Shown in pieces: positions 1 through 64,000 of a stretch of DNA of 64,000 bases. Positions within the stretch are counted from its first letter, which is position 1, and each line of letters begins with the position of its first letter. The DNA is from Cepaea nemoralis (taxonomy: Eukaryota; Mollusca; Gastropoda; Stylommatophora; Helicidae): assembly GCA_014155875.1 (NCBI GenBank), contig JACEFZ010004143.1:211001-275000 (forward strand), written 5' to 3'. The position numbers were made by a program, and so were the translations under genes. Under the pieces are notes generated by a model. The model was not told the DNA's origin, made no database searches, and saw only the letters and a program-made list of their open reading frames with translations.

Positions 1-431
1 CTAAGTTCAGAAAGTAGTGTCCTTAGTACTGGCAATTTCCCAGACAGGAGCGCCTCGAGTACTGATTTTGCATCTGTCAATAGCACCACAGGTTGTGTAC
101 CATGGCTGGTATTTAGTAATTTCTCTGTTGCTATCTTGATTGCCTCAAATTCAGCATCATAGTTATGGCAGTACTTTCCTGTTGGTACTCTGGCTGTGTC
201 CCTAGTATTATTTGGGTATTCTATGTACACTCCTGCTCCTCCATTTTAAACAGAATTTTGTGTTGACCCATCTGTGTAGACTCGGATCCAGAGGTCCTGT
301 GGGTATTCTTCATCAAGGAAGCTGAGAGTGGCTGTTCTGCGCTGCACACTGTTCTGTTCTTCCTTGTCAAATATTCCTCTCACTTTTGTCTGGATTTGTA
401 ATGATAGTCTATGTTCATCTTTCCATGGAGT

Positions 432-1841
432 TCACTCTGGAATAGTTGTTAGGGGGATACCAACTGTGGGCAGATCGGTGGTTTCTCTGCAGAGTCGTTT
501 GGCCTGGTGGATAAAACTACTTCTTTTCAACCGCCCCATAGCTAGGTTTTCAAATCTGTTCTTCATAGGGTGGCCTGGCAAGCTGAGGAACTTTTCTGCT
601 TGTATTAGCGTTTTCGTATCTCTGCGCTCTCTCAGTGCTTGTGTCCTCCCCATCTTCTCCATTTCCACTATAGGGGTTGATCTCATCCCTCCTGTGGTGA
701 CTCTAAGTGCTTGATTTTGCACCTTGTCCAGCTCTTGTAGTGTGGTTTTTGATGCCGAACACCACGCAGTTGACCCGTATTCCAGGTGTGGTCGTATGCT
801 CTGTTGATAAACTTTGCTAAGTATTTTCCCACTGGCTCCCCATGTGGTTCCACTTAGCTTTCTCAGGATGGCTATTTTCCTTCTGGCTTTTGCTACTGCT
901 TTGTTGATGTGCTTTCTCCATGTCAGCCTGCCATCAAATGTTACTCCAAGGTATGTTGGTTCTTTATCTTCTCTTAGGGGTGTTCCATTTATCTGGATGA
1001 TCCCTGCCTTTTGTTTTGGAGAGAGGGTAAATAGAGTGGTGCTGCACTTGTCAGTGTTTATGCTGACACACCATCTATTTGCCCATGCAACAAATGTATC
1101 TACAGCTCTTTGTAGCAATCTGGTGGCCACTGATGCATGTTCATTTGTGCTCCATAGAACCAGGTCATCGGCGTACATTGCCGCTTTAATTCCATGCGGT
1201 AGATTAGCAACAAGATCAATGATGAAGATTAGAAAAAGTGTGGGGGACAAGACTCCATCCTGGGGAACACCGTGACGCAGTAGTACTTTCTTGCTCTTGA
1301 GTCCGTCTATCTGTACTTGGGCTCTTCTGTTGTGCAAGTATGCTTTCACCCATTTGTACATTCTTCCATTGACTTTGCAGTTTCTCAGTTTCTTCATCAG
1401 ACCTTCTTTCCAGACTTTGTCAAAGGCTTTCTTCAGATCTATCCATGCCACAAGGACCAGCTTCTTCTCTTGGAATGCATCCTCAATTTCTTGAGAGAGG
1501 TAGGTTTTCTGATCTTCTGTAGAGTAGCACTGCCTAAAGCCAGCCTGCTGTGGCACAAGGATGTTTTTACTTTCAATGTACCACTGCAGTCTGTGATTGA
1601 TGACGTGCTCCAGTGTTTTGCAGAGACAGCTGGTGAGGCTAATTGGTTTGTAGCTAGAGGCTGTGGAACTATCTTTCCCTGATTTTAGGAGGGGTATCAT
1701 GATTGCTTCTCTCCAGGTTTGTGGAACACTGTCTAAGGTCCAGCTGTTTTTGAAGATCTGCAACAGCTTTGCTTTGGCCTCTGTTCCTAGGTTCCTGATC
1801 ATTTCATTGGAGATACCATCAGCTCGTGATGACTTTCTCAT
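432..1841 (-). pseudogene. LINE A reverse transcriptase ORF (469 codons), truncated by stop
   Basis: The frame is open and covers the RT domain. It includes motif A with the Asp of AWIDLKKAFDKVW near residue 140, the primer-grip region GVPQDGVLSPTLF near 195, and the catalytic MYADDLVLW near 222. A thumb follows with YLGVTFDGRLTWRKHI and the typical LDKVQNQALR. It ends at a TGA (432-434), where copy 2 has a CGA Arg codon, so the stop is a CpG-type mutation separating RT from the RNase H domain. VPQDG replaces the usual VPQGS. The product would be reverse transcriptase for target-primed transposition, but as it stands it is broken at both ends. Confidence 0.85.
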
Positions 1842-1988
1842 TTTCAGTTTTGATATGGCTAGCTCGAGTTCGCTGATTGTGATGGGTGCCTCCAGAACCT
1901 CATGTACTACTTCCTTCTGTCCTGTATGTTGCCGTTTCTCTCGAATCTCTTGTTGTTTCTCTGAACTAATTTTGATATTGTTATCTTA

Positions 1989-2215
1989 TTCGGTCGGTCT
2001 CTGTGGCTAAGGGCTTGCGAACACCGTTTGTGGGCCCGTATAACCGGGTTCGAAACACGGTAGTGCTGGTTTTTTCGAAAAAGGTATAAGAGCTGGTCGT
2101 TCAGAAAGCAATGGCAAACTACTGAACGTAAAATTTGCCCAGGAATCACGAACAGCGAAAATGCTGGGGTTGACTGCTACGTCCTGTGAAGGACATGCAA
2201 CTTAATTTTTTTTAA
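1989..2215 (+). mobile_element. SINE I, copy 1 (tRNA-derived)
   Basis: This is a 227-bp insertion absent from the collinear LINE A copy at about 46375. It is flanked by a 6-bp target duplication, ATCTTA (1983-1988 and 2216-2221). The head looks like a tRNA promoter: a box A at tggctaagggcttgcg and a box B at gggttcgaaacac. The body carries AGAAAGCAATGGCAAACTAC, and the A/T-rich tail ends in tttttttaa. Related copies lie at 16107-16940 (split) and 58396-58640. Confidence 0.8.
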
Positions 2216-2218
2216 ATC

Positions 2219-2743
2219 TTATGCGAATGAGTCTGCAAAATGGTCAGCTGCTTGCTTTCTTGTTAAGATGTTTCCATCTTTATGTAGTGCAATTTTTGAG
2301 TTTCTCCCTGTGCCCTCATCGTTAAGTTGTGTTATTAGCTTCCACAATTTCCTTGTGTCTCTTTCAAAGTTCAGAGACTCCATTTTCTCCTGGCAGCTTT
2401 TCTGTCTAGCCTGCAGCTTGGCCCTTTGAAATTTGGCTTTTGCGTGCTGGAATTTATTGTGGTGCTCTTGGCTGGGTGTGGCCTCTGCTTGCTTTCTACA
2501 CACTTCCACGTCATTATGCAACTGTTCCAGTTCACTACTCCAGTAGGGTTTATATTGTTTACGGGCTCCTCTTAGTACTGTTTCTCGCGCTGCCTGTAGT
2601 ATGCATTTCCCAAACTCTTCAACTACTTTATTTATGTCTTTCTCAGTGTTCAGGTTTCTAACCAGTATGCTGGTGCGATGCTTGTACATTGCCCAGTCTG
2701 CTTTCTTGTAGTTCCACCTCGAGCCGTTGGGGTATTTAAGCAA
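2219..2743 (-). pseudogene. LINE A RT N-terminal linker
   Basis: This basic, Lys/Arg-rich region lies between endonuclease and RT (FERDTRKLWKLITQLNDEG, then RKQAADHFADSFA). The tail is the usual 'K.A..F...F' lead into the RT finger domain. The frame is separated from the RT frame at 1841 by the SINE at 1989-2215. Its 5' end, from about 2718, fuses to the leader through an internal deletion. It is not functional. Confidence 0.7.
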
Positions 2744-3174
2744 GGTTAGGCGCTCACCCTAACACTGCACCCCGGCTACATACAGCAACATTTGGAACCT
2801 CAGGTACCATTTGGCCTGAAGAACCCTAGGCCAATCCATCATTCTTGGTAGCACCAGGATATGCTTCATAAATATAATTGTGCACCCCAGTATTACCCGC
2901 ATAGCAGCATTCTGTAAGCGCTCCAACCTTTCAAGCTGGCTCTTTGATACTGTCAGCAGCCCCAAACCATACTCAGTGACAGAAATTATTAACTGCTGAA
3001 GAGCCTGTAAAGCTTCCTTTGATCTACCCTGCTTGCTGCCATCGCCCTCAGTGCATTAAGTTCCCTACCAGCCTTCACCACCAAGCCTCCACATGATCCT
3101 TAAAAGACAAACACCTGTCAATGGTGATACCCAAGTACTTCTACTAAGAGGACATCCATTCAACATAATACCTG

Positions 3175-3395
3175 AAATAAATGGGGAGAACCGTTGAGGC
3201 CACTAAGACGATTACATAAATAGACACACATAGTATTATTTGGCGCTCACAGAAGAAGAAGAAGGAAATAGAGATCAGAAGACGCACTAGACAACATAAA
3301 ATTTGAAAGCTATAATAGTTACCGACTATCTAATCTCTATTTCCTTCTTCTTCTTCTGTGAGCGCCAAATAATACTGTGTGTGTCTATTTATGTA
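3175..3395. mobile_element. 221-bp fold-back insertion
   Basis: It interrupts LINE B and is flanked by a 13-bp direct repeat, AACATAATACCTG (3162-3174 and 3396-3408). Two 63-bp arms (3213-3275 and 3333-3395) are reverse complements with about one mismatch; both contain the GCGCTCACAGAAGAAGAAGA stretch. The arms are separated by a 57-bp loop. A target duplication of this length suits target-primed retrotransposition with inversion better than a cut-and-paste element, but a fold-back DNA element is also possible. No coding sequence. Confidence 0.75.
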
Positions 3396-3781
3396 AACAT
3401 AATACCTGGGACTTCTGCCTTGACAATCCAGTTATCCAGGGTGTACCACATAACCTATGCTTTGTCTGGTTTTAACGGCTCCTGCATCCCTGCACCACCC
3501 TGCCACCCTGTTTACTGCCATCTGTAAGTCTTCCACCAACCTGCCCTGTCTGTACACCAGCAATCATCTGCAAATGTCAAGATTCTACCCACACCTGGTG
3601 TCTCAATAGCTGCGATTTTGCTGTTGTAGACATTAAAGAGCACTGGGGACATGGCAGATCCCTGTGGAAACCCAGGTGTAATAGTACAGGGGTAAGAAAT
3701 CCAAGAACCCATGCGCATTGCAACCGTTCGCTCTTAGAGGACAATCCATCTGACAAGGCAAGGGCAAACATCCATGCCCAA

Positions 3782-4351
3782 CAGTGCCAGGGAGCAAACC
3801 TTGGGTCATATCGCGCTGGAGAGCCACTCTGTCGCTCTTGTTAATTACCAACAATAATGGCATTTGAGAGTTCGTGGTTCTGACTCGTTTGCAATTATTA
3901 TACCTGGTGTTTACGGGCCGCATATTCTGGCTCTCTTAAAATGGTTAACTGTGGTTTCTATACTACACACACTCTATAACAGATAGAACGCAACATTAGA
4001 ACAACAAAACTCCAACGGCGTTTTCACAGTTGTATTAAGCATGATACATTTAAGATATTCAGCAATTCATCGACGCCACAAACAAATCTGACATAATATA
4101 AAAAGGCGGCATAATACAAGCCATGCCCATCTTCTCATCGTGGTGCATCCACGACGACAACCACACCTTGAATGCCTTTGTTCGGATCCTGCTTCCTGGG
4201 GTCTGGAGACCCACTGCGAAGCATATCCCAGCGTTTTCACGCTGCGTGAAAAGTATCCGCTTTTCACGGTCCAGGTGTTCAATTACTGATCACTGCCATA
4301 ACCTCTAACCTCATCTAACTTGGGTTATGGCTTGACTCTACCATGACGTCA
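3782..4351. mobile_element. Unclassified 570-bp insertion in LINE B
   Basis: The LINE B frame reads continuously if 3782-4351 is removed: FAMTL joins GMDVCPCLVRWI, as in the LINE B copy at 23050. The insert is bordered by a 4-bp repeat, CCAA (3778-3781 and 4352-4355). I recognise no terminal repeats and no coding domain. The class is unknown. Confidence 0.45.
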
Positions 4352-4411
4352 CCAAGGTCATGGCAAACAGTGTGTATATCAACTGATCATACCTGACCCT
4401 GTTATACGCAT

Positions 4412-4686
4412 CCTCCAGGTCAAGATCTACCGCCACTGTCTCCTGTTTATCCTGGAAGCTCTCATAGACATCAAATGCACCCTCCAGGTCAAGAGCTACA
4501 GTCACTGTCTCTTGTTTATCCTGGAAGCTCTCATAGACATCAAATGCACCCTCCAGGTCAAGAGCTACAGCCTCTGTCTCCTGTTTATCCTGGAAGCTCT
4601 CATAGACATCAAATGCACCCTCCAGGTCAAGAGCTACAGCCTCTGTCTCCTGTTTATCCTGGAAGCTCTCATAGACATCAAATGCA
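4412..4686 (-). repeat. In-frame 69-bp tandem repeat within the LINE B RT domain
   Basis: About four copies of a 69-bp (23-codon) unit start at 4441, 4510, 4579 and 4648. On the minus strand each encodes DVYESFQDKQET followed by VALDLEGAF; the last copy runs into LDLEDAYNRVRYDQL, the genuine RT motif A. The unit boundaries fall inside motif A, so the Asp-containing segment is repeated and the frame stays open. Confidence 0.9.
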
Positions 4687-5540
4687 AAAGTTGCAGCATT
4701 GGCCCAGGTGTTCTTCCCAAGCCGGTAACTCCCTAGCCCTTTGGGAAGCAGATTACGACTTTCCAAATGTCGTTGGAGCCTGCCTGCTACTTTTTTTTTT
4801 AGGACTTTACCATGCGTGTTTTGCAGGGTTATGATTCAGTATCCATTAAGTCTGGAGTGATCTTTACCTGACTTTTGGAGTGGGACCAGGTAGCTATGTA
4901 GCCAATCATGGGGTATTTCCGCTGTATTGATGCTTAGGTTGAAACAAAGCCATCTCCTCCAAGTCCCCATCACTCATGTTACTCATATGGGTGTACCTCA
5001 CCCCATCCTGGGCCTGGCGCTGTGTCTTTAGCCCACTTCAGTACCCGTCTAATATCCTCCACCTTATTTTCACAGTCCTTCCTAGTTGACCCCTGACAAG
5101 GCTTTTTTGACCATATCTCTAATAGCTCTGTCTTCCTGATATGTCTGTGTTAAAAATCAGGCAAGAAAAGTCTCCCCTTTGTCCTGGTCAGTTGTTATAG
5201 GTCGGTTGTTATCATCATAAACGGTACCATGTGTACCGGGCATCGCCTGTCTTTTCATCTGCTGGTGCAGCCTCCAGAATTTTCCCAATGTCACATCCCC
5301 ACCGACTTCATTGATAAACTGTTCCCACTTAATCCTTTTTGCCTCTGCTGCCTGGAGTTTAAAATCTTGCACCTTTACTTTTTCATATTTTTCAGCCTCC
5401 TCCAATTCTGTGTCAACTGAATTGATTGCTCTCCGTACCCTCTGCCCATTCCTTAAGGCCACCCTCTTTTGTCTCCATGAATTCTCCACCTCTGGTGTCC
5501 ACCATGGTGGCTGGGTGAAGATGCTGCCTGTTGGTGTATA

Positions 5541-6487
5541 CGAGAGTGAGTCAATAAGTAAGTCACATAGTTCTGTGGGATGGCAGGTAAATGTAGTTGG
5601 TGTTTTCTACAGGTATCATTAGGTGACAGCAACATCGAACTTTATATTACTGTTCGTCAGGTGGCGCTAGGTGTCTCATGAGCATGCGCAGTACATAAAC
5701 AAAATGGCAACTGTACTTAAGGAGTGTACAACCAAAGAGCAACATGCTGTTGTGCGTTTTTTGTGGGCAAAAGGACTGCCTGCAAAGGACATAGGACATG
5801 CTTCCTGTTTATGCTGACAAATGTTTGTCCTGTAAAGTGGTGCATAGCTGGGTAGAAAATTTTTCTCAAGAACGCTCTAAAATTGTTGATGAAATCCAAT
5901 CCAGTCGTCATGTTGAGATTGCAACAGAAGCATCCGTGCAGCGGGTGGAGGAGATGATTAGAGGTGACAGGCGAGTAACGATAGATTCTGTAGCATCTGC
6001 AATAGGGTGCTCACATGGTTCAGCATACAGCATAATGCATGATCGATTGAAATTTCCAGGACTGCTGACTAGAGGAGTGTTGCTTCTTCATGACAATGCC
6101 AGACCACATACAACTCGATTAACTCAGGAGAAAATTAACCAACTAAGGTGGGAAGTTCTGGAACATCCTTCTTACAGCCCCGACTTAGCACCTAGCGATT
6201 TCCACCTTTTTGGTCCACTGAAAACCCACCTTGGCGGGCGACATTTCGTGAATGACGCCGAAGTTGAATGTGAAGTGAAAACGTGGTTTAGAAAACAGAA
6301 CACACAGTTCTATGAAGCCAGTTTGGGAGGACTGATAAAATGATGGGATAAGTGCATCAATGTTGGTGGAAATTATGTTGAGAAATAAAGGGACAATGTA
6401 TGTATAAAAATAAACTGGTTTCAAGTTGTTATCATATTTAGTTATTTTTCTACAGCCATGTGTGACTTACTTATTGACTTCCCCTCG
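5541..6487 (+). mobile_element. Mariner family 1, copy 1 (internally deleted)
   Basis: Terminal inverted repeats begin CGAGAGTGAGTCAATAAGTA on the left and CGAGGGGAAGTCAATAAGTA on the right strand. TA duplications flank them (5539-5540, 6488-6489). The transposase remnant (about 5704-6390) has the N-terminal helix-turn-helix regions and the last two catalytic Asp (HDNARPHT and SPDLAPSDFHLF, 34 residues apart, the D34D spacing). The block between MHDRLKF (about 6056) and GLLTRGVLLLHDN is deleted, including the first catalytic Asp. A frameshift lies near 5795. It cannot be autonomous. Confidence 0.9.
5798..6343 (+). pseudogene. Mariner transposase, central deletion
   Basis: This 181-codon frame encodes part of the DNA-binding half (VHSWVENFSQERSK; VEEMIRGDRRVTIDSVASAI). 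It joins directly to the catalytic C-terminal half (VLLLHDNARPHT; LEHPSYSPDLAPSDFHLF). About 100 residues normally lying between are absent, including the GDE(T/S)W motif with catalytic Asp 1. A normal mariner transposase is about 345 residues. The remaining frame is otherwise open, with KRWDKCINVGGNYVEK following a stop at 6341-6343. Confidence 0.85.
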
Positions 6488-6489
6488 TA

Positions 6490-6777
6490 CTTCTGCAGAC
6501 CACATGACCTAACAATAACACACATAGTTGTTTACCTGACATCAATTCACCCGGTAATATCTTATTAAATCTTCTGTGCTTACTTAACCAGGATTCTAAG
6601 CTAATTCAAATTGTTTGATAAGTACAAAGTAAATTTGTCAATATTTAGAAGATAAAACTGATTTAGGCAGAGCTGCCAAAATATTATCCAATATAAATCT
6701 CTCACGTCTATGTCTATTTTAAGCAAATGTATGATTTTTTTCTCCTATTATTAATCATAAAAAAAACTGAGTTGAGT
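6490..6777. other. No recognisable feature
   Basis: AT-rich sequence between the mariner and the next LINE B remnant. I see no coding motif. Confidence 0.5.
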
Positions 6778-7113
6778 CAAGAGCTGGCATCAAAGCACTC
6801 AGGACATTTCCATACATGTTCCATCGTCATCTTCAACAGTCAGTGAAGAGTCTCAATACTAATGGTATCACTATGTGTCCATCTGACGTTTCCTTGAAGT
6901 ACTGATTGTCGGCCTCTGGTCACTCCCTGCCACTCCATTCTCTCAAGGCTGTGAAGATTTATCTGTTCAACCACGTTATACATATGATCCAAAAAGAGAC
7001 TGACGACATTTATCTTATGCACCAATATCCTTCAACTGGTGCAGATCCAGCTAATCTGTCCACCTGCTCATTTCTCACCACACCAGCTTATCCAGCAGAT
7101 GCTCCATGACTTT
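6778..7113 (-). mobile_element. LINE B 3'-end fragment
   Basis: The sequence is collinear with the LINE B 3' ends at 13284 and 42190 (gcactcaggacatttcc..., tcttcaacag, ctctggtcactccctg). Its minus-strand frame (6840-7025) reads EQINLHSLERMEWQGVTRGRQS. It is the RNase H C-terminal tail and 3' UTR, with stops. It is truncated upstream. Confidence 0.65.
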
Positions 7114-7164
7114 GATTTCTGAATGTTGGTGCTGCTGAACAGTTATATCCTTCAGAAGTATTGT

Positions 7165-7250
7165 GATGATCACCAGACATCTAAGGATAAGATTTGTGGA
7201 GATGCATGAATGCCCATGCCAATTGGCAGAGTACGTAATGATGATGATCC
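7165..7250 (+). mobile_element. LINE F 3'-terminal scrap
   Basis: The bases aaggataagatttgtggaga followed by atgaatgcccatgccaattggcag and a (GAT)n tail match the C-terminal end of LINE F at 50515-50589. It is a very short 5'-truncated insertion. Confidence 0.5.
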
Positions 7251-7269
7251 AGGCCACAGAGGTCACAAG

Positions 7270-8025
7270 GTGTAGTTTTTTAAAAGAATGATTTGCATAT
7301 GGGAAGAGAAGAAAACAAAAGCTGAGTTATTGACAGCTGCAAGTGTCACTTTATCGCTCATGAAAAACACAATAAAAAGATAATGATATGTATGAGACAT
7401 TTTAAATGAAGAGATGGAATAAGGACCTTCGCTTGCCAAAACCTTGAAGCACCTCTTTATAGTACAGCCTATCCACATTCACAGTCTGACTAACATTTCA
7501 AGGATTACCATGCCTCTGTGCAGACGTGAAGCTTGAGCATCGATATAGCTCACCCTACTGGTGCATGCACTTAGAGAGGGGAGAGAGAGCTGTGCAAGAT
7601 GTCCCTGTGAAACTGATGCTTCTTCACTGGTCAGGGGGAAAGTTTCTAATCCAGCCTCATCCCAGTAGATGCAGGTCCTTTTCAAGACTCAGACATCTTG
7701 AATGGCAACACAATGGGCTCCAGAGTTGAGAGTCAAGTCTTCCATGGGCCTTCCAATCAGCCAAGAATCCTGATATATACCCACGACTTGAGTAAGATTA
7801 TATCTGGTGATACCACTGACAGGGGTAGAAAAATCCAGGCTCCTGGTTGCCATCTTGCCTGAAAATTTATGTATGGCGCCTGAATTTTCAGTTATTTTCT
7901 TAGCTCATATTTGCAAAAAAAAGTTATGCTGGCTCCTGAGAAAATGGGGCTGGCTGCTGAATTATATTTACATTTTTCTACCTCTGACCACTAACAGAAA
8001 CAATTTTGTGTTCTCACTATTACAG
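7270..8025. other. No recognisable feature (possible intron or 5' region of host gene)
   Basis: Two short open frames (7526-7729 plus, 7479-7685 minus) overlap on opposite strands and resemble nothing I know. The sequence ends in the polypyrimidine and AG of the 8026 exon. A first ceramide synthase exon should lie upstream, but I cannot point to it here. Confidence 0.4.
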
Positions 8026-8155
8026 CATTCTCATTAAGCCACTGGGGCACTGGATGGGACTTCGAGAAAGAAAGCATTTTTGTCTGCCAGATCTTCCGCC
8101 TTTAGAAACAGCATACAGGAAATACCGCTCAAAAATACCACAGAGTCATGTTGAG
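8026..8155 (+). CDS. Ceramide synthase exon, loop before the Hox-like domain
   Basis: The acceptor is cactattacag and the donor is GTAAGC. The exon enters with one base of a split codon, then 43 codons, and ends in phase 0. It reads ILIKPLGHWMGLRERKH, followed by a Pro-rich stretch and an RKYRSKIP segment. In CerS proteins the same position, after the first membrane segment, carries a 'P-L-G..LG(L/I)R' stretch and a 'N.LE..(F/Y)R...K.P' stretch leading into the Hox-like domain. It joins in frame to the exon at 12922. The preceding exon, which must end two bases into a codon, was not found. Confidence 0.82.
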
Positions 8156-8681
8156 GTAAGCATACTCTTATCTTGTGCAAGTAGCTGTAGTATTAGATGG
8201 CTAATTTCAGTTAGAAAAGTATGCAGCATAACACACAAGTAAAGTTATCATTATTGTATTTAGGCAGTTAGAAGGGTTTTCAAAATACACCATGGGTATT
8301 TTATTGCATTCTTGCAGTAGTTGCTTGCTTGCTTGTGTTCGTTGGCTTGAGCTCCAAAGCGAAGTCCTGTATGTCGGATGAAGGCATCCTGTTGTCCAAC
8401 ATCAGTGTGATGTCATATAGGACCTGAGGTTTGTGTGAGTATCCGTTGTCCCATGTCTGGCTTATTGGTGTGCAGACTGGTGGTTCCTCGCCGTACAGGC
8501 AGACACTCTCCGACTTCGGAGGAATCGGCGATCCTACTGACTTTAGCCAGGACCCCGAAGGGACCTGTTGCCCAGGACGCTCGACGAGGACGCGTCAATA
8601 GGTCTTGGCCAGTATATAACCCGGCCCTGGTGCCTTGGAAACACCTCTGCGTCCCCTTGCAGTAGTAGTAGTAGGCCTCTT

Positions 8682-8936
8682 TCAGTCCTGAAAGACTATA
8701 GAGTTGTGCCGCTTGGGAGGTGCCTGGCAGCACCGCTGGTGACTGTATAGTCCAATGCGAGAGTGACAATCCCTGTCACAGTTTCCGCATCTGTAAGACG
8801 AGGCAAGTCCCGCAGTAAGTGACTGCGCTTTGAGCCTGTGCCGCCTATCCTCAGTTTGTTGGATCAGATTGCGCTCAAAGAGCACCAGTCCGTTTCGTAC
8901 ATCTCTTCTCCAGGAGCATCTGTCTGTTGCAACCAC
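8682..8936 (-). pseudogene. LINE C ORF2 C-terminus with zinc finger, out of frame
   Basis: It starts where the main ORF should continue (near 8930, a single frameshift) and reads FERNLIQQTEDRRHRLKA, then YRCGNCDRDCHSRIGLYSHQ. The latter is a CxxC...H finger of the 'C..C.R.(C/F).(S/A)RIGL.SH' type that ends many animal LINE ORF2 proteins. Restoring the frame would need one indel. Related tails occur at 49328-49441 and 59340-59400. Confidence 0.8.
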
Positions 8937-11900
8937 GTGTCTGGATCTATTCCAATGGTTTTCATATCTTGTTTACTCACATCCCTATATCGCATTTGGG
9001 GTCTTCCGGTTGGCCTCTTTCCTGTGGCTAGTTCTCCGTAAAGGAGATCTTTGGGAATACGTTCATCCTCCATTCGAGATATGTGGTCCAGCCACCGGAG
9101 GCGTCTCTGCTTGAGGAGGGTGTGCACTGTGGTAATATCTGCTCGTTCAAGCACCTGTTTGTTTGTTATGTGGTCTTTCCATGTTATGCCCAGGATACGT
9201 CTCAGACATCTCATGTGGAAGGAATTCAACTTCCTTTCCTGTCTTGAGTACAAGGTCCAGGATTCAGACCCATAGAGTAGTGTGCTAACAACACAAGCTT
9301 TATATACTTGAGCTTTTGTACGCTCTGTTAGTCTATTATTCTCCCAAACTCTTTTAGCTAGCCTGGAAAATGTTGTGGCTGCCTTTCCAATGCGTCTGTC
9401 GATTTCTGTCTCTAATGAAAGATTATCTGATATTGTCGACCCCAAGTACACAAAATCGTGGACGACCTTCAATTCGTAATTAGCAATTTTGATTGACGGG
9501 GGCGCACCAGCGTCTTGTTCCATCACCTGTGTTTTATTTAGGCTAATGGTGAGCCCAAAGTCTTTGCAGGCGGCTGCAAAACGATCTATGAGCCTTTGGA
9601 GATCTTCTGCTGTATGAGTAGTCAGTGCTGCATCATCTGCAAAAAGTAGTTCTCTTACACATCTTGATCTTATTTTGGTCTTTGCCTTGAGTCTTGATGG
9701 GTTAAAAAGTTTGCCATCAGATCTTGTGTGGAGGTATATGCCTTCAGTGGCAGTCCCAAATGCCTGCCTTAAGAGAACAGCGAAGAAGATACCAAAGAGT
9801 GTAGGAGCAAGCACGCAGCCCTGCTTTACTCCGCTGCTGATGCTGAATGACTGGGATGTTGAGCCGTCAAATAAAATGGTCCCCTGCATGTTTTCGTGGA
9901 ATGATTTCACGAGACTAAGAAGGGTGGGTGGACATCCAACCTTTTCAAGGACCTTAAAAAGGCCGCTTCTGCTCACGAGGTCAAATGCCTTTGTGAGGTC
10001 GATGAAGGCAATATATAATGGCTTCCTCTGTTCTCTGCACTTCTCTTGGAGCTGCCGGAGTGAGAAAATCATATCGATGGTGGACCTATTGGGTCTAAAT
10101 CCGCACTGCGATTCGGGGTAGATTCTTTCAGCAAGAATGTGTAATCTTTTAAGGATTACTCTGGCAAAAATCTTGCCTGTAATGCTGAGTAGGGAAATGC
10201 CGCGATAGTTGTTGCAGTCGCTTCTGTCGCCTTTGTTTTTATCAAGGGTAACGATGTTTACATCTTTCATATCTTGTGGTATTGATTTTTCTCTCCAGCA
10301 GAGCTGAAATATTGCATAGAGTTCTGGGATGATTGTTTCTTTGCTACATTTTAAAATTTCAGGTGGAATACTATCTTTTCCAGGTGCCTTGCCGGATTTG
10401 AGAGAGTCTAGTGCTTCGCTGATTTCTGTGAGGCAAGGTTCGTTATCCAGGGCATGCATGGCAGACTGTTGATCGATGGCTTCCAGAGCTTCTTCGCTGA
10501 CAGTGTTATCCACTGAGTATAGCTCTGAGTAGTGTTCTACCCAGCGATCCATTTGTTTCGCTCGATCTTTTATGATTACCCCCTCAGTTGATCGTAAAGG
10601 GGCCATCTTATTTTTTGATGGACCGACAGCTTGCTTGATGCCCTCGTACATTCCTCTTATATTTCCAGTGTCTGCACAAGTTTGAATTTGAGCAGAGAGC
10701 TGTAGCCAGTACCTGTTCGCACATCTTCTTGCCATCTGTTGTACTCTATTTCTGGCCGTTCGCAATGCCTGCAGTGTTTTCTCTGAAGGTGATGTTTTAT
10801 ACATTGAGAATGCATGTCTCTTTATCTCCAGGACTGGGAGCATCTCTTCAGAGTGTGCTTCAAACCAGTCGGTTGACTTAGTTTGCTTCTTGCCAAATGT
10901 TGATAGTGCTGTATTGTAGATGGTGTCGCGAAAATGACTCCATCTCTCGGTGGAATTTCCGTTTGTGGGGCCAGGCAGAGAATCCACTAGAGCCTGCATG
11001 AATTTGTTGACCTTCTCTTTATTTTGGGTGTCTCTGGTGTCAATGCGTGGTCTTCCGTCTGTTCGGCTTCTGTAGATTCTCTTGGGCTTTATCTTCACCT
11101 TGCTGGAGACGAGTGAATGGTCGGTGTCGCAGTCAGCACTATGATAGCTGCGAGTCAGCCGTACATTGCGGAGGTTGCTGCGTTTAGTGAGCACCAGGTC
11201 GAGTTGGTGCCAGTTCTTTGATCTGGGGTGCCTCCATGACACCTTGTGTTGAGGTTTCGTGTCAAAGAAGGTGTTGGTCACGCACAGATTATGGTGGCTG
11301 CAGAATTCCAAGAGACGTTGTCCATTGTCATTGATCTTCCCAACGCCAAACTGTCCTAGACATGAAGGCCAAGATTTGTGGTCGGAGCCAACCCTGGCAT
11401 TGAAATCCCCCAGGATAAAAAGATGTTGTTTCTCTGGTGTTTCACTGACTTCTTTGCTAAGGTCGTCATAGAACTTGTCTTTAGATTCTGATGCTGCAGT
11501 TAGTGTTGGGGCGTAAACGCTTATAATACTAACTGGGCCTGCCTCTGTCTGGAGTTGGAGCTTCAGTATTCTTTCAGTGCCATCACTTGGTGGTATGATG
11601 GAATTAAGCAGCTTGTTTCTGATAGCGAAGCCAACTCCATGCTCCCTGGTCTCTCCGCACGGCTTGCCATGCCAGTAGAAAGTGAAGTCCCTCTCCTTGA
11701 TGCTTCCAGATTCTTGGAGTCTGGTCTCTTGCAGGGCGACAATGTCTATCCCCAGTCTTAGTAGTTCGTTGTTTATCACTGCAGTTTTGCGGGCATCCAC
11801 AATCTCATTTAGATCGTCTGAGATGCCAGGGGTCATGGTTCTTACGTTCCATGTTCCCAGCCTTAGGGCTGGTTGTTTTGTTTTTTTCTTGTTGCTAGGT

Positions 11901-11983
11901 GTATAGATTGCGGTCCATGTGTCAGGATTTTCCCCTAAGCTCCACACACCCTCAGAAGCAGATGAACCGTGGCGAGACAACAC
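8864..11983 (-). CDS. LINE C ORF2: endonuclease-reverse transcriptase, 1039 codons
   Basis: The frame is uninterrupted. Residues 41-300 form the exonuclease-endonuclease-phosphatase domain: RLGTWNVRTM at 41-50, LQETRL, ILGDFNARVG and DTDHSLVSS supply the catalytic residues. The RT follows: QCGFRPNRSTIDM, AFIDLTKAFDLV (about 660, metal-binding Asp), VKQGCVLAPTLFG and LLFADDAAL (about 780). The thumb and C-terminal segment read YLGSTISDN and RCLRRILGITWKDH. The product nicks target DNA and copies its own RNA there. The first codon given is GTG, and a TAA lies eight codons upstream, so the real start is uncertain. The frame ends early: the normal C-terminus continues in another frame at 8936. 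Confidence 0.93.
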   Translation of the reverse strand: MLSRHGSSASEGVWSLGENPDTWTAIYTPSNKKKTKQPALRLGTWNVRTMTPGISDDLNEIVDARKTAVINNELLRLGIDIVALQETRLQESGSIKERDFTFYWHGKPCGETREHGVGFAIRNKLLNSIIPPSDGTERILKLQLQTEAGPVSIISVYAPTLTAASESKDKFYDDLSKEVSETPEKQHLFILGDFNARVGSDHKSWPSCLGQFGVGKINDNGQRLLEFCSHHNLCVTNTFFDTKPQHKVSWRHPRSKNWHQLDLVLTKRSNLRNVRLTRSYHSADCDTDHSLVSSKVKIKPKRIYRSRTDGRPRIDTRDTQNKEKVNKFMQALVDSLPGPTNGNSTERWSHFRDTIYNTALSTFGKKQTKSTDWFEAHSEEMLPVLEIKRHAFSMYKTSPSEKTLQALRTARNRVQQMARRCANRYWLQLSAQIQTCADTGNIRGMYEGIKQAVGPSKNKMAPLRSTEGVIIKDRAKQMDRWVEHYSELYSVDNTVSEEALEAIDQQSAMHALDNEPCLTEISEALDSLKSGKAPGKDSIPPEILKCSKETIIPELYAIFQLCWREKSIPQDMKDVNIVTLDKNKGDRSDCNNYRGISLLSITGKIFARVILKRLHILAERIYPESQCGFRPNRSTIDMIFSLRQLQEKCREQRKPLYIAFIDLTKAFDLVSRSGLFKVLEKVGCPPTLLSLVKSFHENMQGTILFDGSTSQSFSISSGVKQGCVLAPTLFGIFFAVLLRQAFGTATEGIYLHTRSDGKLFNPSRLKAKTKIRSRCVRELLFADDAALTTHTAEDLQRLIDRFAAACKDFGLTISLNKTQVMEQDAGAPPSIKIANYELKVVHDFVYLGSTISDNLSLETEIDRRIGKAATTFSRLAKRVWENNRLTERTKAQVYKACVVSTLLYGSESWTLYSRQERKLNSFHMRCLRRILGITWKDHITNKQVLERADITTVHTLLKQRRLRWLDHISRMEDERIPKDLLYGELATGKRPTGRPQMRYRDVSKQDMKTIGIDPDTWLQQTDAPGEEMYETDWCSLSAI

Positions 11984-12012
11984 CTTATTGACTGGGGGCT
12001 GCCCAGCTTAGG

Positions 12013-12812
12013 CGGGCGGTAGCTGTCTAGTGAGATACGATGATCTCTCCCACCGTCGGAAGTAGCCCCTGGCGCCTTGCTCTACGCCAATCGAGCATTA
12101 TAGACTTATAACCGGCAAATGCTGCTTCCCGTGTTGTGTCACCGCTTTACACGGTGCTGAAGTGACCTCTTCAGGGCACAAGCCTGGGCAATGGAAATCG
12201 GAGAACCAGCTGTTGCCCAGTAGCAGGTTCCCCCTCTCCACGTCGCCGATGTTGACCAAGGGAAAGGCAGTAGCCAATGCAACTTGGCATCGGTGCCGTC
12301 GCAGGAGTTGCCAGAACTATGTTGTTTACAACATGGAACTGCCTTAGGGACTCCATCTCCGGATTTGTCCTCAGGGTTTACTCCCGAAGCCTTTCCCATA
12401 TGGGTATACCCGCAAGGCAGCGGAGGTTTGAGATTTAGAGTTCCTTCTCTTAGAAGAGATACCAAACAAGGCTGACGAGCCTCCTCTGCCCGGGAATCAA
12501 TAAGGAGGGAAGTCTACCATTCTTCCTTCCTGGCAGTGATCATACTGATCGGATGACCGTAGCCATTGTCTCTACTGAGAGATCCTCTGCCCACCGTCAC
12601 AGACTTGAAACCATAACCAACAACTATCTGTCAGCTGCTCCCAAGTCCAATCCACCACCTGCTCACATGGCTTCACGTTACCCTGTTGGGGGGGGGGGGG
12701 GCTAAATGGGTACTCCACCTTGCAAAAGGGTGTCCCGTAGGCTAGCGGAGGGAAGGAGGCACCTTACTTCTCCTTTGATAGGGTGTACCCCTACCCCGCT
12801 ACCCCTACCCCG
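12013..12812 (-). promoter_or_regulatory. LINE C 5' leader, shared with LINE D
   Basis: The leader contains CTATCAAAGGAGAAGTAAG, CTCCGCTAGCCTACGGGACA and GGTGGAGTACCCATTTAGCC. All recur in order in the LINE D leader at 26410-26520. Homology continues through GACAGATAGTTGT, AGAGGATCTCT and GGCTACGGTCATC. Internal promoters of LINEs lie in such leaders, but no promoter element is directly identifiable. A 14-base G run (C on the sense strand) is at 12688-12701. Frames of up to 108 codons (12139-12465) occur, but none resembles an ORF1. Confidence 0.7.
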
Positions 12813-12921
12813 CTTGCAGTATTTTACTGTTAACATACCACATTTGTCATTAAGTTGTCATTTTCCGAAGCTACTATAACCGAATTATTTGTATATGCTG
12901 ATCATTACAAACTTATTTCAG

Positions 12922-13028
12922 AAACTGTTAAAACAATTGAACATGACAGAGAGACAAGTTCAGAGGTGGATATTTAAGAGAAGGCTGCGTGAAGTGCCAT
13001 CATCAATGTATAAATTCAGAGAGTGCAG
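12922..13028 (+). CDS. Ceramide synthase exon, Hox-like domain
   Basis: The acceptor is acttatttcag and the donor is GTACAC. The exon starts in phase 0 and ends two bases into a codon. It encodes KLLKQLNMTERQVQRW, then a basic run, then SMYKFRE. This is the hallmark of animal CerS Hox-like domains (consensus TERQVERWxRxRR...PS.L.KFCE). Animal CerS carry this partial homeodomain on the cytosolic face; its basic C-terminal linker is important for activity in the characterised mammalian enzymes. Here Ile replaces the usual aromatic or Arg residue after RW, and Arg replaces the usual Cys in KFCE. The 5' end of the LINE at 8330-12812 lies about 110 bp upstream of this exon. Confidence 0.9.
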
Positions 13029-13283
13029 GTACACACTTAATCTAAAGTCTTGTCTTGATTCTTGCAAATGTGTTCATTTTGGGTTTTCCTCAACCTATTT
13101 TTATTTGTATTAAATATTCTCATAACTGTCTTCATGATTTAATTTTGTTACACTTGTGAGGATAATTTATTAAACAAATCTACATTGAGAAAAAAATCAT
13201 CGAGAATATCATCAGTAAAACAGTGCAACACGAGGTTATATTTTGCCATAAAAAACAAAACATTAACTTTTCTGCCAATTGAT

Positions 13284-14345
13284 GATTGATTGATCTAGGA
13301 ACCGACATCACAGCATTTGGGGCATTCCCATAAGCGCTCCGTCCCCATCTTCAGCAGCCAGCGAAGAGTTCCAACACCAATAGTATCAGTAGCAATCTGA
13401 TTATATGTCCGTCTCACCTTTCCTCTGAGCGTCGGCCAGATCCCCTCGTCACTCACTGCCTCATTCTTGCCAGACCATGATGATCCATTTGCTCCTCCGA
13501 GGTGTACACGTGCTCCCACAAGGCCGCAATCACGTCTGCCTTTTCATGCATCAGTACTCCACCAAGTTTTGCAGAACCAGCCAATCTGTCCGCCTGTTCA
13601 TTCCCCAGCACACCGGTGTGCCCCGGAGAAAAGATCCAGGCAATGCTTGCCACCCATGACCTCTGAAGCGAAGCAAGCCACTGTGCACGAAGCATGCCTG
13701 TCCTCACCTTCCTCAGCATGCTTTCTGAGTCAGTTACAATCACGATGTGTGTATGTATCGTATTCTCGATCCAGCGGAAAGCTGCAGTGACCGCTTCCAC
13801 CTCCATTCTTAAGCTAGATGTTGTGGTATCATATGCCAGGCTCTCCTGCACCAAACATCGGCCATTAGCTTTTGCTATGAACCCTCAGGCACTTCTCCTA
13901 CCTCTCGATACCAAACCATCTGTATAGATAATCACATCACCCGAGCGAGCATTATCCTGAATTAGTTGCTGGATTTCCACTTCCATGGCCCAGCTGGCCA
14001 CTCCCTGCACTCCCGGCTCAATGTGATTATAACTCTGCACAAGTCTGACTGCACCGCTGGCACTCTGACCCACTCCTCTCCTTGCCTAATCTTCTCCAAA
14101 ATGCAAACCTGTCTGATCGTATCCTCTGCCTGAGCCATCCATGATTTCCCCCTTATCAGTCTCTGACCCTTAACTGCGTCCAGCGCCTCATGCAAAGGGT
14201 GATCTGTGTCTGCAGCTACTCTGAGGTATGCCTTCGCCTGCATCACCTTGTGCCTACCAGCAACAGTCTACAAACCAAGGATGTAATGCATACACACCAC
14301 TGGGGTGTCTCTGGTACATCCCAAAATGACCTTATGTACTGTGTC
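13284..14345 (-). mobile_element. LINE B copy 2: thumb and RNase H
   Basis: Read on the minus strand from 14345: VILGCTRDTPVVCMH (RT thumb), KAYLRVAADTDHPLHEALDAV, RGKSWMAQAEDTIRQVC, then RNase H with IIYTDGLVSRGRR (13940), MEVEAVTAAFRWIEN, VTDSESMLRKV (13750) and FSPGHTGVLGNEQADRLAG (13630). The C-terminal tail (13295-13519) is out of frame. The four catalytic acids of RNase H are present as D, E and D around the expected motifs. The 3' end has an (ATCA)n tail at 13284. It is 5' truncated. Confidence 0.8.
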
Positions 14346-16106
14346 TCACTCAGTAGATGTTAAAGTTTAGGAATGTTGATTATTCTCACAGCACAGTGAT
14401 TGTAAATATACCTACATTGTAGCTGCTTGTGATCATGTCTGTTATTGAAACAAGTCATGTCAACATTGTTATCACCCCCCCTGTGTCAGTCTGTGCAACC
14501 TGTTATATGTGGCACATATTATTAGTTTTTTGTTGATCCTCACCATCTCACATTTGATGCTCTTCAAGCCAGAACCTCAGCTGTTTGGTTGCTGCAGACT
14601 CCAGCATGACCTGACAACAAACCCACCTACATAGTTTAACCATTCTTACACTCCTCTTCTGCCCTTTATCCCTTATTGGAGTACAGGTCCTCAGTTAACT
14701 CATGCCAGCCATCCTGTCATGTGTTGTTTCCTACAGTTTACTTCATGTCTTCCCCACATTATTCATCTCTGTCTCTTAATCTCTTCTCCATGTGTTTTAG
14801 GTCTCCATATATTTCATTTCCCCATGGTTTCAGTTACAACTCTTAGTTATACAGTTGTCAGGTTTTTCTCAGTCTGTCCTATTCAGCACTAGCATCTTTC
14901 CTACACCTCTTGATTCACTGCAGCCTGTCTATACTCTCCCCAAGCTCTGCAATATTTAAGCTAAACAAGAGTAAAGGAGGCAATTCTTGAAGAGGTGTGG
15001 CACGATTTATACCATGGACACCCACAAAGGACTTTCTGAAGTATAGACTGAGAGTCACGTATAATCATAGCCTCCATGTATGGGGTTACAGTTAGCTGCA
15101 GCGTGCTATCACTGTATATAATATTGTTCCCTGTCAGTTGTCATTAATGTTCTCCCATGGTACCACTTCGTATTCCTTCTAAGCTAATGGTGATGAGAAC
15201 ATGATGGAAGGTAAACTTGTCCTGGCTTGCATTAGTCCATTCATGACACCATGTCTGTGTACCCAATACTGGCATTCTGTGTACTTGTTTTCTCAGTCTG
15301 TATGCTATTCTTGAAATCCCTTTGTTTAATCCTTGCTCTTTTGGTTCTCATTATATTCTCAAGTAAAAGACACTTATTATTGGTCTTCACATTTGGTCTT
15401 TAACCTGGGCCAGAACTGGACCTTGCTGAGAATAGTCCAAGGATCTATGACAGCGTTTTACACAGAAATATGCCTAGTATACTATAGAATAAGTCCCACA
15501 TCTTCATTTTGGATGTATTATAATCTGTCACACTGTGACTGAGGAGGTGAGCATTCCCAGGAAATAATCACAGATTGGATCAAGTGATGATACATGAACA
15601 CAAGCAGGCTGTGTGTGCACAGTTGCCATTGTTTGTAGCAGTTAATGCGCATTTGCATTATTAATATGATACACCTAGTACTTGAGTGAAATAGTGATCA
15701 AACATCACCCCTAGCTACTGTACCCCACATGTGAGAGCAGAATGCAGTTGTTATTTTCAGTCAGTTCTTTTGTAACATGCATGTATTCATGATATACTTA
15801 GCTAAGTTTCTTCAGTGAAGATGGCCATCATTATCTCCATAACTTGCCTTACTAAGTGGTGTAGGCATTCATGTCTCTTTCTAGAGCTCATGCTTTGGTG
15901 ATCTAGATAAGTTGTATTGATTACATGCCTCCATGTCATTGTCTTAGACTAGCAAGCATTATTTCTCTTCATCTGACTGTTTCTTTCACTGCTGATCTTT
16001 CCAGTCATCACAATGTTCCCCAATGACTTTCTTCTCATTTTATGACCACAGAACACTGTCACCTTCCTTACGCTTGTGTAATGTTCAAATTTTTTTTTTT
16101 TAAAGT
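14346..16106. other. Intron sequence with no recognisable feature
   Basis: AT-rich with only short frames. No transposon ends, tRNA-like promoters or protein motifs that I can recognise. Confidence 0.5.
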
Positions 16107-16940
16107 GTTGCATATCCCTTACAGGACATTGCAGTCAACACCAGCTTTTTTCAGCTGCTGTTCATGTGAGCAGCTGGGTTTGGAATTAAATTGTAAGAAG
16201 ACACAGGTTATGGTCGTCACTAGGAAGAACGAAGTACCACAATGTAATATACAAGTAAATGGGAATATTCTTCAACAAGTGAATCGATACAGTTATCTCG
16301 GAACAGTCATAACATCTGATGGAAGATGCTTTGAAGAGATTAGAACAAGAATCACCATGGCGAAAGTGGCCTTTAGCAAGATGAAAAACATTCTGACCAA
16401 TAAAAAGATGTCAATTGAAACGAGAAAAAGAGTGTTGAGGGGAAATAGAGCCTGTTCTTTTGTATGGATGTGAAACTTGGACAAAGTGCAGTCAAGCTGA
16501 AAAACATCTGATAGCTGCAGAAATGTGGTTTCTGAGGAAAATGCAAAGAATACCATGGACAGACAGAAAAACCAATGACCAAGTACTACAAGAGACAAAT
16601 GAAAATCGTAAATTGATTAGAGAAATTATACGTAGACAGTCAAAATTTGTTGGACATGTTACGAGAAGAAATGGATTGGAGAACTTAGTGACAACTGGCA
16701 AGATCGAAGGGAACAGACCAAGAGGAAGACCGAGAGGAAAATATCTGGATGGCTTGGCCACATGGCATGGACGAGACAGGAACACTGAGCTGATCCACGA
16801 CTCTGGTGATCGAGTGAAATGGCGAGTCATGACCACCCATGCTTTCCAGCATGGCGCATGATTGATTGATTGTTGATGTACTAGGTAAGTTTTTACGTTC
16901 AGTAGTTTGCCATTGCTTTCTGAACGACCGGCTCACATAC
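16107..16940 (-). mobile_element. SINE I copy 2, split by a LINE D fragment
   Basis: The SINE tail (ttgcatatcccttacaggac, 16107-16155) and body (cagtagtttgccattgcttt, 16884-16940) match two adjacent parts of the copy at 58396-58640. The LINE D fragment sits between them, so it inserted into the SINE. The tRNA-like head is missing or unrecognisable beyond 16940. Confidence 0.7.
16168..16870 (+). mobile_element. LINE D copy 3, 5'-truncated
   Basis: It encodes the C-terminal third of a LINE D ORF2: EQLGLELNCKKTQVMVVTRK, YSYLGTVITSDGR, then (16480-16861) FLRKMQRIPWTDRKTNDQVL, GHVTRRNGLENLVTTGKIEG and YLDGLATWHGRDRNTELIHD. A one-base frameshift near 16455 separates the two parts. It ends with a (TGAT)n tail. 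It is collinear with 52640-51903 on the minus strand. Confidence 0.85.
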
Positions 16941-17309
16941 CCCCCGTAAGTTACCAGCAGGCAATTTTTTCAAGAAATTTTGTTAGTTACTCGGGTGCCC
17001 AAGGTATACACAATATTCATCTTAGAAATTATATTTCCGCTGCCTCTAAGCTCTTTCTAGTTTGTTCATTCTCATTCTAACATTCACTGCCATACGGCAA
17101 AATATGAAGATTTGTACAGGAAGATGTATAGTTTTACCTATACTGTCATATGCAACGTGTTTATTGACCCTGTCATATGCAACATATTTATTGACTATTG
17201 ATTATTGTAAACTTATTACTGGACAGCTATTTATTTACTTAATGGAATAATAATTGTTCATCATCAACTCTTTTTAAAAATTGGTCTTTGCATGTGTTGA
17301 AAAAAAATG

Positions 17310-17505
17310 AAAATAGTAAATCTGATATACAGAGACATAGTATATCTGATGTACGGAGGCATAGTATATCTGATGTACGGAGAAACATAGTTTGTCTGAT
17401 ATGCAAAGAAAAATAGCTAATCTTATAAACAAAGAAAAATAGTACATATTATATTTTAAAATTTGTTCATCTGATATACACCGAGAAATAGTATATCAGG
17501 TATGC
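17310..17505. repeat. Degenerate ~26-bp tandem repeat
   Basis: Six or so imperfect copies of a unit like atagtatatctgatgtacgg, followed by agaaac. They lie in the intron just upstream of the 17586 exon. Confidence 0.6.
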
Positions 17506-17585
17506 ACAGAACAATATACAATTTATACCATATTCAATTTAATAATTCTGTTTTTTATTTAATAATTGTGTTGTTTATTTTTCAG

Positions 17586-17643
17586 TTGGCATCTGCTGTT
17601 CTATACAGTATCTTTTTCCTATGGATTATATGCCTTGTGGGAT
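17586..17643 (+). CDS. Ceramide synthase exon, membrane segment
   Basis: The acceptor is tttatttttcag and the donor is GTAAGT. The first T completes a Ser codon begun in the 12922 exon, giving the family's ES/CSW junction. The exon then reads WHLLFYTVSFSYGLYALWD, matching the CerS 'SWRFTFYL.SF.YG...L.(D)' membrane segment. It ends in phase 0. It is too short to stand out as an open frame and was recognised by phase and motif. The 58-nt length and phase agree with the vertebrate CerS exon as I remember it, which should be checked. Confidence 0.85.
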
Positions 17644-18072
17644 GTAAGTAGCAGCACATTTGTATTTACTTGTCTTCTTGAATCACTTAGAGTTGGTGGG
17701 TTTTACAGAGTGTAAGAGTTGTAGGTTCACTATTCTGCTTATCTTATTAATATGAAAAGACTTTGCTTGTGAAGTTTTCAGTCTTTTTCATTAGCACCAG
17801 ACATGTCCTTGTTTGAATACTTAGTACCATTACTTTAAATGCTGGGCAGGATTTGACATGGCCTTAGATAACACAGAGTGCTTGTCAAGGCATTCACCAT
17901 GTGATGTTCAGATTGATAAATTTTTTAAATGTATCCTCCAATAGATAAAAATCCCTTCTCTTGACAGAGATTAGAACCTGGATCGGATGATGTATAAGAC
18001 TGATGTAATTCTAAGCCACCCACTCTCCCATTTCTGTATCTATTGCCTAAACTTACAACACCTGCATGATTG

Positions 18073-18312
18073 AATCCATTATGTCTTGTATGAATCCATT
18101 ATGTCTAGTTTGAATCTGCTATGTCTAGTCTAAATCTACGATGTCTTTTGTGAATCCATTATGTCTAGTTTGAATCTGCTATGTCTAGTGTGAATCTGCT
18201 GTGTCTAGTCTAAATCTGCGATGTCTTGTGTGAATCCATTATGTCTTTTGTTAATCTATTATATATTGTGTAAATCCATTATATCTTGTGTGAATCCATT
18301 ATGTCTTTTGTT
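18073..18312. repeat. 20-bp tandem repeat, about 12 copies
   Basis: The unit is GAATCCATTATGTCTTGTAT with variants (ctgctatgtctagt, ctacgatgtctttt). The 20-bp period is strict across 240 bp. No coding capacity. Confidence 0.85.
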
Positions 18313-18659
18313 CTGAGAGTGAACATGAAATAAAAAGTTCACAGGGCAAGTAAACATTGCAAGTCATTATCATCAGCATTAACATGTGTTAATTGCTAAT
18401 TTAAATGAGAAACTTTTCTCCTCTGTATCTCAACTTTGCTAAGTTGGAGAGGCTTGCATATCCCATTGATTCCATGGGCTAATGGTAGCATAGACGCATG
18501 AAGGATATTCCAAGTTGATTGACAGAGGGATCAGTTGAAAAGAGATACACAAACTTGCAGCTCTGTAGGTTGATTAGGGACAGTCAAAGGCTAGGGAAGG
18601 CATATCTTAAAGAAATGCTTGTTGAAATTTTAATCACTGGTTTGCTAAAAAGTGTGATG

Positions 18660-18835
18660 TTTTTTTTTTTCTTTTTTGTTCGCTTGCTTTACACTCAAGT
18701 GTAGCCCTTACACACTATTTATTGTAGCAATGGACTGAATTTTGCGTGTGGGTTAGCTTTCCCTTTTACCGGTGGCCCTCGCCTTCAGGTGAACCCACTT
18801 GGACTTCAGAGGTAAAGTGCGATGTAACTCACATT
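18660..18835 (-). mobile_element. SINE II copy 1 (head missing)
   Basis: A poly-T start (3' tail of a minus-strand element) is followed by the SINE II body: acactcaagtgtag, actgaattttgcgtgtgggttag, ctttccctt, ccctcgccttcagg, aacccac, gacttcagaggta. It is collinear with the complete copy at 35357-35658. Confidence 0.7.
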
Positions 18836-18979
18836 ATGATGACATGTATTTAGAGAATGAGTAGCTGATATAAAATATGACACTAGGTGAAGAAGATACT
18901 GGAACAGACAATAAGATGTCTCTAAATATAATCGCAGTAACAGATGACTGCCTTCGCTGATAAGTAGCCAAAAATATTA

Positions 18980-20326
18980 GGAGCGTTCATTTGACATCCG
19001 TTCTTGCCACACCGCGCGTAATTGCATACGTTGAACATGATCATGTCATAGTCATGTGATAAGTACTGACCAATGAATAAAACAGCATATGCTTATCATC
19101 CCATGATGCATAGGTTCTGTTTCTGACCGTTGAGAAAATGGCCGGGTTGATCCAAAATCCATCCAAAGAAGCTCAAAGAGTGGTGATTCAGTTTTTCTTT
19201 CATTTGAAGGATGTTGACCAGTGGACATTCATCGAAGAATGCAGGCAGCGTACGGTAACAAATGTGTGTCGAAGACAACAGTGACAGACTGGGCACGAAT
19301 GTTTCGGAAAGGACGTCAGTTCACGACAGATCTTCGACGGCCGGGTCAAGCGCATATTGTTGCAACAGAAAAAACCATCGCCAAAATTGATGCAGCAGTA
19401 CAGATGAACCATTGTCGAAGCATACGTTCGCTAGCGAAAGAATTTGATGTGTCAATTGGGACAATTCAAAAGGTCGTTCGTAAGAAACTGCAATATCGGA
19501 AGGTGTGTTCACAGTGGGTACCACGGATGTTGACCGACCACCAAAAAGAGGAACGCATGGGATGGTGTTTGAACCACTTGCTGCATTACAGAGTGGAGGG
19601 TGATGCATTTCTCTTCCGCATAGTGGCAGGCGATGAATCATGGTGTCACCACTTTGAGCCGAGCAGCAAAAGAGAGAGCATGCAATGGAAGCATGCTGGA
19701 TCACCAAAAGCCAAAAAATTCAAGTTACAGGTTTCCGCTGGTAAGGTTATGCTGAGCGCATTTTTTTACCATGAAGGGCTATTGTTGGCCGACTTTAAAG
19801 AACCTGGTGTCAACATCAACTCTACCCACTACTTGCAAACACTAGACAAGCTGCAAAAAGCCATCAAGAATAAACGACCGGCATGCTTTCTCGAGGTGTG
19901 ATTTTGTTGCACGATAATGCTCGTTCGCATGTTGCAAAGATTGTGCAGGAATCATTAGCTTGGAAGAAGTGGGAAATTCTGCAACATCCAGTCTATAGTC
20001 CTGATTTGTCACCATGTGATTTTCATTTGTTTAGACTTCCAAAAAAAGCTCTCAAGGGGCAATGATTTCACACAGATGCAGATGTAATGAATGCGGTAAA
20101 CACTTGGTTCAGTGAGCAACCACAATCCTTTTTTGTGGACGGCATTCGCCGCCTACCTAAGCAATGGGATTCTTGCCTGAATGCCTACAGCGACTTCTTC
20201 TGACCAAACCATGGTGCATAATTCATTCAAAATGAATGCTTTGTTTAATTCTACCACATCTGTTACTGTTTCTTTCATGCTTTTGTAATAAAGCCATTGA
20301 AATGGCTTTCAAATGAACAACCCTTA
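18980..20326 (+). mobile_element. Mariner family 2, nearly complete
   Basis: Imperfect inverted ends share GTTCATTTGA (18984-18993; reverse strand near 20310-20319) next to TA dinucleotides (18978-18979; near 20327). The length of about 1.35 kb is that of a full mariner. Transposase frames cover nearly the whole protein from ATG 19138 to TGA 20201. Confidence 0.85.
19138..20203 (+). pseudogene. Mariner transposase with two frameshifts and one stop
   Basis: The N-terminal part starts MAGLIQNPSKEAQRVVIQFF. After a frameshift near 19212 the main frame (19221-19901) carries IHRRMQAAYGNKCVSKTTV (helix-turn-helix), RSIRSLAKEFDVSIGTIQKV, the linker motif WVPRML and catalytic Asp 1 in VAGDESWCHHFEP. 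A second shift near 19880 leads to HDNARSHVAK (Asp 2) and YSPDLSPCDFHLF (Asp 3, 34 residues later). An in-frame TGA at 20063 follows ALKGQ. All three catalytic Asp are preserved, but the gene is dead. The family is DD34D mariner. Confidence 0.9.
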
Positions 20327-21179
20327 TAGAAGCACATATAAGCATGTTCCACACCATAAAAATCCAACAGTAATTGGAAATTAAAAAAGAGGCCAAAAAC
20401 AAAAGGCAGCTGCTCAAAACTAGAAAACATTGCCCAAAAACATTTATAGACTGATTGTGTTACATGCACACATTTTGATCCTTGCCATTATAACAGAGTT
20501 CATGAACTGTGTTGAGATTTTTCTTGTGTGAGGAAACTGGAGCACTTATGGAGGTATCTGTATGCAATAAAATGGACCTTACTGAAACCAAACCAAACAA
20601 ATCAAAACAGATAATATAATTAGTTTAGTAAGTTAGTCAGTCATCAGATAATCCTCATTGCACATTGAACTATTTAGTCCATAAGTGCTGAGATTCTCTC
20701 CTAAATGTCTCTCTCAGCATGCAGCGACTGATGACACTATTTCTGTGTTAGTGAACTATTCTACTCTGGCTCCCCGCATGGCGCTGTTGTCTAGCTTCAC
20801 CCAGTTGGACTTGATGTTCTTACAGTCTGGTCATTCATTCCTTGAGTCATTTACTCATCCTGCTCCTTGAGGGCAGTCAGGATGTCATATGAAAAAAGGA
20901 AGATTACACAAGACATGAATGAATGACATATGTATGAGTGACTTCAGGCAAATGTTGAATGAGACATGTTTAAAATGTCCAACAAAATGCAACAAAAGAG
21001 AAAGTTAAATACAAACAATATCACAGCATTGAGATCATTGTAGGATGAACAGACACCACAGGCATGAGAATGCTTGAGGCAGAAGAACTGGCAAGGCATT
21101 GAGAATCTTTATAATTTTATATTACTGATACTGGCACCTTGCCGTCTTGACTGACGATAGTTTGATTCATTATGCTTAA
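20327..21179. other. Intron sequence with no recognisable feature
   Basis: Short frames only. Some ATGA-rich low-complexity sequence lies near 20900-20950. Confidence 0.45.
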
Positions 21180-21520
21180 AAAGAGCTTCACTACAACCTA
21201 TGGATCAGACCAATTTGTGCTGTAAATGTTAATTTATAATGGATGCATGTGAACACATGGTCATTTCTACCGTCATGCACCATCTTATGTCTCACACACT
21301 CAGCATGTGACCTGTCTGCAATCAGTTTCTCCTCTGTCTTTATTCCATTTCTGATCTTTTCCCTCCATGCAACACGATCAGCGGCGACTTGCTCCCAAGG
21401 TGCAATATCAATGCCTGTATCAATCATGTCCGCTTACACACATCTTTGTATGAAACCTATCTCATCAGAGATGTTACATCGAGAATTGACTCGTCTTCTT
21501 TAGCTAAAAATGCTTGAAAC
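21180..21520 (-). mobile_element. LINE C-like 3' fragment (C-terminus with decayed zinc finger)
   Basis: The minus frame 21191-21427 reads IDIAPWEQVAADRVAWREKI, then RHKMVHDGRNDHVFTCIHYK and LTFTAQIGLIH. This is the ORF2 C-terminus with a finger in which the second Cys is replaced by Tyr. It is preceded by YKDVCKR in another frame. The same segment occurs on the plus strand at 59150-59400. It is related to, but distinct from, LINE C. Confidence 0.75.
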
Positions 21521-21582
21521 CATGTGTAGTAGTTGACTCTGGATTGATTATCACACTCTTTTAGTTCAGACACAACAGAAAT

Positions 21583-21858
21583 CTAGTATGGATGACAATT
21601 TAATTGTCTCAGCATTTTGTGCACTGTGCTCACTGTAATGTTCACTTGGTGCAACATTTTCCTTAAGGATTTGCTTGGATTTTTCAGGATTCTGTCTTGG
21701 ATAACTAGACATTTTTCTTCAGACACAGCAGGTTTACCAGACTGTAGAGCATTTTCCACATTTCCCATAGCAAAAAACTTATTCAACAAATTTCTGACTG
21801 TAATGTGATGAGGAGGTTGTTTATCCGTAAATCTTACTATAATTCTTTGAAAAACCAT
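21583..21858 (-). pseudogene. Tc1/mariner-type transposase, N-terminal fragment
   Basis: The frame reads VRNLLNKFFAMGNVENALQS, GKPAVSEEKCLVIQDRILKN, PSKSLRKMLHQVNITVSTVH, KMLRQLNCHPY. This is the paired-like DNA-binding region with its 'GS..N....G.P......V..I...P..S.R.L......S..TV..IL...L..YPY' pattern. The catalytic domain is not visible nearby. It is a remnant. Confidence 0.7.
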
Positions 21859-22129
21859 CCGTTTGTATCGACCGTCTTTTCAAAACACTTGTTCAACCAA
21901 AACATTCTTTTTTCCGTTGATAACATCATTCTGTTTGGAGTGCAAAGAATTACTCCTGCAGATGACAGCCATTACTGCATATTGCTTAACGATGGACTGT
22001 GGAGCACATTTTCTGATGACATCATGTACTTCACTTTTCAAATTTGTTCTACATACAAAGTGTAGTGAGACTTTACAAACACCTGGTATTATACAGTGTT
22101 ATATGGAGACTGTATTGACCCTTGTATCA

Positions 22130-24790
22130 TTCTGATCGAGAAAGACAGGGCCATGAGTCAAGGAAACAAGACGAATGCCTTCCCGTATGACAACACTGGT
22201 CAAGATGCCATAAGCAAGATCAAGAGAAGAAAACTAACTTCCTCCTGCAGGAGACAAGAAAGATGGTTGCAGCTACCATGGTGGAATGGAGGGGTTGAGA
22301 AGGCATGGCTGGGAAAGAGGCAGGCTGTCAAAGACTGGCAAAAAGCCAGAAAGGCTATCATGCCACAGGGTGAGTTGGCGAACCTGAAGACTGAGGTCCA
22401 TAGGACGATGACTTCATTCAAATCCTGCGCCAAACAGGCCAAGGCCGAGAAATGGGACAAGTTCTGCATGAAGGTGTGCTCCTAAGCGATCTCTTACGAC
22501 AGAATGGTTGCACAGCATAGGGGTATTCCAGACTTTTCAAGGCACAGACCTCACATGGAAAAAGTCGGATGCGGATAAAGGTGAGGCCCCTCTTGCATGC
22601 TACATAGAGCAGACTGACCAGAAAGAGGAGCCCGCCAGACAGAGGACCACAACGACACTCGCTAAGTTGTGCGAGGGGGTCAGGACAGACGAAGAATGCA
22701 TAATCACAGCTGAGACAATACCTGCGATGCTCAAGAAATCACCTAACACCGCCCCCAGGTCCAGACGGCATTCGATATGTTGACCTACTGGTGATGTCAG
22801 ATGATGACATGGAAGAACTGGCCAGAGAATTCAACACCAGTATCCAGAGGGGTCAGATCAAAGAGGAATGGCTACTTGCTGCCGCTGCCAAAACCGAACA
22901 AAGATACAAATGTAACAAAGAGTCATGGCTGAATGCGGCAGTCTTTGCTCAAGATGTTTACAAAGGATTTCAGGCCAGAGAAGAGACATGTGCGGCCGCC
23001 ATAGACTTACGCATACAATAGAGTATCCTTTGAGCACTTGATGTAAACCTTCCTCAGACTGAAAGTGTACCCTCACCTTGTACGATGGATAGCTGCAGTC
23101 CTGCTCCAAAGGAAGGTGGTGCTAAGATGTGGGAGTTGGTTTTCTGAGCCGATAACGATATGTCCAGGATTGCCGCAGGATTCACCACTGTCACCAGTAC
23201 TATTCAACGTGTATACGGTGACGATCACTGAACAACAGTTGGATGGGAGGGGTAGGACTCTGTCATTTGCTGATGACATTCTCGTGTATTGACAGTGTTG
23301 AGATAGACAGGCAGTTGCCAATGATATGCAGGGCGAACTAGATCAAATTTCTTCATGGTGTGCTGATGCCAGTGCCCTTGTCAACCCTGCAAAGGCATTG
23401 GTTGCATGGTTCTCCCTAAACAACCATATTGTGAACACAGACCTGCCGGCAGTGAGAATGGATGGGAGCATTTTGAGTAGAACCCAGTCAATGATATATC
23501 TTAGCGTGAGGCTTGATCGTAGCCTGTCTTTCAGAGATCATGTTGATTATGTGATAACGAAAGCTCGAAAAAGTTTGTCAGCAATGAGAGTCATGGCGAC
23601 TGCCAATATCGAGCAAAGACTGCTAATACTTCTGTTCCAAGGACTGGTGCTTTCACCCATCGAGTATGCCCTGGCCATCCTCACTGTCAGCCCTACACAG
23701 ATTGGAAGACTTGAAAAGGTACAAAACGAAGCCATGCGCATCATTTTGGGCTGCACGAAAGACACCAGCTGTGTAGCAATGAGATACCTCCTTGACTTCC
23801 CGACAATGAACCACAGGATCAAGATCTGGAGAGCTCGTGCATACTTAAAAATAAGTGCAGATGAGCAGCACCCTCTGCATGACGCTATATTCAGAGAAAA
23901 GGGTGACAGGCTAAAGAGGGGCAAATCATGGATGGGTCGGGCGGAAGATGTCGTCAGACAGGTCTGCAGTCTTACCAGTATCAACCCCGGCAAGGAATGG
24001 GTGCCGGTGCCTCCAGCTTTTAAGTGCACTTTCTCCTGCATTATCACACTCGACAGACGGTGCAGAGAGCAGAACCCTGCCGCTGTCAATGCAGAGGTCA
24101 ACGCGCTCATCTATGAACACTCAGATAGCCCCGAAGTGCTCATCTATACAGATGGATCTGTTGTAAAGCAGCAGAGAAGTGCGTGGGCATTTACAGCCCG
24201 TTCAGCGGGCCGAACCGTTCAAGAATCCAGTGGTGCCCACTCTCTGACCACGAGCAGCATGACAATGGAGGTGATGGCAGTTAACAGGCTTTCATATGGC
24301 TGGAATCACAGCATTATACCAACGTGTGTGTACTAAGTGATTTAATGAGCATGATTTGGAAGGTCGAAGCTGGATCTGTATGTAGACAGTGGACTGAGTT
24401 GCTGCGGAAGTCTGTTGTCCGCAAAGTCACCTTAATCTTCGTCCCGGGACATGCAGGAGTCGAGGGAAATGAACGAGCTGATAAACTGGCTGGCTATGCA
24501 CCCCCTGTAGATGGCCAGCCCATGGATTGTGCCGATGTTTTTAATGTCCTTAAAGATATGTTGATAACAGAGGACTTTGACGTCAGTGAATCCACATCGC
24601 TGTCCAGGATGAAAGACTTGGGAGTAAGAATTGGCATGGCCAGACACGAGAGGTACATCAGGAAAACGAGGTGCCTCGTCAACCAACACAGAACTGGCAC
24701 TATTAGCCACTGAATGCTGATGTATATGCTTGGGGGAGGATCTGAGCACCTATGGACCTGTCCGGAGTGCAATGAAGATACTGCAACTGA
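22130..24790 (+). mobile_element. LINE B copy 3, longest copy
   Basis: It contains, in order, the post-endonuclease linker (22230-22485, WWNGGVEKAWLGKRQAVKDW), RT fingers (22508-23021), RT palm (23065-23292: GLPQDSPLSPVLFNVYT and LSFADDILVY), thumb plus start of RNase H in one open frame (23326-24336), and the rest of RNase H (24324-24713). Frameshifts and stops separate these pieces. It ends against a LINE F fragment at about 24797. Confidence 0.85.
23326..24336 (+). pseudogene. LINE B RT thumb and RNase H, 336-codon open segment
   Basis: It begins just after the FADD box with LDQISSWCADASALVNPAKA, then YLSVRLDRSLSFRDHV, IGRLEKVQNEAMRIILGCTK and RGKSWMGRAEDVVRQVC. It enters RNase H with LIYTDGSVVKQQRSAWAF and SMTMEVMAV. 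The next frame (24324-24713) supplies SDLMSMIWKVEA, VRKVTLIFVPGHAGVEGNER and ADKLAGYA. The fusion of RT with RNase H identifies an I/Jockey-type LINE. The frameshift falls between the second and third catalytic acids of RNase H. Confidence 0.85.
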
Positions 24791-24796
24791 TAACTG

Positions 24797-25215
24797 TATT
24801 GCTGTATGGCAATGAATCACGGAATGTGAATGAACAAATTAGGAAATGCTTGAAGCAGCTGAGACGTGGTTTCTGAGATGAATGTTTGCAATTACCTTGT
24901 ACATCCAGAATAAATAACAACGATAGCCTTAAAGAAATTAATAAAAATAGAACTTTTATATAAAACATTAAGAAAGAGACACATTTTATTCTTTGTCCAT
25001 GCATTGAGAAGAGAGGCACTGGAAAATATCATGACTACTGGAAAGATCAGGGGAGAAAAGACATAGGCAGACTGTGAAACATTATGCTGGATGTAGTGAG
25101 ACAGTACCATGGAGGAATATCATCAGTAAAGTTGATCCAGACATCAGAGAGCTGTAAAAGACATGAACGCCTACACCATGTGACAGGGAAATGATGATGA
25201 TGAACACCATAGATC
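24797..25215 (+). mobile_element. LINE F 3' fragment
   Basis: It matches 50160-50589: tgctgtatggcaatgaatca, gtgaatgaacaaattaggaa, then degenerate C-terminal coding (HGGISSVKLIQTSES) and a (GAT)n tail at 25190. It is heavily decayed and inserted directly downstream of LINE B. Confidence 0.65.
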
Positions 25216-25264
25216 ATCATCATGCAGCAGGTCTTGTGCAGAACATCATTCTTATTATGCCCCG

Positions 25265-25700
25265 CCAAATAAGACTTTCAATCCCCTGCTAGTTCTTCTG
25301 CCAGTGCATCCCCATGCCCAAGGTGTCAGCAATGTCCTGTGTCCACACTCCAGCCGGCTGACCCCCTCCTCCCCCTGCAGGAACCACACCCTCCATCACT
25401 GTTCTCCCCAAATGACTGTGATGTCCAATGAAACCAAAGTATGTCAGCCTCCAGGACATGATGGTGAACATGAGCCCGCCTCCTCCAGATCCTGCAGAAT
25501 GGCAGTACTTGTCATCTCCTTCATCCATGATATTCCACACACAACACCTGTACATTGAGTTTAAAAGCTCCCATTTTCTTCTCCAGTGATTGAAAAATGG
25601 TCCGTGGTTCACATCCACACATTGCCACAGGAAAGACGATTGCTCTCAAACATGTTCCTTTAACCTGTCTGCTGGTGCTGGGCCGTAGTTTCCCAATACC
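25265..25700 (-). mobile_element. LINE G C-terminal fragment
   Basis: On the minus strand: KGTCLRAIVFPVAMCGCEPR, EKKMGAFKLNVQVLC and GQPAGVWTQDIADTLGM. This is the RTE/BovB-like C-terminal pattern ('CGCE.W......FE...LR', 'GRP...W...I...'). It is split by a frameshift near 25600. No other copy is in the window. Confidence 0.6.
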
Positions 25701-25869
25701 ACCTAAAATGATCAGTAGCTTCAGAATATTGTACCAAACATTTGATAACACATTTACACTTGCACAGAGCTTGTATGAGGGGCAATGCTTGGGTCTATTG
25801 CAACTAGGATTGGCTTTAGAAATGGTAATTGTTACATTTGGATTCTTGCTGTTCTTGTTATGTAAGTGT

Positions 25870-26395
25870 TGACTGACCAAGCAGATATGCTTTTTAAATA
25901 TTCACATTTTAAAAGTTGTATGCTAAGTTTATAGCCAGTTTTGTTAAATTATCAAAGTACAAAGCAGAGCAAGCATCACTGTACATATTTTTTGCGTTGT
26001 TAGATGTTTATAATATGTTATAGACATGTAGTACGTCACTTATGATTGATTACTTGACTCATGATGCTTTGCTCTTATAAAACTGTCCACGTGACACAAT
26101 AATTCAAACTAAAATGATTGCTTTGCTAGGTGAATAATTTAGCAACTTATCCTGCCACTTGCAGTGAGGTTCTGCCAGGTGTGGCTGTCATAAATCTATT
26201 AATAAATTCATGTCACCTAACATCTCCTCATTTGTCACCCAATGTTAAACCGTTTCATTAGGTCTGGTAACCTTAATCTAAAACTATGCCAATATATCAT
26301 TCATCGTTGTTATTTAAGTCCCATATTTTTGCATGTGATCAATCCTATTTAGCTATTCAACGTTATTTAAGCCACATATGCTTGCATGCAGTTTC
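25870..26395. other. Intron sequence with no recognisable feature
   Basis: AT-rich, no motif recognised. Confidence 0.45.
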
Positions 26396-26631
26396 AGTCC
26401 CCAGTAGTGGCAGGGTAGGGATATTCCCTATCAAAGGAGAAGTAAGATACCTCCTTCCCTCCGCTAGCCTGCGGGACACCCTTGGGCAAGGTGGAGTACC
26501 CATTTAGCCTCCCGATCAGGGTTACATGAAGCCATGGGTGCTGGTGGTGGATGAAGTTAAAGATCAGGCGACAGATAGTTGTATGTTACGATTTCCAATT
26601 TCCTCGACGGTAGGAAGAGGATCTCTATTTC

Positions 26632-26633
<2 letters not shown>

Positions 26634-26666
<33 letters not shown>
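26634..26666. repeat. Run of 33 G
   Basis: An uninterrupted G homopolymer in the LINE D leader, absent from the homologous position of LINE C. Length is likely unstable or poorly resolved. Confidence 0.9.
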
Positions 26667-26667
<1 letters not shown>

Positions 26668-28272
26668 ATGGGCTACGGTCATCGACCAATATTGTTACTG
26701 CTAAGAAGGAAAGCAATGGCAAACTACCATCTTTACAGATGCCAAAAAAGTAATGTTTTGCAATTTCATAGAAAATAAGAGAAACAGTATAAATGGGTGC
26801 TCCATAGTAGCAGCCTCATCTGGTAGGTGTAGTCATGTGCACCAGGTGACTCCAGACCATCAGCAAACGACTGAGTGCAAAAGATCAACATTGAATATTG
26901 GAACATGGAATGTTAGAACTATGAGTAAGGATGGAAAATTTGATATATTAGGGAAGAAATTAGAAGATTGAATATTAATATGTGAGACCAGATGGAAAGG
27001 AATGTGCATTATAACATCAGAGGATGATAGCATAATCCATTCTGGCGGAGAGAAAGAACAACGAGGGGTAGCACTTATAATGGAATTAGAGAGATCTTTC
27101 GATATCAACATCATACAAGTTTATGCACCAATAACTGACAGCAGTGATGACAATGAATTTTATAATAATTTGGAGAATCCCTTTAAAAAATGCAAGCATT
27201 CAGAATTAAATATCATTATGTGTGACTTAGTGCTAAAGTTGGAAATCAACAAGATGGATGGATAGTAGGCAAGTATGGACTTGGGGAATGGAATGAAAGA
27301 GGTTGCAGGCTTGTACAGTGGACAAAAAAGCATGATATGATTATTGGAAACACCAGATATCAACATTGCACAGGTAGATTATGGACATGGAGGAGTCCTT
27401 ACCATGAGATCAGTAATCATATTGATTACATTCTCATCAACAGAAGATTTTGAAATGCCTTAAAAATTGCAAAACTATACCAGGCGCAGACTGCTGCAGC
27501 GACCATAGATTAATCATAAGCAGTTGACATATAAAATAACCAGAAACAAAATTTGATCTGCGTGCACTGAAGAGTGAGGAGATGAAAGATGCATTCAACA
27601 TAGAGGTAAAGAACAGATTTGATGCATTGTCCAATATAGAAATATTATTTCAAAATGTCTGCGACCAATGGGAAATATTCAAGACATCAGTCAACCAAGC
27701 TGCAGAAACAAATACCCATACAGTATTGATTGCAGACAATGAGCAGGATCTGCAACATTTAGTAAATGCGGTTGTTGCACACAGTGAACAACTATTGTTA
27801 GAATTAAATTGTAAGAAGACACAGATTATGGTCATCACTAGGAAGAACAAAATACCACAATGCAATATACAGGTAGATGGGAATATTCTTAAACAAGTGA
27901 ATCGGTACATTATCTCAGAACAGTCATAACATCTGATAGGAGATGCCTTGAAGAGATTAGAACAAGTATCATCATGGCAAAAGTAGCCTTTAGCAAGATG
28001 AAAAACATACTGACCAATAAAAAGATATCAATTGAAACGAGAAAAATAGTGTTGAGGTGCTACAAAAAGCCTGTACTTTTGTATGGATGTGAAGCTTGGG
28101 CAATGAGCAGGAGAATGCAAAGAATACCATGGACAGACAGAAAAACCAATGACCAAGTACTACAAGAAACAAATGAAAATCATAAATTGATTAGAGAAAT
28201 TAGACGTAGACAGTCAAAGTTTTTTGGACATGTTATGAGAAGAAATACATTAGAGAACTTGATCACAACTGG

Positions 28273-28457
28273 GGGAGCTGCTGGCTGAGTGGCTAAAACG
28301 CCGGATTCGAATCCTCGGTAAGTTGTGGGATTTTTTTTCTGTCTCCTAACCTACACACTTTGCGACTGCACTAGCCAGGCGGCCTTAATTCCTCTGGCTC
28401 AAAGACCGCCTGCCACACTGTAAGGTACTATATTGGCAGGAAATGACAGTTTGACAG
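28273..28457 (+). mobile_element. SINE III (tRNA-derived)
   Basis: A 185-bp insertion in LINE D with an 11-bp imperfect target duplication (ATCACAACTGG 28262-28272, ATGACAACTGG 28458-28468). The head has a clear box A (tggctgagtggctaaaacgcc) and a perfect-looking box B (ggattcgaatcc), spaced as in a tRNA. The body follows (tcctaacctacacactttgc). Only one copy is in the window. Confidence 0.8.
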
Positions 28458-30518
28458 ATGACAACTGGCAAAATCTAGGGGAAGAGAACAAGGGGAAGAC
28501 AGAGAAGTAAATTCCTGGATGGCTTGACCACGTAGCATGGTTGAAACAAGAACACCGAGCTGATCCATGACTGGTGATCGAGTGAAATAGCGAGTCATGA
28601 CCACCAACGCTTACCAGCATGGTACATGATGGATGGATTATGATGATGAATAAAATAAAATGCTACAATGTGAGTAATTAATTCTACACAGTATCTATAG
28701 AAGTATATCTCCTGAATTATTGTGTTTCAATTTGTGAATTCCTTATCCCAGCAAAGCATATACAATCTCATATATAAATTCATCATGCTCAAGCCTTCTC
28801 ATAGGTATACAATATCAAGAATATCAAATATAATATTATCCTCCTGCATGCATGTTTGGTCATACAATATACATCTTCAGATATGTTTCATATTTTCATA
28901 GATACACTTTGATGAAGTATAACTGAAAGCATTCCAGCTGTCACCTGTAAATGTGACATATAAAATGTCATATGCTTTTATTTGTTATAAAAGTGTTTAT
29001 AAATTTAGTATCCTCTCAAAACATTATTATTCTATAAATGTCAGCAATCATCTTGTGCTCTTCATAATTATAAATGGCACTTACTTCTCCAATTAGGTAT
29101 TGGTCATAATGACATAAAAATAATAATGGGAGATTTTAATTCAAAAGTACGTACAAGAAGAGATGAAAATGAGAGACATTGACATGTTTTAGGAAAATTT
29201 GGATTGGGAAACAGAAATCTTGCAGGTGACAAATTAATTGAATTTTGCACAGAAAATGAGTTAATGATAGCCATCACACTTTTTAAACAACACCCAAGAT
29301 GACTCTTCACATGAAGTCCCCGTACAGTACTACCAAAAACCAGATAGATTATATTTTAATACAAAGAAGATGGAGATCAAGCATAACATCGAAAAAAAAA
29401 ACCTTTGAAGTGCAGACTGTGATACAGATTATCAATTATTAGAAGCAGATGTGAAAGTAAAACTCCAAAAACTTCCCCGAGGACCAAGGCCACTTCATTT
29501 TGATCTCAAAAATATACCAGATGCATACAACGTAGAAGTGAAGAATCGTTTTGGGGTCTTGATGTCTATACAGGGTGAAATGACACCTGATGAATTGGCA
29601 GTACAAGCTAGAGATATCTTGATAACAGCAGCCAAAGATTTAATTCCAACCAAGAATAAGCAACATAAGCCATAAATTAAATCAGACACGTTCGAATCAA
29701 TAAAAGAATGAAGGTAACTGAAACAGAAAGGAGGAGAAACTGATAACAGCATGATGAAGTATAAATCTTTAACACAAGAAATAAGAAAGACCACAAGAAA
29801 GGACAAAAACCAATATATAAAAGATTCCTGTACTAGAACAGAGCTATAGTATGTCCAGAAATGAATGCCGTCATTCACGATCAATTATTTTGAAAGCTGT
29901 CTGTTGCATCGTTATGAAATTTTTCCTCCCGTCTTATATTTACCCCCATCCAAGGAATATGTCTTTGATAGGTCCAAAAGCAACTTAAATCATGAAAAGC
30001 GGCGACATTTCTTTGATGTTTTGATAAAAAACTAGTGATTTCTCGCTAACAAACTTGTTTTACAGTAATGCCAATGCCCCCGCGAGTTCGGATGACAAAC
30101 ACTATGGCGTATCCAGATTCGTATGGGAGTGGGTGCATTGTCTGCTCTGCTGAGACGGAACATGATTACATGTTTTGCACAACGAATATAGCTGTGAATG
30201 TCTCTGTAGTGGGCTTCCTTCTTAACGGTCAAGATGTTAGTCCTCTTTTCATTGAAGTTTATAGAATGATTCGTATGTTCGTGTGTTGTCCCCTCATTTG
30301 ACAACGTGTTTCTTCTCACGTTTCTTGTTATGCCACAATATGTCAGTTCCCACCGCAATATTACTTTTCGGTTGGTATTTGATGCGTCTAGAGCTTTTTG
30401 TTTTTTCAATGTCAGTTGTTTGTCACTGTTGAGGGCTCACGGAATTGAAAATTCATCACTGTGGAATACAAACTGTTGCCATTAACAAGTTGTACTGTTT
30501 ATGCTGATGCTGTAATGT

Positions 30519-32107
30519 TTAGGGCCTGCAATTCTTCTGAATATTTGTAGCAAAATATCCCAGTTGGTGTGCACGTGGATTAAGGTCTGCGATCTGCTCA
30601 GACCTTAATCTGTGTCGGACGATTCCAGTAGGTTGATGACTGCTCTCGGTTGCATAAAATTCAATCCATCCTTTCTCCAATAATCCTCTTCCTCTTTCAA
30701 CACATGGTCTCACATTTTTCCAGTAACTTTTATCAATATTTAATAGCGCGGACTGGATTAGTATCTTGACGTCAGACAATTTGAATTGTCAGCTGCCACC
30801 TGTCCTTTAATTTTAGCCCACACAAGTTCTATAGGGTTAAAAATGAGAATGGTATGGCGGAAGTCTCAAGCACCCATGACGATGTTCTTCTATCAACTTG
30901 TCGATTTGATATTTCTTGCTTTTTCCCGTCTGTTTTACAAGGGACAACAATTCTAGCTAGAAATACATTTCTGGAAATGGTATGTTTTCCATTCGGAGCC
31001 ATATCTTTATTGCTGCCTTTGTGCTCGATGCTGTAGGTATTTTGTCTTCTTGGGCAACAACATTGATATCATGCATTGTCCATAATTGGACACGACAGTC
31101 TATCTAGGGATGGAAGCACAGTATTCTCAAGCCAATCTCTAAATACATTACCATTCATCTTATTATGATAATCCCTATTGTTTGTATGCTTTGGTACGAA
31201 CACGAGCCCAGCATTCTGTTGTAAGCCATTATGCGTATTGCCAGCATGGGCCATTGACAAAAGCTGTCCTATGCTACTGGACACATATCGCTTTATCTGT
31301 CCATCCACTGATTGCCATTCCTTATCACTTGTGTGGTGCGCATTGATCCACATTTCATTCAAACACACTATGCCATAATTTTCTTTGCGCATTTCCCTTA
31401 TTTCACGTAGGTATCTGCTTCTCATGACTCCTAAATGCGGTTGCTCACAAAGAATATTTCTACCGCCCTTGTACTTTCTAAAAGTGAAGATAATGTCCTT
31501 ATAATTTTCCACAAAGTTGTTTTGGATAGCTCTATGTTATTGTTCTTTCTCAACCAAACCCTAAATTTTCTTACAGTCACTGTTTCTTTGGCATCCAGCA
31601 TTTTTATAATGCTGGAAATTTTTTTATAATTTTAGGAGTCCGTGGCGAAGTGGTCAAGCCTTTTAACTCGGGCTCCAAAGGTTGTGGGTTAAATTTTTCG
31701 GAGACTTCTATGGGTCGTCGCTAGAGCTGGGGAGTTTGTGCTTTGCGCGATGCTTTCCCCGCTGCGGAAAGAGACTGAGCCATATGGGATAGAACCCGGT
31801 GCAATGAAGTCGACCCTGTCAACTTTTAAGCAACTTTTTAAAGCATTTTTATAATAGCTCGCCTTATAACATCTTTGTCAAAGCTGTCTACAATAACCTT
31901 TCTACCTACCATTTGGTTATTGCGTGGTGGTTTAATTCCAGATTTTTGCACCCATCGACGAAATGACCGTTTACTCAAACCCAATGCATGCACTGTTCTT
32001 TTTTCGGAATTTGTAATAGTATAAAACAGTTTCCTGCGATCAGCTTCTATAAAAAATATGTGTACAACTTCATAACGATGCTTTGAAGTGTATACACAAT
32101 TTCGCAT
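30519..32107 (-). pseudogene. DDE transposase, interrupted by a SINE
   Basis: The N-terminal helix-turn-helix (32107-31838: TVHALGLSKRSFRRWVQKSG) is separated by SINE IV from the core (31512-31069: REIREMRKENYGIVCLNEMW, INAHHTSDKEWQSVDGQIKR, NAGLVFVPKHTNNRDYHNKM, FRDWLENTVLPSLDRLSCPI, MDNA). The C-terminus is at 30779-30519 (SDVKILIQSALLNIDKSYWK). The first catalytic position reads NEMW where the family has DE(T/M)W, so Asp is replaced by Asn. A stop follows MDNA. It is inactive. Confidence 0.75.
31631..31845 (+). mobile_element. SINE IV (tRNA-like head)
   Basis: A roughly 215-bp insertion flanked by TTTTTATAAT (31621-31630, 31846-31855). The head (gtccgtggcgaagtggtcaa, then ggttgtgggttaaat) resembles tRNA boxes A and B, the latter degenerate. 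It interrupts the transposase between its DNA-binding and catalytic parts. Single copy in the window. Confidence 0.7.
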
Positions 32108-33180
32108 TCAATCCCATTGAAAAATATTCACACATTTCAATGTTAGTGATAAGTGGTAAGATTTTAAAAAAAAAAACATATTAATCAGGTTTCATGAAAT
32201 AACCCACATTTTGAGACACCTCTGAACAGTCCCAGTTTAAACAACGCAGGGTTCTTGGCATAAGGCCAATCCCGTGAAACACGTGGAATATTCAACATTG
32301 AACGCTGATTGTCTGGCTACGGTGTAATACATTTAAAATTATGAACTTCATCTCTGACCCGTAAATTATATACCGCATGTAAACAAACTTTGAAATCTGC
32401 TGTAAAATCTCCAGAACAAAATTTTTTTTGTTGGGTGGCCATAATGATAAGGTTATATGCTAAATCTCATCATTTTCCTTCAGTTGGTTACTGAGATATG
32501 GAATTTTATATTGGGGCAGACAAAAGTGAACACACTATAGCTGTATCATAATAATGGAAGAGATTACAAAATTTTCAAAGAAATGAAGTTATTGGCAAGA
32601 ATTGTTCAACCTCAAATAAATGTTATCCGTGATAAGTTGGGAAATACCCTAATAGAATCTAGAAAAATTATAGAAAGGTGACAAGAATACTGCAATGGAA
32701 TATACAATATGAATGTTTGTGACGATATGAATGAGATACATGAACCGATGGCAGCAAAGACAGAACCTGAACCCTAATTAGATGAAATTGTATGGGCAAT
32801 AAAGAACCTAAAGAATGATAAATCATCAGGATTTGATGAGATACCAACTGAACTAATTAAAGCTGGAGGAGAAGAAAGTATACAAATCTATCACGCATTA
32901 TGTAAAAAAATATGGAAATATGATATACGGCCAAAAGATTGGAAGAGAACTATCTTCATTCCAATACCCAAAAATGGCAACCTGAAATTATGCCCTGATC
33001 AGTCTTGCAATTAAAATTCTATTAAAAATCATAATGGGAAGACTTGGTAAGAAAATGGAAGAAGATATTAACGTGGTTCAAGCTGGAATTAGACAAGGAA
33101 GAGGAACAAGAGATCACATATTTAACGTGCATTTAATAATAGAGAAGTGCAGAGAATTTAATGCAAACCTATATGTAATA

Positions 33181-33595
33181 GGTAGTGAGCTTATGGATAC
33201 TGTTGTTTAGTTTAGTCGACGGACCAATATCATGGCACACGTAACCCATAAGTGTTCCGTTCTACTCCTAACTCAAGCCTGAGTCCGGATCATGTCAGTT
33301 CAGTGCACAAACTCTGTAGCACCGGCGAGGATCCTGAAATATTTTGGGTAGATTTTTAACTCAAAATTTTGCCCGGTCTCGCCATTAGGCTACTCTTTTT
33401 CAATGTCCAACTGCCAAGGGATTTTTTTTAACATGCGCAGCAATACACATGGGCGTCCGATCTCACTACCCAGAGAGCAGGGAAGATTTTGTTACCAGAA
33501 CTCCACGTGAAAATATCCTGGCCCTCATCAGGGCTTTAACCCCGGACCTCCAGTACTCGAGGCGGACACCATACCTCAAGACCATTCAGCCGTTG
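33181..33595 (-). mobile_element. SINE V copy 1
   Basis: A 415-bp insertion in LINE E with the 11-bp duplication TATATGTAATA (33170-33180, 33596-33606). On the minus strand the head at 33595 has tRNA-like boxes (tgaatggtcttgagg; ggttaaagcc), then a long body containing gaggatcctgaaatattttg (plus-strand reading) and a 3' end at ctaaactaaacaa. Other copies are at 40278-40530 and 60388-60530. Confidence 0.75.
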
Positions 33596-33606
33596 TATAT
33601 GTAATA

Positions 33607-34089
33607 TATTTCATCAGAGTTACATAAATGGGATCCAAAATGGATTGGCTGTTTGTGATATGAGGAGATGCATTGCAGGTTTTATTTTCTCTCTAGGAGA
33701 AATCCTGAAGAAATTGTAAGATCTGTTACACGGATTAATTTCTCCCTGGGAGTCTAGCATAGGTCTACAAGCGTCAGTTAACAAACTAATATTGCTATTG
33801 ACAATGGTGGATGCTTCTGGAAAAAGAGAGGGAGGGAGAGGGAGAGAAAAGATGTCTGATTTTAAGTTTTTTGCATGTGGATCGGTGTGTGTGTGTGTGT
33901 GTGTGTGTGTTGGGGGGGGGGGTGGGTGTCATAGTGAAATCTGTAAACATAGAGCAGTCTGACTCGGCTGCATAACAATATATTCTGAGTGTATTTTGAG
34001 CAGATTCATTGTTTAATCTTCTTTTGTCGTTTTCGATATAGTATTGTATTGCTAGACATTGCGTTAAAGATGCAGTATTATTTTGTGCG
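33607..34089. repeat. Intergenic stretch with (GT)n and poly-G
   Basis: (GT)n at 33885-33911 runs into 11 G at 33912-33922. Otherwise nothing is recognised. Confidence 0.6.
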
Positions 34090-34320
34090 TTAGATGAACA
34101 GCAATTGTTGTGAGTTCATGCTTATAAAGGGTTTCCCTGATACTGTCTGCCTATCTCTTCCTTGGTCTTTCTCTGTCCCCGCTGCCCATACATCAGTTGT
34201 AATATGCCTGTGCAGCTGGTAAATTTGGGAACATCTTGTTAGGTGCCCAAACCACTTGATTTTTTCTCCTTCAGTGTACTGTTTGCACAAGGTTGTTGCC
34301 AATGTTTATTTAATTTCATC
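34090..34320 (-). mobile_element. LINE H C-terminal fragment
   Basis: The minus frame reads LCKQYTEGEKIKWFGHLTRC, then YQLHRHITTDVWAAGTEKDQ. This is the 'KW.GH..R' region near the ORF2 end of RTE-like LINEs. No neighbouring parts. Confidence 0.55.
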
Positions 34321-34452
34321 ATGTTTATTTTTATCTCTGTGGACCCCCCACTATTTTCATTAAGCATTTAATGAAGATATTGTAATATTTTTGTTAGTTT
34401 GGGGTTCATATGCACATGGAAACATAAACATGTATGTACATGTTATTACATA

Positions 34453-35206
34453 CGAGGGGAAGTCAATGTGTAAGTCACAAATGGCTGCAGAAAATAACTA
34501 AATAGAACTTGAAACCAGTTTATTTTTATACATACACTGTCCCTTTATTTCTCAACATAATTTCCACCAACATTGATGCACTTATCCCATCGTTTTAGCA
34601 GTCCTCCCAAACCGGCTGCATAGAACTGCGTGCTTTGTTTTCAAAACCACGTTTTAACTTCACATTCAACTTCAGCGTCATTCGCGAAATGTCTCCCGCC
34701 AAGGTGGGTTTTCAATGGACCAAAAAGGTGGAAATTGCTAGGGGTTAAGTCGATGCTGTAAGGTGAACGTTACTCGCCTGTCACCTCTAATCATCTCCTC
34801 CATCCGCTGCATGGATGCTTCTGTTGGAATCTCACCAGGATGACCAGATCGGATTTCATCAACAATTTTAGAGTGTCCTTGAGAACATTTTTCTACCCAG
34901 CTATGCACAGCTTTACGGGACAAACATTTGTCAGCATAAACAGGAAGCATTTCCTTATGAATGTCCTTTGCAGGCAGTCCTTTTGCCCACAAAAAACACA
35001 CAACAGCATGTTGCTCTTTGGTTATACACTCTGTAAGTACAGTCGCCATTTTATTTATGCGCTGCGCATTAGACACCTAGCGCCACCTGACGAACGAGAA
35101 TATACAGTTCGATGTTGCTGTCACCTAATGACACCTGTAGAAAACACCAACTACATTTATCTGCCATCCCACAGAACTGCGTGACTTACTTATTGACTCA
35201 ACCTCG
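34453..35206 (-). mobile_element. Mariner family 1, copy 2 (internally deleted)
   Basis: Inverted ends CGAGGGGAAGTCAATGTGTA (left) and CGAGGTTGAGTCAATAAGTA (right strand) match copy 1 at 5541-6487. TA precedes the left end; the right-hand TA has become TC. The N-terminal transposase frame (35076-34738: KAVHSWVEKCSQGHSKIVDE) joins the C-terminal part (YSIDLTPSNFHLF, near 34745) through a deletion that starts and ends at different places from that in copy 1. The third catalytic Asp is Asn. Confidence 0.88.
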
Positions 35207-35356
35207 TCGTTGGTGACAGACTGATCAGTAAATACATTTATTCAGTCCAGTTAGTTTAAAGAGACTTTTATGTATTTTGTAGGTAAGATTATTTTATTGT
35301 CTCTTTGCTGATTTTATTTCTTATGTGGCATCATGGGAAATTTGTTATTAAATTAA

Positions 35357-35658
35357 CAATTTTTGTTACACTCACTCGCTTTGAACTCAAGCGTACTTCC
35401 ATACACACTACTTCTAGTTGTGCTGGACTGAAGTTTGCATGTGGATTTGCTTTCCTTATTAACAGTGTCCTTTGCCACCAGGCTAACCCACTCCGACTTC
35501 AAAGGTACTTGTAATTTACGTCCCCATGTCAAGGACGATAGGTCAACATCTTAGTCTAACTGTCTGGTGTAGGGGTTGAACCCCTTACAACAGGCATCAG
35601 CACACCAGATGTTTAAGAACACACATTCGTTCGTATCCATTCGGCCATGCTGACCTAC
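35357..35658 (-). mobile_element. SINE II copy 2, complete
   Basis: A 302-bp element between AAATTAA repeats (35350-35356, 35659-35665). The minus-strand head is tRNA-like, of Leu/Ser type: gtcagcatggccgaatggat with box A, and ggggttcaacccct as box B. The body contains acctttgaagtcggagtggg and the tail is aacaaaaatt. This copy defines the family; five others are in the window. Confidence 0.8.
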
Positions 35659-35989
35659 AAATTAAAGTTATTGTTGGTTTGCAATGTTGGAATTTACCTA
35701 TTGTATTTTGATGCTTCGGCTAGCGATTCTTTGATAGTTTTCAGTATCAGTATTTTCAGCGTCTCTAGAAAAACCTATTTGTCATTACTATCCTCATTTT
35801 AATGTCCTTCTTGCATTATGATCTCCGATTGTGCTGGCCCCAAATTTTGACAGTTTGGAGACTAGTTCAGTGGTTTGTTTTTTCCTCCTATTGCTAAAAT
35901 AAATGCTTTTGGAATTCTGACAGTTTTCTAGGTCTTGTTAATAATTATCCTCGTACTATATATTTTAACTGAATTATTGTTCTTAGTTA

Positions 35990-36185
35990 ATCACTTCTGG
36001 AGTGCTTGGCTAAGTCTGCAATAGTAGTCCAGTCATCTGCAAACTTGATGGCATTAAGAAGTTCCCCATCTACCCCTAATTTACTGTCTTCAATGGCTGT
36101 TTTCATCATCCTTTCAGGATATGCACTATAGAGTCCTGGGGAGAGCAAACATCTCTGACGCACCCACCCCTCTTTGAATTGGCTA
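35990..36185 (-). pseudogene. RTE-like reverse transcriptase palm fragment
   Basis: About 60 codons on the minus strand in one frame: FKEGWVRQRCLLSPGLYSAY, PERMMKTAIEDSKLGVDGEL, LNAIKFADDWTTIADLAKH. These are the VRQGC.LSP and (Y/F)ADD motifs of LINE RT. No flanking domains are recognisable. Confidence 0.75.
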
Positions 36186-36189
36186 GGTT

Positions 36190-37180
36190 TGTATTTCCTT
36201 GTTCAGTGTAACTATTGCCTGTTGCTTACATATACTAGTATATATATGGAAAATCAGCCTTTTTTACAATAAATTTTTCTATCCTGATCTGTTCTATAGT
36301 TTTGAAAAGTGTAGTCCTGGACATTCAGACAAAATCCATTTCATAAATCAATCAATTAAAAAGATTAATAAGATTTCTTCTTGTTGGATCATCCCTAATC
36401 CCAGCTGCTCACACTTTTGTGAAATGCATATAGGTTTTCTTCCATACTATCTATCGTTTTTTAATATATTCTATAATGGGCAAGTGGTATCAAGTTTTTT
36501 ATGTGGAATTGTTCACATTCAATTGCTACAGGTTTTGTGTATTGTGATGACTACTGATGTAGTATAATTTCAGTGTTGTAAATGCTGTTATTGTTACGAA
36601 ATAGGAGGGTCTGAAAGTACAACTCAGTTCAGATTGTCTTCGTTGCACTCCAAACATGTTCATAGGTGCTCTTTACTCGGTTAGTAAATCGGTGAACAGC
36701 GCCTAACTTTGTCAGTTCAGCGTTGATTGCCGAGCCACTTTGTGTGCTTGGTGTACTGCTCTTTCCTGGACAAACTGCTCTTCAATGCAAATATTCTACT
36801 CATTGATGCTCATTTATTGAGTTGAAAGTCTGGATCATGACCTAAGTACATTAAACCTCTACTTAGCAAGATCTCCACACTTGTGAGGCACTGTGTTAAT
36901 TCAGACATGATGCAAAGCATCTTCTACCATGGGTCCACTACATGCTGTAGGCTTAATTCAGTCACTTCATGTTGTCCACGTGTTATCCATGAACAATGCG
37001 TTGTTTTCTCTTACTTCCCCCCATCCCAATCACAACCCCTATTAGGTATGTTGGGGAACCATCCAACCATGGATCATGAGAGTACCCAACTGTTACATAC
37101 AGTAGTCAGTCACATGAACAAGGACACCTGTACATACCTGCAGACACACTGGGCATGTTGTATTAGACCCATATTTTTAT
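36190..37180. other. Intron sequence with no recognisable feature
   Basis: Short frames only. None shows a known motif. Confidence 0.45.
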
Positions 37181-37181
37181 C

Positions 37182-37310
37182 AACCAATCGGCACTCGGTG
37201 AGTGATATGGTCAATATCACATCAGCCAATTGGCACTCAGTGCGTGATATGGTCAGTATCACATAAGCCAATCGGCACTCAGTGCGTGATATGGTCAGTA
37301 TCACATCAGG
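37182..37310. repeat. 42-bp tandem repeat, three copies
   Basis: The unit runs from ccaatcggcactcagtgcgt to gatatggtcagtatcacatcag, repeated three times with few differences. Both strands stay open through it because the unit is a multiple of three. Confidence 0.85.
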
Positions 37311-37339
37311 TATCTTTACTTCCCAAGACATTCCCTGGC

Positions 37340-37455
37340 AGCCATGTTAGGCTGGGCTAACCCAGGAGCCAGGTCTGTTTAAATAAATATCTACTTGATG
37401 AGGATTCAAATCCTCTGGTGAGCATCTAGCCACTACACAGCCCTGGCTCCTAGAT
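37340..37455 (-). mobile_element. SINE VI copy 1 (tRNA-like head)
   Basis: On the minus strand gtagtggctagatgctcacc and ggatttgaatcct form boxes A and B. The same head occurs on the plus strand at 41200. Confidence 0.5.
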
Positions 37456-37940
37456 ACAATAAAGCTGCCTGATTTCATGGAATCACCAGTCATACCTGCA
37501 CTAACTGTTGTCCATCATGTCTTTGTCATAGACTTGTTTCCATGCACTTTGACAAAATTATTGTTATTAGCCTTCTTGTGCATTTTTCAGATTGTTGTAT
37601 TTGTAGCAATATCCATTAGCTGTAAGTAGACAGTGTTATTACATTTAGCCTGGCAACAGTCACTTTCAACATGTTTGGGAAGTCTTGTTTCCTGTTATAT
37701 TGTTTCTTTCCTAATACTTGTTTGAGAAAATTTGAATCTGGCATACTTAAATACATGAGAAATAAATTCACATGGCACTCTTAGAAGCAAGGAAAGGAAG
37801 TAGAGAGCAGAGTGGGTATGTATTTGCCCCTATTCTTCATTTCAGTCCTTTCATTTCCCATTGGAGCATGGGTCCTCTGCCCCCTAGTTGTGGATTCAGG
37901 TAAACCTGACTAATGAAGACACCTTTTTTGAAGGTATCTA

Positions 37941-38459
37941 TGAGGGGGCTTCAAATGAAAACCTTTAAAGTGTGATAGAAATTACAATAACCATGCCATT
38001 GTCTTGTAACCTGTAAATATTGTTGTTTAGCATGTCAAGAGTGTTAAGCATGTGACATCATGGTGCAGACAAACACAGTGATGTCATAAAGACAGTTTAA
38101 AAATGGCCACATCACTTTTGACTGTACCAACCGTTATTTTTAATCAGTAAAGGGGTGAAACCTATAGAAATTCATCAGCAAATGAAGGTCCATTATGGTG
38201 ATGCATGCCTGTCAGTGCAGCATAGGAATTTTCAAAATGCTGTGACTTCTGTGACGAAATGTTCATGACCGGGTAAGGCACACTGAGTAATGACCCCAGA
38301 GTCGATTTTTCTACAGGAATCCAAGACTTTATTGGTGCTGGAGGAGTTGCATTGAACGCAGTGGTGACTACATAAAAAAATTATACATTTGTTCTTTACT
38401 TTTTCAGAATATATTCACCAAAAATAAAACATTTATGGTTTTCATTTGAAGTACACTCG
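37941..38459 (+). mobile_element. Mariner family 3, miniature (519 bp)
   Basis: The ends share CTTCAAATGAAAACC in inverted orientation (37948-37962 and near 38438-38452), next to TA at 37939-37940. Inside are a decayed DNA-binding segment (KGVKPIEIHQQMKVHYGDAC, near 38150) and a decayed C-terminus (CIERSGDY, near 38365). All catalytic residues are missing. Confidence 0.75.
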
Positions 38460-38774
38460 TGGGTGATCATGCATCATAGTACACTTGTTCCTTCAGCAAG
38501 ACACTCATCATTTGGGGGGAGTAGGTTTGAGTCCTGATGTGGCCCCACTAAGCTTTTGATTCTTGTGTTGCCTAGTGTGTCCATAGTTTCCCTTACTTCC
38601 GTGAGTGCTGTTTATTATCTGTAAATTTATATCTCATGCTATTTCAAGGGGTTCCCAGCAATGGCTAATTCTGTGTATTGTGTACTTAATAGAGTGCAGA
38701 AAATAAGAATGCACAGGATCAAGAGATAAGCAAGCCACTGTCTTCCCATGCAGCGTTACTATTATTTAACTAGT

Positions 38775-38960
38775 CCTATAGCAGGGACCGCTGTGGCTAT
38801 GTGAAGTGTTAGAAGCATCACATTTTGTAGACCTGAGTGCACGGAAGACCAGTCCTTCCCTCATGTAACAAACAATGAGAGGTGGCATCAAACCTGTGTC
38901 CGATCATTCTTATTCCATTGTCTAACCATTGCACCAATGTGCTCGCTGCCAGTCAACCTA
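38775..38960 (-). mobile_element. SINE VII copy 1 (tRNA-like head)
   Basis: On the minus strand ttggtgcaatggttagacaa and acaggtttgatgcc resemble boxes A and B. A similar head is at 41655. Confidence 0.45.
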
Positions 38961-39109
38961 AATAACATAAATTCTCCAAATGTTCAGGCCAAGCATCATT
39001 AGCAACAGAGAACTGATTTCAAGAATAGAGAAGCAGATGTGTGAATATTTGTAAAGGTAGACACTAGCATAGGATAGGCTATATCACCGTAGACATTTAC
39101 CAGGACTGT

Positions 39110-39420
39110 TATTCATGGCCAACATTGCCAGAACTGTCATGGATACAACACCTGCGCGAGTCAAAACCTACCCTGTTCCATACGCCAAAGCCAAATCTCT
39201 CACTAGCATTGCCAGAACTGTCATGGCCAGTATTGTCAGAACTGTCATGACCAACATTATCAGAACTGTCATAATCAACATTGTCAGAACTGTCATGACC
39301 AACATTATTAGAAATGTCATGCCCATCATTGTCAGAACTGTCCTGGCGGACATTTTCAGAATGTTGTGGTTGCTATTGTCATGGCTGATGTTGTCAGGGC
39401 TGTTATGGTTAAAATCAACA
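39110..39420 (+). repeat. 24-bp tandem repeat with open frame
   Basis: About ten imperfect copies of a 24-bp unit such as ACATTGTCAGAACTGTCATG plus acca. The plus frame 39115-39429 translates as repeats of NIIRTVMT. It is probably a simple expansion in intron sequence and not a gene. Confidence 0.75.
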
Positions 39421-40277
39421 GAACTGTAATGATGTGTACCCCAGAAGGAAGACCAAGTAATGATTGTCTAGAATAACTTTGTGAAGGTCAAAGGACAACT
39501 CGGGAAGGTCTAAGAACAACTTAATGAAGAACTTTATTGACTGAGAGATGGAAACTGTCTATAGACAACTTGGTGAATGTGAGGAGGAAAGTAGGGCAGA
39601 GTTTATGTGGACCCTGGACTCAGAAAAGTGGAAGACGTGTTGTTTCCTTTCAAGATGCCTCTAAGTGTAGGCTTGGCAATCACTGCTGGCTTTTCCTTTA
39701 GTCAAAGACAAGAAGTAGAATGGTATGCATGAATGCTTAGATGAAATAAATAAACCAGCATTTCCATTAAAAAATAATTTTCAGAGTTGCATAAGGGTTA
39801 TATGCTTATAAAGTTGATTCAAAGTGTTAATTTGTTAATTTTTCTTCCTGTTGAGTTTGTTCTTCTCAACTTTGCAACTTACATTGGATATCATTATTAT
39901 TTGACTATTATCTGCATAAGTAAAGATTGTTACTAAAATACAAAGCAATGTATTCCCTCTGTGAATGTAAACAGAAGTCTCAAACAATAGTGTTTAAGTT
40001 TTAAAGTAATTAAGTTGTTTTGACTGTTTCCATCCTTCACAGTAGAATACTCCAGCATTGTTGTTCAGAATGTAATAAAACATTGGTTTAATCATGACAG
40101 TTACTGAGGCAGAACAGAAGTGGCATATTTTAATAAGTGAAACATTAGCATGCTATAAAATATTAACTCTGGTTGTATTTCTGTCAGTTTACTATACATC
40201 AGTTACATAAACATAAGTAACAAAACAGTTTAGTTGTTGCTTTGTATTTTAACAAAGTTTTGCAAAAAGTATCCACG

Positions 40278-40530
40278 ATTAGTTTAGTTTATTCATTGGA
40301 TCAACATCACGGCACACGGGTTTAACCCATAAGTGCTCCGTTTTCCTCCTAACTCAAATCTTAGCCAGGAGAAACTCAGCTCAATGCACGAACTCCGTAA
40401 CATCGGCGAGGATCCTGAAATACTTTGGGTAGATTTTTAACTCGAAATTTTGCCAAGGGATTTTTTACGTGCTCAACAATACACACGGGCATCCGATCTC
40501 ACTACCCAGAGATCAGGGGTCTCCACATAT
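40278..40530 (-). mobile_element. SINE V copy 2, head-truncated
   Basis: Matches 33200-33480 (gttccgt/gctccgt...cctcctaactcaa; cggcgaggatcctgaaata). It lacks about 40 bp present in copy 1; the break is at a TGCC shared by both edges. It ends about 140 bp before the 40671 exon. Confidence 0.7.
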
Positions 40531-40670
40531 CCAAAGTATCCATGATGGCTTAAAGCCAACGTCTTGTCGCTAATAAATACATTAATGTGTAATATTTTGA
40601 AACGTAAAGAAGATGGAAGAGCTGTCAAAAATATGTTTTGCTCAGTGCTACCTTTGTTTTATAATTGCAG

Positions 40671-40721
40671 AAACCTTGGTTGTGGGTAACAGTCAACTGT
40701 TGGATTGGTTGGCCTAAGCAG
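40671..40721 (+). CDS. Ceramide synthase exon, Trp-rich link
   Basis: The acceptor is ttataattgcag and the donor is GTGAGC. The exon has exactly 17 codons in phase 0: KPWLWVTVNCWIGWPKQ. The family has 'PW(F/L)W(D/N)....CW..YP.Q' here, between the second membrane segment and the TLC core. Val replaces the usual acidic or Asn residue after the second Trp, and Trp replaces the usual Tyr before Pro. The exon sits between introns of 23.0 and 16.9 kb, so it would be missed easily by automatic gene finding. Confidence 0.85.
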
Positions 40722-41199
40722 GTGAGCTTCTTTGATTTCTACATAATTGTTATAGATGGTTTCTAAGTAAGATTCCAAAGATATGTTGACATTAAAAAAA
40801 TACGTACAGTGCATATTCATTGGTTGCTGCTACTTTTCACATAAAGTGGCTTATACACCAATGACAACTAAAAAGTACATGTGTAGTACAAATTGACAAC
40901 ACAGTAGCAATAGTTAAAAGCCCACTTATGTGTGGGTTCACTGCTTTTTTATACCTCCTGCTGAGATTTCAGTGGGACTTATGTTTGGGGGGGTTGGTTC
41001 TAAAGAATTCCTCCTGTGAACAGTTTACCGCATTGTCCCCCATAGTGTAAGCAAACCCCAGACCATTACATTAAACAGAACTGGAGCGCCTGCCTGGATA
41101 ATGTTAGTGCTAACAGTATTATTGTGGCTGATTCGGTCCTGAATCACACACTTTCCCCATATCAACAGTTAGGCTTGTCCACATCCTGATGTGGGAGTC

Positions 41200-41430
41200 G
41201 TGGAATTTGTAGTGGCTAGATGCTTGCCTGCCAGCTTGGTGGTCATGGGTTTGAACTCACATTGAGGCAGATTTAAAAACTGACCTGGGTTCCCAAGTTG
41301 ACCCAACTTATAATGGGTACAGGACATGTCTTAGAAAGTGAAATGGCTGGTGTGATATCGACCACATCATCAATCGAGTGCTGATTGGTCTATAAAATAT
41401 GGCTCTAGCACCATATGCCAATAGACTTTC
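41200..41430 (+). mobile_element. SINE VI copy 2 (tRNA-like head)
   Basis: Box A in gtagtggctagatgcttgcc and box B in gggtttgaactca are spaced as in a tRNA and followed by unrelated body sequence (gacctgggttcccaagttga). Confidence 0.5.
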
Positions 41431-41654
41431 AGACGTGTTAAAAGGCTCTTTACTTTTTTAACTTTACATCCTAATATGTTTAGCATAGATGTTAAAATGT
41501 AATCCAAGGCTTTGTCTTTAACCACATGAAGTGACTCAGCGATAAGTAAGACAATGTGTGACATACAGCCAATATCAGCGTGAGATTTGCATTGTTGATG
41601 AAATATTATCAGCTCCAGATCTGGACAATTTATAACAGCATGAGTTCATTAGCG

Positions 41655-41830
41655 GGCAATTTGATGTAATGGTTAACATGTTATGCTGACAATGTCGGGA
41701 GTGCATTAGATGAGGGGTTGATGCCAGCTGTCATCATTCAGGTCTTTGCTACTGGACTTCCTGTTTGTGTGTTTTATGTTATGAACTGTTTTACCTGAAT
41801 ACCAACTTATGATGTGTTGTGGATAATAGG
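41655..41830 (+). mobile_element. SINE VII copy 2 (tRNA-like head)
   Basis: tgatgtaatggttaacatgt and gaggggttgatgcc resemble boxes A and B. The body is not clearly alignable with copy 1. Confidence 0.4.
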
Positions 41831-42584
41831 CACAATTGTCATGTAGCAGGTCCATTGCAGAATGTGACTCTCATGTCTTCAATCACTGTTCTTTCCAACA
41901 CACTGTGATGGCTAGTGTGTGCAAAGTGTTTGTTTCTGAGGCATGGTGTTGTTTCTGAACGATCCTCCTCTCGTATAGTAATCATGGATTAGAAGAGTTA
42001 TTCTTGTCTGTCAAAAGGCACAGCCAGGATCAAAATCTTTTTTTTTTCTGAATGAAACAAAAATAATGTTGACTATTTAAACTATAGTTCAACCAATAGG
42101 CACAGTGAAAATACAAAATATCAGATAAACAAAAATAAGTACAGCGTTTTCGTCACATGAAGAGCACATTACTGTTCTTTATTGAGTTGAGATGAATTCA
42201 GTCAAGAACCGACATCACAGCACTCAGGATATTACCATATGTGCTTCATCATTATCTTCAACAGCCAGCAAAGAGTCCCAATACTAATGGTAGCAGAAGC
42301 AGTCTGATTATGTGTCCATCTGGTCTTTCCTTGAAATCCTGAGTGTCGTCCAGATCCTCTGGTCACTCCCTGCAGTACCATTCTCTCCAGGCTGTGATAA
42401 TCTGTTCTTCTGCACTATACACATGACCCCAAAGGGCCCCAACCATGTCTGCCTTATCACGCACCAACACCCCCCCCCCCCCCCCTTCCCCCCGTGCTGA
42501 GCAGACCCGGCCAATCTGTCTGCCTGCTCGTTTCCCACCACACCAGCATTGTCCTTGGGGAAAAATCCAACAGATGTTCTTTAC

Positions 42585-42772
42585 TTTTTGCTCTCACTCA
42601 CTTTGAACAAGCGTGGTTCATACATGCTACTTCGAGTAGCACTGGACTGAATTTTGCATATGGATTAGCTTTCCCTTGCCAGCAGGCAAACCCACTCCGA
42701 CTTCAGAGGTACTTGTAATTTAGGTCCCCAAATCAAGGATGATAAGTCAACATTGTAGTCTAACTGACCAGT
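42585..42772 (-). mobile_element. SINE II copy 3 (head missing)
   Basis: The body from tttttgctctcactcacttt to gtagtctaactgacc matches SINE II. It interrupts the RNase H region of LINE B copy 4. Confidence 0.75.
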
Positions 42773-43592
42773 ATTTACCTCTCTGCCTGAAGCCTGCCTG
42801 TCTTCACCTTTCTGAGTCTGTTACAATCATGACATGTGTATGCTGTTTGTCCTCCAGCCAGTGGACCGCTGTTGTGACTGCTTCCACCTCCATTTTCAGT
42901 CTAGTTTTTTTTTTTTTTTTTGCTGCTCACTCACTTTGAACTCATGTGTAGTCCATATACACTACTTCTAATTGTGTTGGACTGAATTTTGTGTGTGGGT
43001 TAGCTTTCCCTATTAACAGTGTCCCTCGCCATCAGGCAAACCCACTCTGACTTCAGAGGTACTTGTAAATTTACATCCCCAAGTCAAGGATCAGAGCAGG
43101 GCATTCACGTGTCCTGAAAGTCGGAAATGAATGTCAAAGATAGAGGTAAAAGACCACCATGTGGATGTGGAAGTCAAGGGGAAACCACCATATTATCTTC
43201 CCAAGATTTTATGGTAACACAAATTTCAGAGATAGTGAATGATGTTAATGGATGTCTTAGGACATCGTTGTCCGGTAGTGACAGTCATGAGCCACAGGTG
43301 ACACCGGACTGTCATCCAGGTACTGATGGCAAAACCATAACTACACTAAATAAATTTAGAGTAGGAACATGGAATGTTAGGACATTAAATGAGCTGGACA
43401 GTTAAACAGTGTTCTAAGAGAAATGGAGAGCATGAAAATGAATATACTAGGCATAAGTGAGATGAGATGGAAGGGATCTGACAAAATTATAAGTGACAAT
43501 AATTTATTCTGGAAAAAGGTATAGGAATAATATTTGATGAAAAAACAGCCAAATCAATTTATGGATACTGGTGTATTTCAGATAGAGTTATT

Positions 43593-43931
43593 TTGGTCAA
43601 AATCAAAGGCAAACCAATAGATCTAAATATTATGCAAGTATATACATCAACAACAAACTGTAGTGATGAAGAAATACAACACTTTTACAATGAAGTAGAA
43701 AGGGTGACAGCTCAAATTGGATCACAAGGAATAAAAATAATACTGGGAGATTTTAATGCAAAAGAAGGAAAGGGAAAAATAGAGGATACAGTAGGGAATT
43801 ATGGTTTAGGTACAAGAAATGAAAGAGGAGAGAAACCAATAGAATGGGCAAATATTAATGATATGATAATTGGAAACACATGGTTAAACACCATAAAAGA
43901 CGACTCTACGCATGGAAAAGCCCTGACATGA
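43593..43931 (+). pseudogene. LINE F endonuclease fragment
   Basis: 112 open codons of the endonuclease fold: the QVY strand, then ILGDFNAKEG (catalytic Asp/Asn) and IIGNTWL. The upstream part with GTWNVRT (43330-43405) ends in a stop, and the region 43405-43590 is frameshifted. The domain is lost as an enzyme. Confidence 0.8.
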
Positions 43932-44240
43932 AAATACGCAACCAAATTGACTACATACTTATTAATAAAAGATTTAGAAATGTGTTTATTAATGTAAAGA
44001 CAATGCCTAGTGCTGACTGTCTTCTTCTTTTATTTGCTTGAAATATGTCTATAACTGCAATGTTGTCTCTTGTATGAATTTAACTGTATTTTTTTAGTTC
44101 ACTCAGTGGTCCATAGTGTTTATCTTCCACTGTTGTCTCTCTAGGCCAGAAGGTTTGCCTAGATATGTTATAGTTTGGGCAGTACTTGGAGTATGTGCAC
44201 TGCTGTCTGCGACGCCAAACCACATGTGCACATGGCTGAG

Positions 44241-44561
44241 TCACCAATCTTGAATTTTGTATACATGTAGGTTGCGTAATATATTGTGTCCTGTTCTGAG
44301 GCGCAGAATAATGACTTGTTCTGGTTTGTCCGTAAAGTGGTAGTCATCTTGAGCAGGTTTTGGTGGCTTTCTGACTGATTTGATCATTCTTTTCTTTTGG
44401 TGGTATGTAACGGGCACATCAGGCTGTTCTTCTTTTGCTCCTTGCTTAGCCAATCGATCAGCTCTGTCGTTTCCAGGTACTTCACAGTGGGATGGTATCC
44501 ACTGTATAGTGACTTTATGCTGACTGCTAAGTTCAGAAAGTAGTGTCCTTAGTACTGGCAA
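44241..44561 (-). pseudogene. LINE A RNase H C-terminus and tail domain
   Basis: VLRTLLSELSSQHKVTIQWI, then PSHCEVPGNDRADRLAKQGA. The His and Asp of the last RNase H motif are present; HCEVPGND replaces the usual HCGVPGNE. It ends with VIILRLRTGHNILRNLHVYK, the conserved post-RNase H segment of this LINE type. The same residues are partly visible at the left window edge in copy 1. Confidence 0.85.
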
Positions 44562-45330
44562 TTTCCCAGACAGGAGCGCCTCGAGTTCTTATTTTGCATC
44601 TGTCAATAGCACCACAGGTTGTGTACCATGGCGGGTATTTAGTAATTTCTCTGTTGCTGTCTTGATTGCCTCAATTTAAGCATCATAGTTATGGCAATAC
44701 TCTCCGGTTGGTACTCTGGCTATGTCCCTAGTATTATTTGGGTATTCAGTGTACACTCCCGCTCCTCCATTTCGAACAGCATTTTGTGCTGACCCATCTG
44801 TATAGACTCAGATCCAGAGGTCCTGTGGGTATTCTTCATCAAGGAAGCTGAGAGTGGCTGTTCTTCGCTATACACTGTTCTGTTACTTCCTTGCCAAATA
44901 TTCCTCTCACTTTTGTCTGGATTTGTAGTGATAGTGTATGTTCATCTTTCCTTGGAGTTCGCTCTGGAATAGTTGTCAGGGGGATACCAACTGTGTGCAG
45001 ATCGGTGGTTTCTCTGCAGAGTCGTTTGGCCTAGTGCATACAACTACTTCTTTTCAACCTCCCCATAGCTAAGTTTTCAAATTTGTCTTCATGGGGTGGC
45101 CTGGCAAGCTGAGGAACTTTTCTTCTTGTATGCTTGTATTAGGCGTTTTCGTATCTTTGCGCTCTCTAAGTGCTTGTGTCCTCCCCATCTTCTCCATCTC
45201 CACTATAGGGGTTGATCTCATCCCTCATGTGGTGACTCTAAGAGCTTGATTTTGCACCTTGTCCAGCTCTTGTAGTGTGGTTTTTTAAAAATTCTGAACA
45301 TCACGCAGTTGACCCATATTTCAGGTGTTG

Positions 45331-45789
45331 TCATATGCTCTGTTGATAAACTTTGCTAAGTATTTTCCCATTGGCTTCGCATGTGGTTCCACTTAGCTTT
45401 CTCAGGATGGCTATTTTCCTTCTGGCTTTTGCTACTGCTTTGTTGATGTGCTTTCTCCATGTCAGCCTGCCATCAAATGTTACTCCAAGTTGTGTTGGTT
45501 CTTTATCTTCTCTTAGGGGTGTTCCATTTATCTGGATGATCCCTGCCTTTTGTTTTGGAGAGAGGATAAATAGAGTGGTGCTGCACTTGTCAGTGCTTAT
45601 GCTGTCACACCATCTATTTGCCCATGCAACAAATGTATCTACAGCTCTTTGTAGCGATCTGGTGGCCACTAATGCATGTTCATTTGTGCTCCATAGAACC
45701 AGGTCATCTGTGTACATTGCTGCTTTAATTCCATGCGGTAGATTAGCAACAAGATCATTGATGAAGATTAGAAAGAGTGTGGGGGACAA
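45331..45789 (-). pseudogene. LINE A copy 2 RT palm and thumb
   Basis: 152 codons: MSPTLFLIFINDLVANLPHG, MYTDDLVLWSTNEHALVATR, WANRWCDSISTDKCSTTLF, LGVTFDGRLTWRKHINKAVA. Alignment with copy 1 shows YADD changed to YTDD and CVSI to CDSI. The rest of the RT is broken by a deletion near 46020 (motif A region) and frameshifts. Confidence 0.85.
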
Positions 45790-47995
45790 GACTCAGCCTG
45801 GGGAATACCGTCACGCAATAATGCTTTCTTGCTCTTGAGTTTGTCTATCTGTACTCTGGCTCTTCTATTGTGCAAATATGCTTTCACCCATTTGTACATT
45901 CTTTCATTGACTTTACAGTTTCTCAGTTTCTTCATCAGACCTTCTTTTCAGACTTTGTCAAAGGCTTTCTTCAGATCTGTCCATGCCGCAAGTACCAGCT
46001 TCTTCTCTTGGAATGCATCTGGTGAGGCTAATTGGTCTGTAGCTTGAGGCAATGGAACTATCTTTCCCTGATTTTAGGAGGAGTATCATGATTGCTTCTC
46101 TCCAGGCTTGTGGGACACTGCCTAAGGTCCAGCTATTATCTGCAACAGCTTAGCTTTGGCTTCTGTTCCTAGGTTCTTAATCATTTCTTTGGAGATACCA
46201 TCAGCTCCTTGTGACTTTCTCATTTTCAGTTTTGATATGGCTAGCTCCAGTTTGCTAATTGTGATAGGTGCCTCCAGAACCTCATGTAGTATTTAATTCT
46301 ATCCTGAATGTTGCCATTTCTCTCGAATCTCATGTTGTATCTCTGCACTGATTTTGATATTGTTATCTTGTGTGAATGAGTCCGCAAAATGGTCAGCTGC
46401 TTGCTTTCCTGTGTAAGATGTTTCCGTCTTTATGTAGTGCAATTTTTGAGTTTCTCCCTGTGCCCTCATCGTTAAATTGTTTTATTAGCTTCCACAACTT
46501 CCTTGTGTCTCTTTCAAAGTTCAGTGCCTGTTTTCTCCTGCCAACTTTTCCGTCTAACCTGCAGCTTGGCCCTTTGAAATTTAGCTTTTGCATGCTGGTA
46601 TTTATTATGGTGCTCTTGGCTGGGTCTGGCCTCTGCTTGCTTTCTACACACTTCCATATCATTATGCAACTGTTCCAGTTCACTATTCCAGTAGTTTATG
46701 TTTACAGGCTCCTCTTGGTACTGTTTCTCTTACTGCCTGTAGTATGCATTTCCCAAACTCTTCAACTACTGTATGTCTTTCTCATTGTTCAGGTTTCTAA
46801 CTTGCATGCTGGTGCGATGCTTGTAAATTTCCCAGTCTGCTTTATTGTAGTTTCGCCTCGAGAGGGTGCTGCTTTCACTTACAAACTTATTTTCTACAGT
46901 TAGAAAGATTGGCTTATGGTCACTGCCACCAAATTGTTTCCCAACAATTCATTTAATGTTCCATTCCAGGTCTGGTGAATGAAAAAGCCAGGTCAGGTGT
47001 AGTTGTAGAGTGCCATGATCTCGAGTAGAAAGTATGTGCGTCAGACAGCTTGTTAATCAAGATGAATCTATTTTCATCCCGCCATTCTTCCAGTCTCTCT
47101 CCTCTCTGGTCCATATGATCATAGTCCAGCTCTGCGAGTGGCTGTTGAAATCGCCACACAATCATTTTTTTCTTTTAATGGTAGTGTGTCCAGTGCCTGT
47201 GGGCGGTCACTTGGACAGTAGTAATTGATTAGATGTAGGTCTGTATTGCCTGTCTTAAGTTTAAGTGTCTGATACAGCCCCTTCCATGTAAACTTAAATT
47301 TGGGAAGCAGTGATGTTATTTTTAACAAGGGTCAGTATCCCACCCTTTCGCCTGTCCTTTCAGTCAGATCGGTAACATTGGTAGCCTCTGATTTTGAAGA
47401 CTATATTTTCATTGAGGTGAGTTTCTCTCCGCATTCCAGTGCATTATTTTTAGTCTTTGTTTGGTATGGCCAGACGCTCTATTCTCAGGTCCCCTTGCTC
47501 CACAGGACATCTGAGAAGGACCTCCAGTAGTTGTGGTTGGACCCTTTCGAGGCAAAGGGCCCGGCACTGTACCTGCCTGGGGGTCCAAAGCAGGGCGAGC
47601 ACCATAACATTTAGCAATAGTCAACATATTTCATGGTGTAATTGCGTGCATCCTGATTTCTGTGGTGTGCCTCCTGGCTGGTTGCCTCCGTCTTCGCCAC
47701 CTTTCCTTTGCTAGAGCATACTGTAGTCTTACTCGAGTTTAGATGTGTAGGTGCGCACACACGTGTCTGTGCATGCATGTACCTGCATACACATCTAGAG
47801 CGTACTCTGGTTATTTTTCGGCGCCAGAGACTCGCTGCCACCCCTTCTCCTGTTAGTTAAAACAGTACCGCCTCATGAAGGCCAGGAGTTAGACTTTTGC
47901 TGCAGAGGTGATGAATGCACGAGCTATTGGGGTATTTATGCAAGGTTGGGCACTCACCCCAACTCTATGCCCCGGCTACATACAGTGTCAGCAAC

Positions 47996-48659
47996 CTATT
48001 TTATACAGGCATACAGGGATTCTTCATTTGTACCAGCACGAATATCAACTCGTAGGTGTACAAAGGGTAAAGTCGCTTTATTGCGTACAGAATACAATCG
48101 GCTCCGCGAGCTCACATGAACATTCATATATGCACATCATCACAATCAATACAATCATAACAATACTAAGCACAATCTCTATCTGTCCTAATTCTAGCTT
48201 AAGTCACTACACTACTGTGCCCTGCAAACCACACAGTGGTCAGGGTAAATACATCGACTTGTCTCCTCAACTGTCCAGTCCCGTCTGGCTAGCTTTGCAG
48301 CGTTGTCCAGCTGCGGACCTGTGAATCCTCGTGCGTCAGCAAGGTTGCGTGCTGTGTTACCTAGCATGCAGCTCAGTAGCCTGTCACTAGTTACTGTGCT
48401 CGAGTTAGTGCTGTTTACGGGTACTTCCCGTGAACAGCGTCCTCTACTCTAACCTGGGAGTAAATCCCTGTCATGTCCTACAATGTCCTACTTATGACAC
48501 GTGCGTGTCCTGTCGGAGAACTGCTTAAGAGTTCTACCTTCTACTTCTGTCCCTTCCTTCTCTATTCCCTGTTAAGGGATGTTATCTCTATCCTGTCTTA
48601 GTCTTATCCCTAACTTCTATCCTTCTATTACTTCTGTCCTCTCATCCAGCTCCTTGACA
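47996..48659 (-). mobile_element. Solo LTR (664 bp)
   Basis: Begins TGTCAGCAACC and ends CTCCTTGACA, so TGTCA...TGACA. It is flanked by the 5-bp duplication TACAG (47991-47995, 48660-48664). Copy 1 of LINE A (2782-2790) shows the empty site. On the minus strand an AATAAA lies about 95 bp before the end and GTATAAAATAGG near the end, suggesting minus orientation. No internal region or primer-binding site, so it is a solo LTR. Gypsy or BEL type by the 5-bp target, not resolved. Confidence 0.85.
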
Positions 48660-49327
48660 TACAGCAACATTTGGAACTAGTGCTGGCTGTAATAGTGATC
48701 ATGTACCAATATGTGGACAAATAAAAGTAAGATTAAAGAGAGGGAACAAAATGGTTAAGAACTTGAGACTTAATAAAGAGGTTCTGAAAGTAGATAAAGA
48801 AATTCAAGAACAATACAGAGTGACTGTGAAAAATAGGTACAATGCAATAGTTAAATTATAGATTAAAAATGAACAATAGGAAATGTTAAGGGACTCCATT
48901 CATCAAACTAGCAAAGAAATATTACCGGAGAGAAGCCAAAAAGCTAAGAAAAGATGGATGAATGAAGAAATCTTAATGCTGATTGACAAAAGGAAACAGA
49001 ATAAAAATGACAAACAAGAATATGCTAAGATAAATAAAGAAATAAGAGATAAATGTGTGAAGGCAAAAGAAAGTTTATTAAACAAGCAATGCAAAGAAAA
49101 ACAGCTAGGCCAGATAAAATGACAATAGAAGAATTAGAAGTATTGGAAGAATGTGAAGTAGATATATTAACCAAAATGAATGATATTTACAGCAGTGGAT
49201 ATTTACCAAGCGATATGCTGAAATCTGTATTTATAGCTATACCAAAAAGACCAGGAGCAATTGAATGCAAAGATTTTTGTACAGTTAACCTCATAAACCA
49301 TGTCACTAAGCTTCTACTCAGAAGTAT

Positions 49328-49441
49328 TTTTCGAGCCAAAATAGGCCTTATCAGCCATCTTAGAACCCACGGCTCCATACCTTCAACCCCACTGGATGAA
49401 ATAAATGGTCATCATCATTCTTGATGGACAAACAACAACAC
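49328..49441 (+). mobile_element. 114-bp LINE 3' end carrying a zinc-finger codon tract
   Basis: Flanked by an exact 12-bp duplication, ACTCAGAAGTAT (49316-49327, 49442-49453). It encodes FRAKIGLISHLRTH, the second half of the C-terminal finger of LINE C-type ORF2, then a 3' UTR with GGTCATCATCATTC. It is a severely 5'-truncated insertion inside the RT of LINE F. Confidence 0.85.
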
Positions 49442-51902
49442 ACTCAGAAGTATAATGAGAAGAACAAGAAAGAAGATAAAAATGGAATTTAATGAAGAAC
49501 AGTATAGTTTTGTAGAAGGAAAGGGTGCAAACAATGCATTATATATATTATGAGATAGAAAGGTCAATAGAGAAACAGAAAGACATATATTTGTGCTTCA
49601 TAGATTATACTAAGGCATTTGATAAAGTAAAACACGATGAACTGATTAAAATGTTGGAAGATACCAACATTGATGGGAAAGATTTAAGAATAATAAAGAA
49701 TATTTATTGGAACCAAGTAGCAGCAATTAAAATAAGAAATAAAGAGGGTAGTTACGAACAGATAAAGCTAGTAATATAACAGGGGTGTGTCTTGTCACCG
49801 GATCTCTTCTCCCTCTATAGCGAAGTAATGATGAGAGAGATCAAAGAGAAGCCAAGAATACTAATCAGGGGTTATAATATAAACAGTATACGCTGTGCGG
49901 ATGACACAGTATTGGTAGCGGATAATGCAACAGACCTACAACAATTGTTGGACATTGTAGTAACAGAGAGTGAAAAGAAAGGACTCTCCTTGAATATCAA
50001 GAAAACAGTAACAATGGTGATATCAAAGAAAATGGTGACACCAAAATGTGACATAGAAATAGAAGGCATTTAAAAGCCGCATTTCAGAAAATGAAGAGTA
50101 TCTTATGCAATAAGTCACTATCAATGAATGTAAGAAATAGAGTTCTGAAATGCTATATAGAACCAGTTTTGCTGTATGGCAGTGAATCTTGGAATGTAAA
50201 ATGAACAAATTAGGAAAAACTTAGAAGCAACAGAAATGTGGTTTTTGAGACGAATGTTGCGAATTCCTTGGACTGCCAGAGTAACTAACAATGATTGCCT
50301 GAAAGATGCTAATGAGACTAGAACACTATATACAACAATAAGAAAGAGACAAAGAGCTTTCTTTGGTCATGTGATGAGTAGAGAGACATTGGAGAACATC
50401 GTGACAATCGGAAAGATCGAGGAGAAGAAAGGCAGAGGCAGACCAAGAGAAATGATGCTGGATGGATTGAGACAGTGGCATGGAGGAATATCATCAGCAG
50501 AGTTGATCCAGATCACCAAAGACCGAGATCTGTGGAGAGCCATGAATGCCAACGCCAGCTGGCAGGGCACTTGATGATGATGATGAAGTCCAGCTGTCCG
50601 GGCTAAGGGTTGAACCCCTTACCTTGGCATCAGCACACTGGATGTTTAAGAACACTCGCTCTTATCCATTCGGCCATGCTGACCTACCTCAGACTAGATG
50701 ATGTGGTATCATATGCTAGGCTCTCCTGCACTAAAATCATCCTTTAACCTTTGCTGTGAACTCCCAGGCACTTCTGTTGCCTCAAAGCACAGAGCAACCA
50801 TATAGGCGATTACATCACCTCGTCGCCAATTATCATGGATCTGTTGTACCTCCCATTCAGTATCATCGACCCAATGTGATTATAACTGTACAGGTCTGAC
50901 TTTTCCTCTGGCATTCTGACCAACTCTCCTCCTCTCCCAATGTTCTCAAGCATGCATACTTTTCTAATTGTGTCCTCTGCCTGAGCCATCCATGATTTTC
51001 ATCTGATCAGCCTTTGGCCCATAACTGTGTCCAGGGCTTCATGCAGGAGGTGTTCCGTGTCTGTAGCCACTCTGAAATATGACTTAACCTGCAGCACCTT
51101 GAGCGTGTATGCTATCATGGGTAAAGCTGGGATGTATCACATACACACTACTGGTGTGTCTCTTGTGTATCCCAGTATCACCCGCATATCTTCATTCTTC
51201 ATGCGCTGTATTTTCATCAGCTGACTCTTTTACATTGTGGGCAATCCCAATGCATACTCAGTTGCCAAGAGAATCAAATGTTCTTTGCTCCATGTCCATT
51301 GCTGCCATAAGCTTCAGTGCACCGAGTCCCTTCTTAACAGCTGCTTCCACATGATCCTTGAACGACAGGGTTCTGCCAAAGGTGATTCCCAGGTACCTCA
51401 GTTTACTCTCTGTTAATATTTCTGCCATTTATTATAAGTCTTTGGATGTCAGCCTTAACAATCTTATTAACCAGAAAGCACCATAACACAGACACCTTAT
51501 CTGGGTAAATGACTCAATCCATCTCTGTACACCAGTCGATCACTTTGTTAACTGTCTCCTTCAACTTTTGCGCTATTGCTTCCTGTCTCTCCCTTGCCTT
51601 TACGCAAGGACATCCTCTGCAAATGTCGGTATCCTTCCAATCTCTGGTACTTCAGTGCTTGCAAGGTTGCAGATCCTCTGGTAATCCTGGGACAATAATG
51701 CACACCTCCGAGGTCCACGAACCAACGAGAACCCTACGAGAGTGCAGGGTAGCTGCTATCCAATTCAACACCCAGAGACCAACACCCATCTCTATAAGTG
51801 TGTGCTTTAAGAGATCATATTTGACTCTGCTATATGCAACCTCAAGATCCAGTGCATTGTTTATTTGATGCACTAAGCAGTGAGATCGAAAAACACTTAT
51901 TG

Positions 51903-54900
51903 TATCCATCCATCCATCATGTGCCATGCCGATAAGCGTAGGCGGTCATGTTCTGCCATCTCACTCGATTACCAGTCTTGGATCAGCTCTGTGTTCCTGT
52001 CTCTACCATGCCACATGGCCAAGCCATCCAGGTATTTACTTCTCGGTCTTCCCCTTGGTCTCTTCCCTTTGATCTTGCCAGTCGTCACCAAGTTCTCCAA
52101 TTCATTTCTTCTCATAACATGCCCAAAAAATGTTGACTGTCTACATCTAATGTCTCTAATCAGTTTACGATCATCATTTGTTTCTTGAAGGACTTGTTCA
52201 TTGGTTTTTCTGTCTTTCCATGGTATTCTTTGCATTTTCCTCAGAAACCACATTTCCACAGCCATCAGCTGTTTTTCAGCTTGACTGCTTATTGTCCACG
52301 CTTCACATCCATACAAAAGTATAGGTTCTATGTAGCACTTCAACACTCTTTTTCTCGTTTCAATATCTTTTTATTGGTCAGTATGTTTTTCATCTTGCAA
52401 AAGGCTACCTTCAGCAATGGCAATTCTTGTTCTAATCTCTTCAAGGCATCTCCTATCAGATGTTATGACTGTGCCGAGATAACTGTATCGATTCACTTGC
52501 TTAAGAATATGCCCATTTACTCGTATATCACATTGTGGTATTTCCTTCTTCCCAGTGACGACCATAATCTGTGTCTTCTTAATATTCAGTTCTAACCCTA
52601 GTTGTTCACTGTGTGCAACAACCGCATCTACTAAATTTTGCAGGTCCTGTTCATTGTCTGCAATCAAGACTGTATCATCTGCATATCTAATGTTATTAAT
52701 GTATCGTCCCCCAATGTTGATTCCTTCCATATCTTCTATATTTCTGAAAATATTTTCACTGTACAGGGAAAAAAGATCTGGAGACATTACACATCCCTGT
52801 CTCACACCTCTTTTAATAGGCTGATATTGACCTACATTGTTATCAATTCTGATGGCAGCTTGTTGTTTCCAATATATGTTTTTTTACAAGTCTAAGGTCT
52901 TTTCCATCAATTTGTAGATCTTCAAGCATCCTTATCATGTCGACATGTCTCACTTTATCGAAAGCCTTTGTGTAGTCAATAAAGCAAAGATATAGATCTT
53001 TGTTTACTTCTATAGAACGTTCAATTACTGTTCTCAGTATATACACAGCATTTACTGTGCCCTTGCCTTCTACAAACCCACATTGTTCTTCTCCTATTTC
53101 GGGTTGTATTTGCTTCCTGATGCTTTGCATGATAATTCTCAGCAGAATCTTCGTGATGTGGCTCATTATACTAATTGTTCGATGATGATCGCATTCCAAG
53201 GCTCCTGATTTCTTCGGTATTGCAATAAATGTAGAATTACATAATTCAGGAGGTATATCTCCAGTATCGTATATTGCGTTCAGCAGTCTGGTGACTTGGT
53301 CTATTCCATATTCTTCTAAGGCATTGATCATTTCTATTGTGATGTTATCTGTACCCGGGGTCTTGCCAGTTTTCATATGGTTAAGAGCATTCTGAACTTC
53401 CATCTTCAAAATTGATGGTCCTTCATTATTATTCCGATGATCATATTCTTCTCTTGTATCATCATAAAGGTCTTTCACATAATCTGACCACGCATGTAAT
53501 ATCTGATCTTTTTCTATTATGATTTTGCCATCTTTGGTTTTTAGGCAACCCGTTGATGTGTGTGTTCTTTTATTAGTGATGAAATTAATTCTTTTGTACA
53601 TTAATTTGGTATTCCGGGTGTTGTGATAGTTTTCAATTTCCTTGCAATTTTCCTCAAGCCATGTTTCTTTTGCCTCTTTGCATAGCTTCCTAATTTTCTT
53701 GTGAATCTCTTCATATTTTTCCTTGTTACTTTTGTTATTTCTTCTTACTTCCATGAGTTTTAAGATGTCTTCCGTCATCCATTTCTTGTGTCCTATTATC
53801 TTTATTTTTGGGATGGTTGTTTCTGCAGCTTGGTTGACTGATTTCTTTAATATTTCCCATTGGTCACTGACGTCTTGAAAAAATATTTCCATATCGGATC
53901 TGTTCTTTATCTCTACATTGAATTTATCTTTTATTTCCTCACTCTTCAGTGCCTGTAAATCAAATTTTGTGTTTCTTGGTGGTGAATATTTGACTTCCAT
54001 TAATTTTATATGTAAATTGCTTAAGATTAATCTATGGTCGCTGCAGCAGTCTGCACTTGGTATAGCTTTTGCGACATTTTAAGGCATTTTGAAATCTTTT
54101 GTTGATGTTTATGTAATCTCCTTGGGTGCTGTTGATACCAGGTGTTTCCAATTATCAAATCATGCTCTTTTGCCCATTGTACAAGTCTGCAACTTCTTTT
54201 ATTCTGTTCCCCCAGTCCATACTTGCCTACTATGCATCCGTCCTGTTGATTTCCAACTTTGGCATTCCAGCCACCCATTATGATATTTACTTCAGAATTC
54301 TTGCATTTCTTGAAGGCTTTCTCTAAATCATTATGAAACTAATCAATGCTGTCATCACTACTGTCTGCTGTTGGTGCATAAACTTGTATGATGTTGACAT
54401 CAAAAGGTCTTCCTCTCAACTTCACCAGTAACACTCTGTCTGATACAGTCCAATATCCTTTGATCAATTTTGCTTTCTCTTTATCCATTATAATTGCTAC
54501 TCCTCGCTGCTGTTTCTCTCCACCAGAATAGATTATTCTATATTCCTCAGATATTATAATGCCCATTCCTGTCCATCTGGTCTCACATATACCTAACAGG
54601 TTAATATTTAATCTTCTCATTTCATTCTTAATGTTATCAAATTTTCCATCCCCACTCATAGTCCTTACATTCCAAGTTCCTACTTTCAATGTTGATATTC
54701 TTTTGCACTCAGTTGCCTGATGACGGTCTGGAGTCACCTGATGCACATGACTACCCCTACCGGGCGAGGCTGCTCCTATGGAGCACCCATTTACGCCATT
54801 TCTCTGATTATCGATAAGACTGCAGTACATGATATTCTTGGCATCTGTAAAAAAGGTAGTTTGCCATTGCTTTCCTTCCATGACTCCATGACTGCTAACA

Positions 54901-54985
54901 GTACACCTCTCTCGGCTGCACCTAGCAATGTTATCATAGCTGTGCAACATCTTATTCAGATAAAATACTGAATTCACATAATAAA
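51903..54985 (-). mobile_element. LINE family D, copy 1 (most complete)
   Basis: From 5' (54985) on the minus strand: leader with GGAAAGCAATGGCAAACTAC, endonuclease (54977-54339: LKVGTWNVRTMSGDGKFD; LLGICETRWTGMG; NIIQVYAPTADSSDD), its second part (54278-54027: GGWNAKVGNQQDG), linker and RT fingers in a 385-codon frame (54000-52843), palm (52805-52371: RQGCVMSPDLFSLYSENIF; IRYADDTVLIADNEQ) and C-terminus (52346-51969: GHVMRRNELENLVTTGKIKG). The 3' tail is (GATG)n. Four frameshifts or stops break it. The layout resembles RTE/BovB. Confidence 0.9.
52843..54000 (-). pseudogene. LINE D linker and RT fingers, 385 codons
   Basis: Starts with MEVKYSPPRNTKFDLQALKS. A Lys-rich linker follows (MTEDILKLMEVRRNNKSNKE), then LNHMKTGKTPGTDNITIEMI, TFIAIPKKSGALECDHHRTI, GEEQCGFVEGKGTVNAVYIL and KDLYLCFIDYTKAFDKVRHV (motif A Asp). 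It is cut before motif B by a frameshift near 52830. The next frame holds RQGC and YADD, so one indel separates two well-preserved halves. Confidence 0.88.
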
Positions 54986-55375
54986 TTTGACATCTTCTAT
55001 AAACTCCAGCATTTACAACTACGTCAGCTGATACATGGTCATGCTATACAGTTACACTACCAGTAACAAGCCCTGAATACCTTTGGCTGAATGCATTATA
55101 CACACACAATTGATTTTCACTCGTACATGCACTCAGCAATCAGCGAGACTGTTAACGTATTTCACGCTGTATGCAATCGCCCGTGGCTTTAACCCTTATC
55201 CACTCAAACAACACCCTAATAATTGTAATATATACGTTATAATGTATATGATATTATTCATAAATATAAGTATGGTTGAAAATGAAAATTTAACAATGAA
55301 TATTGAAATTAACAACCGTTATACAATAAGTTGGGAATAGAACAGCCCTGTATTCACAAGTTTTCTTCTCTTCCT
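54986..55375. other. No recognisable feature
   Basis: AT-rich intron sequence. Confidence 0.45.
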
Positions 55376-55550
55376 TTACTTTGGGATGTAAATTACAAGT
55401 GCCTCAGAAGTCGCCTGATGGCGATGGACACTGGTAATAGGGAAAGCTAACCCACATGCAAAAATCAATCTGGTGCACAAGACGTATGGACTACGCTTGA
55501 GTTCAAAGTGAGCAAATGCAAACAAACAAGACAACAACCTGAACAAACTC
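55376..55550 (+). mobile_element. SINE II copy 5 (head missing)
   Basis: gatgtaaattacaagtgcct, cagaagtcgcctgatggcga, agggaaagctaacccacatg, ttgagttcaaagtgagcaaa, then an A-rich tail. The 20-bp minisatellite begins immediately after it. Confidence 0.75.
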
Positions 55551-56545
55551 TTCAGTCGGATACATGAGTGGTCAGTCCGATACATGAGTGTTCAGTCCAG
55601 TACATGAGTGTTCAGTCTCATACATGAGTGTTCAGTCCGATACATGAGTGTTCAGTCCAGTACATGAGTGTTCAGTCTCATAAATGAGTGTTCAGTCCGA
55701 TGCATGAGTGTTCGGTCCGATACATGAGTGTTCAGTCTGATACATGAGTGTTCAGTCCGATGCATGAGTGTTCAGTCCGGTACATGAGTGTTCAGTCCGA
55801 TACATGAGTGTTCAGTCCAGTACATGAGTGTTCAGTCCAGTACATGAGTGTTCAGTCCAGTACATGAGTGTTCAGTCCGATACATGAGTGTTCAGTCCAG
55901 TACATGAGTGTTCAGTCCGGTACATGAGTGTTCAGTCCAGTACATGAGTGTTCAGTCCGATACATGAGTGTTCAGTCCAGTACATGAGTGTTCGGTCCGA
56001 TACATGAGTGTTCGGTCCGATACATGAGTGTTCAGTCCGATACATGAGTGTTCAGTCCAGTACATGAGTGTTCAGTCCGATACATGAGTGTTCAGTCCAG
56101 TACATGAGTGTTCAGTCCAATACATGAGTGTTCAGTCCGATACATGAGTGTTCAGTCCGGTACATGAGTGTTCAGTCCGGTACATGAGTGTTCAGTCCGA
56201 TGCATGAGTGTTCAGTCCGATGCATGAGTGTTCAGTGTGATACATGAGTGTTCAGTGTGATACATGAGTGTTCAGTGCGATACATGAGTGTTCAGTCCGA
56301 TACATGAGTGTTCAGTCCAGTACATGAGTGTTCAGTCCGGTACATGAGTGTTCAATCCAGTACATGAGTGTTCAGTCCGATACATGAGTGTTCAGTCCAG
56401 TACATGAGTGTTCAGTCCAGTACATGAGTGTTCAGTCCAGTACATGAGTGTTCAGTCCGATACATGAGTGTTCAGTCCAGTACATGAGTGTTCAGTCCGA
56501 TGCATGAGTGTTCAGTCCAGTACATGAGTGTTTAGTCCGATGCAT
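55551..56545. repeat. 20-bp minisatellite, about 50 copies
   Basis: The unit is TACATGAGTGTTCAGTCCGA with three main end variants (CCGA, CCAG, CCGG) and rarer changes (TGCATG, GTGTGA). The period is strict. It lies in the ceramide synthase intron before the 57630 exon. Confidence 0.95.
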
Positions 56546-56552
56546 GCTAAGA

Positions 56553-56730
56553 CTCTCATGGTAAGACATTGTTATGTTAATTAGCAATAGGTTCAATCTA
56601 TTTCTAGCCAATCAGCCTGCTCATTTCTTAGACTTCTATTGTGTGCGTCTGTCTCTCATTGTAAGACATTGTTATGTTAATTAGCAATAGGTCCCTCTCT
56701 TTCTAGCCAATCAACCTTGTCAATTCTTGT
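56553..56730. repeat. Direct duplication of about 75 bp
   Basis: agacattgttatgttaatta, gcaatagg, tttctagccaatca appear at 56563-56616 and again at 56663-56716, about 100 bp apart. A second pair, aatgtctgtatgtgttagtt plus aatatatca, occurs at about 56851 and 57332. Confidence 0.75.
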
Positions 56731-57629
56731 ATTTCTGAATATAAGTCATAATTTTGCTAGAATAAATCATAGTTCTACTGAAGATCTGTAAGAGACTACT
56801 CAGGGTATCTCCTAAATCGTATTTATATTTTGCCTCTTTGGTTGTTTCAACAATGTCTGTATGTGTTAGTTAATATATCAGTTGTTTCAAATATGGTCTG
56901 TAGGTTATAGGTCATACACAGCATTAACAATAGTTCACAACCCTCTCATGCCAGGTTTGATGTGAAATGTGTCTGGTAGCTCTGTATTTGTTCCAGATTG
57001 TGCATTGGCTGTTTACATGAAGGCTTTTACATAACTTGCTTTATTTGGTCAGTTTCCTTGAAGAAACTGTACCAGAACTTGAAAATAAAGCCAACATATG
57101 TGAGAAAATAGTTATATAATAGAGTAATAGCTTGTTTATTTCTTTGAGGATTTTTCAAAGATCATGTAGTATTATTAATTTAACAAGTAAAAGCCGTTGA
57201 TGTGGCTTTGTTGCAGCATAGATAATTTATAATTTATATGTCACTACTGTTGCTCTTTTTCACTGTTGGTGGTTTTGTTACTGTAGTCTTGTAAAATTCT
57301 GTTAGACATTTGGGTCTAAATTTCCATAAGTAGAATGTCTGTATGTGTTAGTTAATATATCATTTAGTGTGCAGTTGTAAGGAAACCTAGGCACCCAGAA
57401 TTATGTGCACCTGTAGGTGCTAACAGTTTTGATAAAGGTACGTATCACTAAAAATATCATCTTATGATATTAACCCCAGAGTAACAGAAATGTGTTTGAA
57501 AATACTGAGCTTTAAGTTTTATGTCTTTTTTGCCATTTTATTTGTTCATCATTTATCATGACTTTACTTAAAATGTTATATCTACTTACACAAATTATAT
57601 GTAATACACTATTTGTTTTCTCTTTGCAG

Positions 57630-57728
57630 CACATTGACAGTGATATTTTTATTCTATATTTGTTGGAGCTGAGTTTTTACTGGAGCTTATTGTTTGCTAT
57701 TTTCTTTCAAAGAGATTACCAGAAAAAG
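57630..57728 (+). CDS. Ceramide synthase exon, start of TLC (Lag1) domain
   Basis: The acceptor is ttctctttgcag and the donor is GTCAGT. The 33 codons in phase 0 include IDSDIFILYLLELSFYWSLL, then a phenylalanine-rich stretch and RDYQKK. The core (Y..ELSFYWSLLF) is the strongest CerS signature in the window. In the family it is followed by a KRKDF..M..HH exon with the Lag1 motif, which is not in this window. The region after the donor, to the window end, is intron carrying SINEs and a 29-bp satellite. The exon is slightly longer than the vertebrate counterpart I recall (about 31 codons). Confidence 0.93.
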
Positions 57729-58395
57729 GTCAGTATTTGGTGTCTTAACTATTAGTATTCTTTTTAGTAGTGTGTCTTATCTTATTTTGATATCTATTTC
57801 AGCATGTGATCTCATTAAGTTTACTACTTATACCAATTAGTCAAGTTGATTAGTTAGTTTACTGTTGGCTGGAATGTTAAACAAAGAATTTTTTCAGTTT
57901 TATTATTCTTGTTGTAAAGCCTCGTGCAATTTTCCATTTGTAGTGTCACTACTCTTTATGCTCTGGGTTTTTCCCCATGCAAACAAGGACTGTTTGTAGA
58001 AAAACAGAAGAATCTTGATGTTATTGAATAGATAATTCAGGAGTGTCTGACTTTAGAACTCAAAGATTAACGTTAAGAAAAGATGCCTTAGGTCACATGG
58101 TTATCTTGGTCACTTTGTGTAATTTAACTATAAAAACCCGTGTGTTAAATTACTACTGTTGATGAAGATCAGTTTAAGCTTCTTCAGCTTGTGCCTTTTA
58201 TCTCCCTATGGAGCATAGAGCCAATTCACCCCAAGCTGTTTGTAGACTTGTTTGTATATAATTTTGATGTGTCACTCAGCATGTACCAGTGCTACTTATC
58301 TGTATAGCAAGGTAGTGGCCGCTGCAGGTCGAGCCGCTGCAGGTCGACTGTGTGATTCTAGGGTCATACAAAGATCCAGACCTGGTGTTAACTTA

Positions 58396-58640
58396 GTTGC
58401 ATATCCTTTACAGGACGTCACAGTCAACCGCAGCATTTTTTTACTTTTTGTGAGATCTTGGCAAGTTTATGTTCCGTAGTTTGCCATTGCTTTCTGAATG
58501 ACCAGTACTCATATCTTTGTATGGAACCCAATGCAAGGTGGTCTGCTTCCAAATCGCCCACAGCTGTGTTTCGAATATGTGTTGCGAATTGCATTTGTAA
58601 CCACTTTGCCACAGGGCTGACCGGCTGTGACACAGTACAC
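58396..58640 (-). mobile_element. SINE I copy 3, nearly complete
   Basis: Minus strand: head at 58640 with tggcaaagtggttacaaatg (box A) and attcgaaacacag (box B), body with gaaagcaatggcaaactacg, tail atgctgcggttgactgtgac. It aligns with 1989-2215 along its whole length. Confidence 0.75.
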
Positions 58641-58749
58641 AGTCCTGGTGATTCTAGTTAATTTGGCACAGCTAGTTACAGGATATCTGGCTACCACAGT
58701 TTCTGCAGGTTTCCAGTTACAACCTCAAACATATTGGGCATTTAATAAT

Positions 58750-59480
58750 GAACAAATCATCATCATACAATGGCTATCCATTACAGAACTTTACCCCTGT
58801 AAGAGTCTCGGAGAACAGGAAGCTTACCGCCAAAACAAAAGTCCTTGCCTATGAAGCCTGCGTCCTTAGTACTTTTCTTTATGACAGTGAAGCCTGATCA
58901 ACTTGCTCACACTAAGATAAACATTTAAAGAAGCTTTCATATGCGGTGTCTGTGAAGAATACTTGGTATTAAGTTGCAAGACAAAATCACAAATACTGAA
59001 GTATTGGAAAGATCAGGTTGTGTGACAGTTTGTTCCAACCTCAGTCTCAATAGACTTATTTGGATAAGACATTTAGGAGGATGGATGATGGTAGAATACC
59101 AAAGGACATCTTTTTTGGTGAATTACAGATGGGTAAAAGATCTCAGGGTCAGCCTCTACTACGATACAAAGATGTGTGTAAGCGGGATATGATTGATAAC
59201 AAGCATTGATATTGCACATTTGGAGCAAGTCGCCGCTGAACGTGTTGCATGGAGGGCAAAAATCATAAATGGAATAAGACAAAGGAGAAAGATAAGTCAT
59301 ACATTGAGCGTGTGAGCCGTAAGATGGTGCGTGATGGTGGAAATAATCATGTGTTCACATGCATCCATTGTGGGCGAACATTTAAAGGGCGAATTGTCTG
59401 ATCAGTCACATTCGCTACCGCCATGGGTTGTAGTTATTATGTCTCGCCTGTTGTTTATGCTTCATCTCGACACTGCAAGG
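58750..59480 (+). mobile_element. LINE C-like 3' fragment
   Basis: The pieces, in several frames, read [66 protein letters not shown] and NNHVFTCIHCGRTFKGRI. The last is the C-terminal CxxC finger. It is the same family as the fragment at 21180-21520 and heavily frameshifted. Confidence 0.75.
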
Positions 59481-59913
59481 TACAAAGGGAACAAGATTAG
59501 ATGAGACTGTTGTATTGTTCATTAAGCTTAATTTCTTTATTCCTATACATTGTAAATTAGCCAAATCATCTTTATCAGCATGTAGCTAGTCCTGTACAGA
59601 ATGTCACTCTCATCTCAACCCACCTGTTCTGCTTCCTCATGCAGTTTCATGCCCAAGGTTCTTTTATGGCCATCCTGGCAAGTTTCTTGGGATAGAAAAT
59701 GTAATAGTTTCCCCCTACTTTCCATGTCCACATGGCTTTGGACTATGTCCTCAGCCTTTACCAACCTTTAAGGTCGCTAGAGTGAGTGAGTGTCCTACCC
59801 TGTGGTATTCTAAAAGCAACAGGGCACCCCAGAGGTGTCCACTTATTCCTATGGACACTCAGTCTCCAGAGCTGTGTTTGCCATTTCATGGTGTGCTTTC
59901 TGTCTTTAACAAC

Positions 59914-59944
<31 letters not shown>

Positions 59945-60387
59945 TGTTTGTGTGTGTGTGCGTGTGCACACGCGCAATTTGCAAGTGGGATTTTATCTTC
60001 TGAGTATTATCTTTTTCTTCTCTGTACACCTGCAGACATCAATATGAATAAATCCAGAGAAAGCAGTTGACTTGAGCTTGTTGACATCACCATAGTTTGT
60101 CATCAAATTGAGTGGGTGTAGACCAAAATAGGTTTCTAGAGTTACACATGCAACCTTTATCACTGGCACCTTTTGTCAACAGATGTTGGGTACCACATTT
60201 CTGCAGAAAATATTGTAAAAGTAATGTATGTTAATTCTGTCCATCTTTTGGAATCACTATTGTCTTCCTATTTCTCATATTTTGTTTCACTTGTTAAAAT
60301 GTTCTCTTCATGTTGCTTGTCTGTAAATTGTGACTTCTTGTTAAAATATTCTCTTCTGATCACTGGTCAGTGTATTGTCACTTCTTC
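59481..60387. repeat. Stretch without genes; 29-G run and (GT)n
   Basis: 59916-59944 is an uninterrupted G run followed by GT/GC-rich alternating sequence to about 59976. Nothing else is recognised. Confidence 0.6.
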
Positions 60388-60530
60388 TTTAAGGATCCTC
60401 GCTGGTGCTACGGAGTTCGTGCACTGAGCTGAGATTCTCTGGACTCAGGCTTGAGTTAGGAGTAGAACGGAGCACTTATGGGTTACACCTGTGTGCCGTG
60501 ATGTTGATCCGTCGACTAAACTAAACTTGT
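60388..60530 (+). mobile_element. SINE V copy 3 (3' half)
   Basis: aaggatcctcgctggtgcta, cggagttcgtgcactgagct, gagttaggagtagaacggag, then the 3' end at gtcgactaaactaaac. This is the reverse complement of 33203-33335. Confidence 0.75.
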
Positions 60531-60689
60531 GATTTCTTATACTTTATCCTAACACATATTGCTAATACTTTGGAGGGCAGTGAGTTTGAACCATAGTGTG
60601 ATCAGGAGCAGATGTGGATAGTGTCATGTGTTGTGAAGATTACCCTTCATTCCATCAAACAGTCAATATCCTTTTGTTTAGAGTCGAAT

Positions 60690-60958
60690 GGACAGGAGTG
60701 CTTGTTCTTAGACAACCAGTGTGCTGATGCCGATTTAGCGGTTAAACACCTACAGCGGTCAGTTGGATTCAAATGTTGACTTCTCATCCTTGACAAGGGG
60801 ACATAAATTACAAGTACCTCTGAAGTCGGAAAGGGTTCGCCTGATGGCAAGGGAGACTGGTAAAAAGAAAAACTAATGCACATGCAGAAATCAGCCCTGT
60901 GCACTAGAAATAGTAGCATGTATGTGAGCTATCCTTGAGTTCAAGGCGAGTGGATGCA
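60690..60958 (+). mobile_element. SINE II copy 6
   Basis: It retains part of the head (ccagtgtgctgatgccgatt, degenerate box B region) and the full body (ggacataaattacaagtacc, ctctgaagtcgg, ttgagttcaaggcgagtgga). The 29-bp satellite starts within three bases of its tail. Confidence 0.75.
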
Positions 60959-60960
60959 AC

Positions 60961-63945
60961 AACACGTGATACTATGATAATACTAGAGCAAGACATGATA
61001 CTATGATAATACTAGAACAAGACATGATACTATGATAATACTAGAGCAAGACATGATACTATGATAATACTAGAGCAAGACATGATACTATGATAATACT
61101 AGAGCAACACATGATACTATGATAATACTAGAGCAACACGTGATACTATGATAATACTAGAGCAACACGTGATACTATGATAATACTAGAGCAAGACATG
61201 ATACTATGATAATACTAGAGCAAGACATGATACTATGATAATACTAGAGCAACACGTGATACTATGATAATACTAGAGCAACACGTGATACTATGATAAT
61301 ACTAGAGCAAGACATGATACTATGATAATACTAGAGCAAGACATGATACTATGATAATACTAGAGCAAGACATGATACTATGATAATACTAGAGCAAGAC
61401 GTGATACTATGATAATACTAGAGCAAGACGTGATACTGTGATAATACTAGAGCAAGACGTGATACTATGATAATACTAGAGCAAGACGTGATACTATGAT
61501 AATACTAGAGCAAGACATGATACTATGATAATACTAGAGCAAGACATGATACTATGATAATACTAGAGCAAGACATGATACTATGATAATACTAGAGCAA
61601 GGACGTGATACTATGATAATACTAGAGCAAGACGTGATACTATGATAATACTAGAGCAAGACATGATACTATGATAATACTAGAGCAAGACATGATACTA
61701 TGATAATACTAGACCAAGACATGATACTATGATAATACTAGAGCAAGACATGATACTATGATAATACTAGAGCAAGACATGATACTATGATAATACTAGA
61801 GCAAGACATGATACTATGATAATACTAGAGCAAGACATGATACTATGATAATACTAGAGCAAGACATGATACTATGATAATACTAGAACAAGACATGATA
61901 CTATGATAATACTAGAACAAGACATGATACTATGATAATACTAGAGCAAGACATGATACTATGATAATACTAGAGCAAGACATGATACTATGATAATACT
62001 AGAACAAGACATGATACTATGATAATACTAGAGCAAGACATGATACTATGATAATACTAGAGCAAGACATGATACTATGATAATACTAGAACAAGACATG
62101 ATACTATGATAATACTAGAGCAAGACATGATACTATGATAATACTAGAGCAAGACATGATACTATGATAATACTAGAGCAAGACATGATACTATGATAAT
62201 ACTAGAGCAAGACATGATACTATGATAATACTGAGAGCAACACATGATACTATGATAATACTAGAGCAACACATTATACTATGATAATACTAGAGCAAAG
62301 AACATGATACTATTGATAATACTAGAGCAAGGACATGATACTATGATATACTACTAGAGACAGACATGATACTATGATACTACTAGAGCAAAGACATTGA
62401 TACTATGAATAATACTAGGCAAGACAGGATACTATGAAATACTAGTAGGCAAGACATGATACTATGATAATACTAGAGCAAGACATGATACTATGATCAT
62501 ACTAGAGCAAGAGCTGATACTATTATAATACTAGGAGCAAGACGTGATACTATGATAATACTAGAGCAAGACATGATACTATGATAATACTAGAGCAAGA
62601 CGTGATACTATGATAATACTAGAGCAAGACGTGATACTATGATAATACTAGAGCAAGACATGATACTATGATAATACTAGAGCAAGACATGATACTATGA
62701 TAATACTAGACCAAGACATGATACTATGATAATACTAGAGCAAGACATGATACTATGATAATACTAGAGCAAGACATGATACTATGATAATACTAGAGCA
62801 AGACATGATACTATGATAATACTAGAGCAAGACATGATACTATGGTAATACTAGAACAAGACATGATACTATGATAATACTAGAACAAGACATGATACTA
62901 TGATAATACTAGAGCACGACATGATACTATGATAATACTAGAGCAAGACATGATACTATGATAATACTAGAACAAGACATGATACTATGATAATACTAGA
63001 GCAAGACATGATACTATGATAATACTAGAACAAGACATGATACTATGATAATACTAGAGCAAGACATGATACTATGATAATACTAGAACAAGACATGATA
63101 CTATGATAATACTAGAGCAAGACATGATACTATGATAATACTAGAGCAACACATGATACTATGATAATACTAGAGCAACACATGATACTATGATAATACT
63201 AGAACAAGGCATGATACTATGATAATACTAGAGCAAGACATGATACTATGATAATACTAGAGCAAGACATGATACTATGATAATACTAGAGCAAGACATG
63301 ATACTATGATAATACTAGAGCAAGACATGATACTATGATAATACTAGAGCAAGACATGATACTATGATAATACTAGAGCAAGACATGATACTATGATAAT
63401 ACTAGAGCAAGACATGATACTATGATAATACTAGAACAAGGCATGATACTATGATAATACTATAGCAAGACATGATACTATGATAATACTAGAACAAGAC
63501 ATGATACTATGATAATACTAGACCAAGACATGATACTATGATAATACTAGAGCAACACATGATACTATGATAATACTAGAGCAACACATGATACTATGAT
63601 AATACTAGAGCAAGACATGATACTATGATAATACTAGAGCAACACATGATACTATGATAATACTAGAGCAACACATGATACTATGATAATACTAGAGCAA
63701 GACATGATACTATGATAATACTAGAGCAAGACATGATACTATGATAATACTAGACCAAGACATGATACTATGATAATACTAGAGCAAGACATGATACTAT
63801 GATAATACTAGAGCAAGACATGATACTATGATAATACTAGAGCAAGACATGATACTATGATAATACTAGACCAAGACATGATACTATGATAATACTAGAG
63901 CAAGACATGATACTATGATAATACTAGACCAAGACATGATACTAT
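60961..63945. repeat. 29-bp minisatellite, about 103 copies
   Basis: The unit is CATGATACTATGATAATACT followed by AGAGCAAGA. Variants CGTGAT, AGAACAAGA, AGACCAAGA and AGAGCAACA are clustered. A patch at about 62225-62520 has many one- or two-base indels, unlike the rest. The array lies in the intron following the 57630 exon. Confidence 0.95.
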
Positions 63946-63967
63946 CAAATCAAATCAACTTTATTTT
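63946..63967 (-). mobile_element. 22-bp retroelement 3'-end scrap in the satellite
   Basis: The bases CAAATCAAATCAACTTTATT plus TT interrupt one repeat unit between ACTAT and GATAAT. On the minus strand this reads AAAATAAAGTTGATTTGATT plus TG, with an AATAAA and a TTTGA repeat as found at 3' ends of LINEs and SINEs. Too short to classify. Confidence 0.45.
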
Positions 63968-64000
63968 GATAATACTAGAGATAATTCTAGATAAGACTAT

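Follow-up and report, generated by a model that had tools for sequence, protein, structure and literature searches.

A five-deep nest of transposable elements in Cepaea nemoralis and the order of its insertions

When one repeat lies inside another, which landed first, and does the order of landing tell us when each family was active? Both questions are raised by a locus in a 64,000-nucleotide stretch of Cepaea nemoralis DNA (the window), where five elements are nested, from outermost to innermost, as LINE B, SINE II, LINE F, LINE A and a 674-bp LTR-like element. A further 114-bp fragment sits to the side within LINE F. All five layers and the fragment were recovered where the initial annotation had placed them (Table 1).

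Table 1. Elements and target duplications of the nest, in window positions.
Feature	Positions	Strand	Duplication	Basis or remark
LINE B, 3' part, RNase H-like region to 3' end	42190..42904	-		includes left SINE II duplication; tblastn to RT-RNase H relatives
LINE B, RT part	50698..51880	-		tblastn to relatives up to 51855; continuous with 13.8k copy
Separate truncated SINE II copy within LINE B	42577..42770 (ends approximate)	-		matches copies at 35.4k, 43.0k, 60.9k
SINE II target duplication, TCAGTCTAG / TCAGACTAG	left 42896..42904, right 50689..50697		9 bp	
SINE II, tail-side half	42905..43090	-		plus-strand T-run at left end; aligned to 35.4k, 60.8k copies
SINE II, head half	50587..50688	-		aligned to copies at 35.6k, 60.7k
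LINE F, first segment, 5'-truncated, endonuclease-like region	43091..44020	+		Pfam Exo_endo_phos_2; tblastn to relatives
LINE F, second segment	48691..49327	+		internal deletion of ~90 codons relative to relatives
LINE F, third segment, RT to 3' end, GATGATGATGATGA	49454..50586	+		Pfam RVT_1
LINE A target duplication, CTAGTGCTGACTGT / CTAGTGCTGGCTGT	left 44007..44020, right 48677..48690		14 bp	
LINE A, 3' end to near 5' end: endonuclease-like region, RT, RNase H	44021..47985	-		Pfam, tblastn, 20 genome copies
LINE A, 5' leader, terminal 12 nt past LTR	48665..48676	-		5' terminus common to window copy 1 and genome copies
674-bp element target duplication, TACAG	left 47981..47985, right 48660..48664		5 bp	
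674-bp element, TG...CA ends, read as solo LTR	47986..48659	- (guess)		
114-bp insert target duplication, ACTCAGAAGTAT, exact	left 49316..49327, right 49442..49453		12 bp	
114-bp insert in LINE F, possible LINE 3' tail	49328..49441	+		one frame reads IGLISHLRTH

The claim of a five-deep nest is borne out by three target duplications and by breaks that close on other copies, and the order in which these copies were inserted is supported at each step. For comparison we used relatives inside the window and loci fetched from its own 3.47-Gb genome. Once each layer is excised, the joined flanks match uninterrupted copies, which for LINE A within LINE F was seen only with protein or same-genome copies. 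Empty sites add to this evidence. Of 29 same-genome LINE F loci, 19 run uninterrupted across the point where LINE A entered, at ~93-96% identity, and the site of the 674-bp element is empty in 26 of the 28 LINE A copies examined (6/7 plus 20/21), in-window copy 1 included. It had been stated that every step leaves either a duplication or a break that closes on another copy. Duplications were found at three steps (9, 14 and 5 bp); where LINE F entered SINE II (43091/50586) no target duplication was seen and ~17 nt of target are missing. Target losses of this kind are known for LINE insertions.

Chance fit at the junctions was controlled by swapping the true right flank for random flanks and rescoring the fit to the comparison copy. 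A first version allowed random flanks to lie on the comparison copy itself. It gave 1 to 3 equal flanks in 1000 for SINE II/LINE B, LINE F/SINE II (two copies), LTR/LINE A and the side insertion, whereas at the LINE A/LINE F junction all 1000 were equal, twice. A corrected version excluded such flanks, and at the SINE II/LINE B, LINE F/SINE II, LTR/LINE A and side-insertion junctions none of 2000 random flanks then did as well. Under the corrected control the LINE A/LINE F junction again failed at the DNA level, with 211 and 20 of 2000 flanks equal against two distant in-window relatives, and passed at the protein level (1 of 500). Closing this break on the distant in-window relatives was dropped on account of the DNA failure, and nearer genome copies were used.

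These results bear on whether the nest could be an artefact in which assembly or recombination joined unrelated repeat copies. Misjoins do occur in repeat-rich assemblies, and this genome lies in 26,579 contigs, but a misjoin would not yield the duplications found at three of the four nesting steps and at the side insertion. The breaks can, moreover, be closed with other copies, except for the ~17 nt lost at LINE F. We therefore consider an artefact barely credible. The successive landing of five retrotransposons in a repeat-rich gastropod genome is the best explanation, and we hold it with great confidence.

The identity of the layers can be summarised from the outside inwards. LINE B has RT and RNase H homology, its relatives matching 50.9-51.9k and 42.2-42.6k by tblastn, and its 3' end is common to window copies at 13284 and 6768; Pfam gave no match for the two LINE B ORFs tried. 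Its 5' end is missing, and the next element, a LINE, starts near 51908. No continuation of LINE B past that LINE was found by tblastn with five relatives. A scan of 54700-55400 for a duplication around it gave a best pair of 12 letters with one mismatch, which is unconvincing. SINE II is short, dispersed (copies at 35.4k and 60.8k, plus fragments) and tailed, and is flanked by its 9-bp duplication, as expected of a SINE. To the eye its head is tRNA-like. ARAGORN found no tRNA across the window, and Rfam gave no tRNA match over 50560-50720 at E up to 1. Since the head merely looks tRNA-like and both searches came back empty, SINE II is not classed as tRNA-derived.

LINE F is a non-LTR retrotransposon with endonuclease and RT, a constant 3' end and variable 5' ends, the nest copy having no target duplication. 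Pfam identifies RVT_1 (E 3.3e-13) and Exo_endo_phos_2 (E 0.0015, below the curated cut-off), and tblastn also aligns a relative carrying both domains. In all eight genome copies examined the match stops at 50580-50586. Compared with the nest start at 43091, four of eight fetched 5' loci extend upstream, three begin later and one has no match. LINE A is likewise a non-LTR retrotransposon, with RT and RNase H (RVT_1 E 1.4e-10, RNase_H E 1.9e-7 in Pfam), molluscan named relatives and target duplications of variable length. Its endonuclease-like region was aligned by tblastn with an endonuclease-bearing relative. Duplications of 11-15 bp, none with more than one mismatch, at the same termini, flank five of the 11 LINE A loci listed (20 were given). 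The other six listed loci are unscored for duplication; one has a misplaced end and at least one a longer tail.

The innermost element looks like a solo LTR, judging from its termini, its duplication and the empty sites. It has TG...CA ends and a short duplication, with neither a second LTR nor an internal region at the site. Its strand was guessed from one AATAAA, in a scan that covered the minus strand only. The ends, TGTCA and TGACA, form a 5-bp inverted repeat, and there is no further copy in the window or in the other fetched loci, nor is a relative of the element known. These observations would also suit some other short mobile element with these ends and a 5-bp duplication, an identity we think unlikely. 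TG...CA ends together with a 5-bp duplication are best fitted by an LTR, and at least one land snail has more solo LTRs than intact elements, according to the passages of PMC9719178 cited here.

We propose the following history for the nest. LINE B, today 5'-incomplete, would have been the earliest arrival. SINE II would then have entered it via target-primed reverse transcription, leaving the 9-bp duplication, and a 5'-truncated LINE F would have landed in SINE II, ~17 nt of the target being lost and none duplicated. LINE A, carrying both termini, would next have inserted into the endonuclease region of LINE F with a 14-bp duplication. Finally an LTR element would have entered LINE A 12 nt from its 5' terminus, duplicating 5 bp, and would later have shrunk to a single LTR when its two LTRs recombined. 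The 114-bp fragment would have joined LINE F, with a 12-bp duplication, at some point after LINE F landed. The layers and their order, the duplications, the empty sites and the truncated 5' end of LINE F are direct results of this analysis, while target-primed reverse transcription and LTR-LTR recombination are invoked for these steps from general knowledge.

The initial annotation went further and took the nest to give the order of activity of the families, SINE II before LINE F before LINE A before the LTR. This does not follow. Private substitutions amount to 3.35 +/- 0.76% (73/2178 sites) in the nest LINE F and 3.61 +/- 0.58% in the nest LINE A. The suggested comparison of layer divergences thus finds these two equal and the nest order not mirrored; divergence is unable to separate them in time. 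In the other 29 LINE F loci fetched the figure is only 0-1.9%, which argues against the proposed order, and in the 20 fetched LINE A copies it is 0.1-1.9%. Eight of these LINE F loci were compared in their 3' flanks, which all differ, so these eight are separate insertions. On the simplest reading, the LINE F family continued to produce insertions for a long time after the nest copy was in place; the nest copy may also come from an older unsampled subfamily. Interruption counts summed over many insertions do rank families, as the cited part of PMC5657132 describes, but a single nest offers one event per pair. In both families, moreover, private divergence is no more than 0.3% in some copies, whereas the two nest copies stand at 3.4-3.6%. 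That this nest reflects the order of family activity is thus highly improbable. We entertain, tentatively and leaning slightly against it, that the insertions of LINE F, LINE A and the LTR followed closely on one another, their families being active simultaneously, so that the nest would be one overlapping burst and not a series of eras.

Two other clocks were tried. Coding lesions number 2.4-2.7 per 100 codons in the inner LINE A (five relatives) and 1.2-1.5 in the outer LINE F (four relatives; 2.2 with a fifth), with one-sided Fisher p of 0.09 and 0.04 for two pairings, uncorrected. As a clock, this damage runs opposite to the nest order and is not decisive. Ten of the 13 stop codons in the nest LINE A, and two of the three checked in the nest LINE F, are absent from every copy that covers the position; most of this damage therefore arose in the nest copies themselves. 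As a means of dating layers, divergence from the closest copy in the window was rejected, as the families are unequally sampled and the ranking departs from the nest: SINE II lies 12% from its nearest copy and the younger LINE F 19% from its closest fragment, values that are not comparable between families.

Reading history from nested transposons is already established, and in a repeat-rich genome such a nest is nothing out of the ordinary. The TRANScendence interruption matrix (PMC5657132), an interruption analysis (PMC2517846), REANNOTATE (PMC2672092) and LTRtype (PMC5379124) use nested transposons as a relative clock; as in the present case, younger elements interrupt older ones, the host element is restored once layers are excised, and order is taken from nesting. 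In contrast to the interruption-matrix methods, the present case is one LINE/SINE-rich, gastropod-like locus, with no genome-wide statistics. Nested plant LTR retrotransposons, as portrayed in the sections of PMC6911290 used here, share insertions within insertions in a large genome, whereas four of our five elements are non-LTR. The land snail Oreohelix idahoensis (PMC9719178, in the passages cited) also has a repeat-rich gastropod genome with many solo LTRs; LTR elements dominate there, whereas LINEs make up most of this nest. The nest provides a clean worked example of how insertion order can be read in a gastropod-like genome with the help of same-genome empty sites, and it also marks the limit of one nest, which orders insertions and not the active lives of families.

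The side insertion in LINE F had been described as a 114-bp LINE tail. That it is an insertion stands, given its duplication and its absence from all 29 same-genome LINE F loci spanning the site; the LINE-tail name has a single short motif behind it. Nothing like IGLISHLRTH occurred among 360 fetched proteins, and the window holds no DNA relative of the insert, which is a possible LINE 3' tail. The exact 12-bp duplication around it is an addition to the initial annotation.

The order of these five insertions is forced by geometry, each element lying within the next older one. The layers are listed below, together with a separate 114-bp insert.

Layers of the nest and their coordinates
Feature	Coordinates	Strand	Host and flanks	Content
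LINE B	42190-42904 + 50698-51880	minus		RT and RNase H
SINE II	42905-43090 + 50587-50688		within LINE B, flanked by TCAGTCTAG and TCAGACTAG	
LINE F	43091-50586	plus	within SINE II	endonuclease-like region and RT
LINE A		minus	within LINE F, flanked by CTAGTGCTGACTGT (44007-44020) and CTAGTGCTGGCTGT (48677-48690)	RT and RNase H
674-bp LTR-like element	47986-48659		within LINE A, TACAG on each side	
114-bp insert	49328-49441		separate, within LINE F, ACTCAGAAGTAT on each side	

Within the window, four breaks close when set against another copy: that of SINE II against LINE B at 13.8k, that of LINE F against the SINE copies at 35.4k and 60.8k (leaving about 17 nt unmatched), that of the LTR against LINE A at 2.7k (copy 1) and that of the 114-bp insert against the LINE at 53.1k. 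When random sequence replaced the true right flank, 0 of 2000 flanks did as well for each of the four; a first, flawed version of this control had given 1-3 per 1000. Further copies were drawn from the window's own assembly (3.47 Gb, 26,579 contigs), including 29 of the 39 other scored LINE F places. The 114-bp site is uninterrupted in all 29 loci (one locus with two rows counted once), and the LTR site in 6/7 LINE A copies of a first set and 20/21 of a second (20 loci and the window copy).

For LINE A in LINE F the proposed closure failed at the DNA level on the window's two distant LINEs: in the first control all 1000 random flanks scored at least as high, and in the corrected one 211/2000 and 20/2000 were as good. 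At the protein level, 1/500 did as well. The question is settled by nearer genome copies, since 19 of the 29 LINE F loci run uninterrupted through the site. One matches the right-hand side only and nine show no match there; the latter may be truncated or stop short of the site.

Target-primed reverse transcription leaves duplications such as those flanking SINE II, LINE A and the 114-bp insert. Duplications of 11-15 bp at the same termini occur in 5 of the 11 listed LINE A copies. The LINE F site is different, with no target duplication and about 17 nt of SINE II absent; LINE insertions are known to lose target sequence in some cases. The 3' end of this LINE F is that of its family, and 4/8 fetched 5' loci extend further upstream, so the nest copy is 5'-truncated. 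The LTR-like element, 12 nt from the LINE A 5' terminus, has TG...CA termini, is flanked by a 5-bp duplication and would have been cut down to a single LTR by recombination. Neither ARAGORN nor Rfam supported a tRNA origin for SINE II. The 114-bp insert is a putative LINE tail on the basis of one reading frame, IGLISHLRTH, which is similar both to a frame at 8786, downstream of the long LINE ORF in the window, and to LINE C-termini; motifs of this type occurred in 0/360 fetched proteins. A 1047-codon LINE frame (8867-12007, minus) is open throughout, suggesting a young element.

The initial annotation also read the nest as an order of family activity (SINE II, LINE F, LINE A, LTR), which the nest does not force. 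Counting substitutions common to no other fetched copy, the nest LINE F carries 73/2178 (3.35%) and the nest LINE A 143/3961 (3.61%). The 29 other LINE F loci carry 0-1.9% (the two zeros, L017 and L020, resemble a pair of one variant) and 20 other LINE A copies 0.1-1.9%. The 3' flanks of the eight LINE F copies inspected all differ, so these are separate insertions. Such low values are most simply explained if LINE F was still inserting long after the arrival of the nest copy. The nest copies may instead belong to an older, unsampled subfamily. Being the best matches of a search, the fetched copies are biased towards young, intact elements. At a molluscan rate of 1.645e-9 per site and year, as quoted in a passage of PMC9719178, 3.5% would very roughly correspond to 20 million years.

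The nest values of LINE F (3.35 +/- 0.76) and LINE A (3.61 +/- 0.58) overlap, and divergence therefore speaks neither for nor against LINE F preceding LINE A. Coding damage counts against that order: the later arrival, LINE A, carries 2.4-2.7 lesions per 100 codons (five relatives), LINE F 1.2-1.5 (four relatives) or 2.2 with a fifth. In two chosen pairings the uncorrected one-sided p values were 0.09 and 0.04. The excess may be due to chance or to unequal sequence make-up. It may also derive from an unsampled broken source, seemingly not one shared with the covered copies, as 10/13 LINE A stops are absent from all of them.

As a relative clock, nested transposons are already established: PMC5657132 uses interruption matrices to order families from many events, and PMC2517846 applies interruption analysis to mammals; here there is a single nest. 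Nesting is described as common in large plant genomes (part of PMC6911290), and the present case is a further instance in a repeat-rich, snail-like genome. The LINE A protein, queried from copy 1, best matches Bradybaena similaris (78% identity over 71% of the query). Among listed rows with an organism name (most carry none), gastropods make up 8/10 matches for LINE A, 22/25 for the neighbouring LINE at 52.8-54.1k and 4/5 for a LINE B relative. Judged by these protein matches alone, the host is probably a gastropod and perhaps a land snail.

A truncated second SINE II copy lies in LINE B (roughly 42577-42770), so this family seems to have inserted into LINE B twice. A further LINE of LINE F's kind (51908-54878) adjoins LINE B where its 5' end is broken, with no convincing target duplication in the stretch searched. 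Many listed LINE A copies have about 70 extra bases at 47426, possibly a subfamily mark; the nest copy lacks them, as do eight listed copies that are more distant. Positions 1-4424 form a second nest-like place: at 2798 LINE A copy 1 gives way to a match to LINE B relatives (minus). About 1.06 kb of the nest copy is missing from copy 1, which carries some 230 additional bases at 1987-2216. Units of 69 bp repeat in frame at 4408-4686, within an ORF that matches LINE B relatives. Other arrays are a satellite of period about 58 bp (60958-63980), whose start borders on a SINE II copy (60703-60980), and one of about 60 bp (55551-56546). Open frames at 5795-6340 and 19218-19898 are, by eye, candidate mariner-type transposases.
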